A DNA stretch of 64,000 nt from Chitinophaga pollutisoli (lineage in GTDB: Bacteria > Bacteroidota > Bacteroidia > Chitinophagales > Chitinophagaceae). The stretch spans positions 4,308,001 to 4,372,000 of the forward strand of contig NZ_CP149822.1 of assembly GCF_038396755.1 (NCBI RefSeq). Reading direction: 5' to 3'. Positions 1 to 64,000 of the stretch are shown here, in pieces. The position numbers were made by a program, and so were the translations under genes. The notes beneath the pieces are model-generated. The model was given only the letters and a program-made list of their open reading frames with translations. It did no database searches and had not been told where the DNA came from. The stretch's first letter is position 1, and every line of letters starts with the position of its first letter.

Positions 1-201
1 TAAAATCACATGCATGACGGGCTTCCCCAATTTAGGATTATGCCCTCTCAGTTCCTCATACTGCCGGATCAGCTCGTTTTTATCGCCATAACAGTTATTG
101 TAATGAATCACTTCCGCCCGTTCGACCTGGCCCTGCTTCGGACTAAGGCAATAACTAATGCAGCCTTTGAAGCTTTTCCCGATGATAATTTTTCCGATCA
201 T
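1..201 (-). CDS. Relaxase/mobilization nuclease, N-terminal part (MobB type)
   Basis: The minus strand is open from an ATG at 201 to the window edge, giving 67 residues that begin MIGKIIIGKSFKGCISYCL and contain the stretch HYNNCYGDKNEL. This is the usual start of Bacteroidota MobB-type relaxases, which nick the origin of transfer of conjugative or mobilizable elements and lead the strand into the recipient. The start codon overlaps the stop of the upstream mobA-like gene (ATGA), so the two are translationally coupled. The catalytic His triad lies outside the window. The gene may be intact to the left; that cannot be judged here. Confidence 0.82.
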   Translation of the reverse strand, partial: MIGKIIIGKSFKGCISYCLSPKQGQVERAEVIHYNNCYGDKNELIRQYEELRGHNPKLGKPVMHVIL

Positions 202-560
202 GGCAGGCTGGATTTGATTTCAGAGGAAAGTTTTTGCAACGTTTCGAGGCAGGCAACCAACAGAAGCCGCTCCATTTCACTAAGCGAAAGCCCGCAATTT
301 AGTTTCCGGGCCATTTGGTTTAGGAGTGCAGCGGTGTGATTTATCCTTCCGGTGAATTGGAGGATCTCCCGCGGAATGTGCTTAATTTTTACAGGCAATC
401 CTTTCCCTGCGTGTAAGAGATATTCCGAAATGGTGAGGTTAGCTTCCTTTGCTTTTGCCCTAATTACCAATCGATCGACCGGTGTACACATCACCGCCAG
501 CTGCTCGGTTTTCCTAACTTGTTTACGCGGCCTTCCGCCCCTGTTTCGCTTCACTTGCAT
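198..560 (-). CDS. MobA-like mobilization accessory protein
   Basis: About 120 residues starting MQVKRNRGGRPRKQ, followed by RKTEQLAVMCT and a helical C-terminal half. Small proteins of this kind precede the relaxase in Bacteroidota mobilizable elements. They bind the origin of transfer as relaxosome accessory factors with a ribbon-helix-helix-like fold (known family; inferred here). The start at 560 puts the basic GGRPRK tail at the N-terminus as in relatives; an earlier ATG at 581 would add seven residues. The stop overlaps the relaxase start by four bases. With the inverted repeats just upstream it forms a mobilisation module. Confidence 0.75.
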   Translation of the reverse strand: MQVKRNRGGRPRKQVRKTEQLAVMCTPVDRLVIRAKAKEANLTISEYLLHAGKGLPVKIKHIPREILQFTGRINHTAALLNQMARKLNCGLSLSEMERLLLVACLETLQKLSSEIKSSLP

Positions 561-597
561 CGCATACACTTTTATGAACAAAACATAATAAATAACC

Positions 598-652
598 CTC
601 CCCGAATGCCGTAGGCATGAGGGGAGCTAGCGCGTTTTGACGAAGTCAAAAC
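598..652. other. Inverted repeats, candidate origin of transfer (oriT)
   Basis: Two adjacent dyads lie just upstream of the mobilization genes. The first is CTCCCC-GA-ATGCC, loop GTA, then GGCAT-GA-GGGGAG (598-626). The second is a perfect 8-bp pair GTTTTGAC/GTCAAAAC around GAA (634-652). Nicking sites of Bacteroidota mobilizable elements commonly sit beside such repeats upstream of mobA/mobB. The position is suggestive, but no nick-site consensus was verified. Confidence 0.45.
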
Positions 653-910
653 ATAGCTGGCTCCTACCAAAAATCTTTTTCTTTCATCGGCCAGCGGGGG
701 AAGAGGGGAGGGGATGACTGTGGGGGAGCCGTTCCAAACCGCCGGTGAAAAGAGAAGATAGGGCCGGTTTGCCTGAAAGTTATTCAACCAGCTCATTTGC
801 AAATATTTACAGGCTTAACAGGTTGGGCCGGGAGGGTTTCAATCACAGGCCCCAAAACCTCCGCCAAATCCAAAAAGTGTTCAAACAATCGCTCCTTCTC
901 GCTACAGCTA

Positions 911-938
911 AAAGGGTCGCATTTTATGCGACCCTTTT
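911..938. terminator. Bidirectional intrinsic terminator
   Basis: AAAGGGTCGCAT-TT-ATGCGACCCTTT is a 12-bp perfect stem followed by T residues on both strands. No convincing gene lies directly on either side between about 660 and 1250, so it probably belonged to genes now lost. The rest of 653-1279 shows no supported gene. Confidence 0.75.
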
Positions 939-1279
939 TTGCAATCAAGAATAAGATAACTTGTCTATAATTGCTACTTATGCGATGGCACGTTACCATG
1001 CTGCCAATCAGCGATAGCGCTACCAGGATTGTCATCCAAAAATCCACTAACGGCACTTTTGAAGCAATCAAATGCGAATCATCTACCGACAGCTTTCCCA
1101 AAGGATTTGTTTATTTCACGCTTACGCCCAAGGGCAATCAAATACGTAGTGAAAAAAGAAGATGCATTGTCAGTACTGATTTTCCCGCCAAACAGACCGG
1201 TAATCTTTTTTCTCCCTATCTTATGACCAATCCGATCGTTCAGCACCCTGCGTTGTTGCGCGTATCTCCCGACAATCTC

Positions 1280-1677
1280 AAACACAAATTGCCCGAATTG
1301 GAATACTTTGTGAAAAATCCCATCGACGCTGAATACAAAAAAATTTCCCCGATCAGGTGTTGGACGCCTATAAAAAAGCTTATGCCGAACTACCCACAAC
1401 AAAAAAGGTTTTCTATCCGATCCCCGCTATTACCTTCCCGCTCGACTCTGAAGCAAAACAGCCCGGGAAGGTGGCTGTGATAGTTGACGGTCTTTGCGGT
1501 ATCAACTGAGTATTTTATTTCCCTCGCTGACAAACATGCCGCGTTAACGCTGGAACCGCCGCAAAGTACATGCGGTTGGCAATTATGCTGGTTGAATACG
1601 TTTAACGGCCGGGTAGTGGGAGGTTATCCGCTTAATATTAAGTTACCAATGGCGTTGGGCGCGGTGTACGTACAATG
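1280..1677 (+). pseudogene. Decayed S41-family (C-terminal processing) peptidase fragment
   Basis: No single frame stays open, but consecutive pieces in shifted frames read like the end of an S41 peptidase: a helical stretch (KLPELEYFVKNPIDAEYKK), then DQVLDAYKKAYAELP, then KVAVIVDGLCG, and in another frame STEYFISLADKHAALTLE. The order of a hydrophobic strand ending in D-x-x-x-G, then S-x-E, then a helix matches the catalytic serine region of the family. Several frameshifts and an in-frame stop break it, and the usual catalytic SSAE is degraded. It could also be another hydrolase. It sits in a remnant zone next to the mobile element. Confidence 0.42.
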
Positions 1678-1890
1678 AAGAAAAAATGAGTATTATCGGC
1701 TCGCATTTATTCGATGAACGCCTTTTTCAAATAATATCGTAGCCACAACGTAGCCCTCAGCGTCATTCGAATGTTAAAGGAAAGAAAGCGGAACAAGCGT
1801 GCGAACGCGGGCGCAATCTGATGCGCGGCCTGCATTTTGTTGAAGAAAGATGGAATCATCTCTTTAACAACCGTATCAAACCCCCAAACC

Positions 1891-2694
1891 ATGAGAAGCA
1901 AAGCAAGCATCAAAGGCCATTCTCTGCACCCAATGCTGGTTTCCTTTCCGATCGCGTTCTTCACCGGCGCACTCGTTTTCGATCTGCTGAGATGGATTTC
2001 GGGCAAAATTTTCTACAGCGACATCGCGGAAGTGATGATCGTCGCCGGGATCATAGGCTCAATTGCAGCCGCAATTCCCGGCGTCATCGATTACCTGTAC
2101 ACCGTGCCGCCGAAGAGCTCAGGCAAGAAGCGCGCGGCCAAACACGGCATCACCAACGTTTGTGTATTGCTGATTTTCGCGGGAACGCTTATTTATCGCA
2201 CCCATAACGGGCAGGACGCGATCACCACCATCCTGCTGCTGGAGGCTGTGGCTGTTGGACTGATGGTTTTTGCCGGCTGGATGGGCGGTACGCTGGTGGC
2301 ACGCAACCAAATCGGTGTGGATCACCGCTTCGCGGAGGCGGGGAAATGGAAGGAATTGCACCTGCAGGCGCAGGACGGCCGCGTGGAGATCACCGATTTT
2401 GGGGAACTGAAAACCGACCAGATGATGCTGGTACACGTAGACGGCAAGCGCATCGTGGTGGCCCGTACCGAAAGCGGATTCGCGGCTTTCGATGATCATT
2501 GTCCGCACCGCGGCGGCTCCCTGGCCGGCGGCGCGATGATCTGCGGAACAGTACAATGTCCCTGGCACGGCTCCCAGTTCGACGTGCATTCCGGCGCGCC
2601 CAAAGCAGGCCCCGCCAAAACAGGCATCCCCGTATACGCATTGCAGCTTGCCGGAGGAAAACTTTACCTCCAGTTGCCCGTTTCAAATCCATAA
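1891..2694 (+). CDS. DUF2231 membrane domain fused to Rieske [2Fe-2S] domain
   Basis: Two domains are visible in about 267 residues. The N-terminal half (residues 1 to about 145) is a DUF2231-type membrane unit with four hydrophobic segments and the typical opening HSLHPMLVSFPIAFF. The C-terminal half is a Rieske ferredoxin with CPHRGG and, 15 residues further on, CPWHGSQFD, the two Cys-x-His pairs that hold a [2Fe-2S] cluster. The role is probably membrane-linked electron transfer; the partner is unknown. The ATG at 1891 is preferred because the longer frame upstream (from 1837) lacks family features. It stands alone, facing the convergent lipoprotein gene. Confidence 0.85.
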   Translation: MRSKASIKGHSLHPMLVSFPIAFFTGALVFDLLRWISGKIFYSDIAEVMIVAGIIGSIAAAIPGVIDYLYTVPPKSSGKKRAAKHGITNVCVLLIFAGTLIYRTHNGQDAITTILLLEAVAVGLMVFAGWMGGTLVARNQIGVDHRFAEAGKWKELHLQAQDGRVEITDFGELKTDQMMLVHVDGKRIVVARTESGFAAFDDHCPHRGGSLAGGAMICGTVQCPWHGSQFDVHSGAPKAGPAKTGIPVYALQLAGGKLYLQLPVSNP

Positions 2695-2701
2695 CGAAAG
2701 A

Positions 2702-3067
2702 TCAGGGATGTGATAGCTGCGACCGTTGCAGGCTGTCGGCCGGTGGCGGGGTAGCAGGTTGTGTAGTATCGCGGGTTTTGCCGGTAAGCAGGCTGTCGGC
2801 CTGCATCGGGGAAATGCGGGTGTTGGGGGATGATGTTGTCCGGGGCGTGTATTGCCCCATTTTCTCCATGTCTTTCCGTTCTTTCTTGCTCCAGAGATTT
2901 TGCGGGTTCTTCTGCCTGCGGAGCCCGTCTTCAAACCTGTATTCCGCACCGAGCCGGGGCGGTTGATACACCCGCTCCTTCCGCTGGAAAGCAGACCGCA
3001 TGCCGCCGCCATGGCAGCTGCACAACAGTAAAACAAACGAAACGATGATCGAAAGCGTGCTCCGCAT
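2702..3067 (-). CDS. Small hypothetical lipoprotein
   Basis: 121 residues with an N-terminal hydrophobic stretch and a lipobox-like LLLCSC around residues 14-18, so probably lipidated at the Cys. The rest is polar and charged (KNPQNLWSKKERKDMEK) with a Pro/Thr-rich tail, and no known domain is recognised. It converges on the Rieske gene, leaving 7 bases between the stops. It could be an unconserved open frame, but the signal sequence argues for a real gene. Confidence 0.55.
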   Translation of the reverse strand: MRSTLSIIVSFVLLLCSCHGGGMRSAFQRKERVYQPPRLGAEYRFEDGLRRQKNPQNLWSKKERKDMEKMGQYTPRTTSSPNTRISPMQADSLLTGKTRDTTQPATPPPADSLQRSQLSHP

Positions 3068-3241
3068 AATGGAGAATTTGGGTGGCGGATATGGTTACGT
3101 TGCTTTCGATGTAACGCCGGAAAGGGGAGGGGTATTGTCCGGGAAGCATAAAAGAATCACTCCTTATGCGTTGATTTTCAAATATTTTCGTAATTTATTA
3201 TGCGTTAAAACGTGGGATTATTGATGTTGCCTGTTCGCTGG

Positions 3242-3682
3242 TTAAAACAAAGTCGCAGCCTCCAGGATCTTCCAGCTGCCTTCTTCTATCTCAGCTTCCA
3301 GTTCACCCGCATCCCAGCCGCAGTAACCGATGAAGATTTTGATGTCGCGCCCGGTGAGGGTATTGTTGTTGATGAGGTCAACGGCTGTCTTGAAATCTCC
3401 GCCGAGGTAGACCCCTCCGCCCACGGCCACTCCTCCCGAAATCAGCTCCGGCCGGCGATGGATGAAGTAAAGGTGCTCCTGGTCCACCGGCCCGCCCAGC
3501 AACAAAGGAAACGCCTTCACATGGCGGAATTCCTCCAGCTCGTTGAGCCCCCGCGGATACGGCTGGTTCGTCACAAAGCCAAGCGCACCTTTGGCGTTGT
3601 GCTCTGCAATGAAAATTACCGTCTTCTCGAAAATACTGCCGTCCAGCTCCGGCGTACTATGAATGAAAATACCCGTTTGCAT
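3242..3682 (-). CDS. YqgE/AlgH family protein
   Basis: 146 residues beginning MQTGIFIHSTPELDGSIFEK. YqgE/AlgH hallmarks follow: EKTVIFIAEHNAKGALGFVTN, the LLLGGPV strand, and IKIFIGYCGWDAGELE near the end. The family is widespread and of uncertain biochemical role. The protein is shorter than the roughly 185 residues of gammaproteobacterial YqgE because the N-terminus is trimmed. I chose the ATG at 3682; the frame extends to 3832, but the extra residues overlap the divergent DUF488 gene and do not look like the family. Confidence 0.88.
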   Translation of the reverse strand: MQTGIFIHSTPELDGSIFEKTVIFIAEHNAKGALGFVTNQPYPRGLNELEEFRHVKAFPLLLGGPVDQEHLYFIHRRPELISGGVAVGGGVYLGGDFKTAVDLINNNTLTGRDIKIFIGYCGWDAGELEAEIEEGSWKILEAATLF

Positions 3683-3727
3683 GACATAAAGGTAAAACCT
3701 TTCTGCAGACGCCAACGTTGTAATATC

Positions 3728-4072
3728 ATGATCAAAACCAAACGCGTCTACGAGCCCCCCGCGGCAGACGACGGGTTCCGCATCCTGGTCGACCGCCTCT
3801 GGCCCCGGGGTATTAAAAAAGAAAATGCCCACATCGATTTGTGGGCGAAAGACGTTGCGCCGTCTACCGAATTACGGCAATGGTTCCATCACGATGCCGG
3901 CCATTGGACCGAATTCGAAAAGCGATATCGCGCCGAGCTGGAAGCTTCCGGCGCCGTGGAAGCCCTCCTAACCGAAATCCGCAAACATAAAACGGTGACT
4001 TTGCTATATGGCGCCCGCGACGAAACGCACAACCAGGCTGTTGTGCTGCAGGAACTCATCTCCCGACGCTGA
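3728..4072 (+). CDS. DUF488 family protein (YeaO-like)
   Basis: 114 residues beginning MIKTKRVYEP, with the family signatures GFRILVDRLWPRGIKKE near residue 17 and LLYGARDETHNQAVVL near the end. DUF488/YeaO proteins are small cytosolic proteins of unknown function. The frame is open further upstream, but the ATG at 3728 matches the family start. It is divergent from yqgE across 45 bases, so the two share a promoter region. Confidence 0.9.
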   Translation: MIKTKRVYEPPAADDGFRILVDRLWPRGIKKENAHIDLWAKDVAPSTELRQWFHHDAGHWTEFEKRYRAELEASGAVEALLTEIRKHKTVTLLYGARDETHNQAVVLQELISRR

Positions 4073-4084
4073 TCCGCCGGGCAA

Positions 4085-4552
4085 TTAGTACTGATGCCCC
4101 GCGGCGAGGCAAGGCTCCGCGTAATCGAGTATGCCCCCGAATGCGTAATCGTCGAGCTGCCGCTTGACGGGCCGGTAATCCACATGCACGGGCACATCCA
4201 TCACAAAATACCCCGGCCTGTTGCCGGACGTGGCGCAGCCCAGGTCCTGGAACAATTCGCGGAGGATCGCCGCATCATTCACATCATCCATCACAAACAC
4301 CTGCACTGTGGAATGCCCAGAGGCCGACAGCAACCTGCGGAACACCAGGGAGCCCCCCGGCTTGTCGGCCGTAGCCTGCACGATATCCCCCGCGGCGAGG
4401 CCCGGCGCATACAAAGGAATGCCGCTGATGCGGAATAATCCCCTTGATTCGTCTACCGGCAACGCCTGTACGGTTTCGCATGTTTCGTCGCCCGTTGCTT
4501 CGCTGTGGTAATAAAGCAGTAATGAAACGGGATTCGGATGAGATAGATCCAT
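4085..4552 (-). CDS. DUF4265 domain-containing protein
   Basis: 155 residues. The middle reads FRISGIPLYAPGLAAGDIV, then LVFRRLLSASGHSTVQV, the pattern of DUF4265 (a beta-strand pair, the AxGxxxGD motif, then SGHST). The function of the family is unknown. It is convergent with the DUF488 gene, with 12 bases between stops, and divergent from the kinase gene at 4601. Confidence 0.78.
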   Translation of the reverse strand: MDLSHPNPVSLLLYYHSEATGDETCETVQALPVDESRGLFRISGIPLYAPGLAAGDIVQATADKPGGSLVFRRLLSASGHSTVQVFVMDDVNDAAILRELFQDLGCATSGNRPGYFVMDVPVHVDYRPVKRQLDDYAFGGILDYAEPCLAAGHQY

Positions 4553-4600
4553 TTGCTGAAATTAAACCGGTAAATTACGGTTTTCTATAAACCTGGCTAT

Positions 4601-5404
4601 ATGCAATTTGAAGAATACCTGGAAAGATGGGCGCTCCAGCCCGACGGCGATCCTATTATCACCCATAGCAGCCGCCTGCTGCCGGTGATATTCGAGGGCA
4701 CTCCCGCTATGTTAAAAGTAGCGGTGGAAAGGGATGAGCGAATGGGGAATGAAGTGATGGTGTGGTGGAACGGGGATGGCGCCGCCAGTGTGCTGGCGCA
4801 CCGGGATGAAGCGTTGCTGATGGAGCGCGCCACCGGTCCGGCGTCCCTCAAAACCATGTCGCTTTCCGGGCACGACGATGCCGCCACGAAAATCCTCTGC
4901 GCGGCGGCCCTCCGTCTCCACAGTAACGCACAACCGCCACCCGGTGGCATGATCACCATGGATAAATGGTTCGCCGATCTTTTCGCCCACGGGGAAAAAT
5001 ACGGCGGCGTGATCGCGGAAGGCCTCCGCCTTGCCCAACGCCTTATTCCCGCTGAGCAGGAGCTGCGCGTATTGCACGGCGATCTCCATCACGAAAACGT
5101 CCTGGATTTCGGCGGCAAGGGATGGCTGGCCATCGATCCCAAAAAGTTATATGGCGACCGCGCTTTCGATTTCGCCAACATCTTCTGCAACCCGGATTTT
5201 TCCGTTGCCGCGGATCCGGACATTTTTCAGCAACGCCTGCAAACCGTGTGCAGGGAATCCGAATTGGAGCGCACCCGCCTGCTGGAATGGATCATAGCAT
5301 GGGCGGCCCTTTCGGCCGTCTGGTTCCTGGAAGATAACATGGCGTCCGACGCGCAGACAGACCTGGCGGTGAGCGCCCTGGCGATCGCTTCGCTGAACGC
5401 GTGA
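4601..5404 (+). CDS. Aminoglycoside/hydroxyurea kinase family protein (APH(6) type)
   Basis: 267 residues with the protein-kinase-like phosphotransferase fold. A lysine in AMLKVAVE (residue 39) would contact ATP; the catalytic loop VLHGDLHHENVL (159-168) and the metal-binding AIDPKKLYGDRAFDFANIF (from 177) are complete. This is the arrangement of the streptomycin 6-kinase and hydroxyurea kinase family. Chromosomal members often have unknown substrates, so resistance is only a possibility. It is followed by an intrinsic terminator at 5493. Confidence 0.85.
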   Translation: MQFEEYLERWALQPDGDPIITHSSRLLPVIFEGTPAMLKVAVERDERMGNEVMVWWNGDGAASVLAHRDEALLMERATGPASLKTMSLSGHDDAATKILCAAALRLHSNAQPPPGGMITMDKWFADLFAHGEKYGGVIAEGLRLAQRLIPAEQELRVLHGDLHHENVLDFGGKGWLAIDPKKLYGDRAFDFANIFCNPDFSVAADPDIFQQRLQTVCRESELERTRLLEWIIAWAALSAVWFLEDNMASDAQTDLAVSALAIASLNA

Positions 5405-5492
5405 TTTTCTAAGTAGTATTGCTCATTTTCCGGCACCCTTGTAATATTTCGCGGTTACGGTCCGTTTTTAATAGTAATTTTGCCCCGCAGCA

Positions 5493-5526
5493 TAGCAGTT
5501 CCTTTACGAGGGAACTGCTATTTTTT
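5493..5526 (+). terminator. Intrinsic terminator (or leader attenuator)
   Basis: A perfect 10-bp stem TAGCAGTTCC/GGAACTGCTA with an 8-base loop, then six T. It most simply ends the kinase transcript. A promoter-like TAATTTTGC lies immediately before it (5475-5483), so a start there would run straight into the hairpin ahead of the lipoprotein gene at 5573. Confidence 0.8.
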
Positions 5527-5572
5527 GATGCAGACATAACTGAAGAGCGCCCCAAACCCAAAAATCACCCTC

Positions 5573-7051
5573 ATGAAGCGAAACCATCAGCTATTGATCC
5601 TTTGCCTAACGCTGGCGACAGCCCTTTTTTCCTGTGGGAAAAAAGAGAAAGTAGTCATCGATCTCACGCCAACGCCCACCCCTGAAATCACGGGTTTCAC
5701 GCCGGCGAACGGCATGCCAGGTACAACGGTCACCGTCACCGGGAAAAACTTTTCCACCAACATCCCCGACAACGACCTGAAACTGGGAACACAACGCATG
5801 GTCGTGAAAACCGCCACCGCCACCGCGCTCACGTTCGATGTGCCGGTTGGCGCCACCACCGCCAAGATCAGTCTGATCATCAAGAATAAGACAGCCGTTT
5901 CGGCCAACAACTTCGTCGTTGATCCCATCCCCACCGGCATTGCGGCATTTGCGCCGCAGGAAGGGCCTTCCGGAACGGAAGTGACGATCACGGGGGCCGA
6001 CTTCCCCCTTTCGCCCGAAGTAAAGCTGAACGGTATAAAAGCGGAAGTAAAATCTGCCAACGCCAACCAGATCAAATTCACCGTTCCTTACAACACTACC
6101 CTCACGAAACACAAAATCGTAGTATCGGGTGGCGGGAAGAATTATGAGTCCGCTGCTGAATTTACCGTTACAAACACCGGCAAGCTCGGCAAATGGACGC
6201 GCATCCCCGACCCGATCATCAATTCGCAGAACGTGAGTATTTTCCCGGGCGGTATTTCTTTCGTATTCGAGGGCAAACTGTATTGGGGCTTTAACAGGGT
6301 TTCCTTCAACGGGGACCAGTTCTTTTTCATGTACAACCCAGCCCGCCCCGATAGCGGGTGGCAGGCCACGGAAATCAATGGCCAATTGCCCACCAGCCTG
6401 ACGGACCCGGTGCCGGCCGTTGTCGGCAACAAGGTGTATTTCGGGAATAGTTTAGCCACAGCGAATTATGGCAAATGGTGGGAATTTGATCCCATGACGA
6501 AGGCATTCACGTCCGTGGCGCCTATCCCAGGTACACATGCCGCCATGGGCATCGCCTTTACGATGGGAGGAAAGCTGTATTCCGCTTCGGATGGTGATGA
6601 TAAGTCCATCTATGTATTCAACCCCGCCAATGGCGGCAACTGGACCAAATCCGTCGACGCTTTCTACAGCCAGATCAATCTTGGCGGTGTGGTGGTGTTG
6701 AATAACGAAGCGATTATCGGGCCTGCGTTCAAAACGACTACCGATCATTATCGCAAATACATGTACAAATTCACAGTGAATGGAAATGTAGGGGCCGTCA
6801 CGGAACTACCCGCCCTTCCGGATGCGCAATTGGGAATACGTGTTAAAACGCCCGCGTTCGGGTTGAAAGGGAAAGCCTACTTCATGGTGAACGAAAGGAT
6901 GTGGGAGTATGACGGAGCCGCCACGATTCCCTGGCGCCTGGTGATGTCCGACGATTTGAATGAATCCATTGAGCACGTGGGTGTTGTGGGCGAAAAGGTA
7001 TATGGATGGAATAGCAAAGGAAAGATTTACGAATTCAGTTTCATCAACTGA
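5573..7051 (+). CDS. IPT/TIG-domain lipoprotein with kelch-like propeller
   Basis: 492 residues. The signal peptide ends in a lipobox-like ATALFSCGKK (Cys near residue 21), so it is a lipoprotein. Two IPT/TIG domains follow, each opening with the typical I-x-x-F-x-P-x-x-G-x-x-G-T-x-V-T-I-T-G pattern (ITGFTPANGMPGTTVTVTG from about 38; IAAFAPQEGPSGTEVTITG from about 123). The C-terminal 290 residues show repeated short strands such as GKLYWGFN, NKVYFGN, GKLYSASDGD and GKAYFMVNE, consistent with a kelch-like beta-propeller. It probably binds glycans or a partner at the surface. It is monocistronic and ends at the terminator at 7072. Confidence 0.82.
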   Translation: MKRNHQLLILCLTLATALFSCGKKEKVVIDLTPTPTPEITGFTPANGMPGTTVTVTGKNFSTNIPDNDLKLGTQRMVVKTATATALTFDVPVGATTAKISLIIKNKTAVSANNFVVDPIPTGIAAFAPQEGPSGTEVTITGADFPLSPEVKLNGIKAEVKSANANQIKFTVPYNTTLTKHKIVVSGGGKNYESAAEFTVTNTGKLGKWTRIPDPIINSQNVSIFPGGISFVFEGKLYWGFNRVSFNGDQFFFMYNPARPDSGWQATEINGQLPTSLTDPVPAVVGNKVYFGNSLATANYGKWWEFDPMTKAFTSVAPIPGTHAAMGIAFTMGGKLYSASDGDDKSIYVFNPANGGNWTKSVDAFYSQINLGGVVVLNNEAIIGPAFKTTTDHYRKYMYKFTVNGNVGAVTELPALPDAQLGIRVKTPAFGLKGKAYFMVNERMWEYDGAATIPWRLVMSDDLNESIEHVGVVGEKVYGWNSKGKIYEFSFIN

Positions 7052-7071
7052 CAACGAACCGGATATTAAGA

Positions 7072-7104
7072 AAAACGCCGCATGCATCATGCGGCGTTTT
7101 TTTT
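7072..7104. terminator. Bidirectional intrinsic terminator
   Basis: AACGCCGCATG-CAT-CATGCGGCGTT, an 11-bp stem with A residues on one side and eight T on the other. It separates the plus-strand lipoprotein from the minus-strand MNIO gene, whose stop codon touches the hairpin. Confidence 0.88.
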
Positions 7105-8230
7105 AGTCTTTTTTCTTCCACTTCTGCGCGATGCGCATCGCGGTTTCCAACATAAACGGCGACCATCGTTCCACCTGCCAATGGCTTTGCGCCAGCGAAG
7201 ACGCTTGCAGTGCGCGGTTGGCGGCTTCAAATGTATCCGCGTTTTCCAGGATGGAAGACAACTCCGCCTGTTGCTGGTGCAAAGCCAGATCCTCCGCCGG
7301 TGCGCCTTTCGGCGGGTTAAAGGGAGGAGTGAAAGGATGAAGGATTTCATCACCCTGCATTACGTTCCACTGCCGGGCGATATCCGCCATTCGCCGGAAA
7401 TCCGCGCGGAAAGCGGTTTTGCTGTCTTCCGTTTCCAGGCCGGCGCCGAGTTGTTCCATCACGAGATAGCGCAAGTGCGGGCAGCGGGGAATAATGGCTT
7501 CCAGGTAACGGAAAACTTCTTCGGGAACGGAATCGTCGTGCGTGTCGCGGCGGATCGATCTGGACGGGTCTTCCGAAGGCTCCCAGCTGCCGCCGGAAAT
7601 ATGGATTTCGCGGACGCGGTGCAGGGGATAAAGTGCGGCGAGCGTTTCGAAAGGAATGTCGAAGTTGACAACCTGGCAATACAGGTTGTGGAGGTCGAGG
7701 ATGATGAAGCCGTTGACGGGCGCGAGCAGCCGGTCGAGGAAATCCCCGTGCCGCCGCACTTCATCCACCGACCACGAAAACGCCAGATTCTCGAGCCCTA
7801 CCGGCCGCCCGCAGGCATCCGCGATGCGCCCGAGGCGATCCTGCCCGATACGCAGCGCCGCGTCGGTGTAAGGCACGTTCAGCGGCGCGCCGTGATGGAA
7901 ATCCTGCCCGGTCATGAACCCGAAATGTTCCGTGATATGATCGAACCGGAACTTTTTGCAGATCATGGAAAGCTCCCGCAGCCAGGCTTCCTGTTCCGGA
8001 TGCCATTTCCCGGCAAACAGGGAAAAGAAAATGCCGTGGCCTACCAGGCGGTTGCCGTCACTGAAGGCGTCGATCAATCCATGAAACCATTCCGGCAGCG
8101 CATCCAGCCGGTACAGTGCGTCAAACGACCACTCGATGGCGTCGGCTTCGCCGGATTCGAAGAGGGGCAGGCAGGCTCCCAGCAAATGGGGATCCAGGTT
8201 ACAGGCTACAGTGGATAACAGTCGGGGCAA
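7103..8230 (-). CDS. MNIO (DUF692) RiPP-modifying enzyme, chryseobasin type
   Basis: 375 residues. The first 270 or so form the DUF692 TIM-barrel of multinuclear non-heme iron oxidases. Likely iron ligands: H65 (VGHGIFF), D97/E101/H102 (DHITEHFGF), E147/N148 (GLENLAF), D179/H181/N182 (LDLHNLY), H210 (REIHISGG), and D229/H231/D233 (RRDTHDDS). MNIOs oxidatively rearrange cysteine residues in peptides. About 100 extra C-terminal residues, helical and outside the barrel, could stand in for the separate partner protein of the Chryseobacterium ChrHI system (inference). It is 27 bases after the precursor gene. The start is a TTG; no ATG exists before mid-domain. Confidence 0.9.
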   Translation of the reverse strand: MPRLLSTVACNLDPHLLGACLPLFESGEADAIEWSFDALYRLDALPEWFHGLIDAFSDGNRLVGHGIFFSLFAGKWHPEQEAWLRELSMICKKFRFDHITEHFGFMTGQDFHHGAPLNVPYTDAALRIGQDRLGRIADACGRPVGLENLAFSWSVDEVRRHGDFLDRLLAPVNGFIILDLHNLYCQVVNFDIPFETLAALYPLHRVREIHISGGSWEPSEDPSRSIRRDTHDDSVPEEVFRYLEAIIPRCPHLRYLVMEQLGAGLETEDSKTAFRADFRRMADIARQWNVMQGDEILHPFTPPFNPPKGAPAEDLALHQQQAELSSILENADTFEAANRALQASSLAQSHWQVERWSPFMLETAMRIAQKWKKKD

Positions 8231-8257
8231 TGTGGAAATTGTTTTACGGGGTCAGCA

Positions 8258-8428
8258 TCAGCCCATGCCGCAGGCAGGGCAATTGTCCATGTTGCGTTTC
8301 TTTTCTTCTTCTTTCTTTTTGGCTTCCTTCTGTTGGGGCGTCAGGTCACTGTCTTTAGAGCAGGACGGTAATGTTTGAACGGCGATACCGGCGATAATGG
8401 CGCCGATGAGAATTTTGGGAAGTTTCAT
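8258..8428 (-). CDS. Chryseobasin-like MNIO RiPP precursor peptide (56 aa)
   Basis: A small gene upstream of the MNIO gene on the same strand. It starts MKLPKILIGAIIAG, a basic then hydrophobic N-terminus, runs on to LPSCSKDSD, a Lys/Glu/Gln-rich linker, and ends MDNCPACGMG at the stop. A terminal CPACGMG core is the hallmark of ChrA-type precursors whose two cysteines are modified by the DUF692 enzyme ChrH (established for Chryseobacterium). Cys50 and Cys53 are the likely substrates. Cys23 sits in a lipobox-like position, so the peptide may be membrane-anchored or exported before or after modification. Translation was checked codon by codon. Confidence 0.88.
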   Translation of the reverse strand: MKLPKILIGAIIAGIAVQTLPSCSKDSDLTPQQKEAKKKEEEKKRNMDNCPACGMG

Positions 8429-8539
8429 ACATCCAGGTTTTAATCATGAAGAGGTTGTTTCCACACCTTGCAATGGCTTCAGTTCGATGATAAAACGGCC
8501 GTTTGGAGGAAAAGGTTACAGCTCCTTCATTTCTTAATG

Positions 8540-9229
8540 TCACCGGGAAAGGAGGGTAAACGTAATCTCCCGCCGGGTACGGAAGCCGAGTTTTTCATAC
8601 AGCCGGATGGCCCGATCGTTGTGCCCCGCCACATGCAGAAACGGCGTGATCCCTTCTGCGCGTTGCCGGTGTACCAGCCCCGCCACCAGGTGCCCCGCAT
8701 ATCCCCGACCCGTATATTCCGGATGGGTACAGATAGCACTCAGCTCGTTGAGCCCGTTGAGCCGCATGCGCTCGCCGGCAACCGCCACCAGCCGGCCTTG
8801 TTCCCGGATACCGGTGTACCGGCCCATACGCCAGGTTTCCGGCATGAAATACCCCGGCTGCACCAATTGTACGAGGTCGTACAGTTCCGGGGCGTTGGCG
8901 GGTGTTAGGTCTGTTATGGAGATAGCCGGATCGGGCGCCGCCAACGGGCGCTCGCTGATCATTTGAAGGCAGGGCAACCGGGAACGGATGGTCCAGCCGT
9001 CTGCCAACGGCGGAAGTTCGCCGATGAGAAAAAAGGCGTCTCCGGGTTCCAGGAGCCCGTCCAGCTGCCGGGCGTTTGCTGCGGAAGGGGAAGCCACCGC
9101 CGCAAAAGGGACCACTTCCGGCAGATATCGCGCGCCGCCTTCCGAAGTCTTCGCCAGGTGCGCCTGCGGACCGTTCAGGGCATGCCAGGCCGGGTTGTCG
9201 AGCATCTTCCAGTCTATTATCTTTTGCAT
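8540..9229 (-). CDS. GNAT family N-acetyltransferase
   Basis: 229 residues from the ATG at 9229 (MQKIIDWKML). The C-terminal 130 residues form a GNAT domain: strand LVAVAGERMRL, then ELSAICTHPEYTGRGYAGHLV with the acetyl-CoA-binding R/Q-x-x-G-x-G/A motif, and the closing FLHVAGHNDRAIRLYEKLGF. The N-terminal half is a degenerate acetyltransferase-like region, as in the FR47 group. The substrate is unknown. It precedes the RiPP precursor on the same strand by 111 bases, so a role in the peptide locus is possible but unsupported. Confidence 0.85.
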   Translation of the reverse strand: MQKIIDWKMLDNPAWHALNGPQAHLAKTSEGGARYLPEVVPFAAVASPSAANARQLDGLLEPGDAFFLIGELPPLADGWTIRSRLPCLQMISERPLAAPDPAISITDLTPANAPELYDLVQLVQPGYFMPETWRMGRYTGIREQGRLVAVAGERMRLNGLNELSAICTHPEYTGRGYAGHLVAGLVHRQRAEGITPFLHVAGHNDRAIRLYEKLGFRTRREITFTLLSR

Positions 9230-9478
9230 CTTCCAAATATACAGCCGTATGGCATCGGGAACCACCGGAACTTCGCGGCAATTTTCACGGTGCCGTCAGT
9301 TTTCACGGAAAAGCGCCAACCAGACAGGAGGGAGATTGTTGTATAGATGAACGGGATTGACTAATTTTCCGGCAGAAAGTGAATGTATCGACTGTAACTG
9401 TCCTTGAAAACAAGATCGTGGCGTACATTTTTCCAATGAGCTCAACCAGACCGGACCTATAATATTATCGCCTGTAGC

Positions 9479-10420
9479 ATGAAGTTTTGTATCCTTTTTC
9501 TGAAGCTGATCCGATGGCCTAACCTCGTCATTATCTTCCTCACGCAGTGGCTTTTCCAATATTGCGTGATCACTCCGCTTTTGCGCGCCGCCGGCCTGGA
9601 GCCGAAAATGAGCGTGGCGGAATTCCTTATGATCTCCGCGGCATACATGCTCGTAGCCGCCGCGGGATATATCATCAACGATTATTTCGATCTGGGGATC
9701 GATACCGTCAACAAACCCGGGAAAGTGTGTATTACCCGCGGCATCAGCAGGACCGGCGCCCTCGCCGCCTATGGCCTCATGAACGCCGCCGCCGCAGGGC
9801 TCGCCTGGGTTGTAAGCTTGGAACTGGGAGGATGGGCGCCTTTATATTGCATCCTCGGCTGCATCGTTTTGTTGTATTGTTATTCGGCGTTTTTCAAAAA
9901 ACGATTCCTCATTGGCAATATCCTCGTGGCAGGCATCTCCGCTTCGGCCATGCCGGTGCTGACGCTGGTGGAAGGCGATGCCGCCGGCATCTTCCCCGAC
10001 ACCCTCCGTTACATCACGATCTACACTTTTCTATATACCGGCTTCGCGTTCATCATCTCTTTCGCAAGAGAACTGGTGAAAGACCTGGAAGACGTAGAAG
10101 GCGACCGTCGTTACGGCGGCCGTACCATGCCCATCGTGCTCGGTGCGCGTACCGCGCATTGGATCGTAGCCGGAAGCCTGCTCAGCCTTATCGGCGTGCT
10201 GGCGGCACTGCAACCATTCCTCTGGACGCAGCAGGACGGTGGTCCCTCCATGCTGTCGCTCTACTCCATCTGCCTGATCATCCTGCCGCTGGCGTGGATC
10301 CTGCGGAAAGTATTCGGCGCCCGCGCCGTGCAGGATTACCACCGCCTCAGCACCTGGATCAAAATCGTGATGCTGACGGGCATTTTGTCGATGTTGTTCA
10401 TCCAGTTTATGATCCTATGA
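9479..10420 (+). CDS. UbiA-family membrane prenyltransferase
   Basis: 313 residues with about eight or nine hydrophobic segments. The first Asp-rich motif is INDYFDLGIDTVNKP (N-D-x-x-D-x-x-x-D) and the second is DLEDVEGDRRYGGRT, both typical of UbiA prenyltransferases that bind a prenyl diphosphate through Mg2+. The sequence is closest in feel to geranylgeranylglycerol-phosphate synthase-like members, but the acceptor cannot be told. It opens a three-gene run with two proteins that carry terpene-synthase-like motifs, which suggests a terpenoid or modified-lipid product. Confidence 0.88.
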   Translation: MKFCILFLKLIRWPNLVIIFLTQWLFQYCVITPLLRAAGLEPKMSVAEFLMISAAYMLVAAAGYIINDYFDLGIDTVNKPGKVCITRGISRTGALAAYGLMNAAAAGLAWVVSLELGGWAPLYCILGCIVLLYCYSAFFKKRFLIGNILVAGISASAMPVLTLVEGDAAGIFPDTLRYITIYTFLYTGFAFIISFARELVKDLEDVEGDRRYGGRTMPIVLGARTAHWIVAGSLLSLIGVLAALQPFLWTQQDGGPSMLSLYSICLIILPLAWILRKVFGARAVQDYHRLSTWIKIVMLTGILSMLFIQFMIL

Positions 10421-10457
10421 ATGTATTGCAGTTTGCCGGAAGCGTAGGCGCGAGGGT

Positions 10458-11444
10458 TTGGCAGATCATGTCGGAAAGGAAGAAGGAAGCCCCCGGGCCG
10501 AAGCGCTTTTGCAACGGCTGGAAGCGCAATTTGGCGGACGAATGCCCGAAGAAGCCCGCCGCAAGGTGATCACCAGCTACAGCATCTACCAGCCCATGAT
10601 CATCGACGCATTCACGGCGCTGCGCGGCCGCACCGCCACCCCGGCGGAAAGGGACCGCCTCATCCAATACTTCATCTGCAGCGGCGCGTTCGACGACTTC
10701 ATCGACCGTGAGGAACTGACGCCGGAAGCGCTGGACACAATTTCTTTCCGGCCGGAAACATTCCAGCCCCGCAGGATCGAAGAGCAGATGTTCCTGCATT
10801 GCCACCTGGCATTGCGGGATTACGTCCGCGACCGCCCCGCATACGACAAAGCCGCCCGCGGGCTCTTCCGCGCGCAGGTGGATTCCGCACGGCAAACGAA
10901 GCCCGCGCCCATGACCGAAGAAGAGCTGCTCCGCATCACGATGGAAAAAGGTGGTTATGCCGTGCTCCTCTGCCGTTTCTATCTCGACCACGACGCTTCC
11001 GGAGCGGAAGCCGATTGCTGGTACCGGATCGGCGGCATCATCCAGCTGACCAACGATTTATTCGATATCTGGAAAGACCTCCAGGCAGGTGTGCAAACGC
11101 TTCCCAACCGGATGCGCGACGCGCATGCTTTTCATGCGTTTTATACCCGCAAGGTGGAGGAGATGATGGCCATCATCGCGGGGCTCCCGGTGCCGGAAGC
11201 CCGCAAACGCGCTTTCCTCCTCAATATGATGGCGATCTGCTCTTTCAGCGACATGGCCATCCGCCAGCTCCGCAATCTCCAGCAGCAAAGCCCCCAGCTC
11301 CCTGATCTCAACAGCCTGCCCCGCAAAGCACTGATCGTGGACATGGAAAAGCCTTCCAACATCTGGCACTGCATGCACTTCACCTGGCAAAAATGCCGCG
11401 AAGGCAAGCGCATGTCCGCATCCACCAAACCACTCCCCGCATGA
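10458..11444 (+). CDS. Class I isoprenoid-synthase-fold protein
   Basis: 328 residues, mostly helical. An Asp-rich motif DDFID lies at residues 79-83, and about 115 residues later comes IGGIIQLTNDLFDIWKDLQAG (N199, D200, D203, D207). This two-motif layout is that of trans-isoprenyl synthases and class I terpene cyclases, where both motifs hold the three Mg2+ ions that ionise a prenyl diphosphate. Start: no ATG is available early, so a TTG at 10458 is used; an ATT at 10425 is possible, and ATG only at residue 29. It is 37 bases after the UbiA gene, and its stop overlaps the next start (ATGA). Confidence 0.72.
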   Translation: MADHVGKEEGSPRAEALLQRLEAQFGGRMPEEARRKVITSYSIYQPMIIDAFTALRGRTATPAERDRLIQYFICSGAFDDFIDREELTPEALDTISFRPETFQPRRIEEQMFLHCHLALRDYVRDRPAYDKAARGLFRAQVDSARQTKPAPMTEEELLRITMEKGGYAVLLCRFYLDHDASGAEADCWYRIGGIIQLTNDLFDIWKDLQAGVQTLPNRMRDAHAFHAFYTRKVEEMMAIIAGLPVPEARKRAFLLNMMAICSFSDMAIRQLRNLQQQSPQLPDLNSLPRKALIVDMEKPSNIWHCMHFTWQKCREGKRMSASTKPLPA

Positions 11445-12589
11445 ACTTCCGCATTACGCTCATTATACTGAACCTCCTGGCCTGCGTGCCTTTCGCAAGG
11501 GCGCAGGAAGACGCTTTCGCGACCCGCCTCCTCCACGAAATCGCGGCGGAACAGGCGGCAACCGATAGTTTTTATTACGCCGGCATGTTTCCCAGCCACC
11601 GCTACTACGGCCATCCGCGCGGCAAAATGAAGCACGACAACAACGTATTCTTCACCGGCCTCATCGCCTTGACGCTCGGTGAAATGCAGGATCAATTCCA
11701 TAGCGCCGACAGCACGCTATGCCGCAACATCCGCGCGAAAGCATGCGCCACGTTCCCTTACTTCCGCCACAAATCAGGGCGCAGCACGTATAATTTCTGG
11801 AGAACCAATCCCAGCATGGTGTTCCCGAATTCCGGTTTCCTCAACCTGTTCAAAAAATGGCATTCGCTGCCCGATGATATCGATGATACTTCCATCCTCC
11901 TGCTCGCCATGGAAGCGGATTCCGCCACCGCCCGCGCCACCAGGCTGCTGATGGAGCAACACGCGAATACCGTCAGTTACGGCATCAAAAATACCTTCAG
12001 AAAATACCGCGATATTCCCGCCTATTCCACCTGGTTCGGGAAAAGCATGCCGATTGATTTCGACGCCTGCGTACTGGCGAATACGCTGTATTTCATGCAT
12101 CGTTACAACATGGCGGGCGGCCGGTTCGATAGCGCCACGGTGCAGTTACTCGCTGCTTTCATCCAAAACCGGGAATACATGACGCACCCGGCCTACATCT
12201 CCCCGCATTACGCGCGTTCCCCGGTACTGATTTACCACTTCGCGCGGCTCATCGGCCGGTATCCCATCCCGGAACTGTCGCAACACCGCGGCGTGCTCGT
12301 GGCGGATGCAAAGCAGCTGCTGGCGCAAGCTTCCGACGATATGGACCGCGTCATCTTATCTACGGCGCTGCTTTGGCTGGGTGAGCCCGCTCCTGAAATC
12401 GATTTGGGTAAAGTGAGAACAGACGGGGATTTCGTGTTTTTCGTGGCAGGCTTCAACTCGCTGCTGCCGGATTTTGGGAAGAAGACTTTTTCCGGCTACC
12501 ACCTTATCAGCTATTACTACAAATGCCCTGCGTACAATAAAGTGTTGCTACTGCAGCATCACCTTTTGCGTGCATCGCTGAAAGCATAA
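11441..12589 (+). CDS. Exported protein with DxDDT motif (class II terpene-cyclase-like?)
   Basis: 382 residues with a clear signal peptide (MNFRITLIILNLLACVPFARA). The mature part is alpha-helical and carries LPDDIDDTSILLLAM at about residues 143-157. D-x-D-D-T is the general acid motif of class II diterpene and triterpene cyclases in an alpha-barrel fold. The position after a UbiA and a class I-like gene, with a four-base overlap, supports a link to isoprenoid chemistry. Export to the periplasm would be unusual for a cyclase, QW repeats are not evident, and a glycosidase-like alpha-toroid is an alternative. Terminator at 12590. Confidence 0.5.
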   Translation: MNFRITLIILNLLACVPFARAQEDAFATRLLHEIAAEQAATDSFYYAGMFPSHRYYGHPRGKMKHDNNVFFTGLIALTLGEMQDQFHSADSTLCRNIRAKACATFPYFRHKSGRSTYNFWRTNPSMVFPNSGFLNLFKKWHSLPDDIDDTSILLLAMEADSATARATRLLMEQHANTVSYGIKNTFRKYRDIPAYSTWFGKSMPIDFDACVLANTLYFMHRYNMAGGRFDSATVQLLAAFIQNREYMTHPAYISPHYARSPVLIYHFARLIGRYPIPELSQHRGVLVADAKQLLAQASDDMDRVILSTALLWLGEPAPEIDLGKVRTDGDFVFFVAGFNSLLPDFGKKTFSGYHLISYYYKCPAYNKVLLLQHHLLRASLKA

Positions 12590-12619
12590 AAAAAGCCCCC
12601 GCTTTTCACGGGGGCTTTT
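12590..12619. terminator. Bidirectional intrinsic terminator
   Basis: AAAAGCCCCCG-CTTTTCA-CGGGGGCTTTT: an 11-bp stem with A residues upstream and T residues downstream. It lies between the converging terpenoid run and the UbiB gene. Confidence 0.88.
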
Positions 12620-12628
12620 CATGAAAAG

Positions 12629-13969
12629 TTATTGCAGATCGGAAACCCATTCCTGTTTGCCCAGTTCGTCGATACGCTCGCGGCTGGTGTTGACGCGCGA
12701 TTTGAGATCGCTGAGGAGGGAATACAATCCGAAGTAGGTGCGGTTGATGTAAAGCGAGTGGCGGCTGCCGCGCGCTACTTTCGATTCGCGGACTTCCTTC
12801 AGATTATACAGGTAATCCATGTAAGCGTAAATTTCGTTGAAATAGGCTTCGTCGCCGAAATCAAAACCCGTTACGGTAAAGGGAAGCGTGAGCATGCGGA
12901 TCATCTCCTGGAAAAGGCCGGAGAAGAAGACGATGTCTTTTTCCGTATCGCTGGGATGGATCATTTCGAGATGCGTGTAAATCTCGCGGCGGCGGGCTTC
13001 ATCGGCCAGCACATCCTTATCGGTGAGATGGAAATAGTTGACATAAAAATCCTCCGGTATCTCCTTCACACAACCAAAATCGAAAATCGCGACGGTGCCG
13101 TCTTCCCGCAGCAGGAAGTTGCCGGGGTGGGGATCGGCGTGAACGGTGCGCAGGTGATGCACCTGGAACTGGTAGAAGTCCCACAGCGCCTGCCCGATCT
13201 TGTCGCGCACTTCCTGCGATGGATTGGTATCGAGAAACTCGCGGAGATGCTTACCGTGGAGCCAGTCCATGGTAATGATCCGGTCCGACGATAATTCCGG
13301 GTAATATGCCGGGAACACGAGGTTGGGGATATGCGCGCAGCGGGCGCTCAATTCCCTCGAGCGGCGGAGCTCCAGTTTGTAATCCGTTTCTTCCAGCAGT
13401 TTGGATTCGATCTCTTCGAAATATTTATCCATATCCACTTCATTCATCCCCACGATGCGCACGGCGAAGGGTTTCACGATGCGCAGATCGGATTTCACGC
13501 TGCTGGCCACGCCGGGATACTGGATTTTGACTGCCAGCTGTTTGCCGTTTTTCTCCGCTTTGTGAACCTGCCCGATGGAAGCGGCATTGCATGCTTTCAG
13601 ATCGAACTGATCGAATAATTTGGAGGGCGTCTGGCCGAGGGTTTTAACAAAAGTGTTGACCACCAGCGGCCCGGAAAGCGGAGGCGCGCTGTATTGGCTC
13701 ATGGCGAACTTATCGGAATACGCCTTGGGCAGCATGCCGCGGTCCATACTGAGCATCTGCGCCACTTTCAGGGCGCTGCCTTTCAGCTGGCTCAGCGTGT
13801 CGTAAATATCCTCTGCGTTATCCTGATGCAGCTGTTCCTTGGACACGGAAGGGTCCATCAGCTTGCGGGTGTAATGTTTGATATAATTGGTTCCCACTTT
13901 CAGCCCGGTTGTCACGAAGCGGCCCGCCCGCTCCACTTTGCCGGTGGGGAGGTGTTGTTGTTCTTTCAT
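12629..13969 (-). CDS. ABC1/UbiB-family atypical kinase (AarF-like)
   Basis: 446 residues with UbiB/ADCK signatures: the KxGQ-like QLKGSALKVAQMLSMD (about 61-76), the Ala-rich nucleotide loop AASIGQVHKAE, HADPHPGNF and AIFDFG. These proteins are atypical kinases or ATPases linked to lipid and quinone homeostasis at membranes. The KxGQ element here reads KVAQ, a departure from the consensus. It is 8 bases after a TetR-like regulator in the same direction, a pairing common in Bacteroidota, so the two are an operon. Confidence 0.88.
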   Translation of the reverse strand: MKEQQHLPTGKVERAGRFVTTGLKVGTNYIKHYTRKLMDPSVSKEQLHQDNAEDIYDTLSQLKGSALKVAQMLSMDRGMLPKAYSDKFAMSQYSAPPLSGPLVVNTFVKTLGQTPSKLFDQFDLKACNAASIGQVHKAEKNGKQLAVKIQYPGVASSVKSDLRIVKPFAVRIVGMNEVDMDKYFEEIESKLLEETDYKLELRRSRELSARCAHIPNLVFPAYYPELSSDRIITMDWLHGKHLREFLDTNPSQEVRDKIGQALWDFYQFQVHHLRTVHADPHPGNFLLREDGTVAIFDFGCVKEIPEDFYVNYFHLTDKDVLADEARRREIYTHLEMIHPSDTEKDIVFFSGLFQEMIRMLTLPFTVTGFDFGDEAYFNEIYAYMDYLYNLKEVRESKVARGSRHSLYINRTYFGLYSLLSDLKSRVNTSRERIDELGKQEWVSDLQ

Positions 13970-13977
13970 AATGGCGG

Positions 13978-14604
13978 TTATTTCCGGGTGAACATGAATT
14001 TACCGAAGTCGATCAGGCTGTCGATCGTGTTGCTGTGGATCAGCTCGAAGCTCAGGTTCACGGCTTTTTCGATCGCCGCGTCCGTCAGTTCGAATTGCTC
14101 GCTCCTGTCGCCGATCCAGTATTTTAGCACAAACAGCGCCTGCACCCAGAATCCGTGTACGTATTGATCGGAAATGTATTTCCGTTCCTTGATCTCGGAA
14201 GTGAGATATCCTTCCTTGATCAGCCCGGAAGCATATTCGTAAAACGCCTTCTTGAAAGCCGACAACTGCCCCAGCTGGCTGAGCGGCAGGTGGGAACGGC
14301 GGTACTGTTGCAGAATGTAACTTCTGTCTTCCTTCAGCTGCTGCACCCATAAAAAATAAAAGGCGAGCAGCTTTTCGCGGGAAGAATACTGCCGGTAAGT
14401 CTCGTCGTCTTTCAGCTGGTCGGTGGTACGGGTGAAATATTTCTCCCAGATGTCGGCCTCGAGGGCTTCGAAATTGCTGTAAAACTGGTAGAATTCCGCC
14501 TCCGGCACATCGAGGATTTTGCAGAGTGCGAAAACAGAAACAGGCGCCTGGCCGTTTTCGAGCCAATAACGCTTGTACGCATCGCGAATGGATTGTTTTT
14601 CCAT
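13978..14604 (-). CDS. TetR-family-like transcriptional regulator
   Basis: 208 residues. The N-terminal helices (IRDAYKRYWLENGQAPVSVFALCKILDVPEAEFYQFYSNFEALEAD) form a TetR-like DNA-binding region with the recognition helix near EAEFYQFYSNFE. The remainder is a helical ligand or dimer domain of the type found in Bacteroidota TetR C-terminal families. It precedes the UbiB kinase by 8 bases and probably regulates it. Confidence 0.78.
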   Translation of the reverse strand: MEKQSIRDAYKRYWLENGQAPVSVFALCKILDVPEAEFYQFYSNFEALEADIWEKYFTRTTDQLKDDETYRQYSSREKLLAFYFLWVQQLKEDRSYILQQYRRSHLPLSQLGQLSAFKKAFYEYASGLIKEGYLTSEIKERKYISDQYVHGFWVQALFVLKYWIGDRSEQFELTDAAIEKAVNLSFELIHSNTIDSLIDFGKFMFTRK

Positions 14605-14815
14605 GTTCTTTTTGGTTTAAAAGAATGAATCGAAGGGGGAGGAACGGGTTATGATGCAAAATTACGCCGCCATGCGATACGTTCGGCAAATGATGTGGAA
14701 AAAATTTGGCCAGATGGGCTGAAAGGCGGAACGGGAAAGGGATTGGGACAAAATGTTAATTTTTTCCCAATGGCCGGAATTCGAAAGAATCGTACATTGG
14801 ACGAAACCGGAAAAC

Positions 14816-15196
14816 ATGGCAAAAAGATTTGCCGGTCTGCGGACCGTCATTTACCGCGTTCCCGATATCGCGGCTGGCAAGGAATGGTACAGGAAGGCCT
14901 TCAACACCGATCCCTATTTCGACGAGCCCTTTTATGTAGGCTTCGAGATCGGCGGATACGAGCTGGGCGTGCACCCGCTGGCGGCCGGAGAAGCGCATCC
15001 CGGCACGGGTGCCGTGGAAACGTATTGGGGCGTGGAAGACATCCGCGAAGCCTACAATTACCTTCTGTCGCTCGGCGCCACCACCCACGAAGCCCCGCGG
15101 AATGTGGGCGGCCCCATCGAAACGGCTACCGTTACCGATCCCTGGGGGAATATCATCGGGTTGATTTACAATCCTTTATTTGAAGTAAAACCATAA
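14816..15196 (+). CDS. VOC (glyoxalase/dioxygenase-fold) protein
   Basis: 126 residues from the ATG at 14816. VOC half-motifs are clear: LRTVIYRVPDIAAGKEWYRKAF at the start and ATVTDPWGNIIGLIYNP at the end, with WGVEDIREAYNYLLSLGAT between them. Metal-dependent or non-catalytic members exist, and the substrate cannot be told. It stands alone, divergent from the TetR gene, and ends at a terminator. Confidence 0.86.
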   Translation: MAKRFAGLRTVIYRVPDIAAGKEWYRKAFNTDPYFDEPFYVGFEIGGYELGVHPLAAGEAHPGTGAVETYWGVEDIREAYNYLLSLGATTHEAPRNVGGPIETATVTDPWGNIIGLIYNPLFEVKP

Positions 15197-15198
15197 AA

Positions 15199-15227
15199 AA
15201 GAGGCGCCGGAAAAGCGCCCTTTTTTT
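15199..15227 (+). terminator. Intrinsic terminator
   Basis: GGCGC/GCGCC stem with A residues before and seven T after, between the VOC gene and the convergent MFS gene. Confidence 0.7.
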
Positions 15228-15245
15228 ATGGGGGAAAACGTGTTG

Positions 15246-16511
15246 TCAGGTTGCCGCGGCCATTTTACCCGGTTCCGGTTGCCTGGCCGCCGCTTCCGCT
15301 ACCACCTGCCGGTTCAGGAAATACATCATGACCATCGTGATGACCAGCGCCACGGCGATCACGTATCCCAGCACGGGATAATGTTCCAGGTACCCCGTTT
15401 CGGTGGAGTGCACGATCCTGCTGGCGGCCATGGCGGCGATACCTCCGGAAAGCTGCTGTACGGCGGCGTTGATGCTCATGAAGGAGCCGCGGTCCTGCAG
15501 CGTGGGCAGCGACGTCATGGTGGCCTGCATGGGAATGATCCGGGCAAATACTGACACCATCATCAGCACATTGATAATCAACGCCAGGTAGAGCGGCGTG
15601 ATGCCGCGGTTGGTATAAATCAGTACCATGACGAGCGTGAGCGTACTGGCAGCGTAGAAGATGTTGGCGCGGCCTATCTTGTCGGACAGCCGCCCGATAA
15701 TGGGCGACACCAGCAGGTTGGCCAGCCCCGAAGCCATAAACAGCAAAGTGATATCGTGTTTCGAAATGCCCATGTTATGCTGTGAAAACGCATTGCCGAA
15801 GGGCATGAGCATGTAACCGCCCGTGGCGATGAGCACGGTGGTAAAGAAGGCCAGCCGGTAGCGTGGGTTCTGCACCGTATGCGCCAGGTGTTTGAATGCG
15901 TTCTTTTCCGTGTTTTTGCCGAGGTGCCCCGTGATGGGTTGCATGAAATACCCCAGCAGCAGGCCGAGCATGGTGCCGAAAACGGCGATCATCCAGAAGG
16001 GAAAATGCCAGTTGAAACGGATGGCGAGCTCCCAGCCGATGGGGATGCCCAGGATCTGGCTCATGGCGAAGGCCATCTGGGTATATCCCATTACGCGGCC
16101 GCGCGTTTCCGGGCGGAAGAGGTCCACAATAATGGCCAGCCCGATGGAGCTGATCACCCCGCCGAAAAGCCCCGTAACGATCCGGGCGATCAGCAGCGTG
16201 GGATAATCGTTGGCGAGGGCGCAAAAGTAAGTGCCGATGATAAAGCCGGTGTAAAAAACCATGAGGATTTTCTTCCGGTCGAACTTATCGGCGAAGCCTG
16301 CTGTGGCGATGGCCGAAATGCAGGCGGAGAAAGGGTATGCGGCCACTACCATCCCGAATTGCCGGGCGGTGAAATCGTGCAGCAGGATTTCGCCCAGCGG
16401 GTTCATGACCATGAAATCGAGCACCACGGTGAACTGCATGAGCGACAGCAGTACGATCATGAGCACCTGGTAGCGGGTAAAGACGGGGTGTTTCGGAGCG
16501 TGTGTTTCCAT
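15246..16511 (-). CDS. MFS transporter (drug:H+ antiporter-like)
   Basis: About 421 residues and 12 predicted membrane helices. The loop 2-3 signature appears as GFADKFDRKKILMVFY, and the second-half repeat as LSDKIGRANIFYAAS, typical of DHA1-type efflux pumps. The ATG at 16511 (METHAPKH) is preferred over an upstream one at 16553 that would overlap the preceding gene. It is the last gene of an operon led by a TetR regulator, so it is probably an inducible exporter of an unknown toxic compound. Confidence 0.86.
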   Translation of the reverse strand: METHAPKHPVFTRYQVLMIVLLSLMQFTVVLDFMVMNPLGEILLHDFTARQFGMVVAAYPFSACISAIATAGFADKFDRKKILMVFYTGFIIGTYFCALANDYPTLLIARIVTGLFGGVISSIGLAIIVDLFRPETRGRVMGYTQMAFAMSQILGIPIGWELAIRFNWHFPFWMIAVFGTMLGLLLGYFMQPITGHLGKNTEKNAFKHLAHTVQNPRYRLAFFTTVLIATGGYMLMPFGNAFSQHNMGISKHDITLLFMASGLANLLVSPIIGRLSDKIGRANIFYAASTLTLVMVLIYTNRGITPLYLALIINVLMMVSVFARIIPMQATMTSLPTLQDRGSFMSINAAVQQLSGGIAAMAASRIVHSTETGYLEHYPVLGYVIAVALVITMVMMYFLNRQVVAEAAARQPEPGKMAAAT

Positions 16512-16549
16512 TTGGAGTTTTGAAATCGTAGTGTGTGTGGTGGATAAAA

Positions 16550-16834
16550 TCAACCGGGCAGCTCTTCGCAGAAATAACCGGCCGATTCCACCAGGCTGAT
16601 GATGGGCGAGGGATCGGGGTTCCGGGTTTCGATGCGGAGCACTTTATCGGTATCCTCCCGGTCTACGGTCCATTTCACGAGCCCGGGGGCTTCGTCAAGA
16701 ACGGGCGCCACCTGGCGGAGGTCTTTTTTGAACCGGATGTTGGTCCGGAATACGAGTACATCCATTCCGGATGCCGTTGCATAAGCGGTGGTCATGGGCG
16801 TCAGGTTTAATGGTAAATGTATATAATGGGTCAT
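16550..16834 (-). CDS. Small HMA-like fold protein
   Basis: 94 residues; from about residue 24, MDVLVFRTNIRFKKDLRQV resembles a heavy-metal-associated (ferredoxin-like) domain but lacks the CxxC metal site. Its ATG overlaps the TetR stop by four bases (ATGA), which fixes the start and implies coupled translation. It lies between a TetR repressor and an MFS pump, 38 bases before the pump gene. The role is unknown. Confidence 0.6.
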   Translation of the reverse strand: MTHYIHLPLNLTPMTTAYATASGMDVLVFRTNIRFKKDLRQVAPVLDEAPGLVKWTVDREDTDKVLRIETRNPDPSPIISLVESAGYFCEELPG

Positions 16835-17424
16835 GCGGGTTTGAGGGCTTTGAGTACCAGCTGCAATGTTTGTTCCATCGCTGCTTCCGTTAGCTGGAAA
16901 GGCTTGTGGATAAAGGTTTTTTCCTGTGTATGGAATTTGATGAGCTGGTACAGGGGGGCAAACGCGACCGACCAGTACACTTCAAACGGCAGCTCAATCA
17001 GCTCTTTGCGCTCGATCGCGTTGCGCACGAATTTGCCCATCACTTCTTTAAATGCGGTATAAACCTCCACCGACACTTTGCTATAAAGATGGGAATACCG
17101 CATCTTTTCAATGAATTCCACGTCGAGCGGGTTGCGGGTGAAGTGGGCGGCGCGGTTGTGCCACTGTTTGCGCAGGCCTTCCTCGAAATGCATGTCGGGG
17201 TCGAAGTCCCGGAGGCTTTCTTCCAGCATGGTCTGCGTCACGCGCAATGTTACCTGGATGATGAGGTCTTCCCGGTCCTTGAAGTAGATGTACAAAGTGG
17301 CGGGCGATACTCCGGCCGCGCGGGCCAGTTTGTTCACTCCGAAGCCGTCCAGCCCCTCATTCACAATCATTTCGATCGCTTTTTTGTGCAGCAGGCATAT
17401 TTTATTCTCGTCCCTTGGGCGCAT
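16831..17424 (-). CDS. TetR/AcrR-family repressor
   Basis: 197 residues from the ATG at 17424. The TetR helix-turn-helix is unmistakable: KAIEMIVNEGLDGFGVNKLARAAGVSPATLYIYFKDREDL. The rest is a helical ligand-binding domain. An operator-like palindrome lies 17 bases upstream, so it should repress its own operon (regulator, HMA-like protein, MFS pump). A longer frame from 17535 would run through the operator and is rejected. Confidence 0.9.
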   Translation of the reverse strand: MRPRDENKICLLHKKAIEMIVNEGLDGFGVNKLARAAGVSPATLYIYFKDREDLIIQVTLRVTQTMLEESLRDFDPDMHFEEGLRKQWHNRAAHFTRNPLDVEFIEKMRYSHLYSKVSVEVYTAFKEVMGKFVRNAIERKELIELPFEVYWSVAFAPLYQLIKFHTQEKTFIHKPFQLTEAAMEQTLQLVLKALKPA

Positions 17425-17441
17425 GATGCTACAAAGATAAG

Positions 17442-17455
17442 TGAGCGATCGCTTA
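17442..17455. promoter_or_regulatory. Probable TetR operator
   Basis: TGAGCGATCGCTTA, a palindrome with core AGCGATCGCT perfect over 10 bp and one imperfect outer pair. It sits 17 bases upstream of the tetR start, the usual place for an autoregulatory operator. The rest of 17456-17723 shows no gene, only a short direct repeat AGTACAGATAC near 17565-17590. Confidence 0.65.
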
Positions 17456-17723
17456 TTTTTAAAATAATTTTGTGACTGGATGGGTTGGAGGGGGAAAATG
17501 GGAAGGGAGAAGATGGGATCATGAATGGCAGGCATGTCCTATATTGGCTTGGCAGGGATTAAGTACAGATACAGTACAGATACCGTTCTGTAACAGTACT
17601 AATGAAACTTTCGGTCTTGTCAGGCTTTAACCTGCAATAGGTTTACACATTTATTTAATAAGTCCTGGCAGCAGTTAACCGGTTGATGGCTCGTCACCTC
17701 CAGTCAAGCAAGCCCGCAAAAAA

Positions 17724-17760
17724 GGGTGACCGTAGCAGCTGATGCTGATTCCGGTCACCC
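17724..17760 (-). terminator. Intrinsic terminator, minus strand
   Basis: GGGTGACCG/CGGTCACCC perfect 9-bp stem followed on the minus strand by six T. It overlaps the stop of the gene remnant at 17755-17925 and is the main reason to believe a minus-strand gene once ended here. Confidence 0.7.
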
Positions 17761-17925
17761 AGGTGCTTTGGCGTTCCCCGTTTCCGTGGGCAGCGCGTAC
17801 AAGATGTTGCGGTCTACGCTCCGCACCGGCGTGCCGGCTGCAGCGCGGCAGAGCTGTTGCAGAACGTGGGCCAGGCCACCCCGGGAAGGGGCGCCAGCCG
17901 GTTCGCGGGCCGGATGGCCTGTTTG
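17755..17925 (-). pseudogene. 3' remnant of an unidentified gene
   Basis: On the minus strand a 56-codon frame without an ATG reads GLAHVLQQLCRAAAGTPV, then RNILYALPTETGNAKAPG and a stop inside the terminator hairpin. The upstream end is an in-frame stop, and no start exists. The protein-like composition plus the adjoining terminator suggest the tail of a lost gene. Family not recognised. Confidence 0.3.
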
Positions 17926-18088
17926 CTAAAATATTGAATGCGCATGCAATGTTCACATGCCTGCGATATGCATTCGACCAGCGGAAGGAGTTTGTCCGTA
18001 CGTCAGGGTCTTGGAAACTGGCAGACGTAAACGTTTAACCCAACCGTTTGGTGATTAAATAAAGGATAGATAATGAGAGAAGGAAGCG

Positions 18089-18436
18089 TCAGCAGGGCGG
18101 ATGGAAGATAGCGCCTGCGGCGGGAGAGGGGTAACGTTCCTGCACCCAGCCTGTAAAAGGCTTCGCTTCGTCGCGGGGAGCGGCGGTGCGTGGGCTTTCA
18201 GCCAGCAGCACAATGTCCTGCAGCTTCAGCGTAGTGGGAGCGGGTGTCATTTGTTCTTCCCCCGGCAAGGCGTTCCCGAAAACGGCGGCCATAATCTTCG
18301 CACAACCGCAATCCTGAGCAAAATCACGATGGTCGATCATGTAGGCTTTCACCACGCACTGCATATACCCGGTAACCCGGATACCGAAGTGAACGCTGGT
18401 AAGCGCCAACAGACATATGGCCATGAAGGAACGCAA
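18089..18436 (-). CDS. Hypothetical exported protein
   Basis: 115 residues. The N-terminus is a signal-like hydrophobic helix (MAICLLALTSVHFGIRVTG), followed by CVVKAYMIDHRDFAQDCGC and a Pro-rich tail. This resembles small Bacteroidota exported proteins found beside metal-uptake genes, but the family is not certain. Start: TTG at 18436 gives an Arg-containing n-region; ATG at 18424 is the alternative. It is divergent from the PepSY gene, perhaps sharing its regulation. Confidence 0.5.
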   Translation of the reverse strand: MRSFMAICLLALTSVHFGIRVTGYMQCVVKAYMIDHRDFAQDCGCAKIMAAVFGNALPGEEQMTPAPTTLKLQDIVLLAESPRTAAPRDEAKPFTGWVQERYPSPAAGAIFHPPC

Positions 18437-18516
18437 AGCATGTTAAATATAGTAAAAAAACGGGGATATGAAATGAAGTTTTCCCGATTGCGTAACTCAT
18501 TTTCCCGATTTGATCA

Positions 18517-18546
18517 TTGACCCCCGCCGGCCTGACGCATTTTTGC
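18517..18546 (+). promoter_or_regulatory. Possible promoter of the PepSY gene
   Basis: TTG at 18517 and CATTTTTGC at 18538, spaced 18 bases: one mismatch from the Bacteroidota pattern TTG-N19-21-TAnnTTTGC. The gene starts 18 bases further on. Confidence 0.4.
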
Positions 18547-18564
18547 AGAAGATTTAGGCTCCAT

Positions 18565-19752
18565 ATGAGAAAAATAGTAGGGAAGATTCATCTTTGGTTA
18601 GGTTTGGCCTCCGGGCTGGTAGTATTTATTATCAGCATCACCGGTTGCCTCCTTGCTTTTGAATGGGAGCTGCGCAGCCTGTTCGGCAAGCAATGGTTCC
18701 ACCTCCCTGCAGGTGCCAAAACAGCCCAATCCGCTCCGCTTCCCCCTTCCCAGCTCCGCGCCATCGCCGAAAAAGAAATGGGCAAATCGGCGCAGGGCGT
18801 TATTTATGGCGGCAAGGACTACAGTTCCGTGGTCCAGTTCTACGGCCGTGGCGACAATGCCTATTACCAGCAGGTTTTCATGAACCCCTATAACGGCCAG
18901 GTGCTCCGTACCTGGGACGCGAAGAGCGACTTCTTCCGCATCGTGCTCGAAGGGCACTTCAATCTCTGGCTGCCCCGCAAGATCGGCCAGCCCATCGTGG
19001 CATGGTCTACCCTCACATTCTTCGTGCTCCTGCTCTCGGGGCTCGTGCTCTGGTGGCCGCGCAACAAAGCCGCCCGCAAGCAGCGTTTCTCCGTGAAATG
19101 GGACGCAAAATGGAAACGCAAAAACTACGATCTCCATAATGTATTGGGCTTCTATGTCATGAGCATCGCCGTGATCCTCATCGTAACCGGCCTGGTGTAT
19201 GGCTTCAAATGGTGGGCCGACGGATTGTATTACGCCACCACGGGCGGTAAATCCCTCAAAGACGCGGTGTACCCCATCTCCGACACCACCCGACTCACCC
19301 CCGCCCATTCCCTGGAAGCCAATACCGATATCGCCTGGGCGCGCGTCATGAAAGCCAAACCCGCCGAAGCGGGGCTGTCGCTGTACTTCGCCACCGGCAA
19401 CAGCGCTCCCATCAGCGTCACCATCAACAACCGCCCCGGCACCTATTATAAAACGGAAAACTACCTTTTCGACCAGTATACCCTCCAACCCCTCGAAGCC
19501 ACCGGTCCTTTCGCCGGCAAGTACGAAGAAAAGTCCATGGGCGATAAATTCCGCCGCATGAACTACGACCTGCACGTAGGCGCCATCTGGGGACTTCCGG
19601 GAAAATTGCTCATGTTCTTCGCCAGCCTCGTTTGCGCCAGCCTGCCCATTACCGGCGTGTGCGTCTGGCTCGGCAGGAAAAAGAAAGCGAAAAAAGCGAA
19701 GAAAGCGATGCCCCGTCCGGCGCCCATCCAGCCACAACCGGCTTTATCTTAA
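18565..19752 (+). CDS. PepSY-associated TM protein (siderophore/iron reductase-like)
   Basis: 395 residues. The opening KIVGKIHLWLGLASGLVVFIISITG is the first membrane helix of PepSY-TM proteins, with conserved His and Trp; further helices lie near 145-170 (TFFVLLLSGLVLWWPRN), 195-220 (LHNVLGFYVMSIAVILIVTGLVYGF) and 345-375. Repeated H-x(n)-G patterns in the helices suggest heme binding. Members often sit beside TonB receptors and act as inner-membrane iron reductases. No receptor is adjacent here. The Lys-rich tail is cytosolic. Confidence 0.83.
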   Translation: MRKIVGKIHLWLGLASGLVVFIISITGCLLAFEWELRSLFGKQWFHLPAGAKTAQSAPLPPSQLRAIAEKEMGKSAQGVIYGGKDYSSVVQFYGRGDNAYYQQVFMNPYNGQVLRTWDAKSDFFRIVLEGHFNLWLPRKIGQPIVAWSTLTFFVLLLSGLVLWWPRNKAARKQRFSVKWDAKWKRKNYDLHNVLGFYVMSIAVILIVTGLVYGFKWWADGLYYATTGGKSLKDAVYPISDTTRLTPAHSLEANTDIAWARVMKAKPAEAGLSLYFATGNSAPISVTINNRPGTYYKTENYLFDQYTLQPLEATGPFAGKYEEKSMGDKFRRMNYDLHVGAIWGLPGKLLMFFASLVCASLPITGVCVWLGRKKKAKKAKKAMPRPAPIQPQPALS

Positions 19753-19795
19753 AGTCTACCCCTCTTCTGCCAATAAAATGCTGTAAGTTTAGCGA

Positions 19796-20290
19796 ATGAA
19801 AACAACAGCTGCCTACTGGCGCGAAACACTACAACTGACGCAACACATCGAAGGCGGCTCTTTCCGTGAAACATACCGTGCACCCCTGGCCATCCAGCCT
19901 GAAGGCTTCCCCGGCCCCAGGAACGCATCCACGGCCATCTATTTTTTACTGGAAGACGGCGATTTTTCCGCTTTCCATCGCATCGCATCCGACGAACTGT
20001 GGCATTTTTACGACGGCACGCCGCTGCATATTTATGAAATCCGGCCGGATGGCACCTTGCATGTGCACCTGCTGGGCCGCAACATCCACAACGGAGAACA
20101 ATTGCAGGTTTTAATTGCCGCCGGCAGCTGGTTCGCCTCCAGCGTGGAAGAAACAGGCGGCTTCTGCCTCGCCGGTTGCACCGTGGCGCCGGGGTTTGAT
20201 TTCGCCGACTTCGAACTGGCCGGAAGAGCCGACCTGGGCGCGCGTTTTCCGCAACATGCCCAACTCATTGCACTGCTAACACGTTCGTAA
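19796..20290 (+). CDS. Cupin, DUF985 family
   Basis: 164 residues. The DUF985 (Cupin_5) markers are present: HIEGGSFRETYRA, STAIYFLLEDGDFSAFHRIASDELWHFYDG, and later AAGSWFASSV with CLAGCTVAPGFDFADFEL. This is a small beta-barrel protein likely to bind a sugar or nucleotide-like ligand; the function is unknown. It follows the PepSY gene by 43 bases in the same direction. Confidence 0.86.
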   Translation: MKTTAAYWRETLQLTQHIEGGSFRETYRAPLAIQPEGFPGPRNASTAIYFLLEDGDFSAFHRIASDELWHFYDGTPLHIYEIRPDGTLHVHLLGRNIHNGEQLQVLIAAGSWFASSVEETGGFCLAGCTVAPGFDFADFELAGRADLGARFPQHAQLIALLTRS

Positions 20291-20369
20291 ATTTTAGCAA
20301 AGGATTTTTAATGGACAGGATGCGATTTCTTGTCCGGATTATCTATTTTTCAGGATTAATCCAAGAATT

Positions 20370-21788
20370 ATGAGCAGAAGAAATTTTCTCCGACAAACCG
20401 CTATACTTTCCTCCGCAGCCATTCTTCGTCCCGCACTTTCCTGGGCATCGGCAGACCCGTTCCCCGTGGTACGTGTAGCCGAAGCGCAGCGCAGGTTCCG
20501 CAGCAAAGCCGTGGAAGAAGCCATCGCAGCCGTGCAGAAAGGTGTGAAAGATCCTGAAATGGCCTGGCTGTTCAATAACTGTTTTCCGAATACCCTCGAT
20601 ACCACCGTGGAATACACCACCGTCAACGGCCGGCCCGATACTTATGTAATTACAGGTGACATTGACGCCATGTGGCTGCGCGACAGCACTGCCCAGGTGT
20701 CGCCATACCTGCAGCTGGTGGCCAAAGACAAAGATCTGCAGCACCTCATCGCAGGCGTGATCAACCACCAGGTAAAGTGTATTCACAAAGACCCCTACGC
20801 CAACGCGTTCTATAAAGACGAGAACAAACGCGGCGAATGGGCGACAGACATTACAGACATGAAGCCCGGCATCCACGAGCGTAAATGGGAAATCGACTCC
20901 CTTTGCTATCCCATCCGCCTCGCTTATCTCTATTGGAAAAAGACCGGCGACACATCGCCCTTCGATACCGCCTGGAAAGAATCGATCGCGCTGACCGTGA
21001 AAACCTTCAAGGAACAGCAGCGGAAGAACGGTCCCGGCCCCTACACCTTCCAGCGTACCACCTCCTGGGCAACCGACGGTGTTCCCCTGGCGGGATACGG
21101 CTACCCGGTGAAGCCTGTAGGCCTCATCTGCAGCACGTTCCGCCCCAGCGACGACGCTACTATCTTCCCCTACCTCGTTCCTTCCAACTTCTTTGCGGTG
21201 GTGAGCCTCCGCCAGGCCGCCGAGATCCTTACAGCGCAAAAGCTGGATGCTTCGCTGGCGGCCGAATGCCGCGAACTGGCAACGGAAGTGGAGAACGCGC
21301 TGAAGAAATACGCCATCACCACGCACCCGCAATTCGGTAAAGTGTACGCGTTCGAGGTGAATGGTTACGGAAGCTTCAACCTGATGGACGATGCCAACGT
21401 ACCCAGCCTGCTCGCTTTGCCTTACCTCGGTGCGGTAGCGCCCAACGATCCGGTGTATGTCAACACGCGGAAAATGATCCTTTCCTCCGAAAACCCCTTC
21501 CATTTCTCTGGGAAAGCGGGCAAAGGGATCGGCAGCCCGCACACCGGGATGGACCGTATCTGGCCTATCAGCGTAGTGATGCAAGGGCTGACGAGCAAGA
21601 GCGAAACCGAGATAAGAGAGTGCCTGCGCATCCTGAAGAGCTGCCATGCCGGCAAAGGGTTCATGCACGAATCTTTCCATAAAGACGATCCCGCGCAGTT
21701 CACGCGTTCCTGGTTCGCCTGGGCGAATACGATCTTCGGGGAATTCATCTGGAAAGTATTCACTGAACGGCCGCATTTACTGGCATAA
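20370..21788 (+). CDS. Glycoside hydrolase family 125 (exo-alpha-1,6-mannosidase)
   Basis: 472 residues. The first 29 look like a Tat-like export signal (MSRRNFLRQTAILSSAAI). GH125 signatures: NTLDTTVEY, GDIDAMWLRDSTAQVSPYL, KPGIHERKWEIDSLCYPIRLAY and, near the end, TGMDRIWPISVVMQGL. GH125 enzymes are inverting exo-alpha-1,6-mannosidases acting on mannan or N-glycan fragments. The Asp in GDIDAMWLRD and the Glu in HERKWEIDS are near the expected active site. There are no neighbouring susC/susD genes, so it is not part of a PUL here. Confidence 0.92.
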   Translation: MSRRNFLRQTAILSSAAILRPALSWASADPFPVVRVAEAQRRFRSKAVEEAIAAVQKGVKDPEMAWLFNNCFPNTLDTTVEYTTVNGRPDTYVITGDIDAMWLRDSTAQVSPYLQLVAKDKDLQHLIAGVINHQVKCIHKDPYANAFYKDENKRGEWATDITDMKPGIHERKWEIDSLCYPIRLAYLYWKKTGDTSPFDTAWKESIALTVKTFKEQQRKNGPGPYTFQRTTSWATDGVPLAGYGYPVKPVGLICSTFRPSDDATIFPYLVPSNFFAVVSLRQAAEILTAQKLDASLAAECRELATEVENALKKYAITTHPQFGKVYAFEVNGYGSFNLMDDANVPSLLALPYLGAVAPNDPVYVNTRKMILSSENPFHFSGKAGKGIGSPHTGMDRIWPISVVMQGLTSKSETEIRECLRILKSCHAGKGFMHESFHKDDPAQFTRSWFAWANTIFGEFIWKVFTERPHLLA

Positions 21789-21825
21789 TTGAGTTACATT
21801 TAATCATACACGCACCGACACCGCT

Positions 21826-22182
21826 ATGGAGCGCAAGCCTGATGCAAACGCATATTTTATTACACGTTGGCAATCCCAGATCAAAAAGGGATTGTTCGAA
21901 TACATCATTATGCTGCTGCTGCAGAAAAAGGAACGGTACGGTTATGAACTGATCAGCGAAATCAAAAAGCTGGCGGATATGGATATCGCCGAAGGTACCA
22001 TCTACCCGCTGTTGAGCAGGCTGAAGAAGGAAAAACTGGTGGAGTCGAGATGGGTGGAGATGGATGAAGGCGTTCCGCGCAAATACTACCAGCTCACCGA
22101 TCTCGGCAACGAATACCTCGAAACCATGTATCAGTATCTCGGCGAACTGATGCAGGCCATTACCGACCTGAAGCAAGTTTAA
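21826..22182 (+). CDS. PadR-family transcriptional regulator
   Basis: 118 residues with the PadR winged helix: LFEYIIMLLLQKKERYGYELISEI, then EGTIYPLLSRLKKEKLVESRW and RKYYQLTDLGNEYL. It ends 15 bases before glpK in the same direction, so it may control glycerol metabolism or simply share the transcript. Confidence 0.9.
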   Translation: MERKPDANAYFITRWQSQIKKGLFEYIIMLLLQKKERYGYELISEIKKLADMDIAEGTIYPLLSRLKKEKLVESRWVEMDEGVPRKYYQLTDLGNEYLETMYQYLGELMQAITDLKQV

Positions 22183-22197
22183 ATAAATTCCCGGCAG

Positions 22198-23688
22198 ATG
22201 AACGGCGACAAGAAATATATCCTCTCTCTCGATCTCGGCTCCAGCGCAGCGGGCGCCGTGCTTTTCTCCCGCGAGGGACAGGTGGTGAGGCATTTGCAGA
22301 AAGAATACGAAAAATACTATCCGCAACCGGGCTGGATCGAGGTGGATCCCAACGAGATCTGGTATACCATGCTTTCAGTAGTGGAAGAACTGATAGCCAC
22401 GGCGGGCATCCGCGCGGGTGAGATCGCCGGGATCGGCATCGCCAACCAGCGGGAAACCACCGTGATTTGGGACCGCGAGAAAGGCGAACCGGTATATAAC
22501 GCCATCGCCTGGCAAGACCGGCGGACGTCCAAGCTGGTAGATGAATTCCGTTACCAGGGGTTCTCCGGCCTGGTGCAGCGCAAAACCGGCCTCATCCTCG
22601 ACGCTTATTTCTCCGCCAGCAAGATTTCCTGGATCATCGATCATATCCCCGACGCACGGCTCCGCGCCGAACAGGGCAAGCTGGCCTTCGGTACCATCGA
22701 CGCCTGGCTGATCTGGAAGCTCACCGGCGGCAAAACGCACGTCACTGATCTGACCAACGCTTCGCGCACCATGCTCTTCAACATCCACACCCTGGAATGG
22801 GACGAGGAGCTGCTGCGGTTGTTCAATATCCCGCATCAACTATTACCCGCGATCTGCTCCAACAGCGAGATCATCGGGCATACGCAGAATGGTTTGCTGG
22901 ACGCCGTGATCCCCATCGCGGGTGTGGCGGGCGATCAGCAGGCCGCGCTGTTCGGGCAAATGTGCCTGGAGCCCGGTATGGTAAAGAATACTTACGGGAG
23001 CGGGTGTTTCGCATTGATGAACACCGGTTCCAAACCCGTCACTTCCGACAATCACCTGCTCACCACCATCGCGTGGAGGATAGGGGAGGAAACCACTTAC
23101 GCCCTGGAAGGCAGCGTGTTCGGCGGCAGCTCGGTCTTCCGATGGATCCGCGACGGCCTCGGCCTGATCGAATCCACGGCCGAGATAGAAGCCCTGGCGC
23201 AAACGGAGCCCGATAACGGCGGCGTGATGTTCGTGCCAGCGCTCTCCGGCCTGGGCACCCCGCACTGGGACCCTTACGCCCGCGGCATGATCATCGGCAT
23301 TACGCGCGGCACCTCTTCAGGCCACATCGCCCGCGCCGCCCTGGAAGGCGTGGCCCTCGGCATCGCCGATGCGCTCGACGCCATGGAGAAAGACAGCGGC
23401 AGGGCCATCCGGGAACTGCGGGTCGACGGTACCTCCGCCACTTACGACTTTTTCATGCAAATGCAGACCGATATCCTCCAGTACCCCGTCATGCGCCCGA
23501 AGGTGATGCCGGCCAGCGCTACCGGCGCCGCTTACCTCGCGGGGCTCGCCACCGGCTTCTGGACCCTGGAGGAAATCAGGGAGCAATACACCATTCAGCG
23601 CGTCTTCGCCCCCGAAGAACAACCCGGCCCCGCACTGCGGGAGCGCTGGCAAAAGGCCGTGGCCCGGGTGAAGAACTGGGACTTCTGA
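22198..23688 (+). CDS. glpK: Glycerol kinase
   Basis: 496 residues of the FGGY kinase family, the usual length. Seen: the ATP loop region YILSLDLGSSAAGAVLF, WIEVDPNEIW, GIANQRETTVIWDR, IAWQDRRTS, NTYGSGCFALMNTG, GSVFGGSSVFRWIRDGL and SGLGTPHWDPYARG. It phosphorylates glycerol to sn-glycerol-3-phosphate in the cytosol. Its partner dehydrogenase, glpD, follows 580 bases downstream on the same strand. Confidence 0.93.
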   Translation: MNGDKKYILSLDLGSSAAGAVLFSREGQVVRHLQKEYEKYYPQPGWIEVDPNEIWYTMLSVVEELIATAGIRAGEIAGIGIANQRETTVIWDREKGEPVYNAIAWQDRRTSKLVDEFRYQGFSGLVQRKTGLILDAYFSASKISWIIDHIPDARLRAEQGKLAFGTIDAWLIWKLTGGKTHVTDLTNASRTMLFNIHTLEWDEELLRLFNIPHQLLPAICSNSEIIGHTQNGLLDAVIPIAGVAGDQQAALFGQMCLEPGMVKNTYGSGCFALMNTGSKPVTSDNHLLTTIAWRIGEETTYALEGSVFGGSSVFRWIRDGLGLIESTAEIEALAQTEPDNGGVMFVPALSGLGTPHWDPYARGMIIGITRGTSSGHIARAALEGVALGIADALDAMEKDSGRAIRELRVDGTSATYDFFMQMQTDILQYPVMRPKVMPASATGAAYLAGLATGFWTLEEIREQYTIQRVFAPEEQPGPALRERWQKAVARVKNWDF

Positions 23689-23827
23689 TACTGCAACGGC
23701 CACTTCGCCGTTGCTCTTGCCGGGTAAACACAACTGGTCCGTACTGCCGCCCGTATCGCCTTGGCGGTCAGCCCGGACTTTCTGTTACTGGGCCTTTCCC
23801 GTTAGTCCGAATGCGCGCTGACAGGCA

Positions 23828-23922
23828 GGGATTCCTCTACCGGCAGGTCGCGTTTCCTATTGAAGCCTTGGCTGGAAGTGGAGCCATAAGCTGGGATTCC
23901 TCAACCGGCAGGTCGCATTTCC
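23828..23922. repeat. 30-bp direct repeat in the glpK-glpD gap
   Basis: GGGATTCCTCTACCGGCAGG and ten further bases at 23828-23857 recur at 23893-23922 with two mismatches, 65 bases apart. Around them (23689-24204) no gene is supported; a minus-strand frame across the pair has no family resemblance. It may be a dispersed intergenic repeat of the genome. Confidence 0.6.
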
Positions 23923-24204
23923 GAATAAGGCGTTTCGTCGATTCCACCTTTGCCAGGAAGCAAACCAGCAAGGTGGAATAACCTGTCAATAGGAAACTTA
24001 CAGTTGCATACCTATTACCGAATGAAATCCGGCCGGCGCCCCGCCGCCGGGCCAAGAGGGAGCAGACTTAACAATTGCATATCAACCGGCATGGGAACAA
24101 ATCCCACGGTGCCGCGTTTATAACATAAACCCCTGACATGCAAAGCTCAAACAATTTTTGATGGCAGAAATCCAACTTTCCCGGAAATAGCGGGTAAAAA
24201 CGAT

Positions 24205-24213
24205 TAATTTTGC
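24205..24213 (+). promoter_or_regulatory. Likely -7 element of the glpD promoter
   Basis: TAATTTTGC matches TAnnTTTGC. No clear TTG is found 19-21 bases upstream, so it may depend on an activator. glpD starts 55 bases downstream. Confidence 0.5.
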
Positions 24214-24268
24214 CAGTATCGGATTACGATGTATATTGTATAATAATGCCTTGAATTCAACAGCGAAA

Positions 24269-25816
24269 ATGAACCGTTTAGAACAACTGCAAAAAATCGG
24301 GGAAACCAGTGAGTGGGATGTGATTGTAATCGGTGGCGGCGCCACCGGCCTCGGCGCCGCACTTGAAGCCGTCACCCGCGGCTACAGGACCCTCCTGCTG
24401 GAACAGTCCGATTTTGCCAAATCCACGTCGAGCAAAGCAACCAAACTTCTCCACGGCGGCGTCCGTTACCTCGCCCAGGGCGATATAGCCCTTGTCCGCG
24501 AAGCCAGCATCGAAAGAGGGCTGTTATTGAAAAACGCACAACATCTTTCCCGGAACCTGTCTTTCGTCATCCCCGCCTATAGCTGGTGGGAAGGCATTTT
24601 CTACACCATCGGCCTCAAAATGTACGACTGGATGGCGGGAAGCCTCAGCCTCGGCAGATCACGGCACATCTCCCGCAAGAGAACACTGAACCTCCTCCCT
24701 GGTCTGAAGGAAGACCACCTCACCGCAGGTATCCTGTATCATGACGGGCAGTTCGACGATGCGCGCCTGGCTGTTAACCTTATGCAAACGATCTACGAAA
24801 AAGGCGGCGTAGCCCTCAACTATATGAAAGTCACCGGTCTCAGCAAAAATGGCAACGGTCAGCTGGGCCTCGTGAAAGCGAAAGACACGGAATCCGGCAA
24901 GGAATACCAATTTCACACCAAAGGCATTATCAATTGCACCGGCGTGTTTGTGGATGATATCCTCGAAATGGACGACCCCACCATCAAACGAAAGATCGTG
25001 GCCAGCCAGGGCGTCCACCTGGTGCTCGACCGCTCGTTCCTTCCCGGCGACAATGCCCTCATGATCCCGAAAACGTCCGACGGGCGCGTGCTCTTCGCCG
25101 TTCCCTGGCATAATAAAATAGTGGTGGGAACCACGGATAATCCCGTCAACGAAATCAGCCTCGACCCCGTGGCGATGGAAAAAGAGATCGGCTTCATCCT
25201 CGAAACTGCCGGTCAATACCTGGAGAAAACCCCGCAGCGCAGCGATGTGAAAAGCGTATGGGCGGGCCTCCGGCCGTTGGCCAAACCCGAAAAGAGCGAG
25301 AAAACGAAAGAGATCTCCCGGAACCACAAGATCATGGTGTCCGCATCCGGCCTGGTCACCATCCTCGGCGGTAAATGGACTACCTACCGCAAAATGGGCG
25401 AAGATGTGGTGGACAGGCTGGAAAAAGTGAAAGGTTGGGCCGCGACGGAATCTGTTACCCGGAAACTCCCTGTGCATGGAGCTTCCATCAAACTAGACGA
25501 AAACGATCCTTTATATTTCTATGGTTCAGACGCCCAGGCGGTGAAAAACCTCGATGGTGGCGGGAAAATGTTGAGTGAAGCGTTAGGGATCATCAGTACC
25601 CAGGTGCTCTGGGGCATCCGTTCCGAAATGGCGCAAACCGTGGAGGATATCCTGGCTCGTCGTACCCGCGCCCTTTTCCTCGATGCGGAAGAAGCGGTGC
25701 GTATCGCGCCGGAAGTGGCGAAAATAATGGCTGCCGAAACCGGCAAAAACGGGGAATGGGAAGCTCAGCAGATACGCGATTTCCAGGAACTGGCCAAAAC
25801 GTACCGGCTGAGCTGA
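24269..25816 (+). CDS. glpD: Glycerol-3-phosphate dehydrogenase (FAD)
   Basis: 515 residues from the ATG at 24269. The FAD-binding Rossmann motif VIVIGGGATGLGAALEA is near the start, then STSSKATKLLHGGVRYLAQGD, a substrate-site signature, and GLRPLAKPEK and GGKWTTYRKMGEDVVDR near the C-terminal domain. It oxidises glycerol-3-phosphate to dihydroxyacetone phosphate at the membrane and feeds electrons to menaquinone. With glpK it makes a complete glycerol entry route. A few extra codons upstream (from 24236) are less likely. Confidence 0.93.
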   Translation: MNRLEQLQKIGETSEWDVIVIGGGATGLGAALEAVTRGYRTLLLEQSDFAKSTSSKATKLLHGGVRYLAQGDIALVREASIERGLLLKNAQHLSRNLSFVIPAYSWWEGIFYTIGLKMYDWMAGSLSLGRSRHISRKRTLNLLPGLKEDHLTAGILYHDGQFDDARLAVNLMQTIYEKGGVALNYMKVTGLSKNGNGQLGLVKAKDTESGKEYQFHTKGIINCTGVFVDDILEMDDPTIKRKIVASQGVHLVLDRSFLPGDNALMIPKTSDGRVLFAVPWHNKIVVGTTDNPVNEISLDPVAMEKEIGFILETAGQYLEKTPQRSDVKSVWAGLRPLAKPEKSEKTKEISRNHKIMVSASGLVTILGGKWTTYRKMGEDVVDRLEKVKGWAATESVTRKLPVHGASIKLDENDPLYFYGSDAQAVKNLDGGGKMLSEALGIISTQVLWGIRSEMAQTVEDILARRTRALFLDAEEAVRIAPEVAKIMAAETGKNGEWEAQQIRDFQELAKTYRLS

Positions 25817-25825
25817 TCAAACGGA

Positions 25826-26401
25826 TTACATCCATTTAACTTTTTCTTCAAGAGGCTTCAGGCGCCGCCCGGTGCGTGGAGCCTCTTCTGTATAACCCAG
25901 GTAGAGGAATCCCAGCACTTTGTCTTCGTCGCGCAGCCCCAGGTAATCCTGCATGGCGGGCGTGTAAGTCATGCCGCCGGAGCCCCAGTACACGGCGATG
26001 TTTTGCGCGGTGGCCGCGAGCCAGAGGTTTTCCACGGCGCAGGCGGTTGCCGCTACTTCCTCGATCTCGGGGATCTTGGGGTTGGCGCCGCGCTTCATCA
26101 CCACGGCGATCACGTGGGAAGCCAGGTCGCCCTGCGTTTTGAGCTTCTCGTAATTCCCCAAAATGAAATTCGTGGCGGGCGTGAACTGCTTGTACAATTC
26201 GGCATGGTCGGTGCAGAATTGTTGCACTTTATCACCGCTGTACACCACGAAGTACCAGGGCTCGGTGAGGCCGTGGGTAGGTGCCCAGTCGGCCAGCCGG
26301 AGCAGTTCGCGTACGGTTTCGTCTTCGATTTTCCTGCCGTTCATCGCCGTCGGTTTTACCGTGCGGCGGTAAAGGATGATGTCCTGTATGTTATTGGTCA
26401 T
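25826..26401 (-). CDS. Nitroreductase family protein
   Basis: 191 residues: IILYRRTVKPTAMNGRKI is the FMN-phosphate Arg region, ADWAPTHGLTEPWYFVV follows, and VAATACAVENLWLAATAQNIAVYWGSGG is the helix and flavin loop, close to the NfsB/YdjA (minimal) subgroup. It reduces nitro or quinone compounds with NAD(P)H. It is the last gene of a four-gene operon and overlaps the thioesterase stop by four bases. Confidence 0.9.
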   Translation of the reverse strand: MTNNIQDIILYRRTVKPTAMNGRKIEDETVRELLRLADWAPTHGLTEPWYFVVYSGDKVQQFCTDHAELYKQFTPATNFILGNYEKLKTQGDLASHVIAVVMKRGANPKIPEIEEVAATACAVENLWLAATAQNIAVYWGSGGMTYTPAMQDYLGLRDEDKVLGFLYLGYTEEAPRTGRRLKPLEEKVKWM

Positions 26402-26838
26402 GCGTTGGTTTTACTGAGTTGTGTTTTAAATGCTTCGGGAAGGCGGGCCACCTTGCGGGCGGAATAGTCGAAACAGACCATGCCGGTTTTGGCTTCGGCG
26501 ATGATGGTGAGCTGTCCGCCCCTGAAGGTGCTGATGCGGTAGAACAGATCGAATCCCACGGCGTTGAATTCGTCGGCGGTGAGCTCAACTGTCAGTTGGT
26601 CGCCGTAAAACCCTTCACCTTTGTATACGATGGCGGCGTCGGCCATGATGAGCGCGGTGCCGAAGACCTCCAGTTCGGTGGCGCCGAAGGAGGCGAGGTA
26701 GCGCATCCGCGCTTCGTGGAGAATCGACATAATGGCGTCGTTGCCCAGGTGGTTGCCGTAATTCACATCGCTGATACGCACGGGGAGCTGGGTGATGAAC
26801 CGGAATTGTTCCGGCATATCGATCTTAACTCTGGCCAT
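26398..26838 (-). CDS. Hotdog-fold thioesterase (4HBT type)
   Basis: 146 residues from the ATG at 26838 (MARVKIDMPEQ). Typical acyl-CoA thioesterase lines: VRISDVNYGNHLGNDAIMSILHEARMRYL with the catalytic Asp/His region, then FDLFYRISTFRGGQLTIIAEAKTGMVCFDY. The start overlaps the end of rdgB by 14 bases and the stop overlaps the nitroreductase start (ATGA). The acyl substrate is unknown. Confidence 0.87.
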   Translation of the reverse strand: MARVKIDMPEQFRFITQLPVRISDVNYGNHLGNDAIMSILHEARMRYLASFGATELEVFGTALIMADAAIVYKGEGFYGDQLTVELTADEFNAVGFDLFYRISTFRGGQLTIIAEAKTGMVCFDYSARKVARLPEAFKTQLSKTNA

Positions 26839-27412
26839 GGCGTTCCTGTAAGAAGGCGATGAGCTTCTTGAAGGCTTTCGCGCGGTGGCTGAATTGGTTC
26901 TTTTCGCGCATTTCCATTTCGGCGAAGGAGCGGTCGCCACCGGCGGGCTGGAAGATGGGATCGTAACCGAACCCCTTGCCACCCGACCGTTGGGTCAGGA
27001 TTTCGCCTTCGGCTACGCCTTCGAACTGGTGCTCCTGGCCGTCGAGGAACAGGGAGATCACGGTGCGGAAGCGGGCGGAGCGGTGGGCGTTGCCTTCCAG
27101 GAGGCGAAGGACTTTTGCGATATTGTCGTCGGCGCTTTTGGCTTCGCCGGCATAACGGGCGGAAAGCACGCCAGGCTCGCCGTTGAGCGCGTCGATCTCC
27201 AGGCCGGTGTCTTCCGAGAAGGAATCTTTGCCGGTCATGTTGTAAATGGTGAGCGACTTTTCCCTGGCGTTTTCTTCCAGGGTTGGGTGCGGCTCGGGGA
27301 TGTCGATATCGATACCGGCTTCCTGGAGGGTGACGATGGAGAACTGGTTACCCAGCATGGAGCGGATCTCCTTCACCTTATTATCGTTGTTCGTCGCGAA
27401 AACTAATTCCAT
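26825..27412 (-). CDS. rdgB: XTP/dITP diphosphatase (RdgB/HAM1)
   Basis: 195 residues. ELVFATNNDNKVKEIRSML is the N-terminal nucleotide-binding pattern, followed by TLEENAREKSLTIY, EDTGLEIDALNGEPGVLSARYAG and GKGFGYDPIFQP. It removes deaminated purine triphosphates from the pool. It lies 9 bases after the frameshift-restored gene at 27422-27918 and overlaps the thioesterase. Confidence 0.93.
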   Translation of the reverse strand: MELVFATNNDNKVKEIRSMLGNQFSIVTLQEAGIDIDIPEPHPTLEENAREKSLTIYNMTGKDSFSEDTGLEIDALNGEPGVLSARYAGEAKSADDNIAKVLRLLEGNAHRSARFRTVISLFLDGQEHQFEGVAEGEILTQRSGGKGFGYDPIFQPAGGDRSFAEMEMREKNQFSHRAKAFKKLIAFLQERHGQS

Positions 27413-27421
27413 ATCAATGGT

Positions 27422-27918
27422 TTATATACCGAATAATTGTTTGAGTCCCATCCAGAGGCGGCCTTTGAGGGCTTTGTCTGTTGCAATGAGTTGCAGGTCG
27501 TCCGAAAAGAGGACGGGCAGGCCATTGAACGCAGTGGTTTGGTAGGGCTGTGAGGGGGAAGGCCCAGTGACGCGGGTTCTATGGCGAAATTGATGACCTG
27601 GCGCGCGGGGATCTTCTGGAGGTAGTCCTGCAACCGGATGCCAGGGTAATTTGCTGTATTGACCAATGCAACATCCTGCATGCCGAGTTTGCAGGCATTT
27701 AAAATATTTGCGAGGAGATTAAACGTTTCCTCGCTCAAATAGGCTTCCCTTTCATTTTGTATGAGGAGCAGGATGTTTTTTTGATTTTCGCCTAAATATT
27801 TGATTTCTGGCACAGCTTTCGCCTCGGCGGGAACGGCAGTAATTTCCTCCGGAATGATAGGCTGGTGGTACATTTGCGCCAACAGAAATGGGTCCAGCTG
27901 TAATCGCTCAAGGCTCAT
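27422..27918 (-). pseudogene. Conserved hypothetical protein, one-base frameshift
   Basis: The frame starts at 27918 (MSLERLQLDPFLLAQMYHQ) and is sound to about residue 121 (VINFAIEPASLGLP), then leaves phase and runs into rdgB. If the run of five C (minus strand, about 27556-27560) had six, the frame would continue as PSQPYQTTAFNGLPVLFSDD and end LWMGLKQLFGI at 27422, giving 165 residues and a 9-base gap to rdgB. The restored end is clearly protein-like (a fold-closing strand and amphipathic helix). Function unknown. Probably intact in the cell; see the homopolymer finding. Confidence 0.72.
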
Positions 27919-28044
27919 AAATATTGTATTTAAGCTTAATGTGATAATCCCATGTGTGGGAAAAACCGTTTATTTGCGGATCGTTCGGTGGAACGAAATC
28001 GTGCAAACGAGCGTGTAAAAATATTGAGATAAAAGTAATTAACC

Positions 28045-29154
28045 ATGATGGCAGTAGAATATCCCACCGCTAAATCTACCGTGATGGAAGAGGCGAAGCA
28101 GAGGATTAAGGTGACGAAAACCTCCCGGAGCCGGCTTCCGGAGGTAGATTTTGATCACCTGGTATTTGGGAAGAAATATGCAGACCATATGCTGGTGGCG
28201 GATTTCGACGGAAAAGAATGGACGAACGCGGAAATCGTGCCTTTCCAGCCCTTTAACGTAAGCCCCTCCAACGCCGCCTGGCATTACGGGCAGGCGATTT
28301 TTGAAGGGATCAAGGCGTACAACGACCAGGAGGGGAATCCGATGATTTTTCGTCCGTACGACAACTACGCGCGTTTTAATAGGAGCGCCGAGCGTATGGG
28401 GATGCCCGATGTGCCGGAATGGCTCTTTATCGGCGGCATGGCCATGCTGATCGACCTCGACCGGGGCTGGGTGCCTTCGAACGAGGGTTGCTCCCTGTAC
28501 CTGCGGCCGTTTATGATCGCGATGGACGAATTCATTGGCGTGCGGCCTTCCGACACTTACCGTTTCGCGGTCATCAACAGCCCTTCGGGCCCATATTTCA
28601 ACAAGCCTATCCACCTGTTGGTGCAGGACAAATACATCCGTGCTTTCCCGGGCGGCGTTGGTTATGCGAAAGCGGCCGGCAACTACGGCGGGGCGATGTA
28701 CCCGACCATGCAGGCCCGGAAAGACGGCTACGACCAGATCCTTTGGGTGGATGGTACGGAGTACAAATGGCTGCAGGAGTGCGGCACGATGAACGTGTTC
28801 GTGATCATCGGCAACCGCGCGCTGACGCCTGACCTCACGAACGGAACGATCCTGGCGGGGGTAACCCGCGCCAGCGTGATCGACGTGCTGGCGGATATGG
28901 GCCTGGAAGTAGAGGAGCGCCCCGTTTCCATTGAGGAAGTGGTGGCGGCCCATGAGAACGGGACCTTGCGCGAAGTGTTCGGTACGGGCACGGCGGCGAG
29001 CGTGGCGTATGTGGAGCAGCTGGATTACAAGGAGCACAAGATCAGCCTGGACACCACGAAGTATGAAGTGGGGCGGGAAGTGATTGAAAGGCTGGATGCG
29101 ATCCGGACGGGCAAGGTGGCCGACGAACGGGGCTGGAACTTTATAATCGACTGA
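28045..29154 (+). CDS. ilvE: Branched-chain amino acid aminotransferase
   Basis: 369 residues (the long, class II form). Seen: LVFGKKYADHMLVADFDGKEW, WHYGQAIFEGIKAYN, ADNA-type Arg region RFNRSAERMG, YLRPFMIAMDEFIGVRP, the PLP-lysine region AAGNYGGAMYPTMQARKDGYDQILWVDG, and QECGTMNVFVIIG. It transaminates leucine, isoleucine and valine with 2-oxoglutarate. Two adjacent ATG codons make the start 28045 or 28048. It is monocistronic. Confidence 0.93.
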   Translation: MMAVEYPTAKSTVMEEAKQRIKVTKTSRSRLPEVDFDHLVFGKKYADHMLVADFDGKEWTNAEIVPFQPFNVSPSNAAWHYGQAIFEGIKAYNDQEGNPMIFRPYDNYARFNRSAERMGMPDVPEWLFIGGMAMLIDLDRGWVPSNEGCSLYLRPFMIAMDEFIGVRPSDTYRFAVINSPSGPYFNKPIHLLVQDKYIRAFPGGVGYAKAAGNYGGAMYPTMQARKDGYDQILWVDGTEYKWLQECGTMNVFVIIGNRALTPDLTNGTILAGVTRASVIDVLADMGLEVEERPVSIEEVVAAHENGTLREVFGTGTAASVAYVEQLDYKEHKISLDTTKYEVGREVIERLDAIRTGKVADERGWNFIID

Positions 29155-29247
29155 TACACGTAATTTATATAGAATGGCCGGGTTGCGTACGCGTGACCCG
29201 GTTTTTTATTTGGGGATATCATGTATATAAAGGAGTGTGGAAGGGGG

Positions 29248-29279
29248 TTGTATGGACGGGGGAATCGGTGTATCTTTGC
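29248..29279 (+). promoter_or_regulatory. Promoter of the gene at 29286, nearly leaderless
   Basis: TTG at 29248-29250, 20 bases, then TATCTTTGC at 29271-29279, a good Bacteroidota promoter. The ATG is only seven bases after the -7 element, so the transcript would have almost no 5' leader. Confidence 0.65.
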
Positions 29280-29285
29280 GGCCTT

Positions 29286-29585
29286 ATGACGCTTTCGGTA
29301 TTCAGGGAATCCTTGCAGTATGCTGTGCCGCCGGCCGGGTTAACGCCCGCATTGCTGGCGATGTGGTGGGATGGCAGGGGAAATTGGGACCGGAGCCACG
29401 ACATTGCGCAGGAGGATCATTCGCGCGCGGGGTCGTGGGTGCATGCATATCTTCACCGGAAGGAGGGGGATGCGGGTAATGCGGCATATTGGTATGCCCG
29501 GGCGGGGAAACCTGTGTTCCGGGGCACGCTGGAGGAGGAGTGGGACCAGCTTTCGGGGGCTTTGTTGCTGGAGAATCCCCGTTAA
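29286..29585 (+). CDS. Small conserved hypothetical protein
   Basis: 99 residues beginning MTLSVFRESLQYAVPPAGL. The rest carries Trp-rich conserved-looking lines: HSRAGSWVHAYLHRKEGDAGNAAYWYARAGKPVF and LEEEWDQLSGALL. The pattern resembles small Bacteroidota proteins of unknown role encoded beside housekeeping genes. A strong promoter directly upstream and protein-like composition support it. The frame extends to 29193, but the promoter would then lie inside it. Confidence 0.6.
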   Translation: MTLSVFRESLQYAVPPAGLTPALLAMWWDGRGNWDRSHDIAQEDHSRAGSWVHAYLHRKEGDAGNAAYWYARAGKPVFRGTLEEEWDQLSGALLLENPR

Positions 29586-29619
29586 TTGGCCGATTTTAGG
29601 AAAAAACTTCCAAGTAATT

Positions 29620-29650
29620 TTGTAATGTTATAACGAAGTGATACCTTTGC
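29620..29650 (+). promoter_or_regulatory. Promoter of rpsL-rpsG
   Basis: TTG at 29620, 19 bases, then TACCTTTGC at 29642-29650, a full Bacteroidota promoter. The sequence TACCTTTGCCCTCCCAAATT recurs, almost unchanged, at the fusA and rpsJ promoters. rpsL starts 71 bases downstream. Confidence 0.82.
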
Positions 29651-29721
29651 CCTCCCAAATTCCCTTAATGGGAACGATGGGTTTCATTGTAAAACAGCAG
29701 TAAAATATAAAATAGGTAAGA

Positions 29722-30102
29722 ATGCCTACAATACAACAATTAGTAAGAAAAGGAAGAGAAATTATCCGGGCCAAATCCAAGTCCAGAGCGTTGGATGCTT
29801 GCCCGCAGCGTCGTGGCGTATGTACCCGTGTGTACACTACCACTCCGAAGAAACCGAACTCCGCGTTGCGTAAAGTAGCGAAAGTGAAGCTGACCAACAA
29901 AGTGGAGGTTATCGCTTACATTCCGGGTGAAGGTCACAACCTGCAGGAGCACTCTATCGTACTGATCCGTGGTGGCAGGGTGAAGGACCTTCCGGGTGTT
30001 CGTTACCACATCGTTCGCGGTAGCCTCGATACTGCTGGTGTGAAAGACCGTAAGCAAAGCCGTTCCAAGTATGGTACCAAAAAGGAAAAGGCTAAAAAAT
30101 AA
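29722..30102 (+). CDS. rpsL: 30S ribosomal protein S12
   Basis: 126 residues. The decoding-site loops are present: [16 protein letters not shown] (Lys43/44) and [16 protein letters not shown] (Lys88). The wild-type lysines argue against streptomycin-resistant alleles. It is the first gene of the str operon, 33 bases before rpsG. Confidence 0.97.
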
Positions 30103-30135
30103 TTTGTAATAAATAGTTCGAAATTTTTCAAATAA

Positions 30136-30603
30136 ATGAGAAAGCAAGCTGCTAAAAAATTACCCCTGGCTCCCGATCCCAGGTTCCAGGATAAACTGGT
30201 AACCCGTTTCGTGAATAACATCATGGAGCAAGGAAAAAAGAGCATTGCCTACCGTATTTTCTACGATGCGGTTGACCGTGTTAGCCAGATGACCAACGAA
30301 AACGGCTACGAAGTTTGGAAAAAAGCACTTTCCAACGTAACTCCCGCCGTTGAAGTACGCAGCCGCCGTATCGGTGGTGCTACTTTCCAGATCCCCGCAG
30401 AAGTTCGCGCCGACCGTAAAGTGTCCCTGAGCATCAAATGGCTGGTTCGTTACGCTGGCGACAGGAATGGTAAGAGCATGGCTGAGAAACTGGCGAACGA
30501 AATCGTAGCCGCCAGCAAAGGTGAAGGTGCCGCTTTCAAAAAGAAAGAAGATACCCACCGTATGGCTGAAGCTAACAAAGCATTCTCCCACTTCAAGGTA
30601 TAA
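30136..30603 (+). CDS. rpsG: 30S ribosomal protein S7
   Basis: 155 residues with the S7 lines DKLVTRFVNNIMEQGKKSIA, PAVEVRSRRIGGATFQIP and KSMAEKLANEIVAASKGEG. It binds 16S rRNA near the exit site. A terminator follows, and fusA, its usual neighbour, is 19 kb away. Confidence 0.97.
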   Translation: MRKQAAKKLPLAPDPRFQDKLVTRFVNNIMEQGKKSIAYRIFYDAVDRVSQMTNENGYEVWKKALSNVTPAVEVRSRRIGGATFQIPAEVRADRKVSLSIKWLVRYAGDRNGKSMAEKLANEIVAASKGEGAAFKKKEDTHRMAEANKAFSHFKV

Positions 30604-30640
30604 CCATCCCGTTTTTTTAAGACGGTTTGTAAACATATCA

Positions 30641-30677
30641 AAGGCTGGTCCGGTTCTCCCGGATCAGCCTTATGTTT
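30641..30677 (+). terminator. Intrinsic terminator after rpsG
   Basis: AAGGCTGGTCCGG, a 5-base loop, CCGGATCAGCCTT (one wobble pair), then TATGTTTTTT. It ends the shortened str operon before the inserted DNA. Confidence 0.78.
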
Positions 30678-30734
30678 TTTATATATAGCCAATCGTTAAC
30701 CTTCACCCACCTTCGACTGCCCCGCATCTTATCT

Positions 30735-31208
30735 ATGCGAAAATTGTTTGTTATGGATTTAGAAACATATAAGTGTGAGCCCATCATCTTGCGCAACACT
30801 TACGATGCATTTTGTTTCGAAAGTATCGGCCCTAAAGGAGGAATTCAAAAAGTAATTTATTTCTATCCAATTATATTAATTGGTAATTCTTATGTGAATT
30901 TATCTTTTGGAGATTGGGATGAAAAAACAAAAGAGGTGAATGACGAATCAATTTCAAACAATGGAGATACAAGTAAAATTCTCGCCACTGTTGCATTTAC
31001 GGCTTTGCAATATGCTCGTCAGCACGACAGAAAACCCATATTCGTTATGGGAACGTGTAGAGCACGGACCAGATTATATCAAATGGCGTTGAATGCTCAT
31101 CGTTTGTTAGTTGAAAGTTTGTTTGTCGTGTCTGGATTAATTGCCGGTGAATGGCAGGAATTTGTTCCGGGAAGAAATTATACAGCCTTTATGTTTTCAA
31201 TCAGATAG
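30735..31208 (+). CDS. DUF6934-like protein
   Basis: 157 residues. The centre reads ESIGPKGGIQKVIYF, NLSFGDWDEKTKEVNDESISNNGDTSKILATVAFTAL and the end GTCRARTRLYQMALNAH and VPGRNYTAFMFSIR. This matches the Bacteroidota family DUF6934, of unknown function and often found with a tiny partner gene in accessory DNA. An ATG at 30753 is an alternative start. The region is clearly richer in A+T than its neighbours, a sign of transfer. It is followed by two small related genes. Confidence 0.7.
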   Translation: MRKLFVMDLETYKCEPIILRNTYDAFCFESIGPKGGIQKVIYFYPIILIGNSYVNLSFGDWDEKTKEVNDESISNNGDTSKILATVAFTALQYARQHDRKPIFVMGTCRARTRLYQMALNAHRLLVESLFVVSGLIAGEWQEFVPGRNYTAFMFSIR

Positions 31209-31237
31209 GCAATTGTTAGGAAAATAAAATATGCGAA

Positions 31238-31444
31238 ATGATAATTGTAAAGCTATCCAATGATTCATTGGACAAAGATACCAGACTCATTGAAGTTGGA
31301 ACCTGGGATCCGGGGGTCGATCTTTCGAAAGATCCCTTCATTGTGAGAAAAGCACAAGCAGCCATTGAAGTGCTGACGAAGCATGCATTTCCCGGTCATG
31401 ATTTATTACCAGGTAAAGCAAACGTTTCAAACCGACCATCATGA
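31238..31444 (+). CDS. Small partner protein of DUF6934
   Basis: 68 residues: MIIVKLSNDSLDKDTRLIEV, GTWDPGVDLSKDPFIVRK, AQAAIEVLTKHAFPGH. A close paralogue follows at 31441 (shared IVKLSND-x-LDKDT and the W-x-P-x-x-D lines). Tandem duplicated small genes after DUF6934 suggest a two-part accessory system; a toxin-antitoxin role is possible but not shown. Confidence 0.55.
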   Translation: MIIVKLSNDSLDKDTRLIEVGTWDPGVDLSKDPFIVRKAQAAIEVLTKHAFPGHDLLPGKANVSNRPS

Positions 31445-31619
31445 AAATTGTAAAACTGTCCAACGATAGATTGGACAAAGACACAAAGCTGATAATAGTC
31501 GGCGAATGGAATCCGGATATTGATTTTAGCAATGACGCCTTCTTTATAAAGAAGAAAAAATGGCGGAAGTGCTGATTCAGCGTGTAGGTTTACCCGATAA
31601 GAAATTATTATCCAGGTAG
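31441..31619 (+). pseudogene. Paralogue of the DUF6934 partner, frameshifted
   Basis: The frame MKIVKLSNDRLDKDTKLIIV continues to FFIKKKKW and stops early. One extra A in the AAAAAA run at 31555-31560 would instead give KKKKMAEVLIQRVGLPDKKLLSR, ending at 31619 (59 residues) and aligning with the end of the first copy. It overlaps that copy's stop by four bases. Either a real decay of a duplicate or an A-run read error. Confidence 0.55.
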
Positions 31620-31655
31620 CAATAATTCCTTTACATGCATTACCTATAAACGAAA

Positions 31656-31681
31656 CAGGCTGCCATAGAAACGGCAGCCTG
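31656..31681 (-). terminator. Probable terminator of cassette A
   Basis: CAGGCTGCC/GGCAGCCTG, a 9-bp stem with an 8-base loop, followed on the minus strand by TTTCGTTTAT. It lies 27 bases after the collagen A stop. Confidence 0.62.
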
Positions 31682-31707
31682 ATAATAAATAGGGGAGGGA
31701 TAGTTGA

Positions 31708-34700
31708 TTATTTCACATTGACCAGCACCTTGATCTTCCCGTTGCCGGATTTGAGTTCCTGCAGCGCTTTCCCAAGTACCTGGCCCATTTTTACTTTTTC
31801 GGGATCGGCTTTCATGGCGTAACCAGGCCTGCTGGAAGTCACCAGCAGATCACCGCGCTCGATGGGGCCACCTTCGTCGCATACTTTCGTCGGGATCACG
31901 CCCACCACGCCAACGGGCACCTGCTCGGAGGGAGCATCGAGGTCTTCCTGCTCTGTTAGCAACACGCCTGGCTTCGTCGCATACACGCCCGCCACCAACG
32001 TAGAATAAGCCTGTGCCGACTTCTCCATCATCCGGTCTGTCCGTTTGGAAATCACCATCACATCTCCCGGCTCGTAGCTATCGCGTGCACCTTCCACATC
32101 GAATGCTTCCGCCAGATCGGCTCCGCCATTCGTCGTTCCACTATTGAAAAAGCCCATTCCCGTGTTGGAAATACGCGCCACATTGCCGCCGTTTCGTTGG
32201 AAAACAGCGAGATTACCCGTCGCATTCTGCTGGTTAACCAGCAGAGCATTGCCGGTTCCCTGGTTCTCAATCGTGACAATAGATTGCGTATTGGCGGTAT
32301 TCGTGTTCAAAAAGTGAGCGGCTCTGCCCATACCTGTCGTCGGAATAAAGCCCTGCACTGCATTTCCGGTGCCGGTGGTACTGCCAGCAACCCCGTTGCC
32401 TTTGGCGGAAACCGCATATATGCCATCCCCGCTACCTGCGGCTAGCGCAGTAATACCGTCGCCGTCACCGTTTGCGTCGGTTGCATGGAAAGATCCGCCG
32501 GAGCCACTGGTACCTTTTGAAACGCCATATACACCAGCAGTACCGAATGAAGATGAACTCGTTGTGATTTCGCCTTGTACCGCAGCACTGCTGCTTGTGG
32601 TGTTATCGATCCTGAAACTGCCCGCGGGGCCTGTACCCTCTGTAGTAGTGAGAAGCGCCGGATTATTGTTGGCTGCATTTCCGTTGGAGAACCAACCTGC
32701 AAAGCCGTTGGAAATAAGCGATGTTCTTCCGTGCACGGCAGCACCTGCTCCGTTTACGATGCTTTCTATGGCATTCCCGTTTTTCATAGCGGTTGCACTG
32801 AATGTAGTGCCATTCCCATTTCCAAGCGCCACCAGCGCAATGCCATTACCGGATGAATTGGAAGAATGGAAGATACCGCCAAATCCACCGGTACCGGAAG
32901 CCACGCCATATACCGCCGCGGCTCCAAAGTTGCCGAATATCGTATTGACTTCTGCCCTTACTGCTGCGCCTACACTGGTCGTGTTGTTGATCGTAAAGGA
33001 AGAGGCATTGCCCAATTTATTATCGGGTACGTTGCCTTTGCCGATAGAATAAACTTCCAAAGTATTGGCATTGATATTATCCGCATTGGAGTTTGTAAAC
33101 CTTCCTGCACGACCGGTGCTCATGCCTGCGCCGATCTCACCCAACACGCCAATTCCCGTATTAGACTGGTCGCTGGAGATAAATCCCCGAACACCATAAC
33201 CTCCACCGTTATTGCGGCCAACGACTGCCCCGGCGATGTTGCTGGTGGTACGGCCCACTACGGCTTCGCCTGCGTTGTTGTTATCGCCAATAATACCGGC
33301 ACTTATCTGAGAATTGGCAACGCCATGTATGGCAAAACCGGTATTGGTGGTAGCAAGCACGCCCTTTCCCGAGCCGGTAGTCGACACGCTAATGATGTTC
33401 CCGTTACCAGCGGATGAGGCATTGAGCACATTATTACTGTTCGCATTGTTATAGATGACAATATCGGCTGGGATCCCGTTATTGCTGGTAGCAAGCAAAC
33501 CCGTACCCGTATTGCTGTTGGCATACACGCCGTAACCGTTGGCGGTGGCATTGCCATACACGCCCAGGCCATTCGGCGCTGAACCATATAATCCCCATCC
33601 ACTGCCGGCATGCGAGCCCCATACGCCAATTCCCAATCCGCCGGTGCCATTATTCAAACCGCGCACGGCTGTAGAAAAGCCACCAGGCGCGGTGGAAGAG
33701 ATAATCCCCCGCACTGCTGTAATATTGGACGAAGTGGTGTTGTTGACGCCTTCGATGGAGGCGCCGTCGCCATTGTTGCTCAACGAGAGCAGTGTAGCCG
33801 CATTGTTTTCGGTAGTCACATATGGTAGCGTGAGACCGCCACCGCCACCACTTGCCGGCGCCCAGTTGGTGCCGTCGAACCGGAGGTATTGTCCGGAAGC
33901 AGGTGTTGTGTTGCTGATGGGCGTTCCCTGCAATTTCGCTACCGTCGGATCCGGATACGTGCCGGACAGATCGCCACCTGCTGTAACGCCATTGATATCG
34001 CCAGCTGTGCCCTGGGGGCCGGCAGGACCGATGGGGCCTGGATCACCCTGGTCACCTTTATCACCTTTGTCTCCCTTATCACCTTTATCGCCCGTGTTGC
34101 CCTGAAGCCCCTGTGCGCCGGGGTCTCCTTGATCGCCCTTGTCACCTTTATCGCCCGGCACACCCTGGATACCTTGCACGCCTTGCAAGCCAGGTAATCC
34201 TTGCAGTCCGATGGGACCAGGGTCTCCTGCATCACCTTTGTCGCCTTTGTCTCCCTTATCACCTTTATCGCCCGTGTTGCCCTGAAGCCCCTGTGCGCCG
34301 GGGACTCCTTGATCGCCTTTATCACCTTTATCGCCCGGCACACCCTGGATACCTTGCACGCCTTGCAAGCCAGGTAATCCTTGCAGTCCGATGGGACCAG
34401 GGTCTCCTGCATCACCTTTATCGCCGGTTAGGCCCTGGATACCCTGCGCACCCGGATCACCCTTTTCCCCTTTGTCACCTTTATCGCCGGTTGCACCTTG
34501 CATTCCTTGTACGCCGGGATCACCCTTTTCCCCCTTGTCACCTTTATCGCCGGTTGCACCTTGCATTCCTTGTACGCCGGGATCGCCTTTATCCCCTTTG
34601 TCACCTTTATCACCGGGAACGCCTTGAATACCTTGCACACCAGGGTCGCCTTTATCCCCTTTATCTCCCTTATCGCCGGTTACACCTTGCATTCCTTGTG

Positions 34701-35262
34701 CACCAGGATCCCCCTTCACACCCTGAACACCCTGTGGACCCGCATCTCCTTTCGCACCCGTTGCTCCCGCAGGACCCGTAGCGCCCGCCGGTCCCACAGG
34801 CCCAGGCGCCCCCGTTGCCCCCTGCGGCCCCGCAGGCCCCTGCACCCCGGCAGGACCGGGATTGCCATCTGCAGCATACAACGCAAACGGAACGCTCATC
34901 AGCTGCTGGGTGCCCAGTGTCTGGAAACCGCCGCCGGTATTCACTTCCACCTGCAAAAACTGGTTGGCGTTTTTCCAGGGCACTGCCGCGAAAGTACCGC
35001 TGACCGGGGTACCGCGACCCACCTGCAGGTTAAACAAACCCATCGCATTGGTCGTAGTCTGATGGGTTTCCTGGTATTCAATAGCGCCGTTCGGCCCGCC
35101 GCCACGAATGGAAAAGCGAACCCCCAGCGACTGCGCTGCCACTACGGAGCCATTGCTGTTACGCGCTACCGCCTGGTAATTAATGCCCGACAATGCATGC
35201 TGTGCACGCGCAGCGAGAGCGGTCGACATCAGCAGCATTAATGTGTATATCGTTTTCTTCAT
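31708..35262 (-). CDS. Collagen-like surface protein A (charged Gly-X-Y)
   Basis: 1184 residues. Residues 1-21 are a signal peptide. Residues 22-131 are the Bacteroidota fibre module ([15 protein letters not shown] ... [17 protein letters not shown]). About 133-421 are unbroken Gly-X-Y, rich in [10 protein letters not shown], which favours charged, hydroxyproline-free triple helices. A short [21 protein letters not shown] motif as in phage tail proteins follows, then about 600 residues of Gly/Asn/Ser-rich repeats ([20 protein letters not shown] and similar), ending in a conserved domain [38 protein letters not shown]. Last gene of cassette A; probably a trimeric cell-surface fibre. It lacks an obvious T9SS CTD of its own. 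Confidence 0.87.
34078..34437 (-). repeat. 180-bp tandem duplication in the collagen A coding region
   Basis: A unit of 180 bp (60 residues, 20 Gly-X-Y triplets) occurs twice in tandem with few differences, and 63-bp (7-triplet) repeats follow at about 34478-34600. The period keeps the reading frame, so length can vary without breaking the protein. Confidence 0.75.
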
Positions 35263-35266
35263 GAAT

Positions 35267-35689
35267 TTATTTTTTAGAAACAGCCGGTTTGATAGGCGCC
35301 GCTACAGGCTCAACGCCCTGTGCCGCCGGAGTAATCGTTGGAGTTGTGCTTGCCGCGGCGTTTGCTTTCGCTTGTTGCGCCGCCGCAGCGGCAGACATTT
35401 CCGAAGGCAGTTGCTCTCCCGATGCGCGCTGTTGGATATTCGCCTGGCGGGCGGCCATGGGAGCCGCCCCGCCCAGCGGTCGTGCGGGGAACAGGTAATC
35501 CATGATCGATGCCGGTGTGCTCAATTTAACAGGAGCAGCCTGTACCCGTAAGGGAGGTTTTGATGCAGCCTGGCTGGCTGCTGTGATTAGCTTATCGAGC
35601 TTGGCCTGTGGGTTATCCGCTTGTTGCGCCAGGGCAGTGCCGGAGGCAAATAGCAACAGCGTTGTGGTCATTGACAGTAACTTATGCAT
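35267..35689 (-). CDS. Small Ala/Pro-rich secreted protein, cassette A
   Basis: 140 residues with a signal peptide (MHKLLSMTTTLLLFASGTALA). The mature part is Ala/Gln/Pro/Lys-rich, with MDYLFPARPLGGAAP in the middle and a PxxAQGxEP motif near the end (AAQGVEPVAAPI). The cassette B and C counterparts share the [14 protein letters not shown] line and the same end. No known domain. It ends 4 bases before the collagen gene. Confidence 0.72.
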   Translation of the reverse strand: MHKLLSMTTTLLLFASGTALAQQADNPQAKLDKLITAASQAASKPPLRVQAAPVKLSTPASIMDYLFPARPLGGAAPMAARQANIQQRASGEQLPSEMSAAAAAQQAKANAAASTTPTITPAAQGVEPVAAPIKPAVSKK

Positions 35690-35726
35690 GTGACTTTATT
35701 AAATGATGTTACGATAAAGTTTAAAA

Positions 35727-36883
35727 TCAGTTATCCCTGAATGGGGTGTACATGAGCGTGAAGTGCAGGCTCTGCCTCTGACGGATACTTGGCACCGTGG
35801 GCAGCAGCCATGCAAAATCCAGTTGGAAGCCTTGCACACGTACACCGAAGCCCGACGAAAATTGCTGCCGGCGCCCTTTTTCCGGATGCTCGTAGAAATA
35901 GCCGGTCCGCACAAAAAATGCATCCCGGTATGCATACTCGATCCCGCCGGAGAAGGCGCATTCGCGCATCTCCTCAGCAAAACCGCCCGGTGCGTCGCTG
36001 AACGAAGTGAAGATGGATTCTACGACGCTTCTGTCGGGATCTTTACCTTTCTCGATCTCGTTGGTCGGCAACCCGTCCGCATCCAGCTTGTAAACGGGGG
36101 AGTAGGCACGAGCAGTTTGTGGATTTCCGCCGCTAGCGTGAACTTATGGTCTTCCGTATGCACGAACGTGTAGCCGCCGCCGATACGGAGCCCCATGGGT
36201 AGGAACGATCTCCCGTCAGATGCATCCGTGTAAGAAAGTTTTGAGCCGATATTTGTCAGGCTGAGGCCCCAGGCAAAACGGTTATTGCCGTCGATATGAT
36301 CTTTATATCCCTGCGAGTAAAATCCGATATCCCCAGCCACGGCGGATGCGGGCTTCTGCAACTGACCGTTGTAATGACCATTGCCCAATTCGCTGCGGAT
36401 ATATCGTGCAGTAATGGAAAGGGCGTACCTGCTCCCGAGTTTGCGCGCATAGGCAAGGTCGATGGCGTATTCCCGGGGCTTGTATTGCTGCAGGAGATTG
36501 CCGTTATCATCGCGGAAGGTGACGTCGCCGTAATTGAAGTAACGGATAGCGGCGCCGAGACTTTCCTGTCCGTTCCAGGTTTTGAATCCAGACAGATACG
36601 TCATGTTCGTCTTTTTGTCAGACAGATCGTACATCCAGGGCGAGTACGATACGCTGGCGCCGTATTCGCCGGCGAAGGGAAGTTTGGCCGCGTTGCCGGA
36701 AAGCGCATTGGCATCTGGCTCGAGGCCGGTGATGGCGCCGCCCAATGCGTTGCTCCGGGCATCGGGGTTTACGAGGAGGAATGCGGCTCCGGTGTTGACA
36801 GGGCGGAGCGCGGTGGTTTGTGCCACCGACGGGGTTGCCGCCAGCATTCCCGCGATAACGGGAATCAGTTTATATAATTGCAT
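35727..36883 (-). pseudogene. PorV-like outer-membrane protein A, one-base frameshift
   Basis: Signal peptide, then AFLLVNPDARSNALGGAITGLEPDANALSGNAAKLPFA and the strand series of a PorV-type beta-barrel (SVSYSPWMYDLSDKKTNMTY, LGAAIRYFNYGDVTFRD). PorV shuttles T9SS cargo from the translocon to the attachment complex. The frame breaks at a run of five C (about 36095 on the minus strand). A sixth restores VPTPPVYKLDADGLPTNEIE and runs on to TLMYTPFRDN at 35727, 385 residues in all, matching intact copy C. Likely intact in the cell. Confidence 0.82.
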
Positions 36884-36898
36884 GGTTTCCGGTTTGGA

Positions 36899-37405
36899 CT
36901 ATTGAACGATGAGTTTTTCGGTGAAGACGAAAGCATTGACTTTCACCATCACGGTATAAATTCCTGCCGCGAGTTTATCGACCGAAGTGGGGATCACGAC
37001 TTTACCCGGGGCGAAGCTCCGGTTGTCCTGGAGGATTACCTGCCCGGAGGTGTTGAGGATCATGAAGGAAACGAAAGCGTGCGTCAGGAGGTTGAATTGA
37101 ATTTTGAATGTAGTGAGTGCGGGATTGGGAAAGAGGGAAAAATCCAGTACGGGATTGCGGCCGGGTAGCAAGGGAGGCAGTACTTCCGGCTGCTGAAATC
37201 CTTGCGTCAGCAACCTGGAACCTGCTGAAAAAGTAGTGATCGAAGGCTCGCCGATGGTATAATCGAAATGGATGCCGCCAACTATTCCGCTGCCTCCGGA
37301 AGTGGCTATTACTTGTCTTGCCATCACCCACTGCCCCCTGGAAGGGAGATTTGCAGCGGCTATGATCATAATGGTAAAAAGGATGCCGGGTAAATGTGTC
37401 TTCAT
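36899..37405 (-). CDS. Small T9SS cargo protein A (type A sorting domain)
   Basis: 168 residues. Signal peptide, then a compact module ATSGGSGIVGGIHFDYTIGE and LLTQGFQQPE seen in many Bacteroidota secreted proteins. The C-terminal 75 residues are a type A sorting domain: VLDFSLFPNPALTTFKIQF, LNTSGQVILQDN and GIYTVMVKVNAFVFTEKLIVQ. The T9SS exports it and removes or anchors the CTD. It is the first gene of cassette A, 15 bases before porV-A. Confidence 0.85.
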   Translation of the reverse strand: MKTHLPGILFTIMIIAAANLPSRGQWVMARQVIATSGGSGIVGGIHFDYTIGEPSITTFSAGSRLLTQGFQQPEVLPPLLPGRNPVLDFSLFPNPALTTFKIQFNLLTHAFVSFMILNTSGQVILQDNRSFAPGKVVIPTSVDKLAAGIYTVMVKVNAFVFTEKLIVQ

Positions 37406-37706
37406 CGTTTGGAATATGGTGATCGGTTAATTTATTGCTAAAGCAATAGCATCCCCGAAGGCTTACGGCGGCCATCGGGCAAATTGTTGATATACTGTCT
37501 TATCAGCGGAGATAGTTCAGCATGTTTCCGGATATGTGCTTCAAGTAAAGTATGGTAAAAAAGGGCAGCGGTAACTGCGGCGGTAAATCAAAACGATAGT
37601 TAAAATCAGTGGTGCAAAGGTTGGTGCAACGGGGTGCAAGGTATAAAAAATGTCAACAAAATCCGAGCAAATTGAGAATTGAATGCGGTAAAAAACAATA
37701 TAAAAA
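37406..37706. other. Intergenic stretch, cassette A upstream region
   Basis: About 300 bases without a supported gene. The minus strand has CAACCTTTGC near 37620, one mismatch from the -7 consensus, about 200 bases before cassette A; a promoter here is possible but unproven. Confidence 0.35.
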
Positions 37707-37736
37707 GAAAAGGCCGCTTCCATGAAGCGGCCTTTT
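37707..37736 (-). terminator. Terminator of cassette B
   Basis: AAAAGGCCGCTTC-CAT-GAAGCGGCCTTTT, a perfect stem of 13 bp, T-rich on the minus strand, 26 bases after the collagen B stop. Confidence 0.85.
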
Positions 37737-37761
37737 CAATACGTATGTGCGTTATCGTTAT

Positions 37762-40700
37762 TTATTTCACATTCACCAGCACCTTGATGACGCCGGTTCC
37801 GCCGCTCAGTTGCTGCAATGCTTTACCGAGTACTTGTCCGGTTTTGACTTTATCGGGATCGGCTTTCATGGCGTATCCGGGTTTGCTTGAAGTAACGAGG
37901 AGATCGCCGCGGGCGATCGGTCCGCCTTCGTCGCAAACTTTGGTGGGGATAACGCCGACTACGCCCATGGGAACGTGTCCCAGCTCCTCATCCGTAGCCT
38001 GGCCTTCGGTTAATAATACGCCCGGTTTTGTGGCGTATACGCCTGCTACCAATGTGGAATAAGGCTTGGCGGATTTTTCCACCATCCGGTCTGTATTCGT
38101 TGAAATCACGAGGACGTCTCCAGGTTCATAAGCATCGGATGTTCCTTCTACGGCGAATGATTCCGCGAGGTCAGCGCCGCTAACTGCGGTTCCGCCATTG
38201 AAGAAGCCGCGGCCGGCTTTGTTGATACGCGCTACGTTGGCGCCCACGTTTCTGTATATCGCAATATTCCCGGAAGCGCCACGATGATCAACCAATAAGG
38301 CGGTACCGGTACCATCATTACGGATATCTACGGTAGATTCTCCATTCGCGGTATTGAAATTGCTGAAACGTCCGGCGCGCCCTGTCCCGAAGTTCGGTGT
38401 CCAACCATAGATCGCCGAGCCGGTGCCATCGGCGTTCGCTTCAATGGCATTGCCGTTATTGGAATTCGCTACGATGCCTTCACCGGTGCCATTTGTCAGC
38501 GCGATCAAAGCCGGGCGCGGGTTGGTGGCGTTGGATATATAGAAAAGGCCCGCCGTACCCCCGGTTCCATCGGCACGGCCATAAACGCCTGCCGTCCCGA
38601 AGTTGGCGAAGATGGAATTCACAACGCCTACTACACCGGCGGATGTACCTTGTGTATTGTCGACAGTAAATTCACCTGCGTTACCGTTGCCCACGGTTTT
38701 AGCGGTGACTACCGGGTTGTCGTTATCTTCATTAAAGTGCTCGAACCGGGCGGCCCGGCCGGTAGCGAATGTTGGCACCCATCCATACATAGCTGTACCT
38801 GCACCGTCTATGTTCGACTCAACGCCATTACCATCTTTCCCCGCGTTTGCCGTGATGGCATTGCCGTTGCCATCGGTGAGGGCAATTAAAGATGCCCCAT
38901 TCCCGGAAGGGTTGGATGCATAGAAAAGCCCTGCGCGGCCACCGGTGCCCGACGAAACGCCGAAAACGCCCGCCGCTCCGAAGTTGCCGAAGATGGTATT
39001 AACTTCAGCTCTCACGGCAGCGCCTACACTGTTATTGTTATCCAGCAGAAATGAAGAAGCGTTGCCAAGGGTATTGTCGGGGATGTTCCCTTTGCCATTG
39101 GAAACTACTTCAAATGCATTGGCATCGGTATTGTCTGCATTGAAGTTCTCGAATCTGCCTGCGCGGCCTGTACTGCCATTCAACCCTACCTGTCCTAACA
39201 CCCCTACACCCGTTCCCGCAGTGTTCGTTGCGATAAATCCGCGTACACCATAGCCGCCGCCATCATTACGGCCTACCACGGCCCCGGCGATATTGCTTGT
39301 CGTACGGCCAACCACGGCCTCGCCGCCACCATTATTGTCACCAACTATGCCAGCACTGGTTTGGGATGAGGTAATGCCTTGCACGCCAAACCCCCCAACC
39401 GTAGAAGCCCTCACACCCGCGCCGTTACCTGTCGTTGATACGTTGACAACCGTTCCGTTACCCACGGAGTTCACCACCAACGCGTTATTATTATTGGCAT
39501 TGTTGTAGATATTGATAGAAGCAGGTATGCCATTGTTGCTCGTAGCCTGCAGACCTGTCCCGGTATTGCTATTTGCATAAACCCCGGTTCCACTGGCACT
39601 GGCATTGCCATATATGCCTAATCCATTCGGCGTAGTACCGTACACACCCCATCCGGAACCATTCTGAGATCCCCAAACGCCAACACCCAGGCCGCCGGTA
39701 CCATTGTTGATACCGCGCACCCCGGCAGAAAATCCGCCCGGAGCGGTGCTGTTAACAACGCCGCGAACCGCAGCTATGCTGCTGGTCGTCGTATTATTGA
39801 TGCCTTCCAATGAAGTACCATCCCCGTTATTGGTAATGGAAAACAGCGTGGCCGGATTGTTCTCCGAAGCGGAATAGGGAAGCGCAAGCGCGCCGCCGCC
39901 GCCATTGTCAGCCGCAGGCGCCCATTCCGTTCCGGAATATTTCAATACCTGGCCCGCCAGGGGAGCAGTTACCGCAACTGGTATCGTCTGAATCCGGGCT
40001 ACGTTGGGATTAGGATAAGCGCCACCCAGGTCGCCGCCTGCGGCGCCGTTCGGCGGCAGGCTTGTAGGGATCAGACCCGGCGCCAGTTTAGGAAGGGTGA
40101 TCGCCCCATCCGCAACCTGTAAAGTATTCACTGCGTCGTTCGCAATCGCGGGGTTGGGATAAGTGCCGCTCAGCGATCCGCCGGCTGCTACTCCATTGAT
40201 GTCTCCCTGAGGCCCAGCAGGTCCAACCGGCCCCGCAGGCCCAATCGGTCCAATCGGTCCGGCAGGTCCCATTGCGCCAACCGGCCCCGCGGGTCCTACT
40301 GGCCCCTGTGGCCCCGCAACTCCGGCAGGCCCCGCAGGACCATCTGCCCCTGTAGCACCCTGAGGCCCCACCGGCCCAATCGGCCCAACAGGCCCCGCAG
40401 GACCATCCGCCCCAGTAGCACCCTGAGGCCCCACCGGCCCAATCGGCCCAACGGGCCCCGCAGGACCATCCGCCCCAGTAGCACCCTGAGGCCCCACCGG
40501 TCCAATCGGCCCCGCAGGACCATCCGCCCCTGTAGCACCCTGAGGCCCCACCGGCCCAATCGGCCCAACAGGCCCCGCAACTCCGGCAGGTCCAACAGGA
40601 CCCACCGCGCCGGCGGGCCCCACAGGCCCCTGGGGACCCGCAGCACCTACGGGCCCGGCAGGACCAACAGGCCCCGCAGGACCATCCGCCCCTGTAGCAC

Positions 40701-41484
40701 CCTGAGGCCCCACCGGCCCAATCGGCCCAACAGGCCCCGCAACTCCGGCAGGTCCAACAGGACCCACCGCGCCGGCGGGCCCCACAGGCCCCTGGGGACC
40801 CGCAGCACCTACGGGCCCGGCAGGACCAACAGGCCCCACGGGACCAGTCGCGCCATCAGCACCCGCAGGTCCAACCGGGCCCACAGGACCCGCTGCACCC
40901 GCCGGCCCAACAGGCCCGGTAGCGCCATCAGCTCCGGCAGGTCCCACAGGCCCCACAGGCCCCGCTGCACCCACCGGACCCGCCGGACCCGCAGGGCCCG
41001 TTGCGCCCGCAGGACCAACCGGTCCGATAGCGCCTACAGGTCCGGCCGGACCAGCAGGGCCCGCAGGACCGGCGGGGCCGGGATTCCCGTTGGCGGCGAA
41101 TTGCGCGAACGGTACAGACATCAGCTGGTTGGTGCCCAGCGTCTGAAAACCGCCGCCCGTATTCACTTCCACTTGCAGGAACTGGTTGGCGTTGCCCCAG
41201 GGCACACCCGCGAAGGTGCCGGTCACCGGCGTGCCGCGCCCGATCTGTAAAGTGAACAGGCCAATAGCGTTGGTAGCTGTATTATGCGTTTCCTGGTACT
41301 GCACAGCACCGTTCGGCCCGCCGCCCCGGATGGAGAAACGGACGCTCACGGCCTGGTTGGCCAGCACGGAGCCGTTGGTGTTGCGGGCTACCGCCTGGTA
41401 ATTGATACCCGACAAGCCGTTTTGGGCATAGCTTCCCAGCGCGATTGTCAGGCAGAAACATAAAATGTATAGCGATTTCTTCAT
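37762..41484 (-). CDS. Collagen-like surface protein B (Pro/Ala Gly-X-Y)
   Basis: 1240 residues, the largest of the three. Signal peptide and N-terminal fibre module (to about 130) nearly as in C. About 131-428 are Gly-X-Y with GPAG, GPVG and [10 protein letters not shown] units, neutral and Pro-rich, unlike the charged A protein. Then two [24 protein letters not shown] motifs, Gly/Asn-rich repeats ([20 protein letters not shown] and others) with several long imperfect copies, and the conserved end ([12 protein letters not shown] to IKVLVNVK). Last gene of cassette B. Confidence 0.87.
40517..40837 (-). repeat. 162-bp tandem repeat in the collagen B coding region
   Basis: A 162-bp unit (54 residues, 18 triplets) is repeated in tandem, and shorter 63-bp copies precede it (from about 40402). 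In-frame Gly-X-Y duplication allows length change by slippage or recombination. Confidence 0.7.
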
Positions 41485-41489
41485 TGTAC

Positions 41490-41954
41490 TCAGTTTTTAG
41501 GGGTTGTAGCTTTGGGCTTCTCGAAATGCAGCGAAGGTTCTTTGCCCTGGGCTGCCGGATCAATGGTTTTAGCGGCTGCCTTGGCAGATTCGCCGGCTTT
41601 GTCTTTTTGTGCGGCATCCGCATCGGAAGCGCTGCTCGGGAGTTGCCCGGCAGGAGCTGCCTTTGCCGTGGCCTTTCTCGCACCTGCAATACTCCGGGGT
41701 ACGCCGCCGCCGTTGGAACCGGGGAAGATGTGTTGCTTCACAGCCTGCGGCGATGCAAGGGTGGCTTCTTTGGGCTTGGTGCTTACTTTCAGCGAGGATC
41801 TGGCGGAAGTAGCGGCAGCGCCAGCTTTGGGCGCGAAGACAAAGTCTTTCAGGCTGCCTTTCCCTTCGACTTTCGGTTGATGCGTTTGCTGCGCGTTGAC
41901 TGCGGTGAATGCCGTCAGCAGCAGGATTTGGATGGTCAGGAAAAACTTGAACAT
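41490..41954 (-). CDS. Small Ala/Pro/Lys-rich secreted protein, cassette B
   Basis: 154 residues: signal peptide ([21 protein letters not shown]), then basic and Ala-rich segments, [20 protein letters not shown], and [14 protein letters not shown] near the end. Orthologous in position and pattern to the cassette A and C genes. No domain recognised; perhaps an export or assembly helper for the fibre. It ends 5 bases before collagen B. Confidence 0.75.
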
Positions 41955-41983
41955 GTATTCTGGCTTTATTCGGTGATAGGAAA

Positions 41984-43644
41984 GGTTTTATTATCTGTTA
42001 TCCCTGAAGGGTGTATACATGAGTGTGAAGTTCATGCTCTTCCGCTGCCGGATGCTGCCGCCGGTGGGGATGAGGTAGGCGAAGTCGAGCTGGAAGCCCT
42101 GCACCCTTACACCGAATCCGGTGGAGAACTGCTGGCGGTTTCCTTTGGCGGGATCTTCATAGAAGTATCCCGTCCGCACAAAGAAGTTGCTCTGGTAAGC
42201 GTACTCGATGCCGCCTGCGAAAGAAAACTCGCTGATCTCCTCCCTGAATCCCCCGGCGCATCGCCGAACGAAGTGAAGATGGATTCGACGACACTGCGGT
42301 CGGGATCCTTGCCTTTCTCGATCTCGTTGGTAGGCATGCCATCTTGGTCGAGTTTGTAGGTGGGCGGGGTGGGGACGAGGAGTTTGTTGACGTCCGCAGC
42401 GATGGTGAACTTATGGTCTTCCGTTCTCACGAAGGTGTAGCCACCGCCGATGCGGATGTTCATGGGCAGGAAGGTTTTGGTGTCGCTGGCGTCGGTATAG
42501 GACAGCTTGGTACCGATATTGGTAAAGCTGATGCCCCATGCATACCGGTTGTTGCCGTCGATATGGTCGGCATATCCCTGGGAGTAGAGGCTGATATCCC
42601 CTGCCACTGCGGAGGCCGGCTTTTGCAGCTGCCCGTTGTAGGTGCCGTTGCCAAGCTCGCTGCGGATATACCTGCCCGTTACGGCGAGGGCGAAAAGGTT
42701 ACCGAGCTTTCTGCCATAGGCGAGGTCCACGGAGTATTCCCTGGGTTTGTACTGCTGGAGAACGGTTCCGTTATCATCCCTGAAGGTGACGTCACCGTAA
42801 TTGAAATAACGGACGGCTGCGCCCAGACTCTGCTGTCCGCCCCATGTTTTGAAACCAGAGATATAGGCCATGTGGGTCTTTTTATCGAGGAGGTCCCACA
42901 TCCAGGGGGAGTAGGACACGCTTGCGCCCCATTCTCCCGCGAAGGGGAGCTTTGCGGCATTGGCGTAGATGGCGTTTGCATCGGGCTCCAGCCCGGTGAC
43001 GGCCCCGCCGGTGGCGCTGCTCCTGGCGTCGGGGTTGACCATCAGGAAGGGGGCGCCTACGTTGAGCGGCTGCTTAGCTGACTTCTGTGCCATCAACGGG
43101 CGTACCGCCAGCAATCCCGCCAGAAGGAGGATGGTATTCAAATGCTTCATGGTATACCGTATTAGGCTATTGAACAATAAGTTTTTCGGTGAAGGTGAAC
43201 TGGTTGACCTTCAGGATAACCGTGTAAATCCCCGCCGCGAGCTTGTCGACGGACGTGGGAATGACGACCTTTCCAGGCGCATAATCCCTTACATCCTGGT
43301 AAATGACCTGTCCTGCGGTGTTCATGAGCAGGAAGGAGACATTGGCGTTGGTGAGGAGGCTGAACTGGATCTTGAAGGTGGTCAGTGCCGGGTTTGGAAA
43401 CAGGGAGAAGTCGAGCACGGGCATGCCGCCGGGTATAAGCGGCGGCAGGATCTCTGGCTGCTGGAATCCCTGTGTAAGGAGGATGGGCCCTGCGGACAGA
43501 GGGGAGATGGCGGCTTCTCCGATGGTATAGTCGAAATGGATACCGCCAACGATGCCTGATCCGCCGGAAGTGGAAGTCACGTGCCTGACCAGCACGAGTT
43601 GCGACCGGGCAGGCAGCCACGAGATGGCCAGGAACATGGCCAAT
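41984..43644 (-). repeat. Near-identical 1.66-kb block, copy B
   Basis: Covers porV-B and cargo B. It aligns to 47913-49573 at an offset of about 5930 bases with only scattered differences noticed, far closer than the flanking collagen genes. A recent duplication or gene conversion. Confidence 0.85.
41991..43150 (-). pseudogene. PorV-like outer-membrane protein B, one-base frameshift
   Basis: 386 residues when restored. Nearly identical to intact copy C (47920-49080), but a run CCCCC at 42250-42254 replaces CCCCCC in C, shifting the frame after FTSFGDAPG. Signal peptide MKHLNTILLLAGLLAVRPLMA, then FLMVNPDARSSATGGAVTGLEPDANAIYANAAKLPFA and the barrel strands. The start MKHLN at 43150 is preferred; a longer frame from 43177 overlaps the cargo gene end. 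Confidence 0.82.
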
Positions 43645-43673
43645 AAAAGGTGTTGGGTAGAAATTGTCTTCAT
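43167..43673 (-). CDS. Small T9SS cargo protein B (type A sorting domain)
   Basis: 168 residues, intact. Signal peptide, then TSTSGGSGIVGGIHFDYTIGE and LLTQGFQQPE, and a C-terminal sorting domain with VLDFSLFPNPALTTFKIQF, KVVIPTSVDKLAAGIYTVIL and FTEKLIVQ. First gene of cassette B; porV-B starts 16 bases later. The copy in C is nearly identical but frameshifted. Confidence 0.86.
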   Translation of the reverse strand: MKTISTQHLLLAMFLAISWLPARSQLVLVRHVTSTSGGSGIVGGIHFDYTIGEAAISPLSAGPILLTQGFQQPEILPPLIPGGMPVLDFSLFPNPALTTFKIQFSLLTNANVSFLLMNTAGQVIYQDVRDYAPGKVVIPTSVDKLAAGIYTVILKVNQFTFTEKLIVQ

Positions 43674-44107
43674 AGATCAATTCTCAAAGGGGTGAAAAAT
43701 CAGTAAATGCGCCGCATCACGCTGCAGTCTCGATTCTCGGAAAAGACGACAGGGCTGGTATACGGAATATGTTTCTGCTTGGTTCGGTTGAAATGGCTTA
43801 CGACGTACGGGGTACCCCGACAGTTACTTTCAAATAGGTTAGCGGACGACAGGACATGGAACGCTGTTACGCGTTTTTCTTTGGTTGTTGATATAAACGT
43901 ATACCGGTTTCCGGTAGAACCGTTTTCGATAGGCAGGAATTGAATAGGAGCAGCTTTGCTGCGGTCGGGTCCTTTTCAATAATGATGGTTAAATATGGAG
44001 GTGGGAGATCCTGGGGTAATGCATCACAGGTAGATGTACTATTCTCAGATCGATTGCAAAGTAAGTAATTAAGCATGAGAAAAATTGGATCAATCATAAA
44101 AAAATGG
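43674..44107. other. Intergenic stretch between cassettes B and C
   Basis: About 430 bases with no supported gene and a moderate AT content. A minus-strand TTACTTTGC near 44055 is close to the -7 consensus and could drive cassette B. Confidence 0.35.
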
Positions 44108-44134
44108 AAAAAGGCCGCCCCGGAAGAGGCAGCC
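44108..44134 (-). terminator. Terminator of cassette C
   Basis: On the minus strand GGCTGCC-TCTTCCGG-GGCGGCC with one wobble pair, then TTTTT. The collagen C stop lies 77 bases upstream. Confidence 0.65.
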
Positions 44135-44210
44135 ATACACAAAACCATACATATACCCTTGCTCTCGTCAAAGAATGTATGTCAATGCGGTTATCGTTTG
44201 AAGTCCAACC

Positions 44211-47200
44211 TTATTTCACATTCACCAGCACCTTAATCACTGCTGCACCGGAAGGTAGTTCCTGTAAAGCTTTTCCGAGGATCTGGCCATGTTGCACTTT
44301 TTTCGGATCGGCTTTCATGGCATAACCCTTCCTGCTGGAAGTAACGAGCAGGTCGCCCCGGCGGACGGGTCCGCCTTCATCGCAAACTTTGGTGGGGATA
44401 ACGCCCACAACACCCATTGGCACGAGGTCGTTGATATCGTCCACACCTTCGCGTTCCGTCAGCAATACGCCGGGTTTGGTGGCATACACCCCCGCAACCA
44501 GCGAGGAGTAAGCTTCGGCGGACTTTTCCATTTTGCGGTCGCTGCTGGTGGAGATCACTAATACATCTCCGGGCTCATATTCATGGATCGTTCCTTCCAC
44601 ATCGAATGCTTCCGCAATGTCCGCACCACTATTTTGCGTGCCGCCATTAAAGAATCCGCGACCGGCGGAATTGATGCGGGCCACGTTTACCGAACCGGGA
44701 TTACCTGATCTGAAAACAGCAATAGACCCATTGCTATGTTGTTCCACCGTCAATACCGGATTTGTATTGGCAGTATTGTAATTCACGAACCTGGCTGCGC
44801 GGCCGCCACCGAAGTTGGGAATCCATGCATAGATTGCGGAACCCGTACCATCGGCAGTTGCTTCCACGCCGTCACCGGTGTTGGAGGCGTTTGCCGTTAT
44901 CCCGTTACCGTTACCATCGGCGATGGCGATCAGGGCAGGGCCATTACCGGCCGGGTTGCTGGCATGGAACAATCCTGCATAGCCACCGGTCCCGGAAGAT
45001 ATCCCGTAAATACCAGCCGTCCCGAAGTTGGCGAACTGCGAGTTTACTTCTCCACGTACCGCGGCTTTCGTACCCGTCACACGGTCTACCATGAAATTAC
45101 CGGCGATACCATTCCCGACTGTTGTTACGGTGATAGCGTCACTGGTATTGTTTTCATTGAAAATGTTGAATCGTCCCGCGCGGCCAGTTGCAAAGGTGGG
45201 AACCCATGCGTACAGAGCATTGCCAGCCCCGTCGATATTCGCTTCGATGGCGTTGCCGTCTTTGCTGGCATTCGCCGTTATGGCGTTACCGTTACCATCC
45301 TGGATGGCTACCACGGCGGGGCCGTTGCCGGAGACATTGCTGGAATGAAACAAACCGGCGAAGCCGCCCGTTCCGGAAGAAATCCCGAAGATGCCCGCAG
45401 CTCCGAAGTTGCCGAAGATCGTTTTTACTTCGCCTCTCACTGCAGCGGCTACGCTGTTGTTATTATCAACCAGGAAGGACGCGGCGTTACCCTGCGTATT
45501 ATCCGGGATATTGCCGTTACCGTTGGTGTGCACTTCCAGCGTGTTGCCGGTGGTATTGGTCTGGTTGAAGTTTTCGAATCTGCCCGCGCGGCCGGTACTG
45601 TTGTTCAGACCCACCTGCCCGAGCACGCCTACAGCAGTTCCTGAGGTATTGGTAGCGATGAATCCCCGCACACCATATCCGCCGCCATCATTACGGCCCA
45701 CCACCGCTCCGGCGATGTCGCTGGTGGTACGACCCACCACGGCTTCGCCGCCACCGTTGTTATCACCCACCACACCGGCGCTCGTTTGCGCGCTGGTAAT
45801 GCCATGTACACCAAACCCCGCCACGGTCGAAGCTCTAACGCCCGCGCCGTTCCCGGTCGTCGTCACGTTTACAACTGTGCCATTCCCTACGGAGTTAACC
45901 ACCAAAGCGTTATTATTATTGGCGTTGTTGAAAATACTGATAGAAGCTGGTATACCGTTGTTGCTCGTAGCCTGCAGGCCTGTTCCGGTATTGCTGTTGG
46001 CATAAACGCCATATCCATTGGCGGATGCGTTCCCATACACGCCCAATCCATTGGGTGTGTTGCCGTAAACGCCCCAGCCGGATCCGTTTTGCGATCCGTA
46101 TACTCCTACGCCTAAACCGCCGGTACCATTATTAATACCACGCACCCCTGCGGAAAAACCTCCGGGAGATGCAGAGGAAACAATCCCTCGGATGCTCGTG
46201 ATATTACTGGTGGTCGTGTTGTTCACACCTTCTATCGATGTGCCGTCGCCGTTATTGGTAATGGAAAACAGCGTGGCCGGATCGTTTTCCACCGTTGCAT
46301 AGGGAAGCGTAAGCCCCCCGCCACCGGCGTTATCGGCAGACGGCGCCCATTCTGTACCGGAGAATTTCAAAACCTGTCCCGCCGCCGGAGCCGTCACTGA
46401 CACCGGGATCGTTTGCAACCTCGCCACGGCGGGGTTTGGATAGGTGCCGCTCAGATCACCGCCCGCAGCGCCGTTCGGAGGCAAACTGGCGGGGATCACA
46501 CCCGGCGCCAACTTGGGTAACGTAATGGAACCATCCGCTACCTGTGCCGTATTCACTGCATTATTGGCGATCGTTGGATTAGGATAAGTACCGCTCAGCG
46601 ATCCGCCGGCTGCCACCCCATTGATATCTCCGGCAGGTCCCGCAGGCCCGGCAGGCCCGATCGGACCAATCGGCCCGGCAGGTCCAATGGGCCCCACAGG
46701 CCCCGTAGCGCCATCCGCACCGGCAGGTCCGGCAGGCCCAACTGGTCCCGCTGGTCCCGCTGGTCCGGCAGGCCCTACAGCACCCGCAGGCCCTACAGGT
46801 CCTACAGGTCCGGCAACGCCGGCAGGTCCGGCAGGCCCAACTGGCCCTGTTGCACCGTCTGCACCCGCGGGCCCTACTGGCCCCACAGGTCCGGCAACGC
46901 CGGCTGGTCCCGCTGGTCCGGCAGGCCCTGTTGCACCCGCAGGCCCCACAGGTCCGATCGCACCCACAGGCCCGGCTGGACCGGCAGGGCCCTGCGGCCC
47001 GGCGGGTCCGGGATTCCCGTTAGCGGCGAACTGCGCAAACGGTACAGACATCAGCTGTGTGGTGCCCAGTGCCTGAAAACCGCCGCCCGTATTCACTTCC
47101 ACTTGCAGGAACTGGTTGGCGTTGCCCCAGGGCACACCGGCGAAAGTGCCCGTAACGGGTGTTCCGCGCCCCAGCTGCAAAGTGAATAACCCAATGGCGT

Positions 47201-47414
47201 TGGTAGCTGTATTATGTGTTTCCTGGTACTGTACGGCGCCGTTCGGCCCGCCGCCCCGGATGGAGAAACGGACGCTCACAGCCTGGTTAGCCAGCACGGA
47301 GCCATTGGAATTGCGGGCTACCGCCTGGTAGTTGATACCCGACAAGCCGTTTTGCGCGTAGCCGGCAAGGGTGGCCGACAGTATAAAGAAGAGGAGATAT
47401 AGTGTTTTTTTCAT
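44211..47414 (-). CDS. Collagen-like surface protein C (Pro/Ala Gly-X-Y)
   Basis: 1067 residues. Signal peptide and fibre module almost as in B. The Gly-X-Y block is short, about residues 131-261 ([19 protein letters not shown] units), then two [20 protein letters not shown] motifs, Gly/Asn-rich repeats ([21 protein letters not shown]) and the same end ([37 protein letters not shown]). The shorter collagen block compared with A and B suggests loss or gain of repeats between copies. Confidence 0.87.
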
Positions 47415-47419
47415 GGTGC

Positions 47420-47883
47420 TCAGTTTTTAGGTTGGATAGGCTTGGCTTTGGCAGGTACCGGCGCCGTAAGCGGCGGTTCGGTGCCTTGCGCGCCTACATC
47501 GAAGGGTTTGGCTGCAGATTTGGCGGATGATGTTTTGTCTTGTTGTGCAGCCTGCGCGCCGGATGCGGCACTGGGAAGCTTGGTGGCGGCAGGCGGCGCG
47601 GTTATGTTCGCCTTACGCGCGCCAGCTGTATTGCGGGGAATCCCCCGCCTCCGTTGGAACCGGGGAAGATATGCTGTTTCAACGCCTGTGGCGACGACAG
47701 GGTGGCTTCAATGGGTTTGGGAGCCGAAACCTGGCCAGCCCTTACCCTGCCGATTGCCTGGTCATAGTCGCTGAAGATGCGATGGCGAATGCTCTGTCCT
47801 TCGCCCGCTTTTCTGGCGTCCTGGGCCCGGGTGGTGGCTGATGCGCCCAGCAGGAAAATGATCAGTATGAATAACTTGTTCAT
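47420..47883 (-). pseudogene. Small secreted protein of cassette C, one-base frameshift
   Basis: Starts MNKLFILIIFLLGASATTRA, then reads to [10 protein letters not shown], where the five-G run (minus strand, about 47645) throws it off. With six G it continues IPRNTAGARKANITAPPA and ends [13 protein letters not shown] at 47420: 154 residues, the same length as the intact B protein. Most likely intact in the cell. Confidence 0.72.
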
Positions 47884-47912
47884 GACGAGTGCTTTATCAA
47901 TGAATAGAAATG

Positions 47913-49573
47913 GGTTTTATTATCTGTTATCCCTGAAGGGTGTATACATGAGCGTGAAGTTCATGCTCTTCCGCTGCCGGATGCTGCCGCCGGTGGGGAT
48001 GAGGTAGGCGAAGTCGAGCTGGAAGCCCTGCACGCGCACACCGAATCCGGTGGAGAACTGCTGGCGGTTTCCTTTGGCGGGATCTTCATAGAAGTATCCC
48101 GTCCGCACAAAGAAGTTGCTCTGGTAAGCGTACTCGATGCCGCCTGCGAAAGAAAACTCGCTGATCTCCTCCCTGAATCCCCCCGGCGCATCGCCGAACG
48201 AAGTGAAGATGGATTCGACGACACTGCGGTCGGGATCCTTGCCTTTCTCGATCTCGTTGGTAGGCATGCCATCTTGGTCGAGTTTGTAGGTGGGCGGGGT
48301 GGGGACGAGGAGTTTGTTGACGTCCGCAGCGATGGTGAACTTATGGTCTTCCGTTCTCACGAAGGTGTAGCCACCGCCGATGCGGATGTTCATGGGCAGG
48401 AAGGTTTTGGTGTCGCTGGCGTCGGTATAGGACAGCTTGGTACCGATATTGGTGAAGCTGATGCCCCATGCATACCGGTTGTTGCCGTCGATATGGTCTG
48501 CATATCCCTGGGAGTAGAGGCTGATATCCCCTGCCACTGCGGAGGCCGGCTTTTGCAGCTGCCCGTTGTAGGTGCCGTTGCCAAGCTCGCTGCGGATATA
48601 CCTGCCCGTTACGGCGAGGGCGAAAAGGTTACCGAGCTTTCTGCCATAGGCGAGGTCCACGGAGTATTCCCTGGGTTTGTACTGCTGGAGAACGGTTCCG
48701 TTATCATCCCTGAAGGTGACGTCACCGTAATTGAAATAACGGACGGCTGCGCCCAGACTCTGCTGTCCGCCCCATGTTTTGAAACCAGAGATATAGGCCA
48801 TGTGGGTCTTTTTATCGAGGAGGTCCCACATCCAGGGTGAGTAGGACACGCTTGCGCCCCATTCTCCCGCGAAGGGGAGCTTTGCGGCATTGGCGTAGAT
48901 GGCGTTTGCATCGGGCTCCAGCCCGGTGACGGCCCCGCCAGTGGCGCTGCTCCTGGCGTCGGGGTTGACCATCAGGAAGGGGGCGCCTACGTTGAGCGGC
49001 TGCTTAGCTGACTTCTGTGCCATCAACGGGCGTACCGCCAGCAATCCCGCCAGAAGGAGGATGGTATTCAAATGCTTCATGGTATACCGTATTAGGCTAT
49101 TGAACAATAAGTTTTTCGGTGAAGGTGAACTGGTTGACCTTCAGGATAACCGTGTAAATCCCCGCCGCGAGCTTGTCGACGGACGTGGGAATGACGACCT
49201 TTCCAGGCGCATAATCCCTTACATCCTGGTAAATGACCTGTCCTGCGGTGTTCATGAGCAGGAAGGAGACATTGGCGTTGGTGAGGAGGCTGAACTGGAT
49301 CTTGAAGGTGGTCAGTGCCGGGTTTGGAAACAGGGAGAAGTCGAGCACGGGCATGCCGCCGGGTATAAGCGGCGGCAGGATCTCTGGCTGCTGGAATCCC
49401 TGTGTAAGGAGGATGGGCCCTGCGGACAGGGGGAGATGGCGGCTTCTCCGATGGTATAGTCGAAATGGATACCGCCAACGATGCCTGATCCGCCGGAAGT
49501 GGAAGTTACGTGCCTGACCAGCACGAGTTGCGACCGGGCAGGCAGCCACGAGATGGCCAGGAACATGGCCAAT
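47913..49573 (-). repeat. Near-identical 1.66-kb block, copy C
   Basis: The partner of 41984-43644. Here porV is intact and the cargo gene is frameshifted, the reverse of copy B, so the two blocks together show both correct readings. Confidence 0.85.
47920..49080 (-). CDS. PorV-like outer-membrane protein C
   Basis: 386 residues, the one intact copy. Signal peptide, then VNPDARSSATGGAVTGLEPDANAIYANAAKLPFAGE, the N-terminal signature of PorV (LptO), followed by alternating strands (GASVSYSPWMWDLLDKKTHM, AAVRYFNYGDVTFRDDNG, GGYTFVRTEDHKFTIAADVN) to a closing TLMYTPFRDNR. PorV is the outer-membrane shuttle of the T9SS that presents CTD proteins to the PorU sortase. A cassette copy beside CTD cargo implies a dedicated delivery role (inference). 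Confidence 0.84.
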   Translation of the reverse strand: MKHLNTILLLAGLLAVRPLMAQKSAKQPLNVGAPFLMVNPDARSSATGGAVTGLEPDANAIYANAAKLPFAGEWGASVSYSPWMWDLLDKKTHMAYISGFKTWGGQQSLGAAVRYFNYGDVTFRDDNGTVLQQYKPREYSVDLAYGRKLGNLFALAVTGRYIRSELGNGTYNGQLQKPASAVAGDISLYSQGYADHIDGNNRYAWGISFTNIGTKLSYTDASDTKTFLPMNIRIGGGYTFVRTEDHKFTIAADVNKLLVPTPPTYKLDQDGMPTNEIEKGKDPDRSVVESIFTSFGDAPGGFREEISEFSFAGGIEYAYQSNFFVRTGYFYEDPAKGNRQQFSTGFGVRVQGFQLDFAYLIPTGGSIRQRKSMNFTLMYTPFRDNR

Positions 49574-49602
49574 AGGAGGTGTTTAGTAGAAAAATGCTTC
49601 AT
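49097..49602 (-). pseudogene. Small T9SS cargo protein C, one-base frameshift
   Basis: Starts MKHFSTKHLLLAMFLAISWL and reads as copy B up to GEAAISP, where a five-G run on the plus strand (49429-49433) replaces a run of six. The following frame is exactly that of copy B (LTQGFQQPEILPPLIPGG to TEKLIVQ). Restored length 168 residues, the same as A and B. Confidence 0.82.
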
Positions 49603-49960
49603 AAAACAATGGTTATGTGATGGTTCTGGAAAACGGGGTAATGATTGCCGGGCATGCCGGAAATGAAGCGCAAAGCGATCTGGTAATGACGGGTTCCCTT
49701 CAGTGCGGTCTGGTTGATGCTATGCTGCTATTCCCCGGGACATTTTTTGGCGCCCGGTAATGGTTACTGTATAAACGGTTCATGTACAGTGGACAATGGG
49801 CCTCTTCAGCTCTCACAGGGTGTAAAACTAGAAAAAAATCCGCCCGGTGAACGGGTTAGCGGAATCTGTTTCATTTCTGGCGGTTTTGGACGGATAAGCG
49901 GTGAGATTGGAAAAAGGGTAGTTTTTAACAATTTGACAAAATCAGACTGCTTTATTTATT
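49603..49960. other. Intergenic stretch between cassette C and fusA
   Basis: About 360 bases with no supported gene. It holds the divergent control regions of cassette C and fusA; no clear promoter for cassette C was found. Confidence 0.4.
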
Positions 49961-49973
49961 GATAGAAATTGAT

Positions 49974-49982
49974 TACCTTTGC
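49974..49982 (+). promoter_or_regulatory. fusA promoter -7 element
   Basis: TACCTTTGC followed by CCCCCAAATT, nearly the same block as at rpsL and rpsJ. The upstream TTG is not at the usual spacing. fusA starts 36 bases downstream. Confidence 0.75.
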
Positions 49983-50018
49983 CCCCCAAATTGCATTACT
50001 TATAGTCATTTTACTTTT

Positions 50019-52163
50019 ATGGCAGACTTAAGATTTCAAAGAAACTTTGGTATTGCGGCGCACATCGATGCCGGTAAGACCACTACCACAGAGCGTATCC
50101 TGTACTACACAGGCAAGACGCACAAAATCGGTGAGGTTCACGAAGGAGCCGCTACCATGGACTGGATGGCCCAGGAGCAGGAGAGAGGTATTACCATTAC
50201 ATCTGCTGCTACCACTTGTTTCTGGAATTTCCCTACCAACCAGGGTCAGAACTTGCCGGATACCAAACAGTATAAATTCAACATTATTGATACACCGGGC
50301 CACGTGGACTTCACTGTGGAAGTAGAGCGCTCCCTGCGCGTACTCGACGGTCTGGTAGCCCTGTTCTGCGCCGTATCCGGTGTGGAGCCCCAATCCGAAA
50401 CGGTTTGGCGCCAGGCTAACAAGTACCGCGTTCCCCGTATCGGTTTCGTTAACAAAATGGACCGTTCCGGTGCAGACTTCCTGAACGTGGTGAAACAAGT
50501 GAAGGAGATGCTGGGTGCAAACCCCGTTCCCCTGACCCTGCCCATCGGCGCTGAAGATCACTTCAAAGGCGTGGTGGACCTGATCACCATGAAAGGTATC
50601 ATCTGGGACGAAGCCGGTAAAGGTGCCACCTACCAGGAAATCGACATCCCCGCTGATATGAAGGAGGAAGCGGAAGAATGGAGAGCTAAACTCGTAGAAG
50701 CAGTTGCTGAATACGACGATACCCTCATGGAGAAGTTCTTCGAAGATCCCAACTCCATCTCCGAAACTGAAATCCACGAAGCGATCCGCAAAGCCACCAT
50801 CGACATGGCTATCATCCCCATGATGTGCGGTTCTTCCTTCAAAAACAAAGGTGTGCAGAAAATGCTGGACGGCGTTTGCCGTTACCTGCCCTCTCCCATG
50901 GACGTTGAAGCTGTAACCGGTACCAACCCCGACAATGGCGAGGAAATCACCCGCGCCCCTTCGGCTAAAGAACCCTTCGCTGCCCTGGCGTTCAAGATCG
51001 CTACCGATCCCTTCGTAGGCCGCCTGGCGTTCTTCCGGGTTTACTCGGGCCATCTGGACGCAGGTTCTTATGTGCTCAACACCCGCACCGGCAAAAACGA
51101 GCGTATCAGCCGTATCATGCAGATGCACGCCAACAAGCAGAACCCGATCGACTTCATCGAAGCCGGCGATATCGGTGCTGCTGTAGGTTTTAAAGATATC
51201 AAAACCGGTGACACCCTCTGCGCGGAAAACCATCCGATCGTTCTCGAATCGATGTCTTTCCCCGAGCCCGTAATCCACATCGCCATCGAGCCTAAAACGC
51301 AGGCCGACGTTGATAAAATGGGTATGGCTATCGCTAAACTGGTGGAAGAAGATCCTACCCTGAAAGCGAAAACCGACGAAGAAACCGGCCAAACCGTATT
51401 GAGCGGTATGGGCGAGCTTCACCTCGAAATCATCGTTGACCGTATGCGTCGCGAATTCAAGGTAGAAGTTAACCAGGGCGCTCCCCAGGTGGCTTACAAA
51501 GAAGCGTTCACCCAGAAAATTGAACACCGCGAAGTGTTCAAGAAACAAACCGGTGGTCGTGGTAAATTCGCCGACATCCAGGTGGAAATCGGCCCTGCGG
51601 ACGCAGAATGGCTGAAAGAAAACGACGGCAAATCCTTCCAGTTCGTGAATGATATCTTCGGTGGTTCCATCCCCAAAGAATTCATTCCGGCAATTCAGAA
51701 AGGTTTCGAGCAATCCATGAACAATGGCGTTCTCGCTAACTTCCCCCTGACTTCCCTGAAGATTCGCCTGTTCGACGGTTCTTTCCACGCGGTGGACTCC
51801 GACGCAATGTCCTTCGAACTTTGCGCCAAATCCGCCTTCCGTGAAGCCGGCCGTAAAGCGAAACCGGTGCTGCTGGAACCCATCATGAAAGTGGAAGTAA
51901 CCACCCCCGACCAGTACATGGGCGACGTAACAGGTGACCTCAACCGTCGTCGTGGTATGCTGGAAGGTATGGAATCCCGCAACGGAGCACAGGTAATCAA
52001 GGCGAAAGTGCCCCTGAGCGAAATGTTCGGTTATGTAACCCAACTCCGCTCCCTGTCTTCCGGCCGTGCAACTTCCATCATGGAGTTCTCTCACTACAAC
52101 CCCGCACCGAACAACATCGCCGAAGAGGTGGTAGCCAAGGTAAAGGGCAAAGTGAACGCCTGA
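50019..52163 (+). CDS. fusA: Elongation factor G
   Basis: 714 residues. The GTPase motifs are complete: [16 protein letters not shown] (P-loop), [12 protein letters not shown] (switch I), [14 protein letters not shown] (switch II) and FVNKMDR (base recognition). Domain II carries [20 protein letters not shown] and domain [17 protein letters not shown]. It drives translocation on the ribosome. It has its own promoter and terminator; normally it follows rpsG. Confidence 0.96.
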
Positions 52164-52191
52164 TCAGCCACAAGTTGATAGATAGAAATAA

Positions 52192-52226
52192 GAAAAAGGG
52201 CCCTCCGGTATTCCGGGGGCTTTTTT
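52192..52226 (+). terminator. Intrinsic terminator after fusA
   Basis: AAAAAGGG-CCCTCCGG-TATT-CCGGGGGCTTTTTT, GC-rich hairpin and T run, 29 bases after the fusA stop. Confidence 0.8.
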
Positions 52227-52332
52227 CATGCTCCCATCCTAACCCCCCACCTTCCTGCGCCAGCCTTTCCTTCCGGCATGTATAACCACACTTACCGTTA
52301 AACGCACGCCTGTACCGGCGTTACGGCTTGGT

Positions 52333-52448
52333 TCAGCCATCTGTAAGCCATCTTTGAGCTACCCCTGAGCTACCTATGAGCTACCCCTTTATAGGGGAGG
52401 CTCAACCGTGGCTTAACCGTATCTCAAGGGTATCTGATAGGTATCTCA
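52333..52448. repeat. Symmetric array of ten 11-bp repeats
   Basis: Five copies of TGAGCTACC-like units start at 52333, 52344, 52355, 52366 and 52377, exactly 11 bp apart. Five inverse units (GGTATCTCA-like) end at 52404, 52415, 52426, 52437 and 52448, again 11 bp apart. The arms mirror each other about 52390.5, inside CCCCTTTATAGGGG. Three of the left units are identical. The 580 bases around it (52164-52742) hold no gene. Confidence 0.85.
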
Positions 52449-52742
52449 ACCCTACTGTAACCTACTGCCAGCAAAGGTTTAATAGGGATGCAACTATAAA
52501 TAACCCGCAGCGGGCAACCCGATGGGGGTTTGGAGATAGCAACGCCTGGCCAATAGTACGCATACAAGTTTGCATTGCTCAGTCTGTATGGTTGGATTAA
52601 CAGGACTGCTGTGTTGCCGGTGGATGGAAGCGCCGGCCCGCGTTGCAGGTATATGTAACTTTTATATGCAAGGATCGTTTTATATGCAAGCACGTATTTG
52701 TGCCAGTGCCGCTTATTTTCAAACCCCTCAAAACCATCGCTT

Positions 52743-53330
52743 ATGCTCCACAAACCCCTCGTGGCCGTAACCCTCACGGCCATCACGATCCTTTTTGCCT
52801 GTAAAAAGAAGTGCTGCGATCCCGTCATCCCCTCAACCTTCCAGCACCGGTCCCTCAATGATGTGCAGGTGAAAAACCTGCAGTCGTTCCATCTCGACGT
52901 CGACGGTGACAAGACCCACGAAGTCTACTTCGCCCTGGGTGTTACCGGCGGCGCCGAAGGCATGCGCGGCAAATTCTTCGCCGCAGGCATCAATAATGCA
53001 AAGTTGCTGGTGAAATCGGATTCAACCGTATGCCTCCAGCCCGCGGAAGCCATCCCCACCATCCCGGCGCATCCCCGCGACTGGAAAGGCATGGAATCCT
53101 ACCTCGTGGAAGCCTTCATCCCCGCCGCCACGCCGGGCGATACCGTGTGGACCGGCGCCTGGTTAAGCGCCAGCCGGAAATTCATCGGCATCCAGTTCAA
53201 GAAAGATCAAACGGACTACACCGGCTGGATCTGCCTGTCGATGGACCGCACGAACCTGGCCCTGGTGCTGCATAGCTGCGCCTGGAGGGAAATGCATGAA
53301 GGAGAATTGCACGCGGGGCAAACGCCCTGA
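52743..53330 (+). CDS. Hypothetical lipoprotein
   Basis: 195 residues from the ATG at 52743. Signal and lipobox-like end (LTAITILFACKKKCC), then a globular domain with HLDVDGDKTHEVYFALG near residue 50. The DVDGDKTHE line could bind calcium as in other surface proteins. Family not recognised. It ends 3 bases before the convergent dehydrogenase. Confidence 0.6.
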   Translation: MLHKPLVAVTLTAITILFACKKKCCDPVIPSTFQHRSLNDVQVKNLQSFHLDVDGDKTHEVYFALGVTGGAEGMRGKFFAAGINNAKLLVKSDSTVCLQPAEAIPTIPAHPRDWKGMESYLVEAFIPAATPGDTVWTGAWLSASRKFIGIQFKKDQTDYTGWICLSMDRTNLALVLHSCAWREMHEGELHAGQTP

Positions 53331-53333
53331 TGG

Positions 53334-54452
53334 CTAATTAGGATTATTGATCTCGATGATGCGGCCGGGGCTCGCGTCTGTACAGATGTATACGCGGCCG
53401 TAGGGCGATACGCAAACATCCCTGAGCCGGCCGTAGCGGTTGGTGAACCAGCTCGCTGTGGAAGCAACGCTTTGCCCGTTGGACGAAAGTTTCAGCTGGT
53501 AAAGCGTTGCGTTTTTGAGGCTCACCAGCAGTAGGGAGTTCTTCCAGCCCGGGATCCGGTCGTGGTTATAGAAATCCAGTCCGCAGAGCGCGAAGGTGCC
53601 GTCTCCGGTAGACCATATCGGCGGTTTGACGTTGTTCGCGTCGCAGAAAGTCTGTTCCCCGCCGTTGCAGGGCCCCTGGACGTTCGGCCAGCCGTAATTC
53701 CGGTGTTTCTCGATGATATTGACTTCGTCTTCCGTATTGGCGCCGTGCTCGGAAGCATAGAGCGTGTTGCCCACGAAAACCAGTCCCTGCGGGTTGCGGT
53801 GCCCCAGGCTCCAGAGCGGGCTGCCTGCCACGGGGTTATCGGCGGGAATGGCGCCATCGGGCCGGAGCCGGAGGATTTTCCCGCTTAAAGACGCGGGATC
53901 CTGCGCTGCATCTGCATCCGCGGCGTCTCCGGTGGTAATGTAGAGCAACCCGTCGGGCCCGAACTGCAGGCGCGATCCGTTATGGATGCCCGCGGCGGGG
54001 ATATTGTCAATAATAACGCGGGCAGCGGACAGGGCGTTGTTGCGGTATTCATAGCGGACCACTTTTTCGCGGTAAGGCGTGCCGTAATTGTAGACCACGA
54101 ATACGAAGGGGGAATTGTTGAAGTCGGGGTGGAGCGCCATGCCGAGGAGGCCGCCTTCACCGTTGGAGACGATATCCGGGAGCGTCAGCAGCGGGAGCAC
54201 TTCTCCTGTTTTGGGGTTCACGCGGCTGATGCGGCCGCCGCGTTCCGTCATCCAGATGAAATTGTCGGGGCCCCAGAGGATTTCCCAGGGGCGGTTGATG
54301 CCGGCATTCACCACTTCCCGGACTTTATCTGTCGGCCAGTCGGGATCTTCGGGTAGATCGGGGTTGCCGGGCGTGGGGGTATTCTTTTTGCCGCAGCCGC
54401 CGGTGGCGGTGATCAGCAGGAGGAGCAACAGGGCGGGGAATGTTGTTTTCAT
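53334..54452 (-). CDS. PQQ-dependent sugar dehydrogenase family (GSDH)
   Basis: 372 residues from the ATG at 54452, a lipoprotein (LLITATGGCGKKN). The six-bladed propeller of soluble aldose sugar dehydrogenases is visible: NRPWEILWGPDNFIWMTERGGRIS, EGGLLGMALHPDF, GIHNGSRLQFGPDGLLYITTGDAADADAAQDP, LWSLGHRNPQGLVF and ASEHGANTEDEVNIIEKHRNYGWP. These oxidise aldoses with PQQ in the periplasm; the catalytic His lies in the IHNGSRLQF region. Substrate unknown. Confidence 0.86.
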   Translation of the reverse strand: MKTTFPALLLLLLITATGGCGKKNTPTPGNPDLPEDPDWPTDKVREVVNAGINRPWEILWGPDNFIWMTERGGRISRVNPKTGEVLPLLTLPDIVSNGEGGLLGMALHPDFNNSPFVFVVYNYGTPYREKVVRYEYRNNALSAARVIIDNIPAAGIHNGSRLQFGPDGLLYITTGDAADADAAQDPASLSGKILRLRPDGAIPADNPVAGSPLWSLGHRNPQGLVFVGNTLYASEHGANTEDEVNIIEKHRNYGWPNVQGPCNGGEQTFCDANNVKPPIWSTGDGTFALCGLDFYNHDRIPGWKNSLLLVSLKNATLYQLKLSSNGQSVASTASWFTNRYGRLRDVCVSPYGRVYICTDASPGRIIEINNPN

Positions 54453-54644
54453 GGACCTGGTTTTAGGAAGAACTGTGGAAACGGCTGCAAATTGTCTGCC
54501 AGTCAAAAAAAATCGCCACGTATTTCAACCTTTTCACAAACGGGATGTTAAGATTATGTTTATTGTATTCATAATCAGGCATATCCTATCTGTCCCCACC
54601 TGTAATTTTTTGGCAAGCAAGCAATTTCATCAAAACCTCATATT

Positions 54645-55246
54645 ATGAAGAAAGTCGGTTACCTGGCTCTAATGCTCACGGGCATGCTGTTCACATCCCA
54701 AGTTCAGGCACAAACCCAGAAAGGAAACATACTCGTTGGCGCCAACCTGGCTAATATCGGCGGTACTTTCCAGGACGGGGGAGTACATTCAGTCTGAACC
54801 TCACGCCAAAGGCGGGTTGGTTCATTAAAGACGATATTGCGATCGGTCCGGAGGTAAACCTGGGGCTGTTGACGGGCAACGGTTCTACCCGTTTCAATTA
54901 CGGGATCGGGGCTTTTGGCCGGTATTATATTAAAGACAAACGGATTGAGCTGTTGAATAAGACCCGTTGGTTTCTGGAAGCCAATGCGGGTTTCAATGGA
55001 GTAAACACCAAGGCGAGCAATGTGGCGAGCACGAACACGAACGGGTTGGGGCTGGGATTTGGTCCGGGGCTGGCTTATTTCGTTACTCCCAACATTGCAT
55101 TGGAGGCATTGTTGAAATATAACCTGACGGTGGGTTTCGGCAGTTCGGTGACAGCGCATAATGTTGGGCTGAACCTTGGTTTCCAGATTTATTTGCCCAG
55201 CGCCAAAGCGCGGCAGACGATCCGGGAAACGAAGATGGCGAAATAG
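54645..55246 (+). pseudogene. Outer-membrane beta-barrel protein, one-base frameshift
   Basis: Signal peptide (MKKVGYLALMLTGMLFTSQVQA), then QTQKGNILVGANLANIGGTFQDGG, after which a five-G run (54777-54781) ends the frame. A sixth G restores STFSLNLTPKAGWFIKDD and runs on to the barrel strands (NYGIGAFGRYYI, RWFLEANAGFNGV, GLGLGFGPGLAYFVTP, SSVTAHNVGLNLGFQIYL), 200 residues. It looks like the small OmpW-like porins of Bacteroidota. Probably intact in the cell. Confidence 0.75.
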
Positions 55247-55298
55247 TATAATACGCTGAATGTCAATAAATAATGCAATCCTTTAGCAGGGGCTGGTA

Positions 55299-56087
55299 TC
55301 AGTTTACGCTGTTGCCGGCCCCTTTTTCGTTGGCGGGCTGGGGGAGTTCGAAGCGGATGAGGATTTTGTGTTTGGCGGTGGCGGGTTTGCCGTCGAGGAT
55401 GGCGGGGATCCAGCGGGGCATTTTTTCCACGATGCGGATGGCTTCTTCTTCCAGGCCGTAGCCAATGGCGTCGCCGGTGGTGAAGGGGTTGGCGACGGCG
55501 CCGTTGGAAAGCACGGTGAATTCGACGGTGATGATGCCGGAGATGCCTGCGGCGCGGGCTTCTTTGGGGTAGCGGAGGTTTTTGCGGATGTGGTAGGCGA
55601 GGGCTTTGCCGCCGCCGTTGAAGGTGGGCATGTTGCTGACTTCGGGGGTGGGGACGTCGTAGGGTTTGCGGAGGGTGTTGCCGAGGTGGAGGTTGAGGGG
55701 GAGATGGAGGCGGAGGGGGATGGGGCGGTCGGCCAGGTAGGCAGGGCGCCAGAGGGGCATGATGACGAACAGGTCGATAACGGCTTTATCGAGGCTGCGG
55801 AAGCCGGGCTGGCGGATGGTGAAGTGGGTGATGCGGCCGTCGGCTTCCACGAGGAAATCGACGTGGACGGTGACGGTGGTATCGTTGCGGAGGGGGATGT
55901 AGGGGATTTTGAGGTTGGCGTTGATCCAAATCGCCATGTTTTCGGGGCCGCCGGGGAACTGGGGGAGCTCATCGGCCTGGAAGGCGTCGAATTCGGCCTG
56001 GCGGGCGGCGGCGGAGTCTTCCGGGTAGGATTGGGCAAAAATTGTTTGGGAGAGGGAAAAAAATAGTATGAGGAGGCGGAGGTGCAT
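55299..56087 (-). CDS. Secreted protein with two TonB C-terminal-like domains
   Basis: 262 residues from the ATG at 56087. Signal peptide (LILFFSLSQTIFAQ), then two copies of the TonB C-terminal fold: LPQFPGGPENMAIWINANLKIP with VHVDFLVEADGRITHFTI, and MPTFNGGGKALAYHIRKNLRYPKEARAAGISGIITVEFTVLSNG. The domain normally contacts TonB-dependent receptors from the periplasm; standalone copies are common in Bacteroidota. The gene is very GC-rich with many GGC/GCC codons. Confidence 0.75.
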   Translation of the reverse strand: MHLRLLILFFSLSQTIFAQSYPEDSAAARQAEFDAFQADELPQFPGGPENMAIWINANLKIPYIPLRNDTTVTVHVDFLVEADGRITHFTIRQPGFRSLDKAVIDLFVIMPLWRPAYLADRPIPLRLHLPLNLHLGNTLRKPYDVPTPEVSNMPTFNGGGKALAYHIRKNLRYPKEARAAGISGIITVEFTVLSNGAVANPFTTGDAIGYGLEEEAIRIVEKMPRWIPAILDGKPATAKHKILIRFELPQPANEKGAGNSVN

Positions 56088-56234
56088 ATGAAAGTGGAAT
56101 TGACGGGTGTAATGGATTGGGTATAAGAGCGTTAGTTGGATGAAAAGAGGCCTGGGCAGAAGGGTGCCGGCCACTAAAACTAGGGAATGGCGGTGAAAAA
56201 GTCAATGAGTGGGGGAAAATATCCTCAAAATTTA

Positions 56235-56266
56235 TTTGTGGGGATAAAAAACTTAGTTACCTTTGC
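56235..56266 (+). promoter_or_regulatory. Promoter of the S10-spc operon
   Basis: TTTG at 56235-56238, 19 bases, then TACCTTTGC at 56258-56266. The same CCCTCCCAAATT as at rpsL follows. rpsJ starts 42 bases downstream. Confidence 0.82.
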
Positions 56267-56308
56267 CCTCCCAAATTGAGGGGTAATAATAGAAGAAGTT
56301 CATTGCAT

Positions 56309-56614
56309 ATGTCTCAGAGAATTAGAATCAAGCTGAAGTCCTACGATCACAACCTGGTAGACAAATCTGCCGAGAAGATCGTTAAAACCGTTCGCAACAC
56401 GGGCGCCGTGGTAACAGGTCCTATTCCTTTACCGACCGAGAAGAAAATCTTTACGGTGCTGCGTTCTCCGCACGTGAACAAGAAAGCGCGTGAGCAATTC
56501 CAGCTGTGCACCCACAAGCGCCTGTTGGATATTTACACGTCTTCTTCCAGAACCGTAGATGCGCTGAGCAAGCTGGATCTGCCTTCTGGTGTTGAAGTGG
56601 AGATCAAGGCGTAG
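56309..56614 (+). CDS. rpsJ: 30S ribosomal protein S10
   Basis: 101 residues, usual length. [20 protein letters not shown] and [28 protein letters not shown] are S10 signatures. First gene of the S10 operon, with its own promoter. The start is the ATG at 56309. Confidence 0.97.
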
Positions 56615-56625
56615 GAGAGAAGGGA

Positions 56626-56760
56626 CCTCAGCAAAGGTGGGCAATATGGCCCGCCTGAGGTATTTTATGACGACATCATTAAATACAGGCTACGCCTTCC
56701 GGGTAGCCGCCCAATAGCATTTAAACCGCTCATCCTGAGGATAGCTAGAGATCCCTCAGG
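56626..56760 (+). promoter_or_regulatory. Two hairpins in the rpsJ-rplC spacer
   Basis: Hairpin 1 (56626-56660): CCTCAG and GGTGGGC pair with GCCCGCC and CTGAGG. Hairpin 2 (56734-56760): CCTGAGG/CCTCAGG. Neither is followed by a T run, so they are not standard terminators. The 169-base spacer is unusually long for this operon; a leader control element or an inserted repeat are both possible. Confidence 0.5.
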
Positions 56761-56783
56761 CGCTGGGCTAAATTATATAACAA

Positions 56784-57407
56784 ATGAAAGGTATTATTGG
56801 TAAAAAGATTGGCATGACCAGCATCTTCGAGGCCAACGGCAAACAGACCGCCGTTACCATCATCGAGGCCGGTCCCTGCGTGGTTACCCAGGTGAAATCC
56901 CAAGACACTGACGGGTACAACGCTGTTCAGGTTGCATTTGGCGAAAAGAAAGCCAAAAACACTACAAAAGCTGAACAAAACCACTTCGCGAAAGCACAAA
57001 CCTCCCCTAAACGTTACGTTACTGAGTTCCGCAATCCGGATGCTGCCGTGGCTAAAGCCCTCGGAGAGACACTCACCTGCGATATTTTCGCTGAAGGTGA
57101 GGTTATCGACGTTGTGGGTACTTCCAAAGGTAAAGGTTTCCAGGGTGTTGTAAGACGCCATGGTTTCTCTGGTGTGGGTGAAAAAACGCACGGTCAGCAC
57201 GACCGTCAGCGCGCTCCGGGTTCCGTGGGTGGTTCCTCTTATCCTTCCCGCGTATTCAAAGGTATGCGCATGGCGGGCCAGATGGGTGCTGAACGCGTGA
57301 AAGTGAAAGGGCTGAAGATCGTTAAGATTTTCGCTGAGAAAAATTATATCCTGGTAAGTGGTTCCGTTCCCGGCCACAATGGTTCAATCGTTTTAATCCA
57401 GAAGTAA
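56784..57407 (+). CDS. rplC: 50S ribosomal protein L3
   Basis: 207 residues. MKGIIGKKIGMTSIFEANGK and FSGVGEKTHGQHDRQRAPGSVGGSSYPSRVFKG are L3 signatures. It binds 23S rRNA early in assembly and reaches the peptidyl transferase centre. One base from rplD. Confidence 0.97.
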   Translation: MKGIIGKKIGMTSIFEANGKQTAVTIIEAGPCVVTQVKSQDTDGYNAVQVAFGEKKAKNTTKAEQNHFAKAQTSPKRYVTEFRNPDAAVAKALGETLTCDIFAEGEVIDVVGTSKGKGFQGVVRRHGFSGVGEKTHGQHDRQRAPGSVGGSSYPSRVFKGMRMAGQMGAERVKVKGLKIVKIFAEKNYILVSGSVPGHNGSIVLIQK

Positions 57408-57408
57408 C

Positions 57409-58053
57409 ATGCAGATCGATATTTTAAATATAGAAGGTAAGAAAACCGGTCGTACCATTGAGCTTCCCGAGGAGATCTTTGGCGTTGAGCCGAACAATCA
57501 CGTGATTTACCTCGCCGTGAAACAATACCTCGCCGCACAGCGTCAGGGTACCCACAAGGTTAAGACCCGTGCCGAAGTAAAAGGTGCTTCCCGCAAGCTG
57601 CACAAGCAGAAAGGCACCGGCGGTTCCCGTAAAGGTAACATCCGTAACCCGCTGTATAAAGGTGGTGGTACCATCTTCGGTCCCAAACCGCACAGCTACG
57701 ACATCAAACTGAACCGCAAGGTGAAGGATCTGGCGAAAATCTCCGCCCTGTCCGTAAAAGCGAAAGAGAACTCCATCATCATCGTGGAAGACCTGAAGCT
57801 GGACGCTCCCAAAACCAAACAGTTCAAGAGCATCCTCTCCAACCTGAACATCAATGTTGAAGGCAAGAAAACCCTGGTGGTGCTGCCCGAGTACAACGAT
57901 AACGTATACCTGTCACTGCGCAACATCCCCACCGTGGATTCCACCGTGCTGAGCGACGTGAACACTTACGAAATCATGAACTCCAACTTCCTGGTGTTGA
58001 CGGAGAGCGCAGCCAAAATCTTCGCTGAAGACGAGACTGTGGTAGAAGCTTAA
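57409..58053 (+). CDS. rplD: 50S ribosomal protein L4
   Basis: 214 residues. The exit-tunnel loop region KLHKQKGTGGSRKGNIRNPLYKGGGTIFGP is present, with the conserved KGTGxxRxG. The long second domain is typical of Bacteroidota. Confidence 0.97.
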   Translation: MQIDILNIEGKKTGRTIELPEEIFGVEPNNHVIYLAVKQYLAAQRQGTHKVKTRAEVKGASRKLHKQKGTGGSRKGNIRNPLYKGGGTIFGPKPHSYDIKLNRKVKDLAKISALSVKAKENSIIIVEDLKLDAPKTKQFKSILSNLNINVEGKKTLVVLPEYNDNVYLSLRNIPTVDSTVLSDVNTYEIMNSNFLVLTESAAKIFAEDETVVEA

Positions 58054-58108
58054 TCAATTCAATCAACAAGGCCGGTTTCAGTCCGGCGAACTATAAAATA
58101 ACTAACAG

Positions 58109-58408
58109 ATGAAACTGTCTGATGTTTTAATCAAACCGGTGATCACGGAGAAGGTAAACAAGGCGACTGAGAAGTTCAACCGCTTCTACTTCATTGTTGA
58201 CAAGAAAGCCAACAAACTGGAGATCAAGAAAGCAGTAGAGGATTTCTACGGTGTGTCGGTAGCAGAAGTGAACACCATGGTAATGCCCGGGAAAAACAAG
58301 ACCCGTTTTACCAAAGCCGGTTTTATCTCCGGCCGCAAGCCTTCTTTCAAGAAAGCAGTGGTGACGCTGGCAGAAGGAGAATCCATCGATCTGTATGCTA
58401 ACATATAA
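58109..58408 (+). CDS. rplW: 50S ribosomal protein L23
   Basis: 99 residues. LIKPVITEKVNKATEKFNRF and VDKKANKLEIKKAVEDFYGV identify L23, the docking site for trigger factor and SRP at the tunnel exit. Confidence 0.96.
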   Translation: MKLSDVLIKPVITEKVNKATEKFNRFYFIVDKKANKLEIKKAVEDFYGVSVAEVNTMVMPGKNKTRFTKAGFISGRKPSFKKAVVTLAEGESIDLYANI

Positions 58409-58501
58409 TATACCAGTGCCGTTAGCGGCGTAAGCCGTTAACCTGGATGTATATACAGATCAATTAAACAATAGTCTATTAAATCTTAGAATTAAGTAGA
58501 A

Positions 58502-59335
58502 ATGGCACTGAAAAAATACAAACCGATTACAGCCGGTACCCGTTGGAAAATTGGTAATGCTTATGCAGAGCTGACCTCCGACACGCCTGAAAAGAGCCTC
58601 CTGGCTCCGGCAAAGAGAACCGGCGGTAGAAACGCACAAGGCCGCAGATCCATGCGTTACATCGGCGGCGGGCACAAGAAACAATACCGTATCGTTGACT
58701 TCAAGCGCGATAAAACCGGTATTCCCGCAACAGTAAAAACGATCGAATACGATCCGAACCGTACCGCTTTCATCGCCCTGCTGAGCTATGCAGATGGTGA
58801 GAAACGTTACATCATCGCTCCCCAGGGCCTGCAGGTAGGCGCGACCGTGAACAGCGGTGCCGACGTAGCTCCTGAAGTAGGGAACGCATTGCCGCTGAAA
58901 AATATGCCCCTGGGTACCGTGGTTCACAACATTGAACTGCAGCCTGGTAAAGGTGGAGCCATTGCGCGTTCCGCCGGTGCATACGCGCAGCTGAGCAACA
59001 AGGAAGAAAAATATGCCGTATTGAAAATGCCCTCCGGCGAACTGCGCAAGGTACTGAATACCTGCATGGCAACCGTGGGTACCGTTTCCAACTCCGATCA
59101 CGGTCTGCAATCCATCGGTAAGGCTGGTGCCAACCGCTGGAGAGGTATCAAACCCCGCAACCGTGGTGTAGCGATGAACCCCGTGGATCACCCGATGGGT
59201 GGTGGTGAAGGTAAGTCCTCCGGTGGCCATCCCCGTTCCAGAACTGGTAAATACGCCAAGGGTCTGAAAACGAGGAAGTCTCACAAGAGCTCCGACAAGC
59301 TGATCATCAGCCGCAAAAACGGTAAAAAACTTTAA
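58502..59335 (+). CDS. rplB: 50S ribosomal protein L2
   Basis: 277 residues. Seen: [20 protein letters not shown] and the active-centre loop [31 protein letters not shown] with the conserved His. A normal length protein with a basic tail. Confidence 0.98.
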
Positions 59336-59398
59336 TAACGTCTAACGCGTTCCCGTTCCGGGTAAAACCGGGACGGGGATGGTAAATAAACATACAAC

Positions 59399-59665
59399 AT
59401 GGGTCGTTCCATTAAAAAAGGTCCTTACGTAGACATTAAATTAGAAAACAAGGTTCTGAAACAGAACGAAGGCACCAAACGCACGGTGATCAAAACCTGG
59501 AGCCGCCGTTCTACGATTACGCCTGACTTCGTGGGTCACACTTTTGCCGTTCACAATGGCAACAAGTTCATCCCTGTTTACGTAACAGAGTTCATGGTAG
59601 GTCACAAGCTCGGTGAGTTCGCTCCTACCCGTAACTTCAAAGGGCACGCCAACAAGAAAATGTAG
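59399..59665 (+). CDS. rpsS: 30S ribosomal protein S19
   Basis: 88 residues. [37 protein letters not shown] and [16 protein letters not shown] define S19. About 120 bases separate it from rplV, with no gene between. Confidence 0.97.
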
Positions 59666-59787
59666 TCATCGGTTTTAAGGTTTCCCGTTTTCGGTTCCGG
59701 CTAAAGGAGATGCTGAAAGGACGAAGGAAACAGTCAATGACCGGACGCTGAAACAAGAAACTTAATATCACTCAGAAACAAATAACA

Positions 59788-60144
59788 ATGGAAGCAGTAG
59801 CTAAGCTGAACAATAATCCTACCTCCACCCGCAAAATGCGTTTGCTTGCAGACCTGATCCGCGGCCTGGATGTAGAGAAAGCTTTGAATATTTTGAAATT
59901 CCATCCCAAACACCCGAGCACTCCGCTGGAGAAACTGTTGCTCTCCGCTGTGGCTAACTGGAAAGTGAAGAATGAAGGAGCACGGGTAGAAGATGCTAAC
60001 CTGTACGTAAAAACGATCTTCGTTGACGGCGGCCGCATGCTGAAAAGAATGCGCCCTGCTCCCCAGGGAAGAGGGTACCGTATCCGCAAACGCAGCAACC
60101 ACGTAACACTGGCTGTTGATAGCCGTCCGGTTCAACAAGGTTAA
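59788..60144 (+). CDS. rplV: 50S ribosomal protein L22
   Basis: 118 residues. [17 protein letters not shown] [43 protein letters not shown] and [23 protein letters not shown], which includes the tunnel-lining beta-hairpin. Confidence 0.96.
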
Positions 60145-60195
60145 GCAAACTGTAGGAAAAATATATTTAAACTCATAGACAAATAAAACCAGAAC

Positions 60196-60987
60196 ATGGG
60201 TCAGAAAACAAATCCTATTGGTAACAGGTTAGGTATCATCAGAGGATGGGACTCTAATTGGTATGGCAGCAAGAAAGACTATGCTGGCAAACTGATCGAA
60301 GATAACAAGATCAGAACTTACCTCAACGCACGTATCAACAAGGGCGGTATCTCCCGCGTGGTGATCGAGCGTACCCTGGGTAAGCTTATCATTACCATTC
60401 ATACCTCCAAACCTGGTATCATCATAGGTAAAGGCGGTAACGAAGTGGATCGCATCAAGGAAGAGCTGAAAAAGCTGACCGGTAAGGAAGACGTACAGAT
60501 CAACATCCTGGAGATCCGTCGCCCTGAGATCGATGCCACTATCGTAGCTGAAACGATCGCCAAACAAATCGAAAGCCGTATCAACTATAAACGTGCCATC
60601 AAAATGGCGATTGCTACCGCGCTGCGCATGGGTGCAGAAGGTATCAAGGTGAAAGTAGGCGGCCGCCTCGGTGGTGCTGAAATCGCACGTTCCGAAGAAA
60701 TGAAACAAGGTCGCGTTCCCCTGCATACCTACCGCATGGACATCGACTACGCTTCCCTCTTCGCCCTGACCGTTTACGGTAAAATCGGTATCAAAGTATG
60801 GATTTGTAAAGGTGAAGTACTCGGCAAGCGTGACCTGAACCCGAATGCCATCTCCGACAAAGCTGAAGGCGGACGTCCGGGCGGTGAGCACCGTGGTGGT
60901 GATCGCGGCGGCCGTGGTGGTGACCGTGGCGACCGTGGTGGCCGTGGCGGCGAGAGAAGAGGTGGTGACCGTGGCCCGCGCAAATAA
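60196..60987 (+). CDS. rpsC: 30S ribosomal protein S3 with Gly/Arg-rich tail
   Basis: 263 residues. [22 protein letters not shown] starts it, the KH domain has [20 protein letters not shown], and the mRNA-entry region [23 protein letters not shown] follows. The last 42 or so residues are a Gly/Arg/Asp repeat ([18 protein letters not shown] and on to RGPRK) absent from E. coli S3. The tail could contact rRNA or mRNA. Confidence 0.97.
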
Positions 60988-61037
60988 GTTGGGCCTGACG
61001 AAAATTCATTAACAACAACTTTTTAACAACATAAACG

Positions 61038-61457
61038 ATGTTACAGCCCAAGAGAACGAAACACAGGAAGATGCAAAAAGGCCGCATCAAAGGGAACGCG
61101 AAACGCGGTGCGCTGCTTTCTTTCGGTTCATTCGGCCTTAAAGCATTGGAACCTAAGTGGATCACTGATCGTCAGATCGAAGCTGCCCGTGTAGCCTTGA
61201 CCAGGCACATGAAACGTGAAGGTAACGTGTGGATCCGCATTTTCCCCGACAAGCCGATCACGGCGAAACCGCTGGAAGTGAGGATGGGTAAAGGTAAAGG
61301 TGCTCCCGACCATTGGGCAGCAGTAGTAAAGCCCGGTCGTATCCTTTTCGAAGCTGACGGTGTGCCCTTGCAGGTAGCCAAAGAAGCGATGGAACTGGCC
61401 GCACAGAAGCTTCCGATCAAGGTGAAATTCGTGATCCGCCGCGACTACGTAGCGTAA
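61038..61457 (+). CDS. rplP: 50S ribosomal protein L16
   Basis: 139 residues. [41 protein letters not shown] and [18 protein letters not shown] are conserved in L16, which positions tRNA at the A and P sites. Confidence 0.97.
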
Positions 61458-61512
61458 ACGATATTGAACCGAGCGTAAACAAACCTGATAACCAGAAACA
61501 AAATAAATAACG

Positions 61513-61713
61513 ATGCCTAAAGCAAAACTGGATCTTAAAGGCCTGAGCGATCAGGATTTGAAAGACAAACTGTCTGAAGAAGCCCTGCGCCTGAAAAAGA
61601 TCACGTTCAGCCACGCGGTAACGCCGATCGAAAATCCCATGCAGATCCGCTTCATGAGAAGAGAGCTGGCCCGCATTCAGACTGAACTGCGCAGAAGACA
61701 ACTGGGATTCTAA
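61513..61713 (+). CDS. rpmC: 50S ribosomal protein L29
   Basis: 66 residues. DLKGLSDQDLKDKLSEEALRL and RFMRRELARIQTELRRRQLGF, a two-helix protein at the tunnel exit. Confidence 0.94.
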   Translation: MPKAKLDLKGLSDQDLKDKLSEEALRLKKITFSHAVTPIENPMQIRFMRRELARIQTELRRRQLGF

Positions 61714-61771
61714 ACTATTAGCATTCACCATTTCCGCCGGAAGGCGGTAGGAAGTATAAAACTTTCAACAA

Positions 61772-62032
61772 ATGACGACCGAAAGAAAATTAAGAAAAAC
61801 CAGGATTGGGGTAGTATCCAGCAACAAAATGGATAAAACCATTACCGTTAACGTAGAACGTAAGGTAAAGCACCCGATCTATGGTAAGTTCGTAAAGAAA
61901 ACCACCAAGTTCATGGCGCACGACGATAAAAACGAGTGCAGCATTGGTGACACTGTTCGCATCATGGAAACCCGCCCGATGTCCAAAAACAAATGCTGGC
62001 GCATGGTGGAAGTGATCGAGAAAGTAAAATAA
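61772..62032 (+). CDS. rpsQ: 30S ribosomal protein S17
   Basis: 86 residues. [44 protein letters not shown] and [18 protein letters not shown] are the S17 lines. Confidence 0.96.
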
Positions 62033-62107
62033 TTATTTATTTGTTTCAAGCTGCCGGCAACCGTAAGGCCCTGCAGCCGCTGCTAAAACAATTACAAACG
62101 CATTACG

Positions 62108-62476
62108 ATGATACAACAAGAATCAAGGCTGAACGTAGCAGATAACAGTGGCGCGAAAGAAGTGCTCTGCATCCGTGTACTCGGCAACTCCGGCCAGGAC
62201 TACGCAGGTGTGGGCGACAAGATTGTGGTGACTGTAAAGGACGCGATCCCCGGTGGCGGTATGAAGAAAGGTACCGTAACCAAAGCTGTTATTGTTAGAA
62301 CGAAGAAGAAGCTCCGTCGCCGCGACGGTTCTTACATCCGCTTCGATGACAACGCCGTAGTATTGCTGAACAACTCTGACGAGCCCCGCGGTACCCGTAT
62401 TTTCGGTCCGGTTGCCCGTGAGCTTCGCGATAAAGGATACATGAAGATCATCTCCCTGGCGCCTGAGGTGCTGTAA
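62108..62476 (+). CDS. rplN: 50S ribosomal protein L14
   Basis: 122 residues. [47 protein letters not shown] and [20 protein letters not shown] identify L14. About 196 bases to rplX, more than elsewhere in the operon. Confidence 0.97.
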
Positions 62477-62587
62477 GGAGTCGACATAGGATTTCGGATA
62501 CAGGATTCAAGTAATTAGGCATAAGGCGGTTATATATTGTGACAGTCTTTATGTGAATAACTGAATTCAGTATCCGAAATCTTTGCA

Positions 62588-62596
62588 TATCTTTGC
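62588..62596 (+). promoter_or_regulatory. Possible internal promoter before rplX
   Basis: TATCTTTGC matches the -7 consensus, preceded by a second CTTTGC. No TTG is found at the right distance. rplX starts 76 bases downstream. It would let the rplX-rpsH part be made independently. Confidence 0.5.
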
Positions 62597-62672
62597 GACC
62601 CGTTTCATAAAACGACATATATTTTAATCAAGCGAGACCCAAGTTTTGCTTGGCGTATAAACAAACAAACAG

Positions 62673-63017
62673 ATGAAAACTAGATTTAAGCCTAAGTTCA
62701 ACATTAAGAAAGGCGACCTGGTTGTGGTTATCTCCGGTGAGGACAAGGACCGTACCAAAGCGCGCAAGGTGTTGGAAGTCATCGTTGACGCAACCAACCC
62801 GAAAGTGCTGGTAGAGGGCGTGAACATCATCACCAAGCACACGAAACCGACTGCCCAGAATACCAAAGGTGGTATCGTTAAGCAGGAGGCTCCCATCTCC
62901 CTTTCCAACGTAATGTTGTGGGACGCTAAGGCTGGTAAAGCTACCCGCGTTAGCCGTCAGCGGGAAAATGGTAAAGTAGTTCGTATCGCTAAAAAATCAG
63001 GGGAGGTAATCAAATAA
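62673..63017 (+). CDS. rplX: 50S ribosomal protein L24
   Basis: 114 residues. [28 protein letters not shown] is the KOW motif, followed by [21 protein letters not shown]. It starts 50S assembly. The stop overlaps the rplE start by one base (TAATG). Confidence 0.95.
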
Positions 63018-63592
63018 TGGCAACAACATCATATAAACCCAGACTGCAGACCAAATACCGCAACGAGGTGGTGTCCGCCCTGCAAAAGAAGTTTAACTAT
63101 AAGAGCGTGATGCAGGTTCCCCGCCTGACCAAGATCTGCCTGAACCAGGGGATCAACGGTGCTGTTGGCGACAAGAAACTGGTAGACATCGCAGTAGACG
63201 AAATGACCCGCATCGCAGGTCAGAAGGCCATCGCTACCCTGTCCAAAAAGGACATCTCTAACTTTAAGCTGCGTAAGCACATGCCCATCGGTGCGCGTGT
63301 GACCCTGCGTGGTGTAACCATGTACGAATTCCTCGACCGCCTGATCGCCGTTTCCCTGCCCCGCGTACGCGACTTCAAGGGTATCAACGAGAAAGCGTTC
63401 GACGGCCGCGGTAACTATACCCTGGGTGTGACCGAGCAGATCATCTTCCCGGAGATCGACATCGACAAGGTGACCAAAATCACCGGTATGGATATCACTT
63501 TCGTAACCACAGCCCAAACCAATGAAGAAGCTTACGAGCTCCTGAAGGAGCTGGGTATGCCGTTCAAGAACATCAAAAAAGATCAACAATAA
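63017..63592 (+). CDS. rplE: 50S ribosomal protein L5
   Basis: 191 residues. [47 protein letters not shown] and [21 protein letters not shown] are L5 signatures. It contacts 5S rRNA and the P-site tRNA. Confidence 0.97.
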
Positions 63593-63598
63593 TATCAC

Positions 63599-63868
63599 AT
63601 GGCAAAAGAATCCGTAAAAGCCAGACAAAGAAAGAGAGAAGCCATGGTGGCTAAGTTCGCTGAGAAACGCGCACAGCTGAAAGCTGAAGGCGACTACGCA
63701 GCGCTCGACAAACTGCCCAAAAACGCTTCTCCCGTTCGCCTGCACAACCGTTGCCAGCTGACCGGTCGCCCCAAAGGCTACATGCGTCAATTCGGCATTT
63801 GCCGTAACATGTTCCGCGACATGGCACTGGCAGGTAAAATCCCTGGCGTAAGAAAAGCTTCCTGGTAA
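63599..63868 (+). CDS. rpsN: 30S ribosomal protein S14 (zinc-free type)
   Basis: 89 residues. [20 protein letters not shown], then [43 protein letters not shown]. The long form without the CxxC...CxxC zinc motif, as usual in Bacteroidota. Confidence 0.96.
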
Positions 63869-63959
63869 TTATCACCGGGCCAGCTCCCGAAGTAGTTTTT
63901 TGATTCCTATCTATATCGATTGGATATCGCATTGTACACATTTTCAACTTTAACTAACA

Positions 63960-64000
63960 ATGGTTACTGATCCAATAGCAGATTTTCTGACACGCATCCG
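63960..64000 (+). CDS. rpsH: 30S ribosomal protein S8, N-terminal fragment
   Basis: ATG at 63960 then VTDPIADFLTRIR to the window edge, the start of S8, in the expected place after rpsN. About 91 bases separate the two genes. Confidence 0.88.
   Translation, partial: MVTDPIADFLTRI

Follow-up and report, generated by a model that had tools for sequence, protein, structure and literature searches.

Judged from gene neighbourhoods and domain content, the core unit of the locus described here is a pair of genes, encoding a small adaptor and a large fibre, and not the four-gene set in which the pair is found; the pair recurs across Bacteroidota. Because the two genes are linked and the fibre ends examined bear no sorting domain of the type IX secretion system (T9SS), the adaptor is probably a carrier or dock that acts for the fibre in trans through the T9SS.

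Three cassettes between rpsG and fusA

The window (the whole 64,000-nucleotide stretch that was analysed) belongs to a genome of one contig of 6.08 Mb. Positions 31708-49602 hold three tandem minus-strand cassettes (c1, c2 and c3), flanked by rpsG and fusA and each transcribed in the order adaptor (with a T9SS type A C-terminal domain, CTD), PorV, small Ala/Pro/Lys-rich secreted protein and collagen fibre (Table 1). This is the arrangement given in the preliminary description, and ORFs, protein families and repeat alignment confirm it. The cassettes repeat at a spacing of ~5.9-6.4 kb with a DNA identity of 61-100%, far above chance. The identities first proposed for the gene products also hold. 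The adaptors of c1 and c2 exceed the curated cut-offs of TIGR04183 (23 bits) and PF18962 and thus have type A cargo domains, and the intact c3 PorV scores well above the cut-off of NF033710. The three fibres contain Gly-X-Y stretches some 291, 297 and 132 residues long; PF01391 was found in c1, the single fibre scanned whole against Pfam, and c1 and c2 also match collagen-like NCBIfam models.

Table 1. Features of the cassette region (positions in the window)
Feature	Position	Strand	Evidence
rpsL and rpsG (rpsG 30136-30603), left part of the interrupted str operon	29722..30603	+	similarity to the L011/L012 flanks
c1 collagen fibre, 1184 aa	31708..35262	-	PF01391; NF053851 39.4 bits (cut-off 60); own HMM
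c1 small Ala/Pro/Lys-rich secreted protein, 140 aa	35267..35689	-	translation; counterparts in other genera
c1 PorV, frame-broken near 36090; ORFs 36020-36883 and 35727-36071	35727..36883	-	both pieces match the PorV HMM; first ORF 234 bits against NF033710, under the cut-off of 250
c1 adaptor, 168 aa, intact; signal peptide (by eye), adaptor domain, T9SS type A CTD	36899..37405	-	TIGR04183 38.3 bits; PF18962 33.6 bits
c2 collagen fibre, 1240 aa	37762..41484	-	NF053851 42.5 bits and collagen-like NCBIfam, all under cut-off
c2 small secreted protein, 154 aa	41490..41954	-	translation
c2 PorV, frame-broken near 42254	41991..43150	-	PorV HMM
c2 adaptor, 168 aa, intact	43167..43673	-	TIGR04183 39.0 bits
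c3 collagen fibre, 1067 aa	44211..47414	-	own HMM; N domain NF053851 48.3 bits
c3 small secreted protein, frame-broken near 47640	47430..47883	-	translation
c3 PorV, intact, 386 aa from ATG	47920..49080	-	NF033710 371.3 bits (cut-off 250)
c3 adaptor, frame-broken near 49429	49097..49602	-	TIGR04183 above cut-off in genome search
fusA, right flank of the cassettes	49959..52163	+	90-92% identical in L011 and L012

We take the left-hand flanking genes to be rpsL and rpsG, and the right-hand one to be fusA, from their sequences; rpsL and rpsG are 98% and 88-93% identical to the cassette-flanking proteins in loci L011 and L012. Insertion into the str operon, as originally proposed, is confirmed, the site being the interval from rpsG to fusA. 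A single four-gene cassette occupies the same site in genomes G106 (L011) and G006 (L012), which are the other genus genomes with matches in the search set; G006 carries a further fibre locus at another position (L020), where PorV is absent. In L075 and L076, from a different family of the same class, rpsL, rpsG, fusA and rpsJ are contiguous. Because the site is shared within the genus and the same genes are uninterrupted in that family, the insertion is old in the genus. Tandem cassette copies are also present in L141, L142, L143 and L145, and all five named loci with close relatives of the cassette PorV bear the label Chitinophaga.

As assembled, four of the cassette genes are frame-broken: PorV in c1 and c2, and the adaptor and the small protein in c3. 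The preliminary description was right that all gene sets are present but overlooked these breaks. There are two possibilities for this observation. Assembly (homopolymer) indels are the likeliest cause, because a G run likewise interrupts porU in the same genome, leaving two ORFs that correspond to positions 1-354 and 369-1094 of NF033707. Alternatively, the breaks could be real and switch members off in cassettes that are decaying or phase-variable; the number of broken members, the position of the c2 PorV break within a G run and the broken adaptor and PorV in L145 would fit this. We regard real breaks as improbable, given that the affected members are intact in L141-L144, that the core gene porU is similarly broken in the source genome and that fusA of L145 is itself split into four frames, which points to errors in that record. 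The intact counterparts are L144:3819-4976 for the c1 PorV, L141:9432-10619 for the c2 PorV, L141:3023-3529 for the c3 adaptor and L141:4743-5195 for the c3 small protein. At L141 a complete cassette is accompanied by the adaptor and PorV from another; L142 and L143 each have one full cassette plus a second whose fibre leaves the fetched stretch, and L144 has an intact c1-type cassette.

The adaptor-fibre pair across Bacteroidota

In Bacteroidota the adaptor is a protein of ~170 aa composed of a conserved domain of ~50 aa and a T9SS sorting domain. Among 32 aligned short adaptors (alignment A2, drawn from 62 adaptor ORFs), in which the short conserved part ahead of the CTD has the pattern GG...SIGE...TQGxLQP, sorting models matched as type A in 28, as type B (TIGR04131) in one, which is L019 by its sequence, and as neither in three (E 0.001); the window adaptors c1 and c2 are of type A and not of the TIGR04131 type. 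Short adaptors carry either type of CTD: the sorting domain can be exchanged while the adaptor domain is kept. Eleven long forms were inspected by eye, ten with an extra stretch and a CTD-like end and one (L023) ending in a dockerin-like stretch. When the structure of the adaptor alone was predicted, the CTD was modelled well and the adaptor domain with low confidence, at a pLDDT of about 50-60.

The fibre, as seen in c1, consists of a signal peptide (by eye), an N domain like that of the mosaic adhesive trimers (MATs) of Bdellovibrio, a Gly-X-Y block, fibre repeats and a C-terminal cap. Its N domain occurs in the source genome just in the three cassettes, in 60 of 147 family genomes (114 matches) and in 83 of 296 phylum genomes. 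For gene adjacency, 60 family and 40 out-of-family regions were fetched, a subset of all matches made up mostly of strong matches plus six weak ones, and searched with HMMs built from family loci. An adaptor lies within 300 bp of the fibre on the same strand at 55 of 61 family loci (window included) and, by the same measure outside the family, at 30/34 strong and 2/6 weak loci. Direct adjacency thus holds at 87 of 101 loci, or 90 when those interrupted by PorV are counted; opposite-strand adjacency was never seen. The six family misses comprise the window, L011 and L012, where PorV and the small protein are interposed, L021, with an adaptor-domain ORF some 570 bp off, and L039 and L054, where no adaptor was found at the locus.

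Whole genomes gave a similar picture. An adaptor-domain profile (A3, 34 rows) was run over the 147 family genomes; its rows are fibre-linked adaptors, which favours relatives of these, and the search itself was genome-wide. Adaptors occur in 57 genomes, fibres in 60 and both in 54 (Fisher p 1.9e-29). Of 87 adaptor matches, 78 have a same-strand fibre N domain no more than 6 kb away, and the remaining nine have no fibre match on their contig. Conversely, 84 of the 114 fibre matches have an adaptor within 6 kb and 30 do not, 17 of the latter being in two fibre-rich genomes, G082 and G135. This linkage far beyond the genus lends strong comparative support to the role that the preliminary description raised for the small CTD protein, that of a possible adaptor.

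Adaptor and fibre N-domain distances correlate (Mantel r 0.58, 94 pairs), although shared descent alone could give this value. The fibre might be a secreted or outer-membrane protein that is physically untied to the adaptor, the pair being merely co-regulated or co-inherited; the correlation would then reflect co-inheritance, and the lack of PorV at most loci would be expected. We consider such an untied fibre very unlikely, since the two genes stay linked in many families of the phylum despite changes in order, spacing and CTD type.

The fibre N domain points to a known family of surface fibres. NF053851 (Bdello_MAT_N) matched all 35 aligned fibre N domains at E <=0.001 (best 1.2e-14), and by this profile evidence the fibre N domain is homologous to part of the N domain of Bdellovibrio MATs. 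In one window fibre the match covers positions 3-78 of the 162 in NF053851, and the window fibres score 39-48 bits, short of the cut-off of 60. A fold search of the fibre N domain, a predicted beta domain, against PDB gave no match at E <=0.001, and a profile search returned only weak antibody-like matches.

Fibre ends were scanned in 105 of 115 fibre ORFs (at least 230 aa, with the 3' end inside the locus); left out were eight ORFs from the weak loci L105-L110, the second L104 ORF and one masked L014 ORF. Pfam matches among the 105 ends fall into 12 families, including Peptidase_S74 (20), C1q (6), Lcl_C (5) and OmpA (1, in L020); the ends were also scanned with NCBIfam, for which 25 of 44 matching families were listed. 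As in MATs, these ends are exchangeable tips, and the Lcl_C ends may correspond to the lectin-like MAT tips. A T9SS sorting domain (PF18962, PF13585) was found at none of the 105 ends (Pfam, last 200 residues), which rules out the fibre cap as a T9SS CTD. The YadA anchor is absent from the 12 Pfam families, no LPXTG anchor was seen by eye in the three window fibres, whose ends read KVLVNVK, and the c1 cap gave no match to PDB sequences at E 0.1.

PorV and the small protein as partners of the pair

PorV is present at the fibre locus in five of 61 family loci and is an add-on to the adaptor-fibre pair. The order adaptor-PorV-small protein-fibre of the window recurs within the genus, in L011 and L012, but not outside it, which for the strict order is the refutation that the preliminary description had named: the two other genera with a linked PorV (L016, L044) show adaptor-fibre-small protein-PorV, and most adaptor-fibre loci have no PorV. 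The strict four-gene order as a widespread arrangement is thereby ruled out. Nor is the set self-contained, as had been suggested, since SprA (one copy, at 4133074) and PorU with a housekeeping PorV (near 2640056) are encoded elsewhere in the genome. The source genome has five PorV genes and 15 CTD places, and every PorV adjoins a CTD gene: the housekeeping copy lies by PorU, one by a type A CTD ORF of ~1830 aa, and three in the cassettes.

A tree of 29 PorVs, most of them taken from genomes picked for having several, places seven fibre-linked PorVs from three genera in one group. Its support of 82/92 falls short of the values that the program counts as strong (95/80), and the group stands apart from the housekeeping PorVs of G000, G106 and G006. 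None of 500 label shufflings, over the 13 labelled rows alone, was as clustered. Five members of the group sit on a long stem, the Chitinophaga stem measuring 1.31 changes per column. Because they group apart from the housekeeping PorV, the tree suggests that the fibre-linked PorV is a private shuttle for the type A CTD adaptor. The cassette copies might instead be spare general PorVs that add dosage, as the c3 PorV scores above the cut-off of the equivalog model for PorV in general and most fibre loci do without a linked PorV. Added dosage seems unlikely to us in view of the distance of the cassette PorVs from housekeeping copies of the same genome, including that stem, and of the homogenisation of the c2/c3 PorV alongside the adaptor and not alongside the fibre (see below). 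Other PorV paralogs directly follow a CTD-matching gene in six genomes (L129, L131, L132, L133, L140 and L002), and at four loci (L121, L126, L128 and L139) no CTD gene lies upstream; pairing of PorV with cargo may therefore be frequent, yet is not universal.

Within a genome, the adaptor and PorV of c2 and c3 are 94.4-99.9% identical (source genome, L141, L142 and L143), compared with 77.8-91.7% between the source genome and the others and 89.0-92.5% between L142 and L143. The small proteins of c2 and c3 within a genome are 68.5-72.9% identical and the fibres 75.5-76.3% (three genomes; some fibres partial). For c3 between species, the two closest pairs reach 85-86% for the small protein and 82-84.5% for the fibre, and the source genome against L142 or L143 gives 69-74% and 71-76%; for c2, L142 against L143 gives 70% and 77%. 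Over its first 400 bases the fibre gene is 88% identical between c2 and c3 in the source genome and 73-76% in L142 and L143. Cassette c1 is not homogenised, its adaptor and PorV being 72% and 75% identical to those of c3. On these identities the simplest reading is that gene conversion holds c2 and c3 alike in adaptor and PorV as the displayed part drifts apart, a pattern that fits a PorV serving the adaptor and a small protein serving the fibre.

The small disordered secreted protein adjoins all 19 fibres with a KVLVNV-type cap when judged by eye, downstream in 14 and upstream in five, the latter in the genus of the window and one of them frame-broken. By a filter that was set after seeing examples, and that three known small proteins fail (the frame-broken c3 copy, L012 and L013), it lies beside 16 of 19 KVLVNV-capped fibres and none of 93 fibres with other ends.

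A proposed trans-acting sorting signal and its relation to known systems

In the model that we favour, the fibre is a MAT-like mosaic with a Sec signal peptide, a constant N domain, a collagen or other shaft and an exchangeable tip. The N-terminal part of the adaptor would bind the fibre N domain, and its CTD would bring the adaptor-fibre complex to the T9SS, so that the signal acts in trans. Once outside, the adaptor would remain as the surface dock of the fibre. A dedicated PorV would replace the shared one as shuttle and holder of the adaptor in Chitinophaga and two further genera, and the small disordered protein may serve the fibre cap, in assembly or tip function. We put the probability of this model as a whole (trans T9SS signal, surface dock, dedicated PorV and cap-serving small protein) at roughly 0.55; the fibres without an adaptor (30/114), the OmpA end in L020, the lack of homogenisation in c1, the PorV neighbourhoods without a CTD, the low-confidence fold of the lone adaptor domain, the moderate support and long stem of the PorV group, the choice of fibre-linked adaptors for the profile and the occurrence of the N domain in Bdellovibrio MATs speak against it. 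More tentatively, and with somewhat less than even odds, the T9SS may export large fibres that lack a signal by periplasmic loading on an adaptor throughout Bacteroidota, with a specialised PorV for some.

The same linkage would also be expected if the adaptor were a dock only, fixed to the surface through the T9SS, and the fibre crossed the outer membrane otherwise and then bound the adaptor by its N domain. Bdellovibrio MATs, whose N domain is related to that of the fibres, are surface proteins; to our knowledge Bdellovibrio has no T9SS, and another export route must therefore exist for MATs. In addition, fibre matches far outnumber adaptor matches in G082 and G135, so one adaptor may serve several fibres. 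We nevertheless find a dock-only adaptor rather doubtful, as casual inspection showed no recurrent gene for another exporter next to the fibres and the fibre ends lack the YadA anchor. Export together with the adaptor remains our preferred reading.

Comparison with described systems shows both likenesses and differences. According to the excerpts of PMC10769870 that we consulted, the MATs of Bdellovibrio bacteriovorus likewise combine a constant N domain with exchangeable C-terminal tips, S74 and TNF/C1q-like ones among them, and their N domain presumably binds a surface element whose identity is open in that species. The fibres here differ in their collagen shafts and their tie to a T9SS adaptor, in a match that, where displayed, covers just the first half of NF053851 and, for the window fibres, in scores under 60 bits. 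The LPXTG-anchored Scl1/Scl2 and Lcl share the Gly-X-Y shaft, but the window fibres lack LPXTG (by eye), score below cut-off and have another N domain, cap and set of gene partners. Type Vc trimeric autotransporters end in a YadA barrel, which is absent from the 105 fibre ends.

For the barrel, the closest parallel in the consulted parts of PMC9143113 and PMC12618676 is type B cargo with PorP/SprF, where a cognate barrel collects and holds the cargo (SprB-SprF, PG1035-PorP). There, too, a barrel gene lies beside presumed T9SS cargo and the shuttle doubles as surface holder; unlike in SprB-SprF, the CTD of the cassette cargo is of type A and a PorV takes the place of the PorP/SprF barrel. According to PMC12618676, published in 2025, type A CTDs all depend on a single PorV, and the cassettes suggest exceptions to this rule. 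The PorU-PorV attachment pair is alike in that the PorV gene directly follows that of a CTD protein, but the cassette adaptor has no protease domain and the cassette PorV falls in another tree group. At the level of listings, we found no mention of an adaptor-fibre pair or of a cognate PorV for type A cargo in the open-licence PMC literature, and word searches on the export of CTD-less partners found no passage in PMC10994853 and none on point in PMC10202324.

If the model is right, the T9SS would gain a rule, namely that a partner may carry the signal and that type A cargo may have private PorV shuttles. There would be a testable handle on how MAT-type fibres stay on cells, the adaptor being a first candidate for a surface partner of the type required by the MAT N domain, and a modular route to displaying collagen-like fibres. 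It would also reveal a widespread class of adhesins in a major phylum.

Surroundings of the str operon

In two comparison loci from another family of the same class (L075 and L076), rpsL-rpsG-fusA-rpsJ forms an uninterrupted run lying a few kb from a fibre-adaptor pair. The str operon of the window genome seems to be split twice, because ORFs that do not look ribosomal also separate fusA from rpsJ.

Features at the window and comparison loci
Feature	Location	Remark
Fibre-adaptor pair near rpsL-rpsG-fusA-rpsJ	L075:1039-10855	another family of the class
Fibre-adaptor pair near rpsL-rpsG-fusA-rpsJ	L076:882-10818	another family of the class
Additional ORFs between fusA and rpsJ	window 52163-56276	non-ribosomal by look
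porU, two ORFs	L007:9984-13369 (G000:C1 near 2641000-2644400)	break at G run
fusA, four frames	L145:328-2508	Chitinophaga sp. E66 record
Adaptor, dockerin-like ending replacing T9SS CTD	L023:12138-12932	by eye
Adaptor, type B-like sorting domain replacing type A	L019:8684-9187	
Fibre with MAT-like N domain, OmpA domain at end	L020:9092-11920	

Frame breaks in porU and fusA

By profile match, the two porU ORFs of the window genome (G000) cover positions 1-354 and 369-1094 of the PorU model NF033707. Their separation at a G run, which resembles the break in the PorV gene of the second cassette, points to assembly indels. The E66 record also seems rich in indel errors.

Variant C-terminal ends and additional PorV genes

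The genome with the dockerin-like adaptor has 13 fibre hits. The peptidoglycan-binding OmpA domain that closes the L020 fibre is odd for an exported tip.

No CTD-match gene directly precedes four other PorV paralogs (L121, L126, L128, L139). Additional PorV genes do lie directly downstream of CTD-match genes at L129, L131, L132, L133, L140 and L002, so it may be common for type A cargo to have a private PorV as its shuttle.
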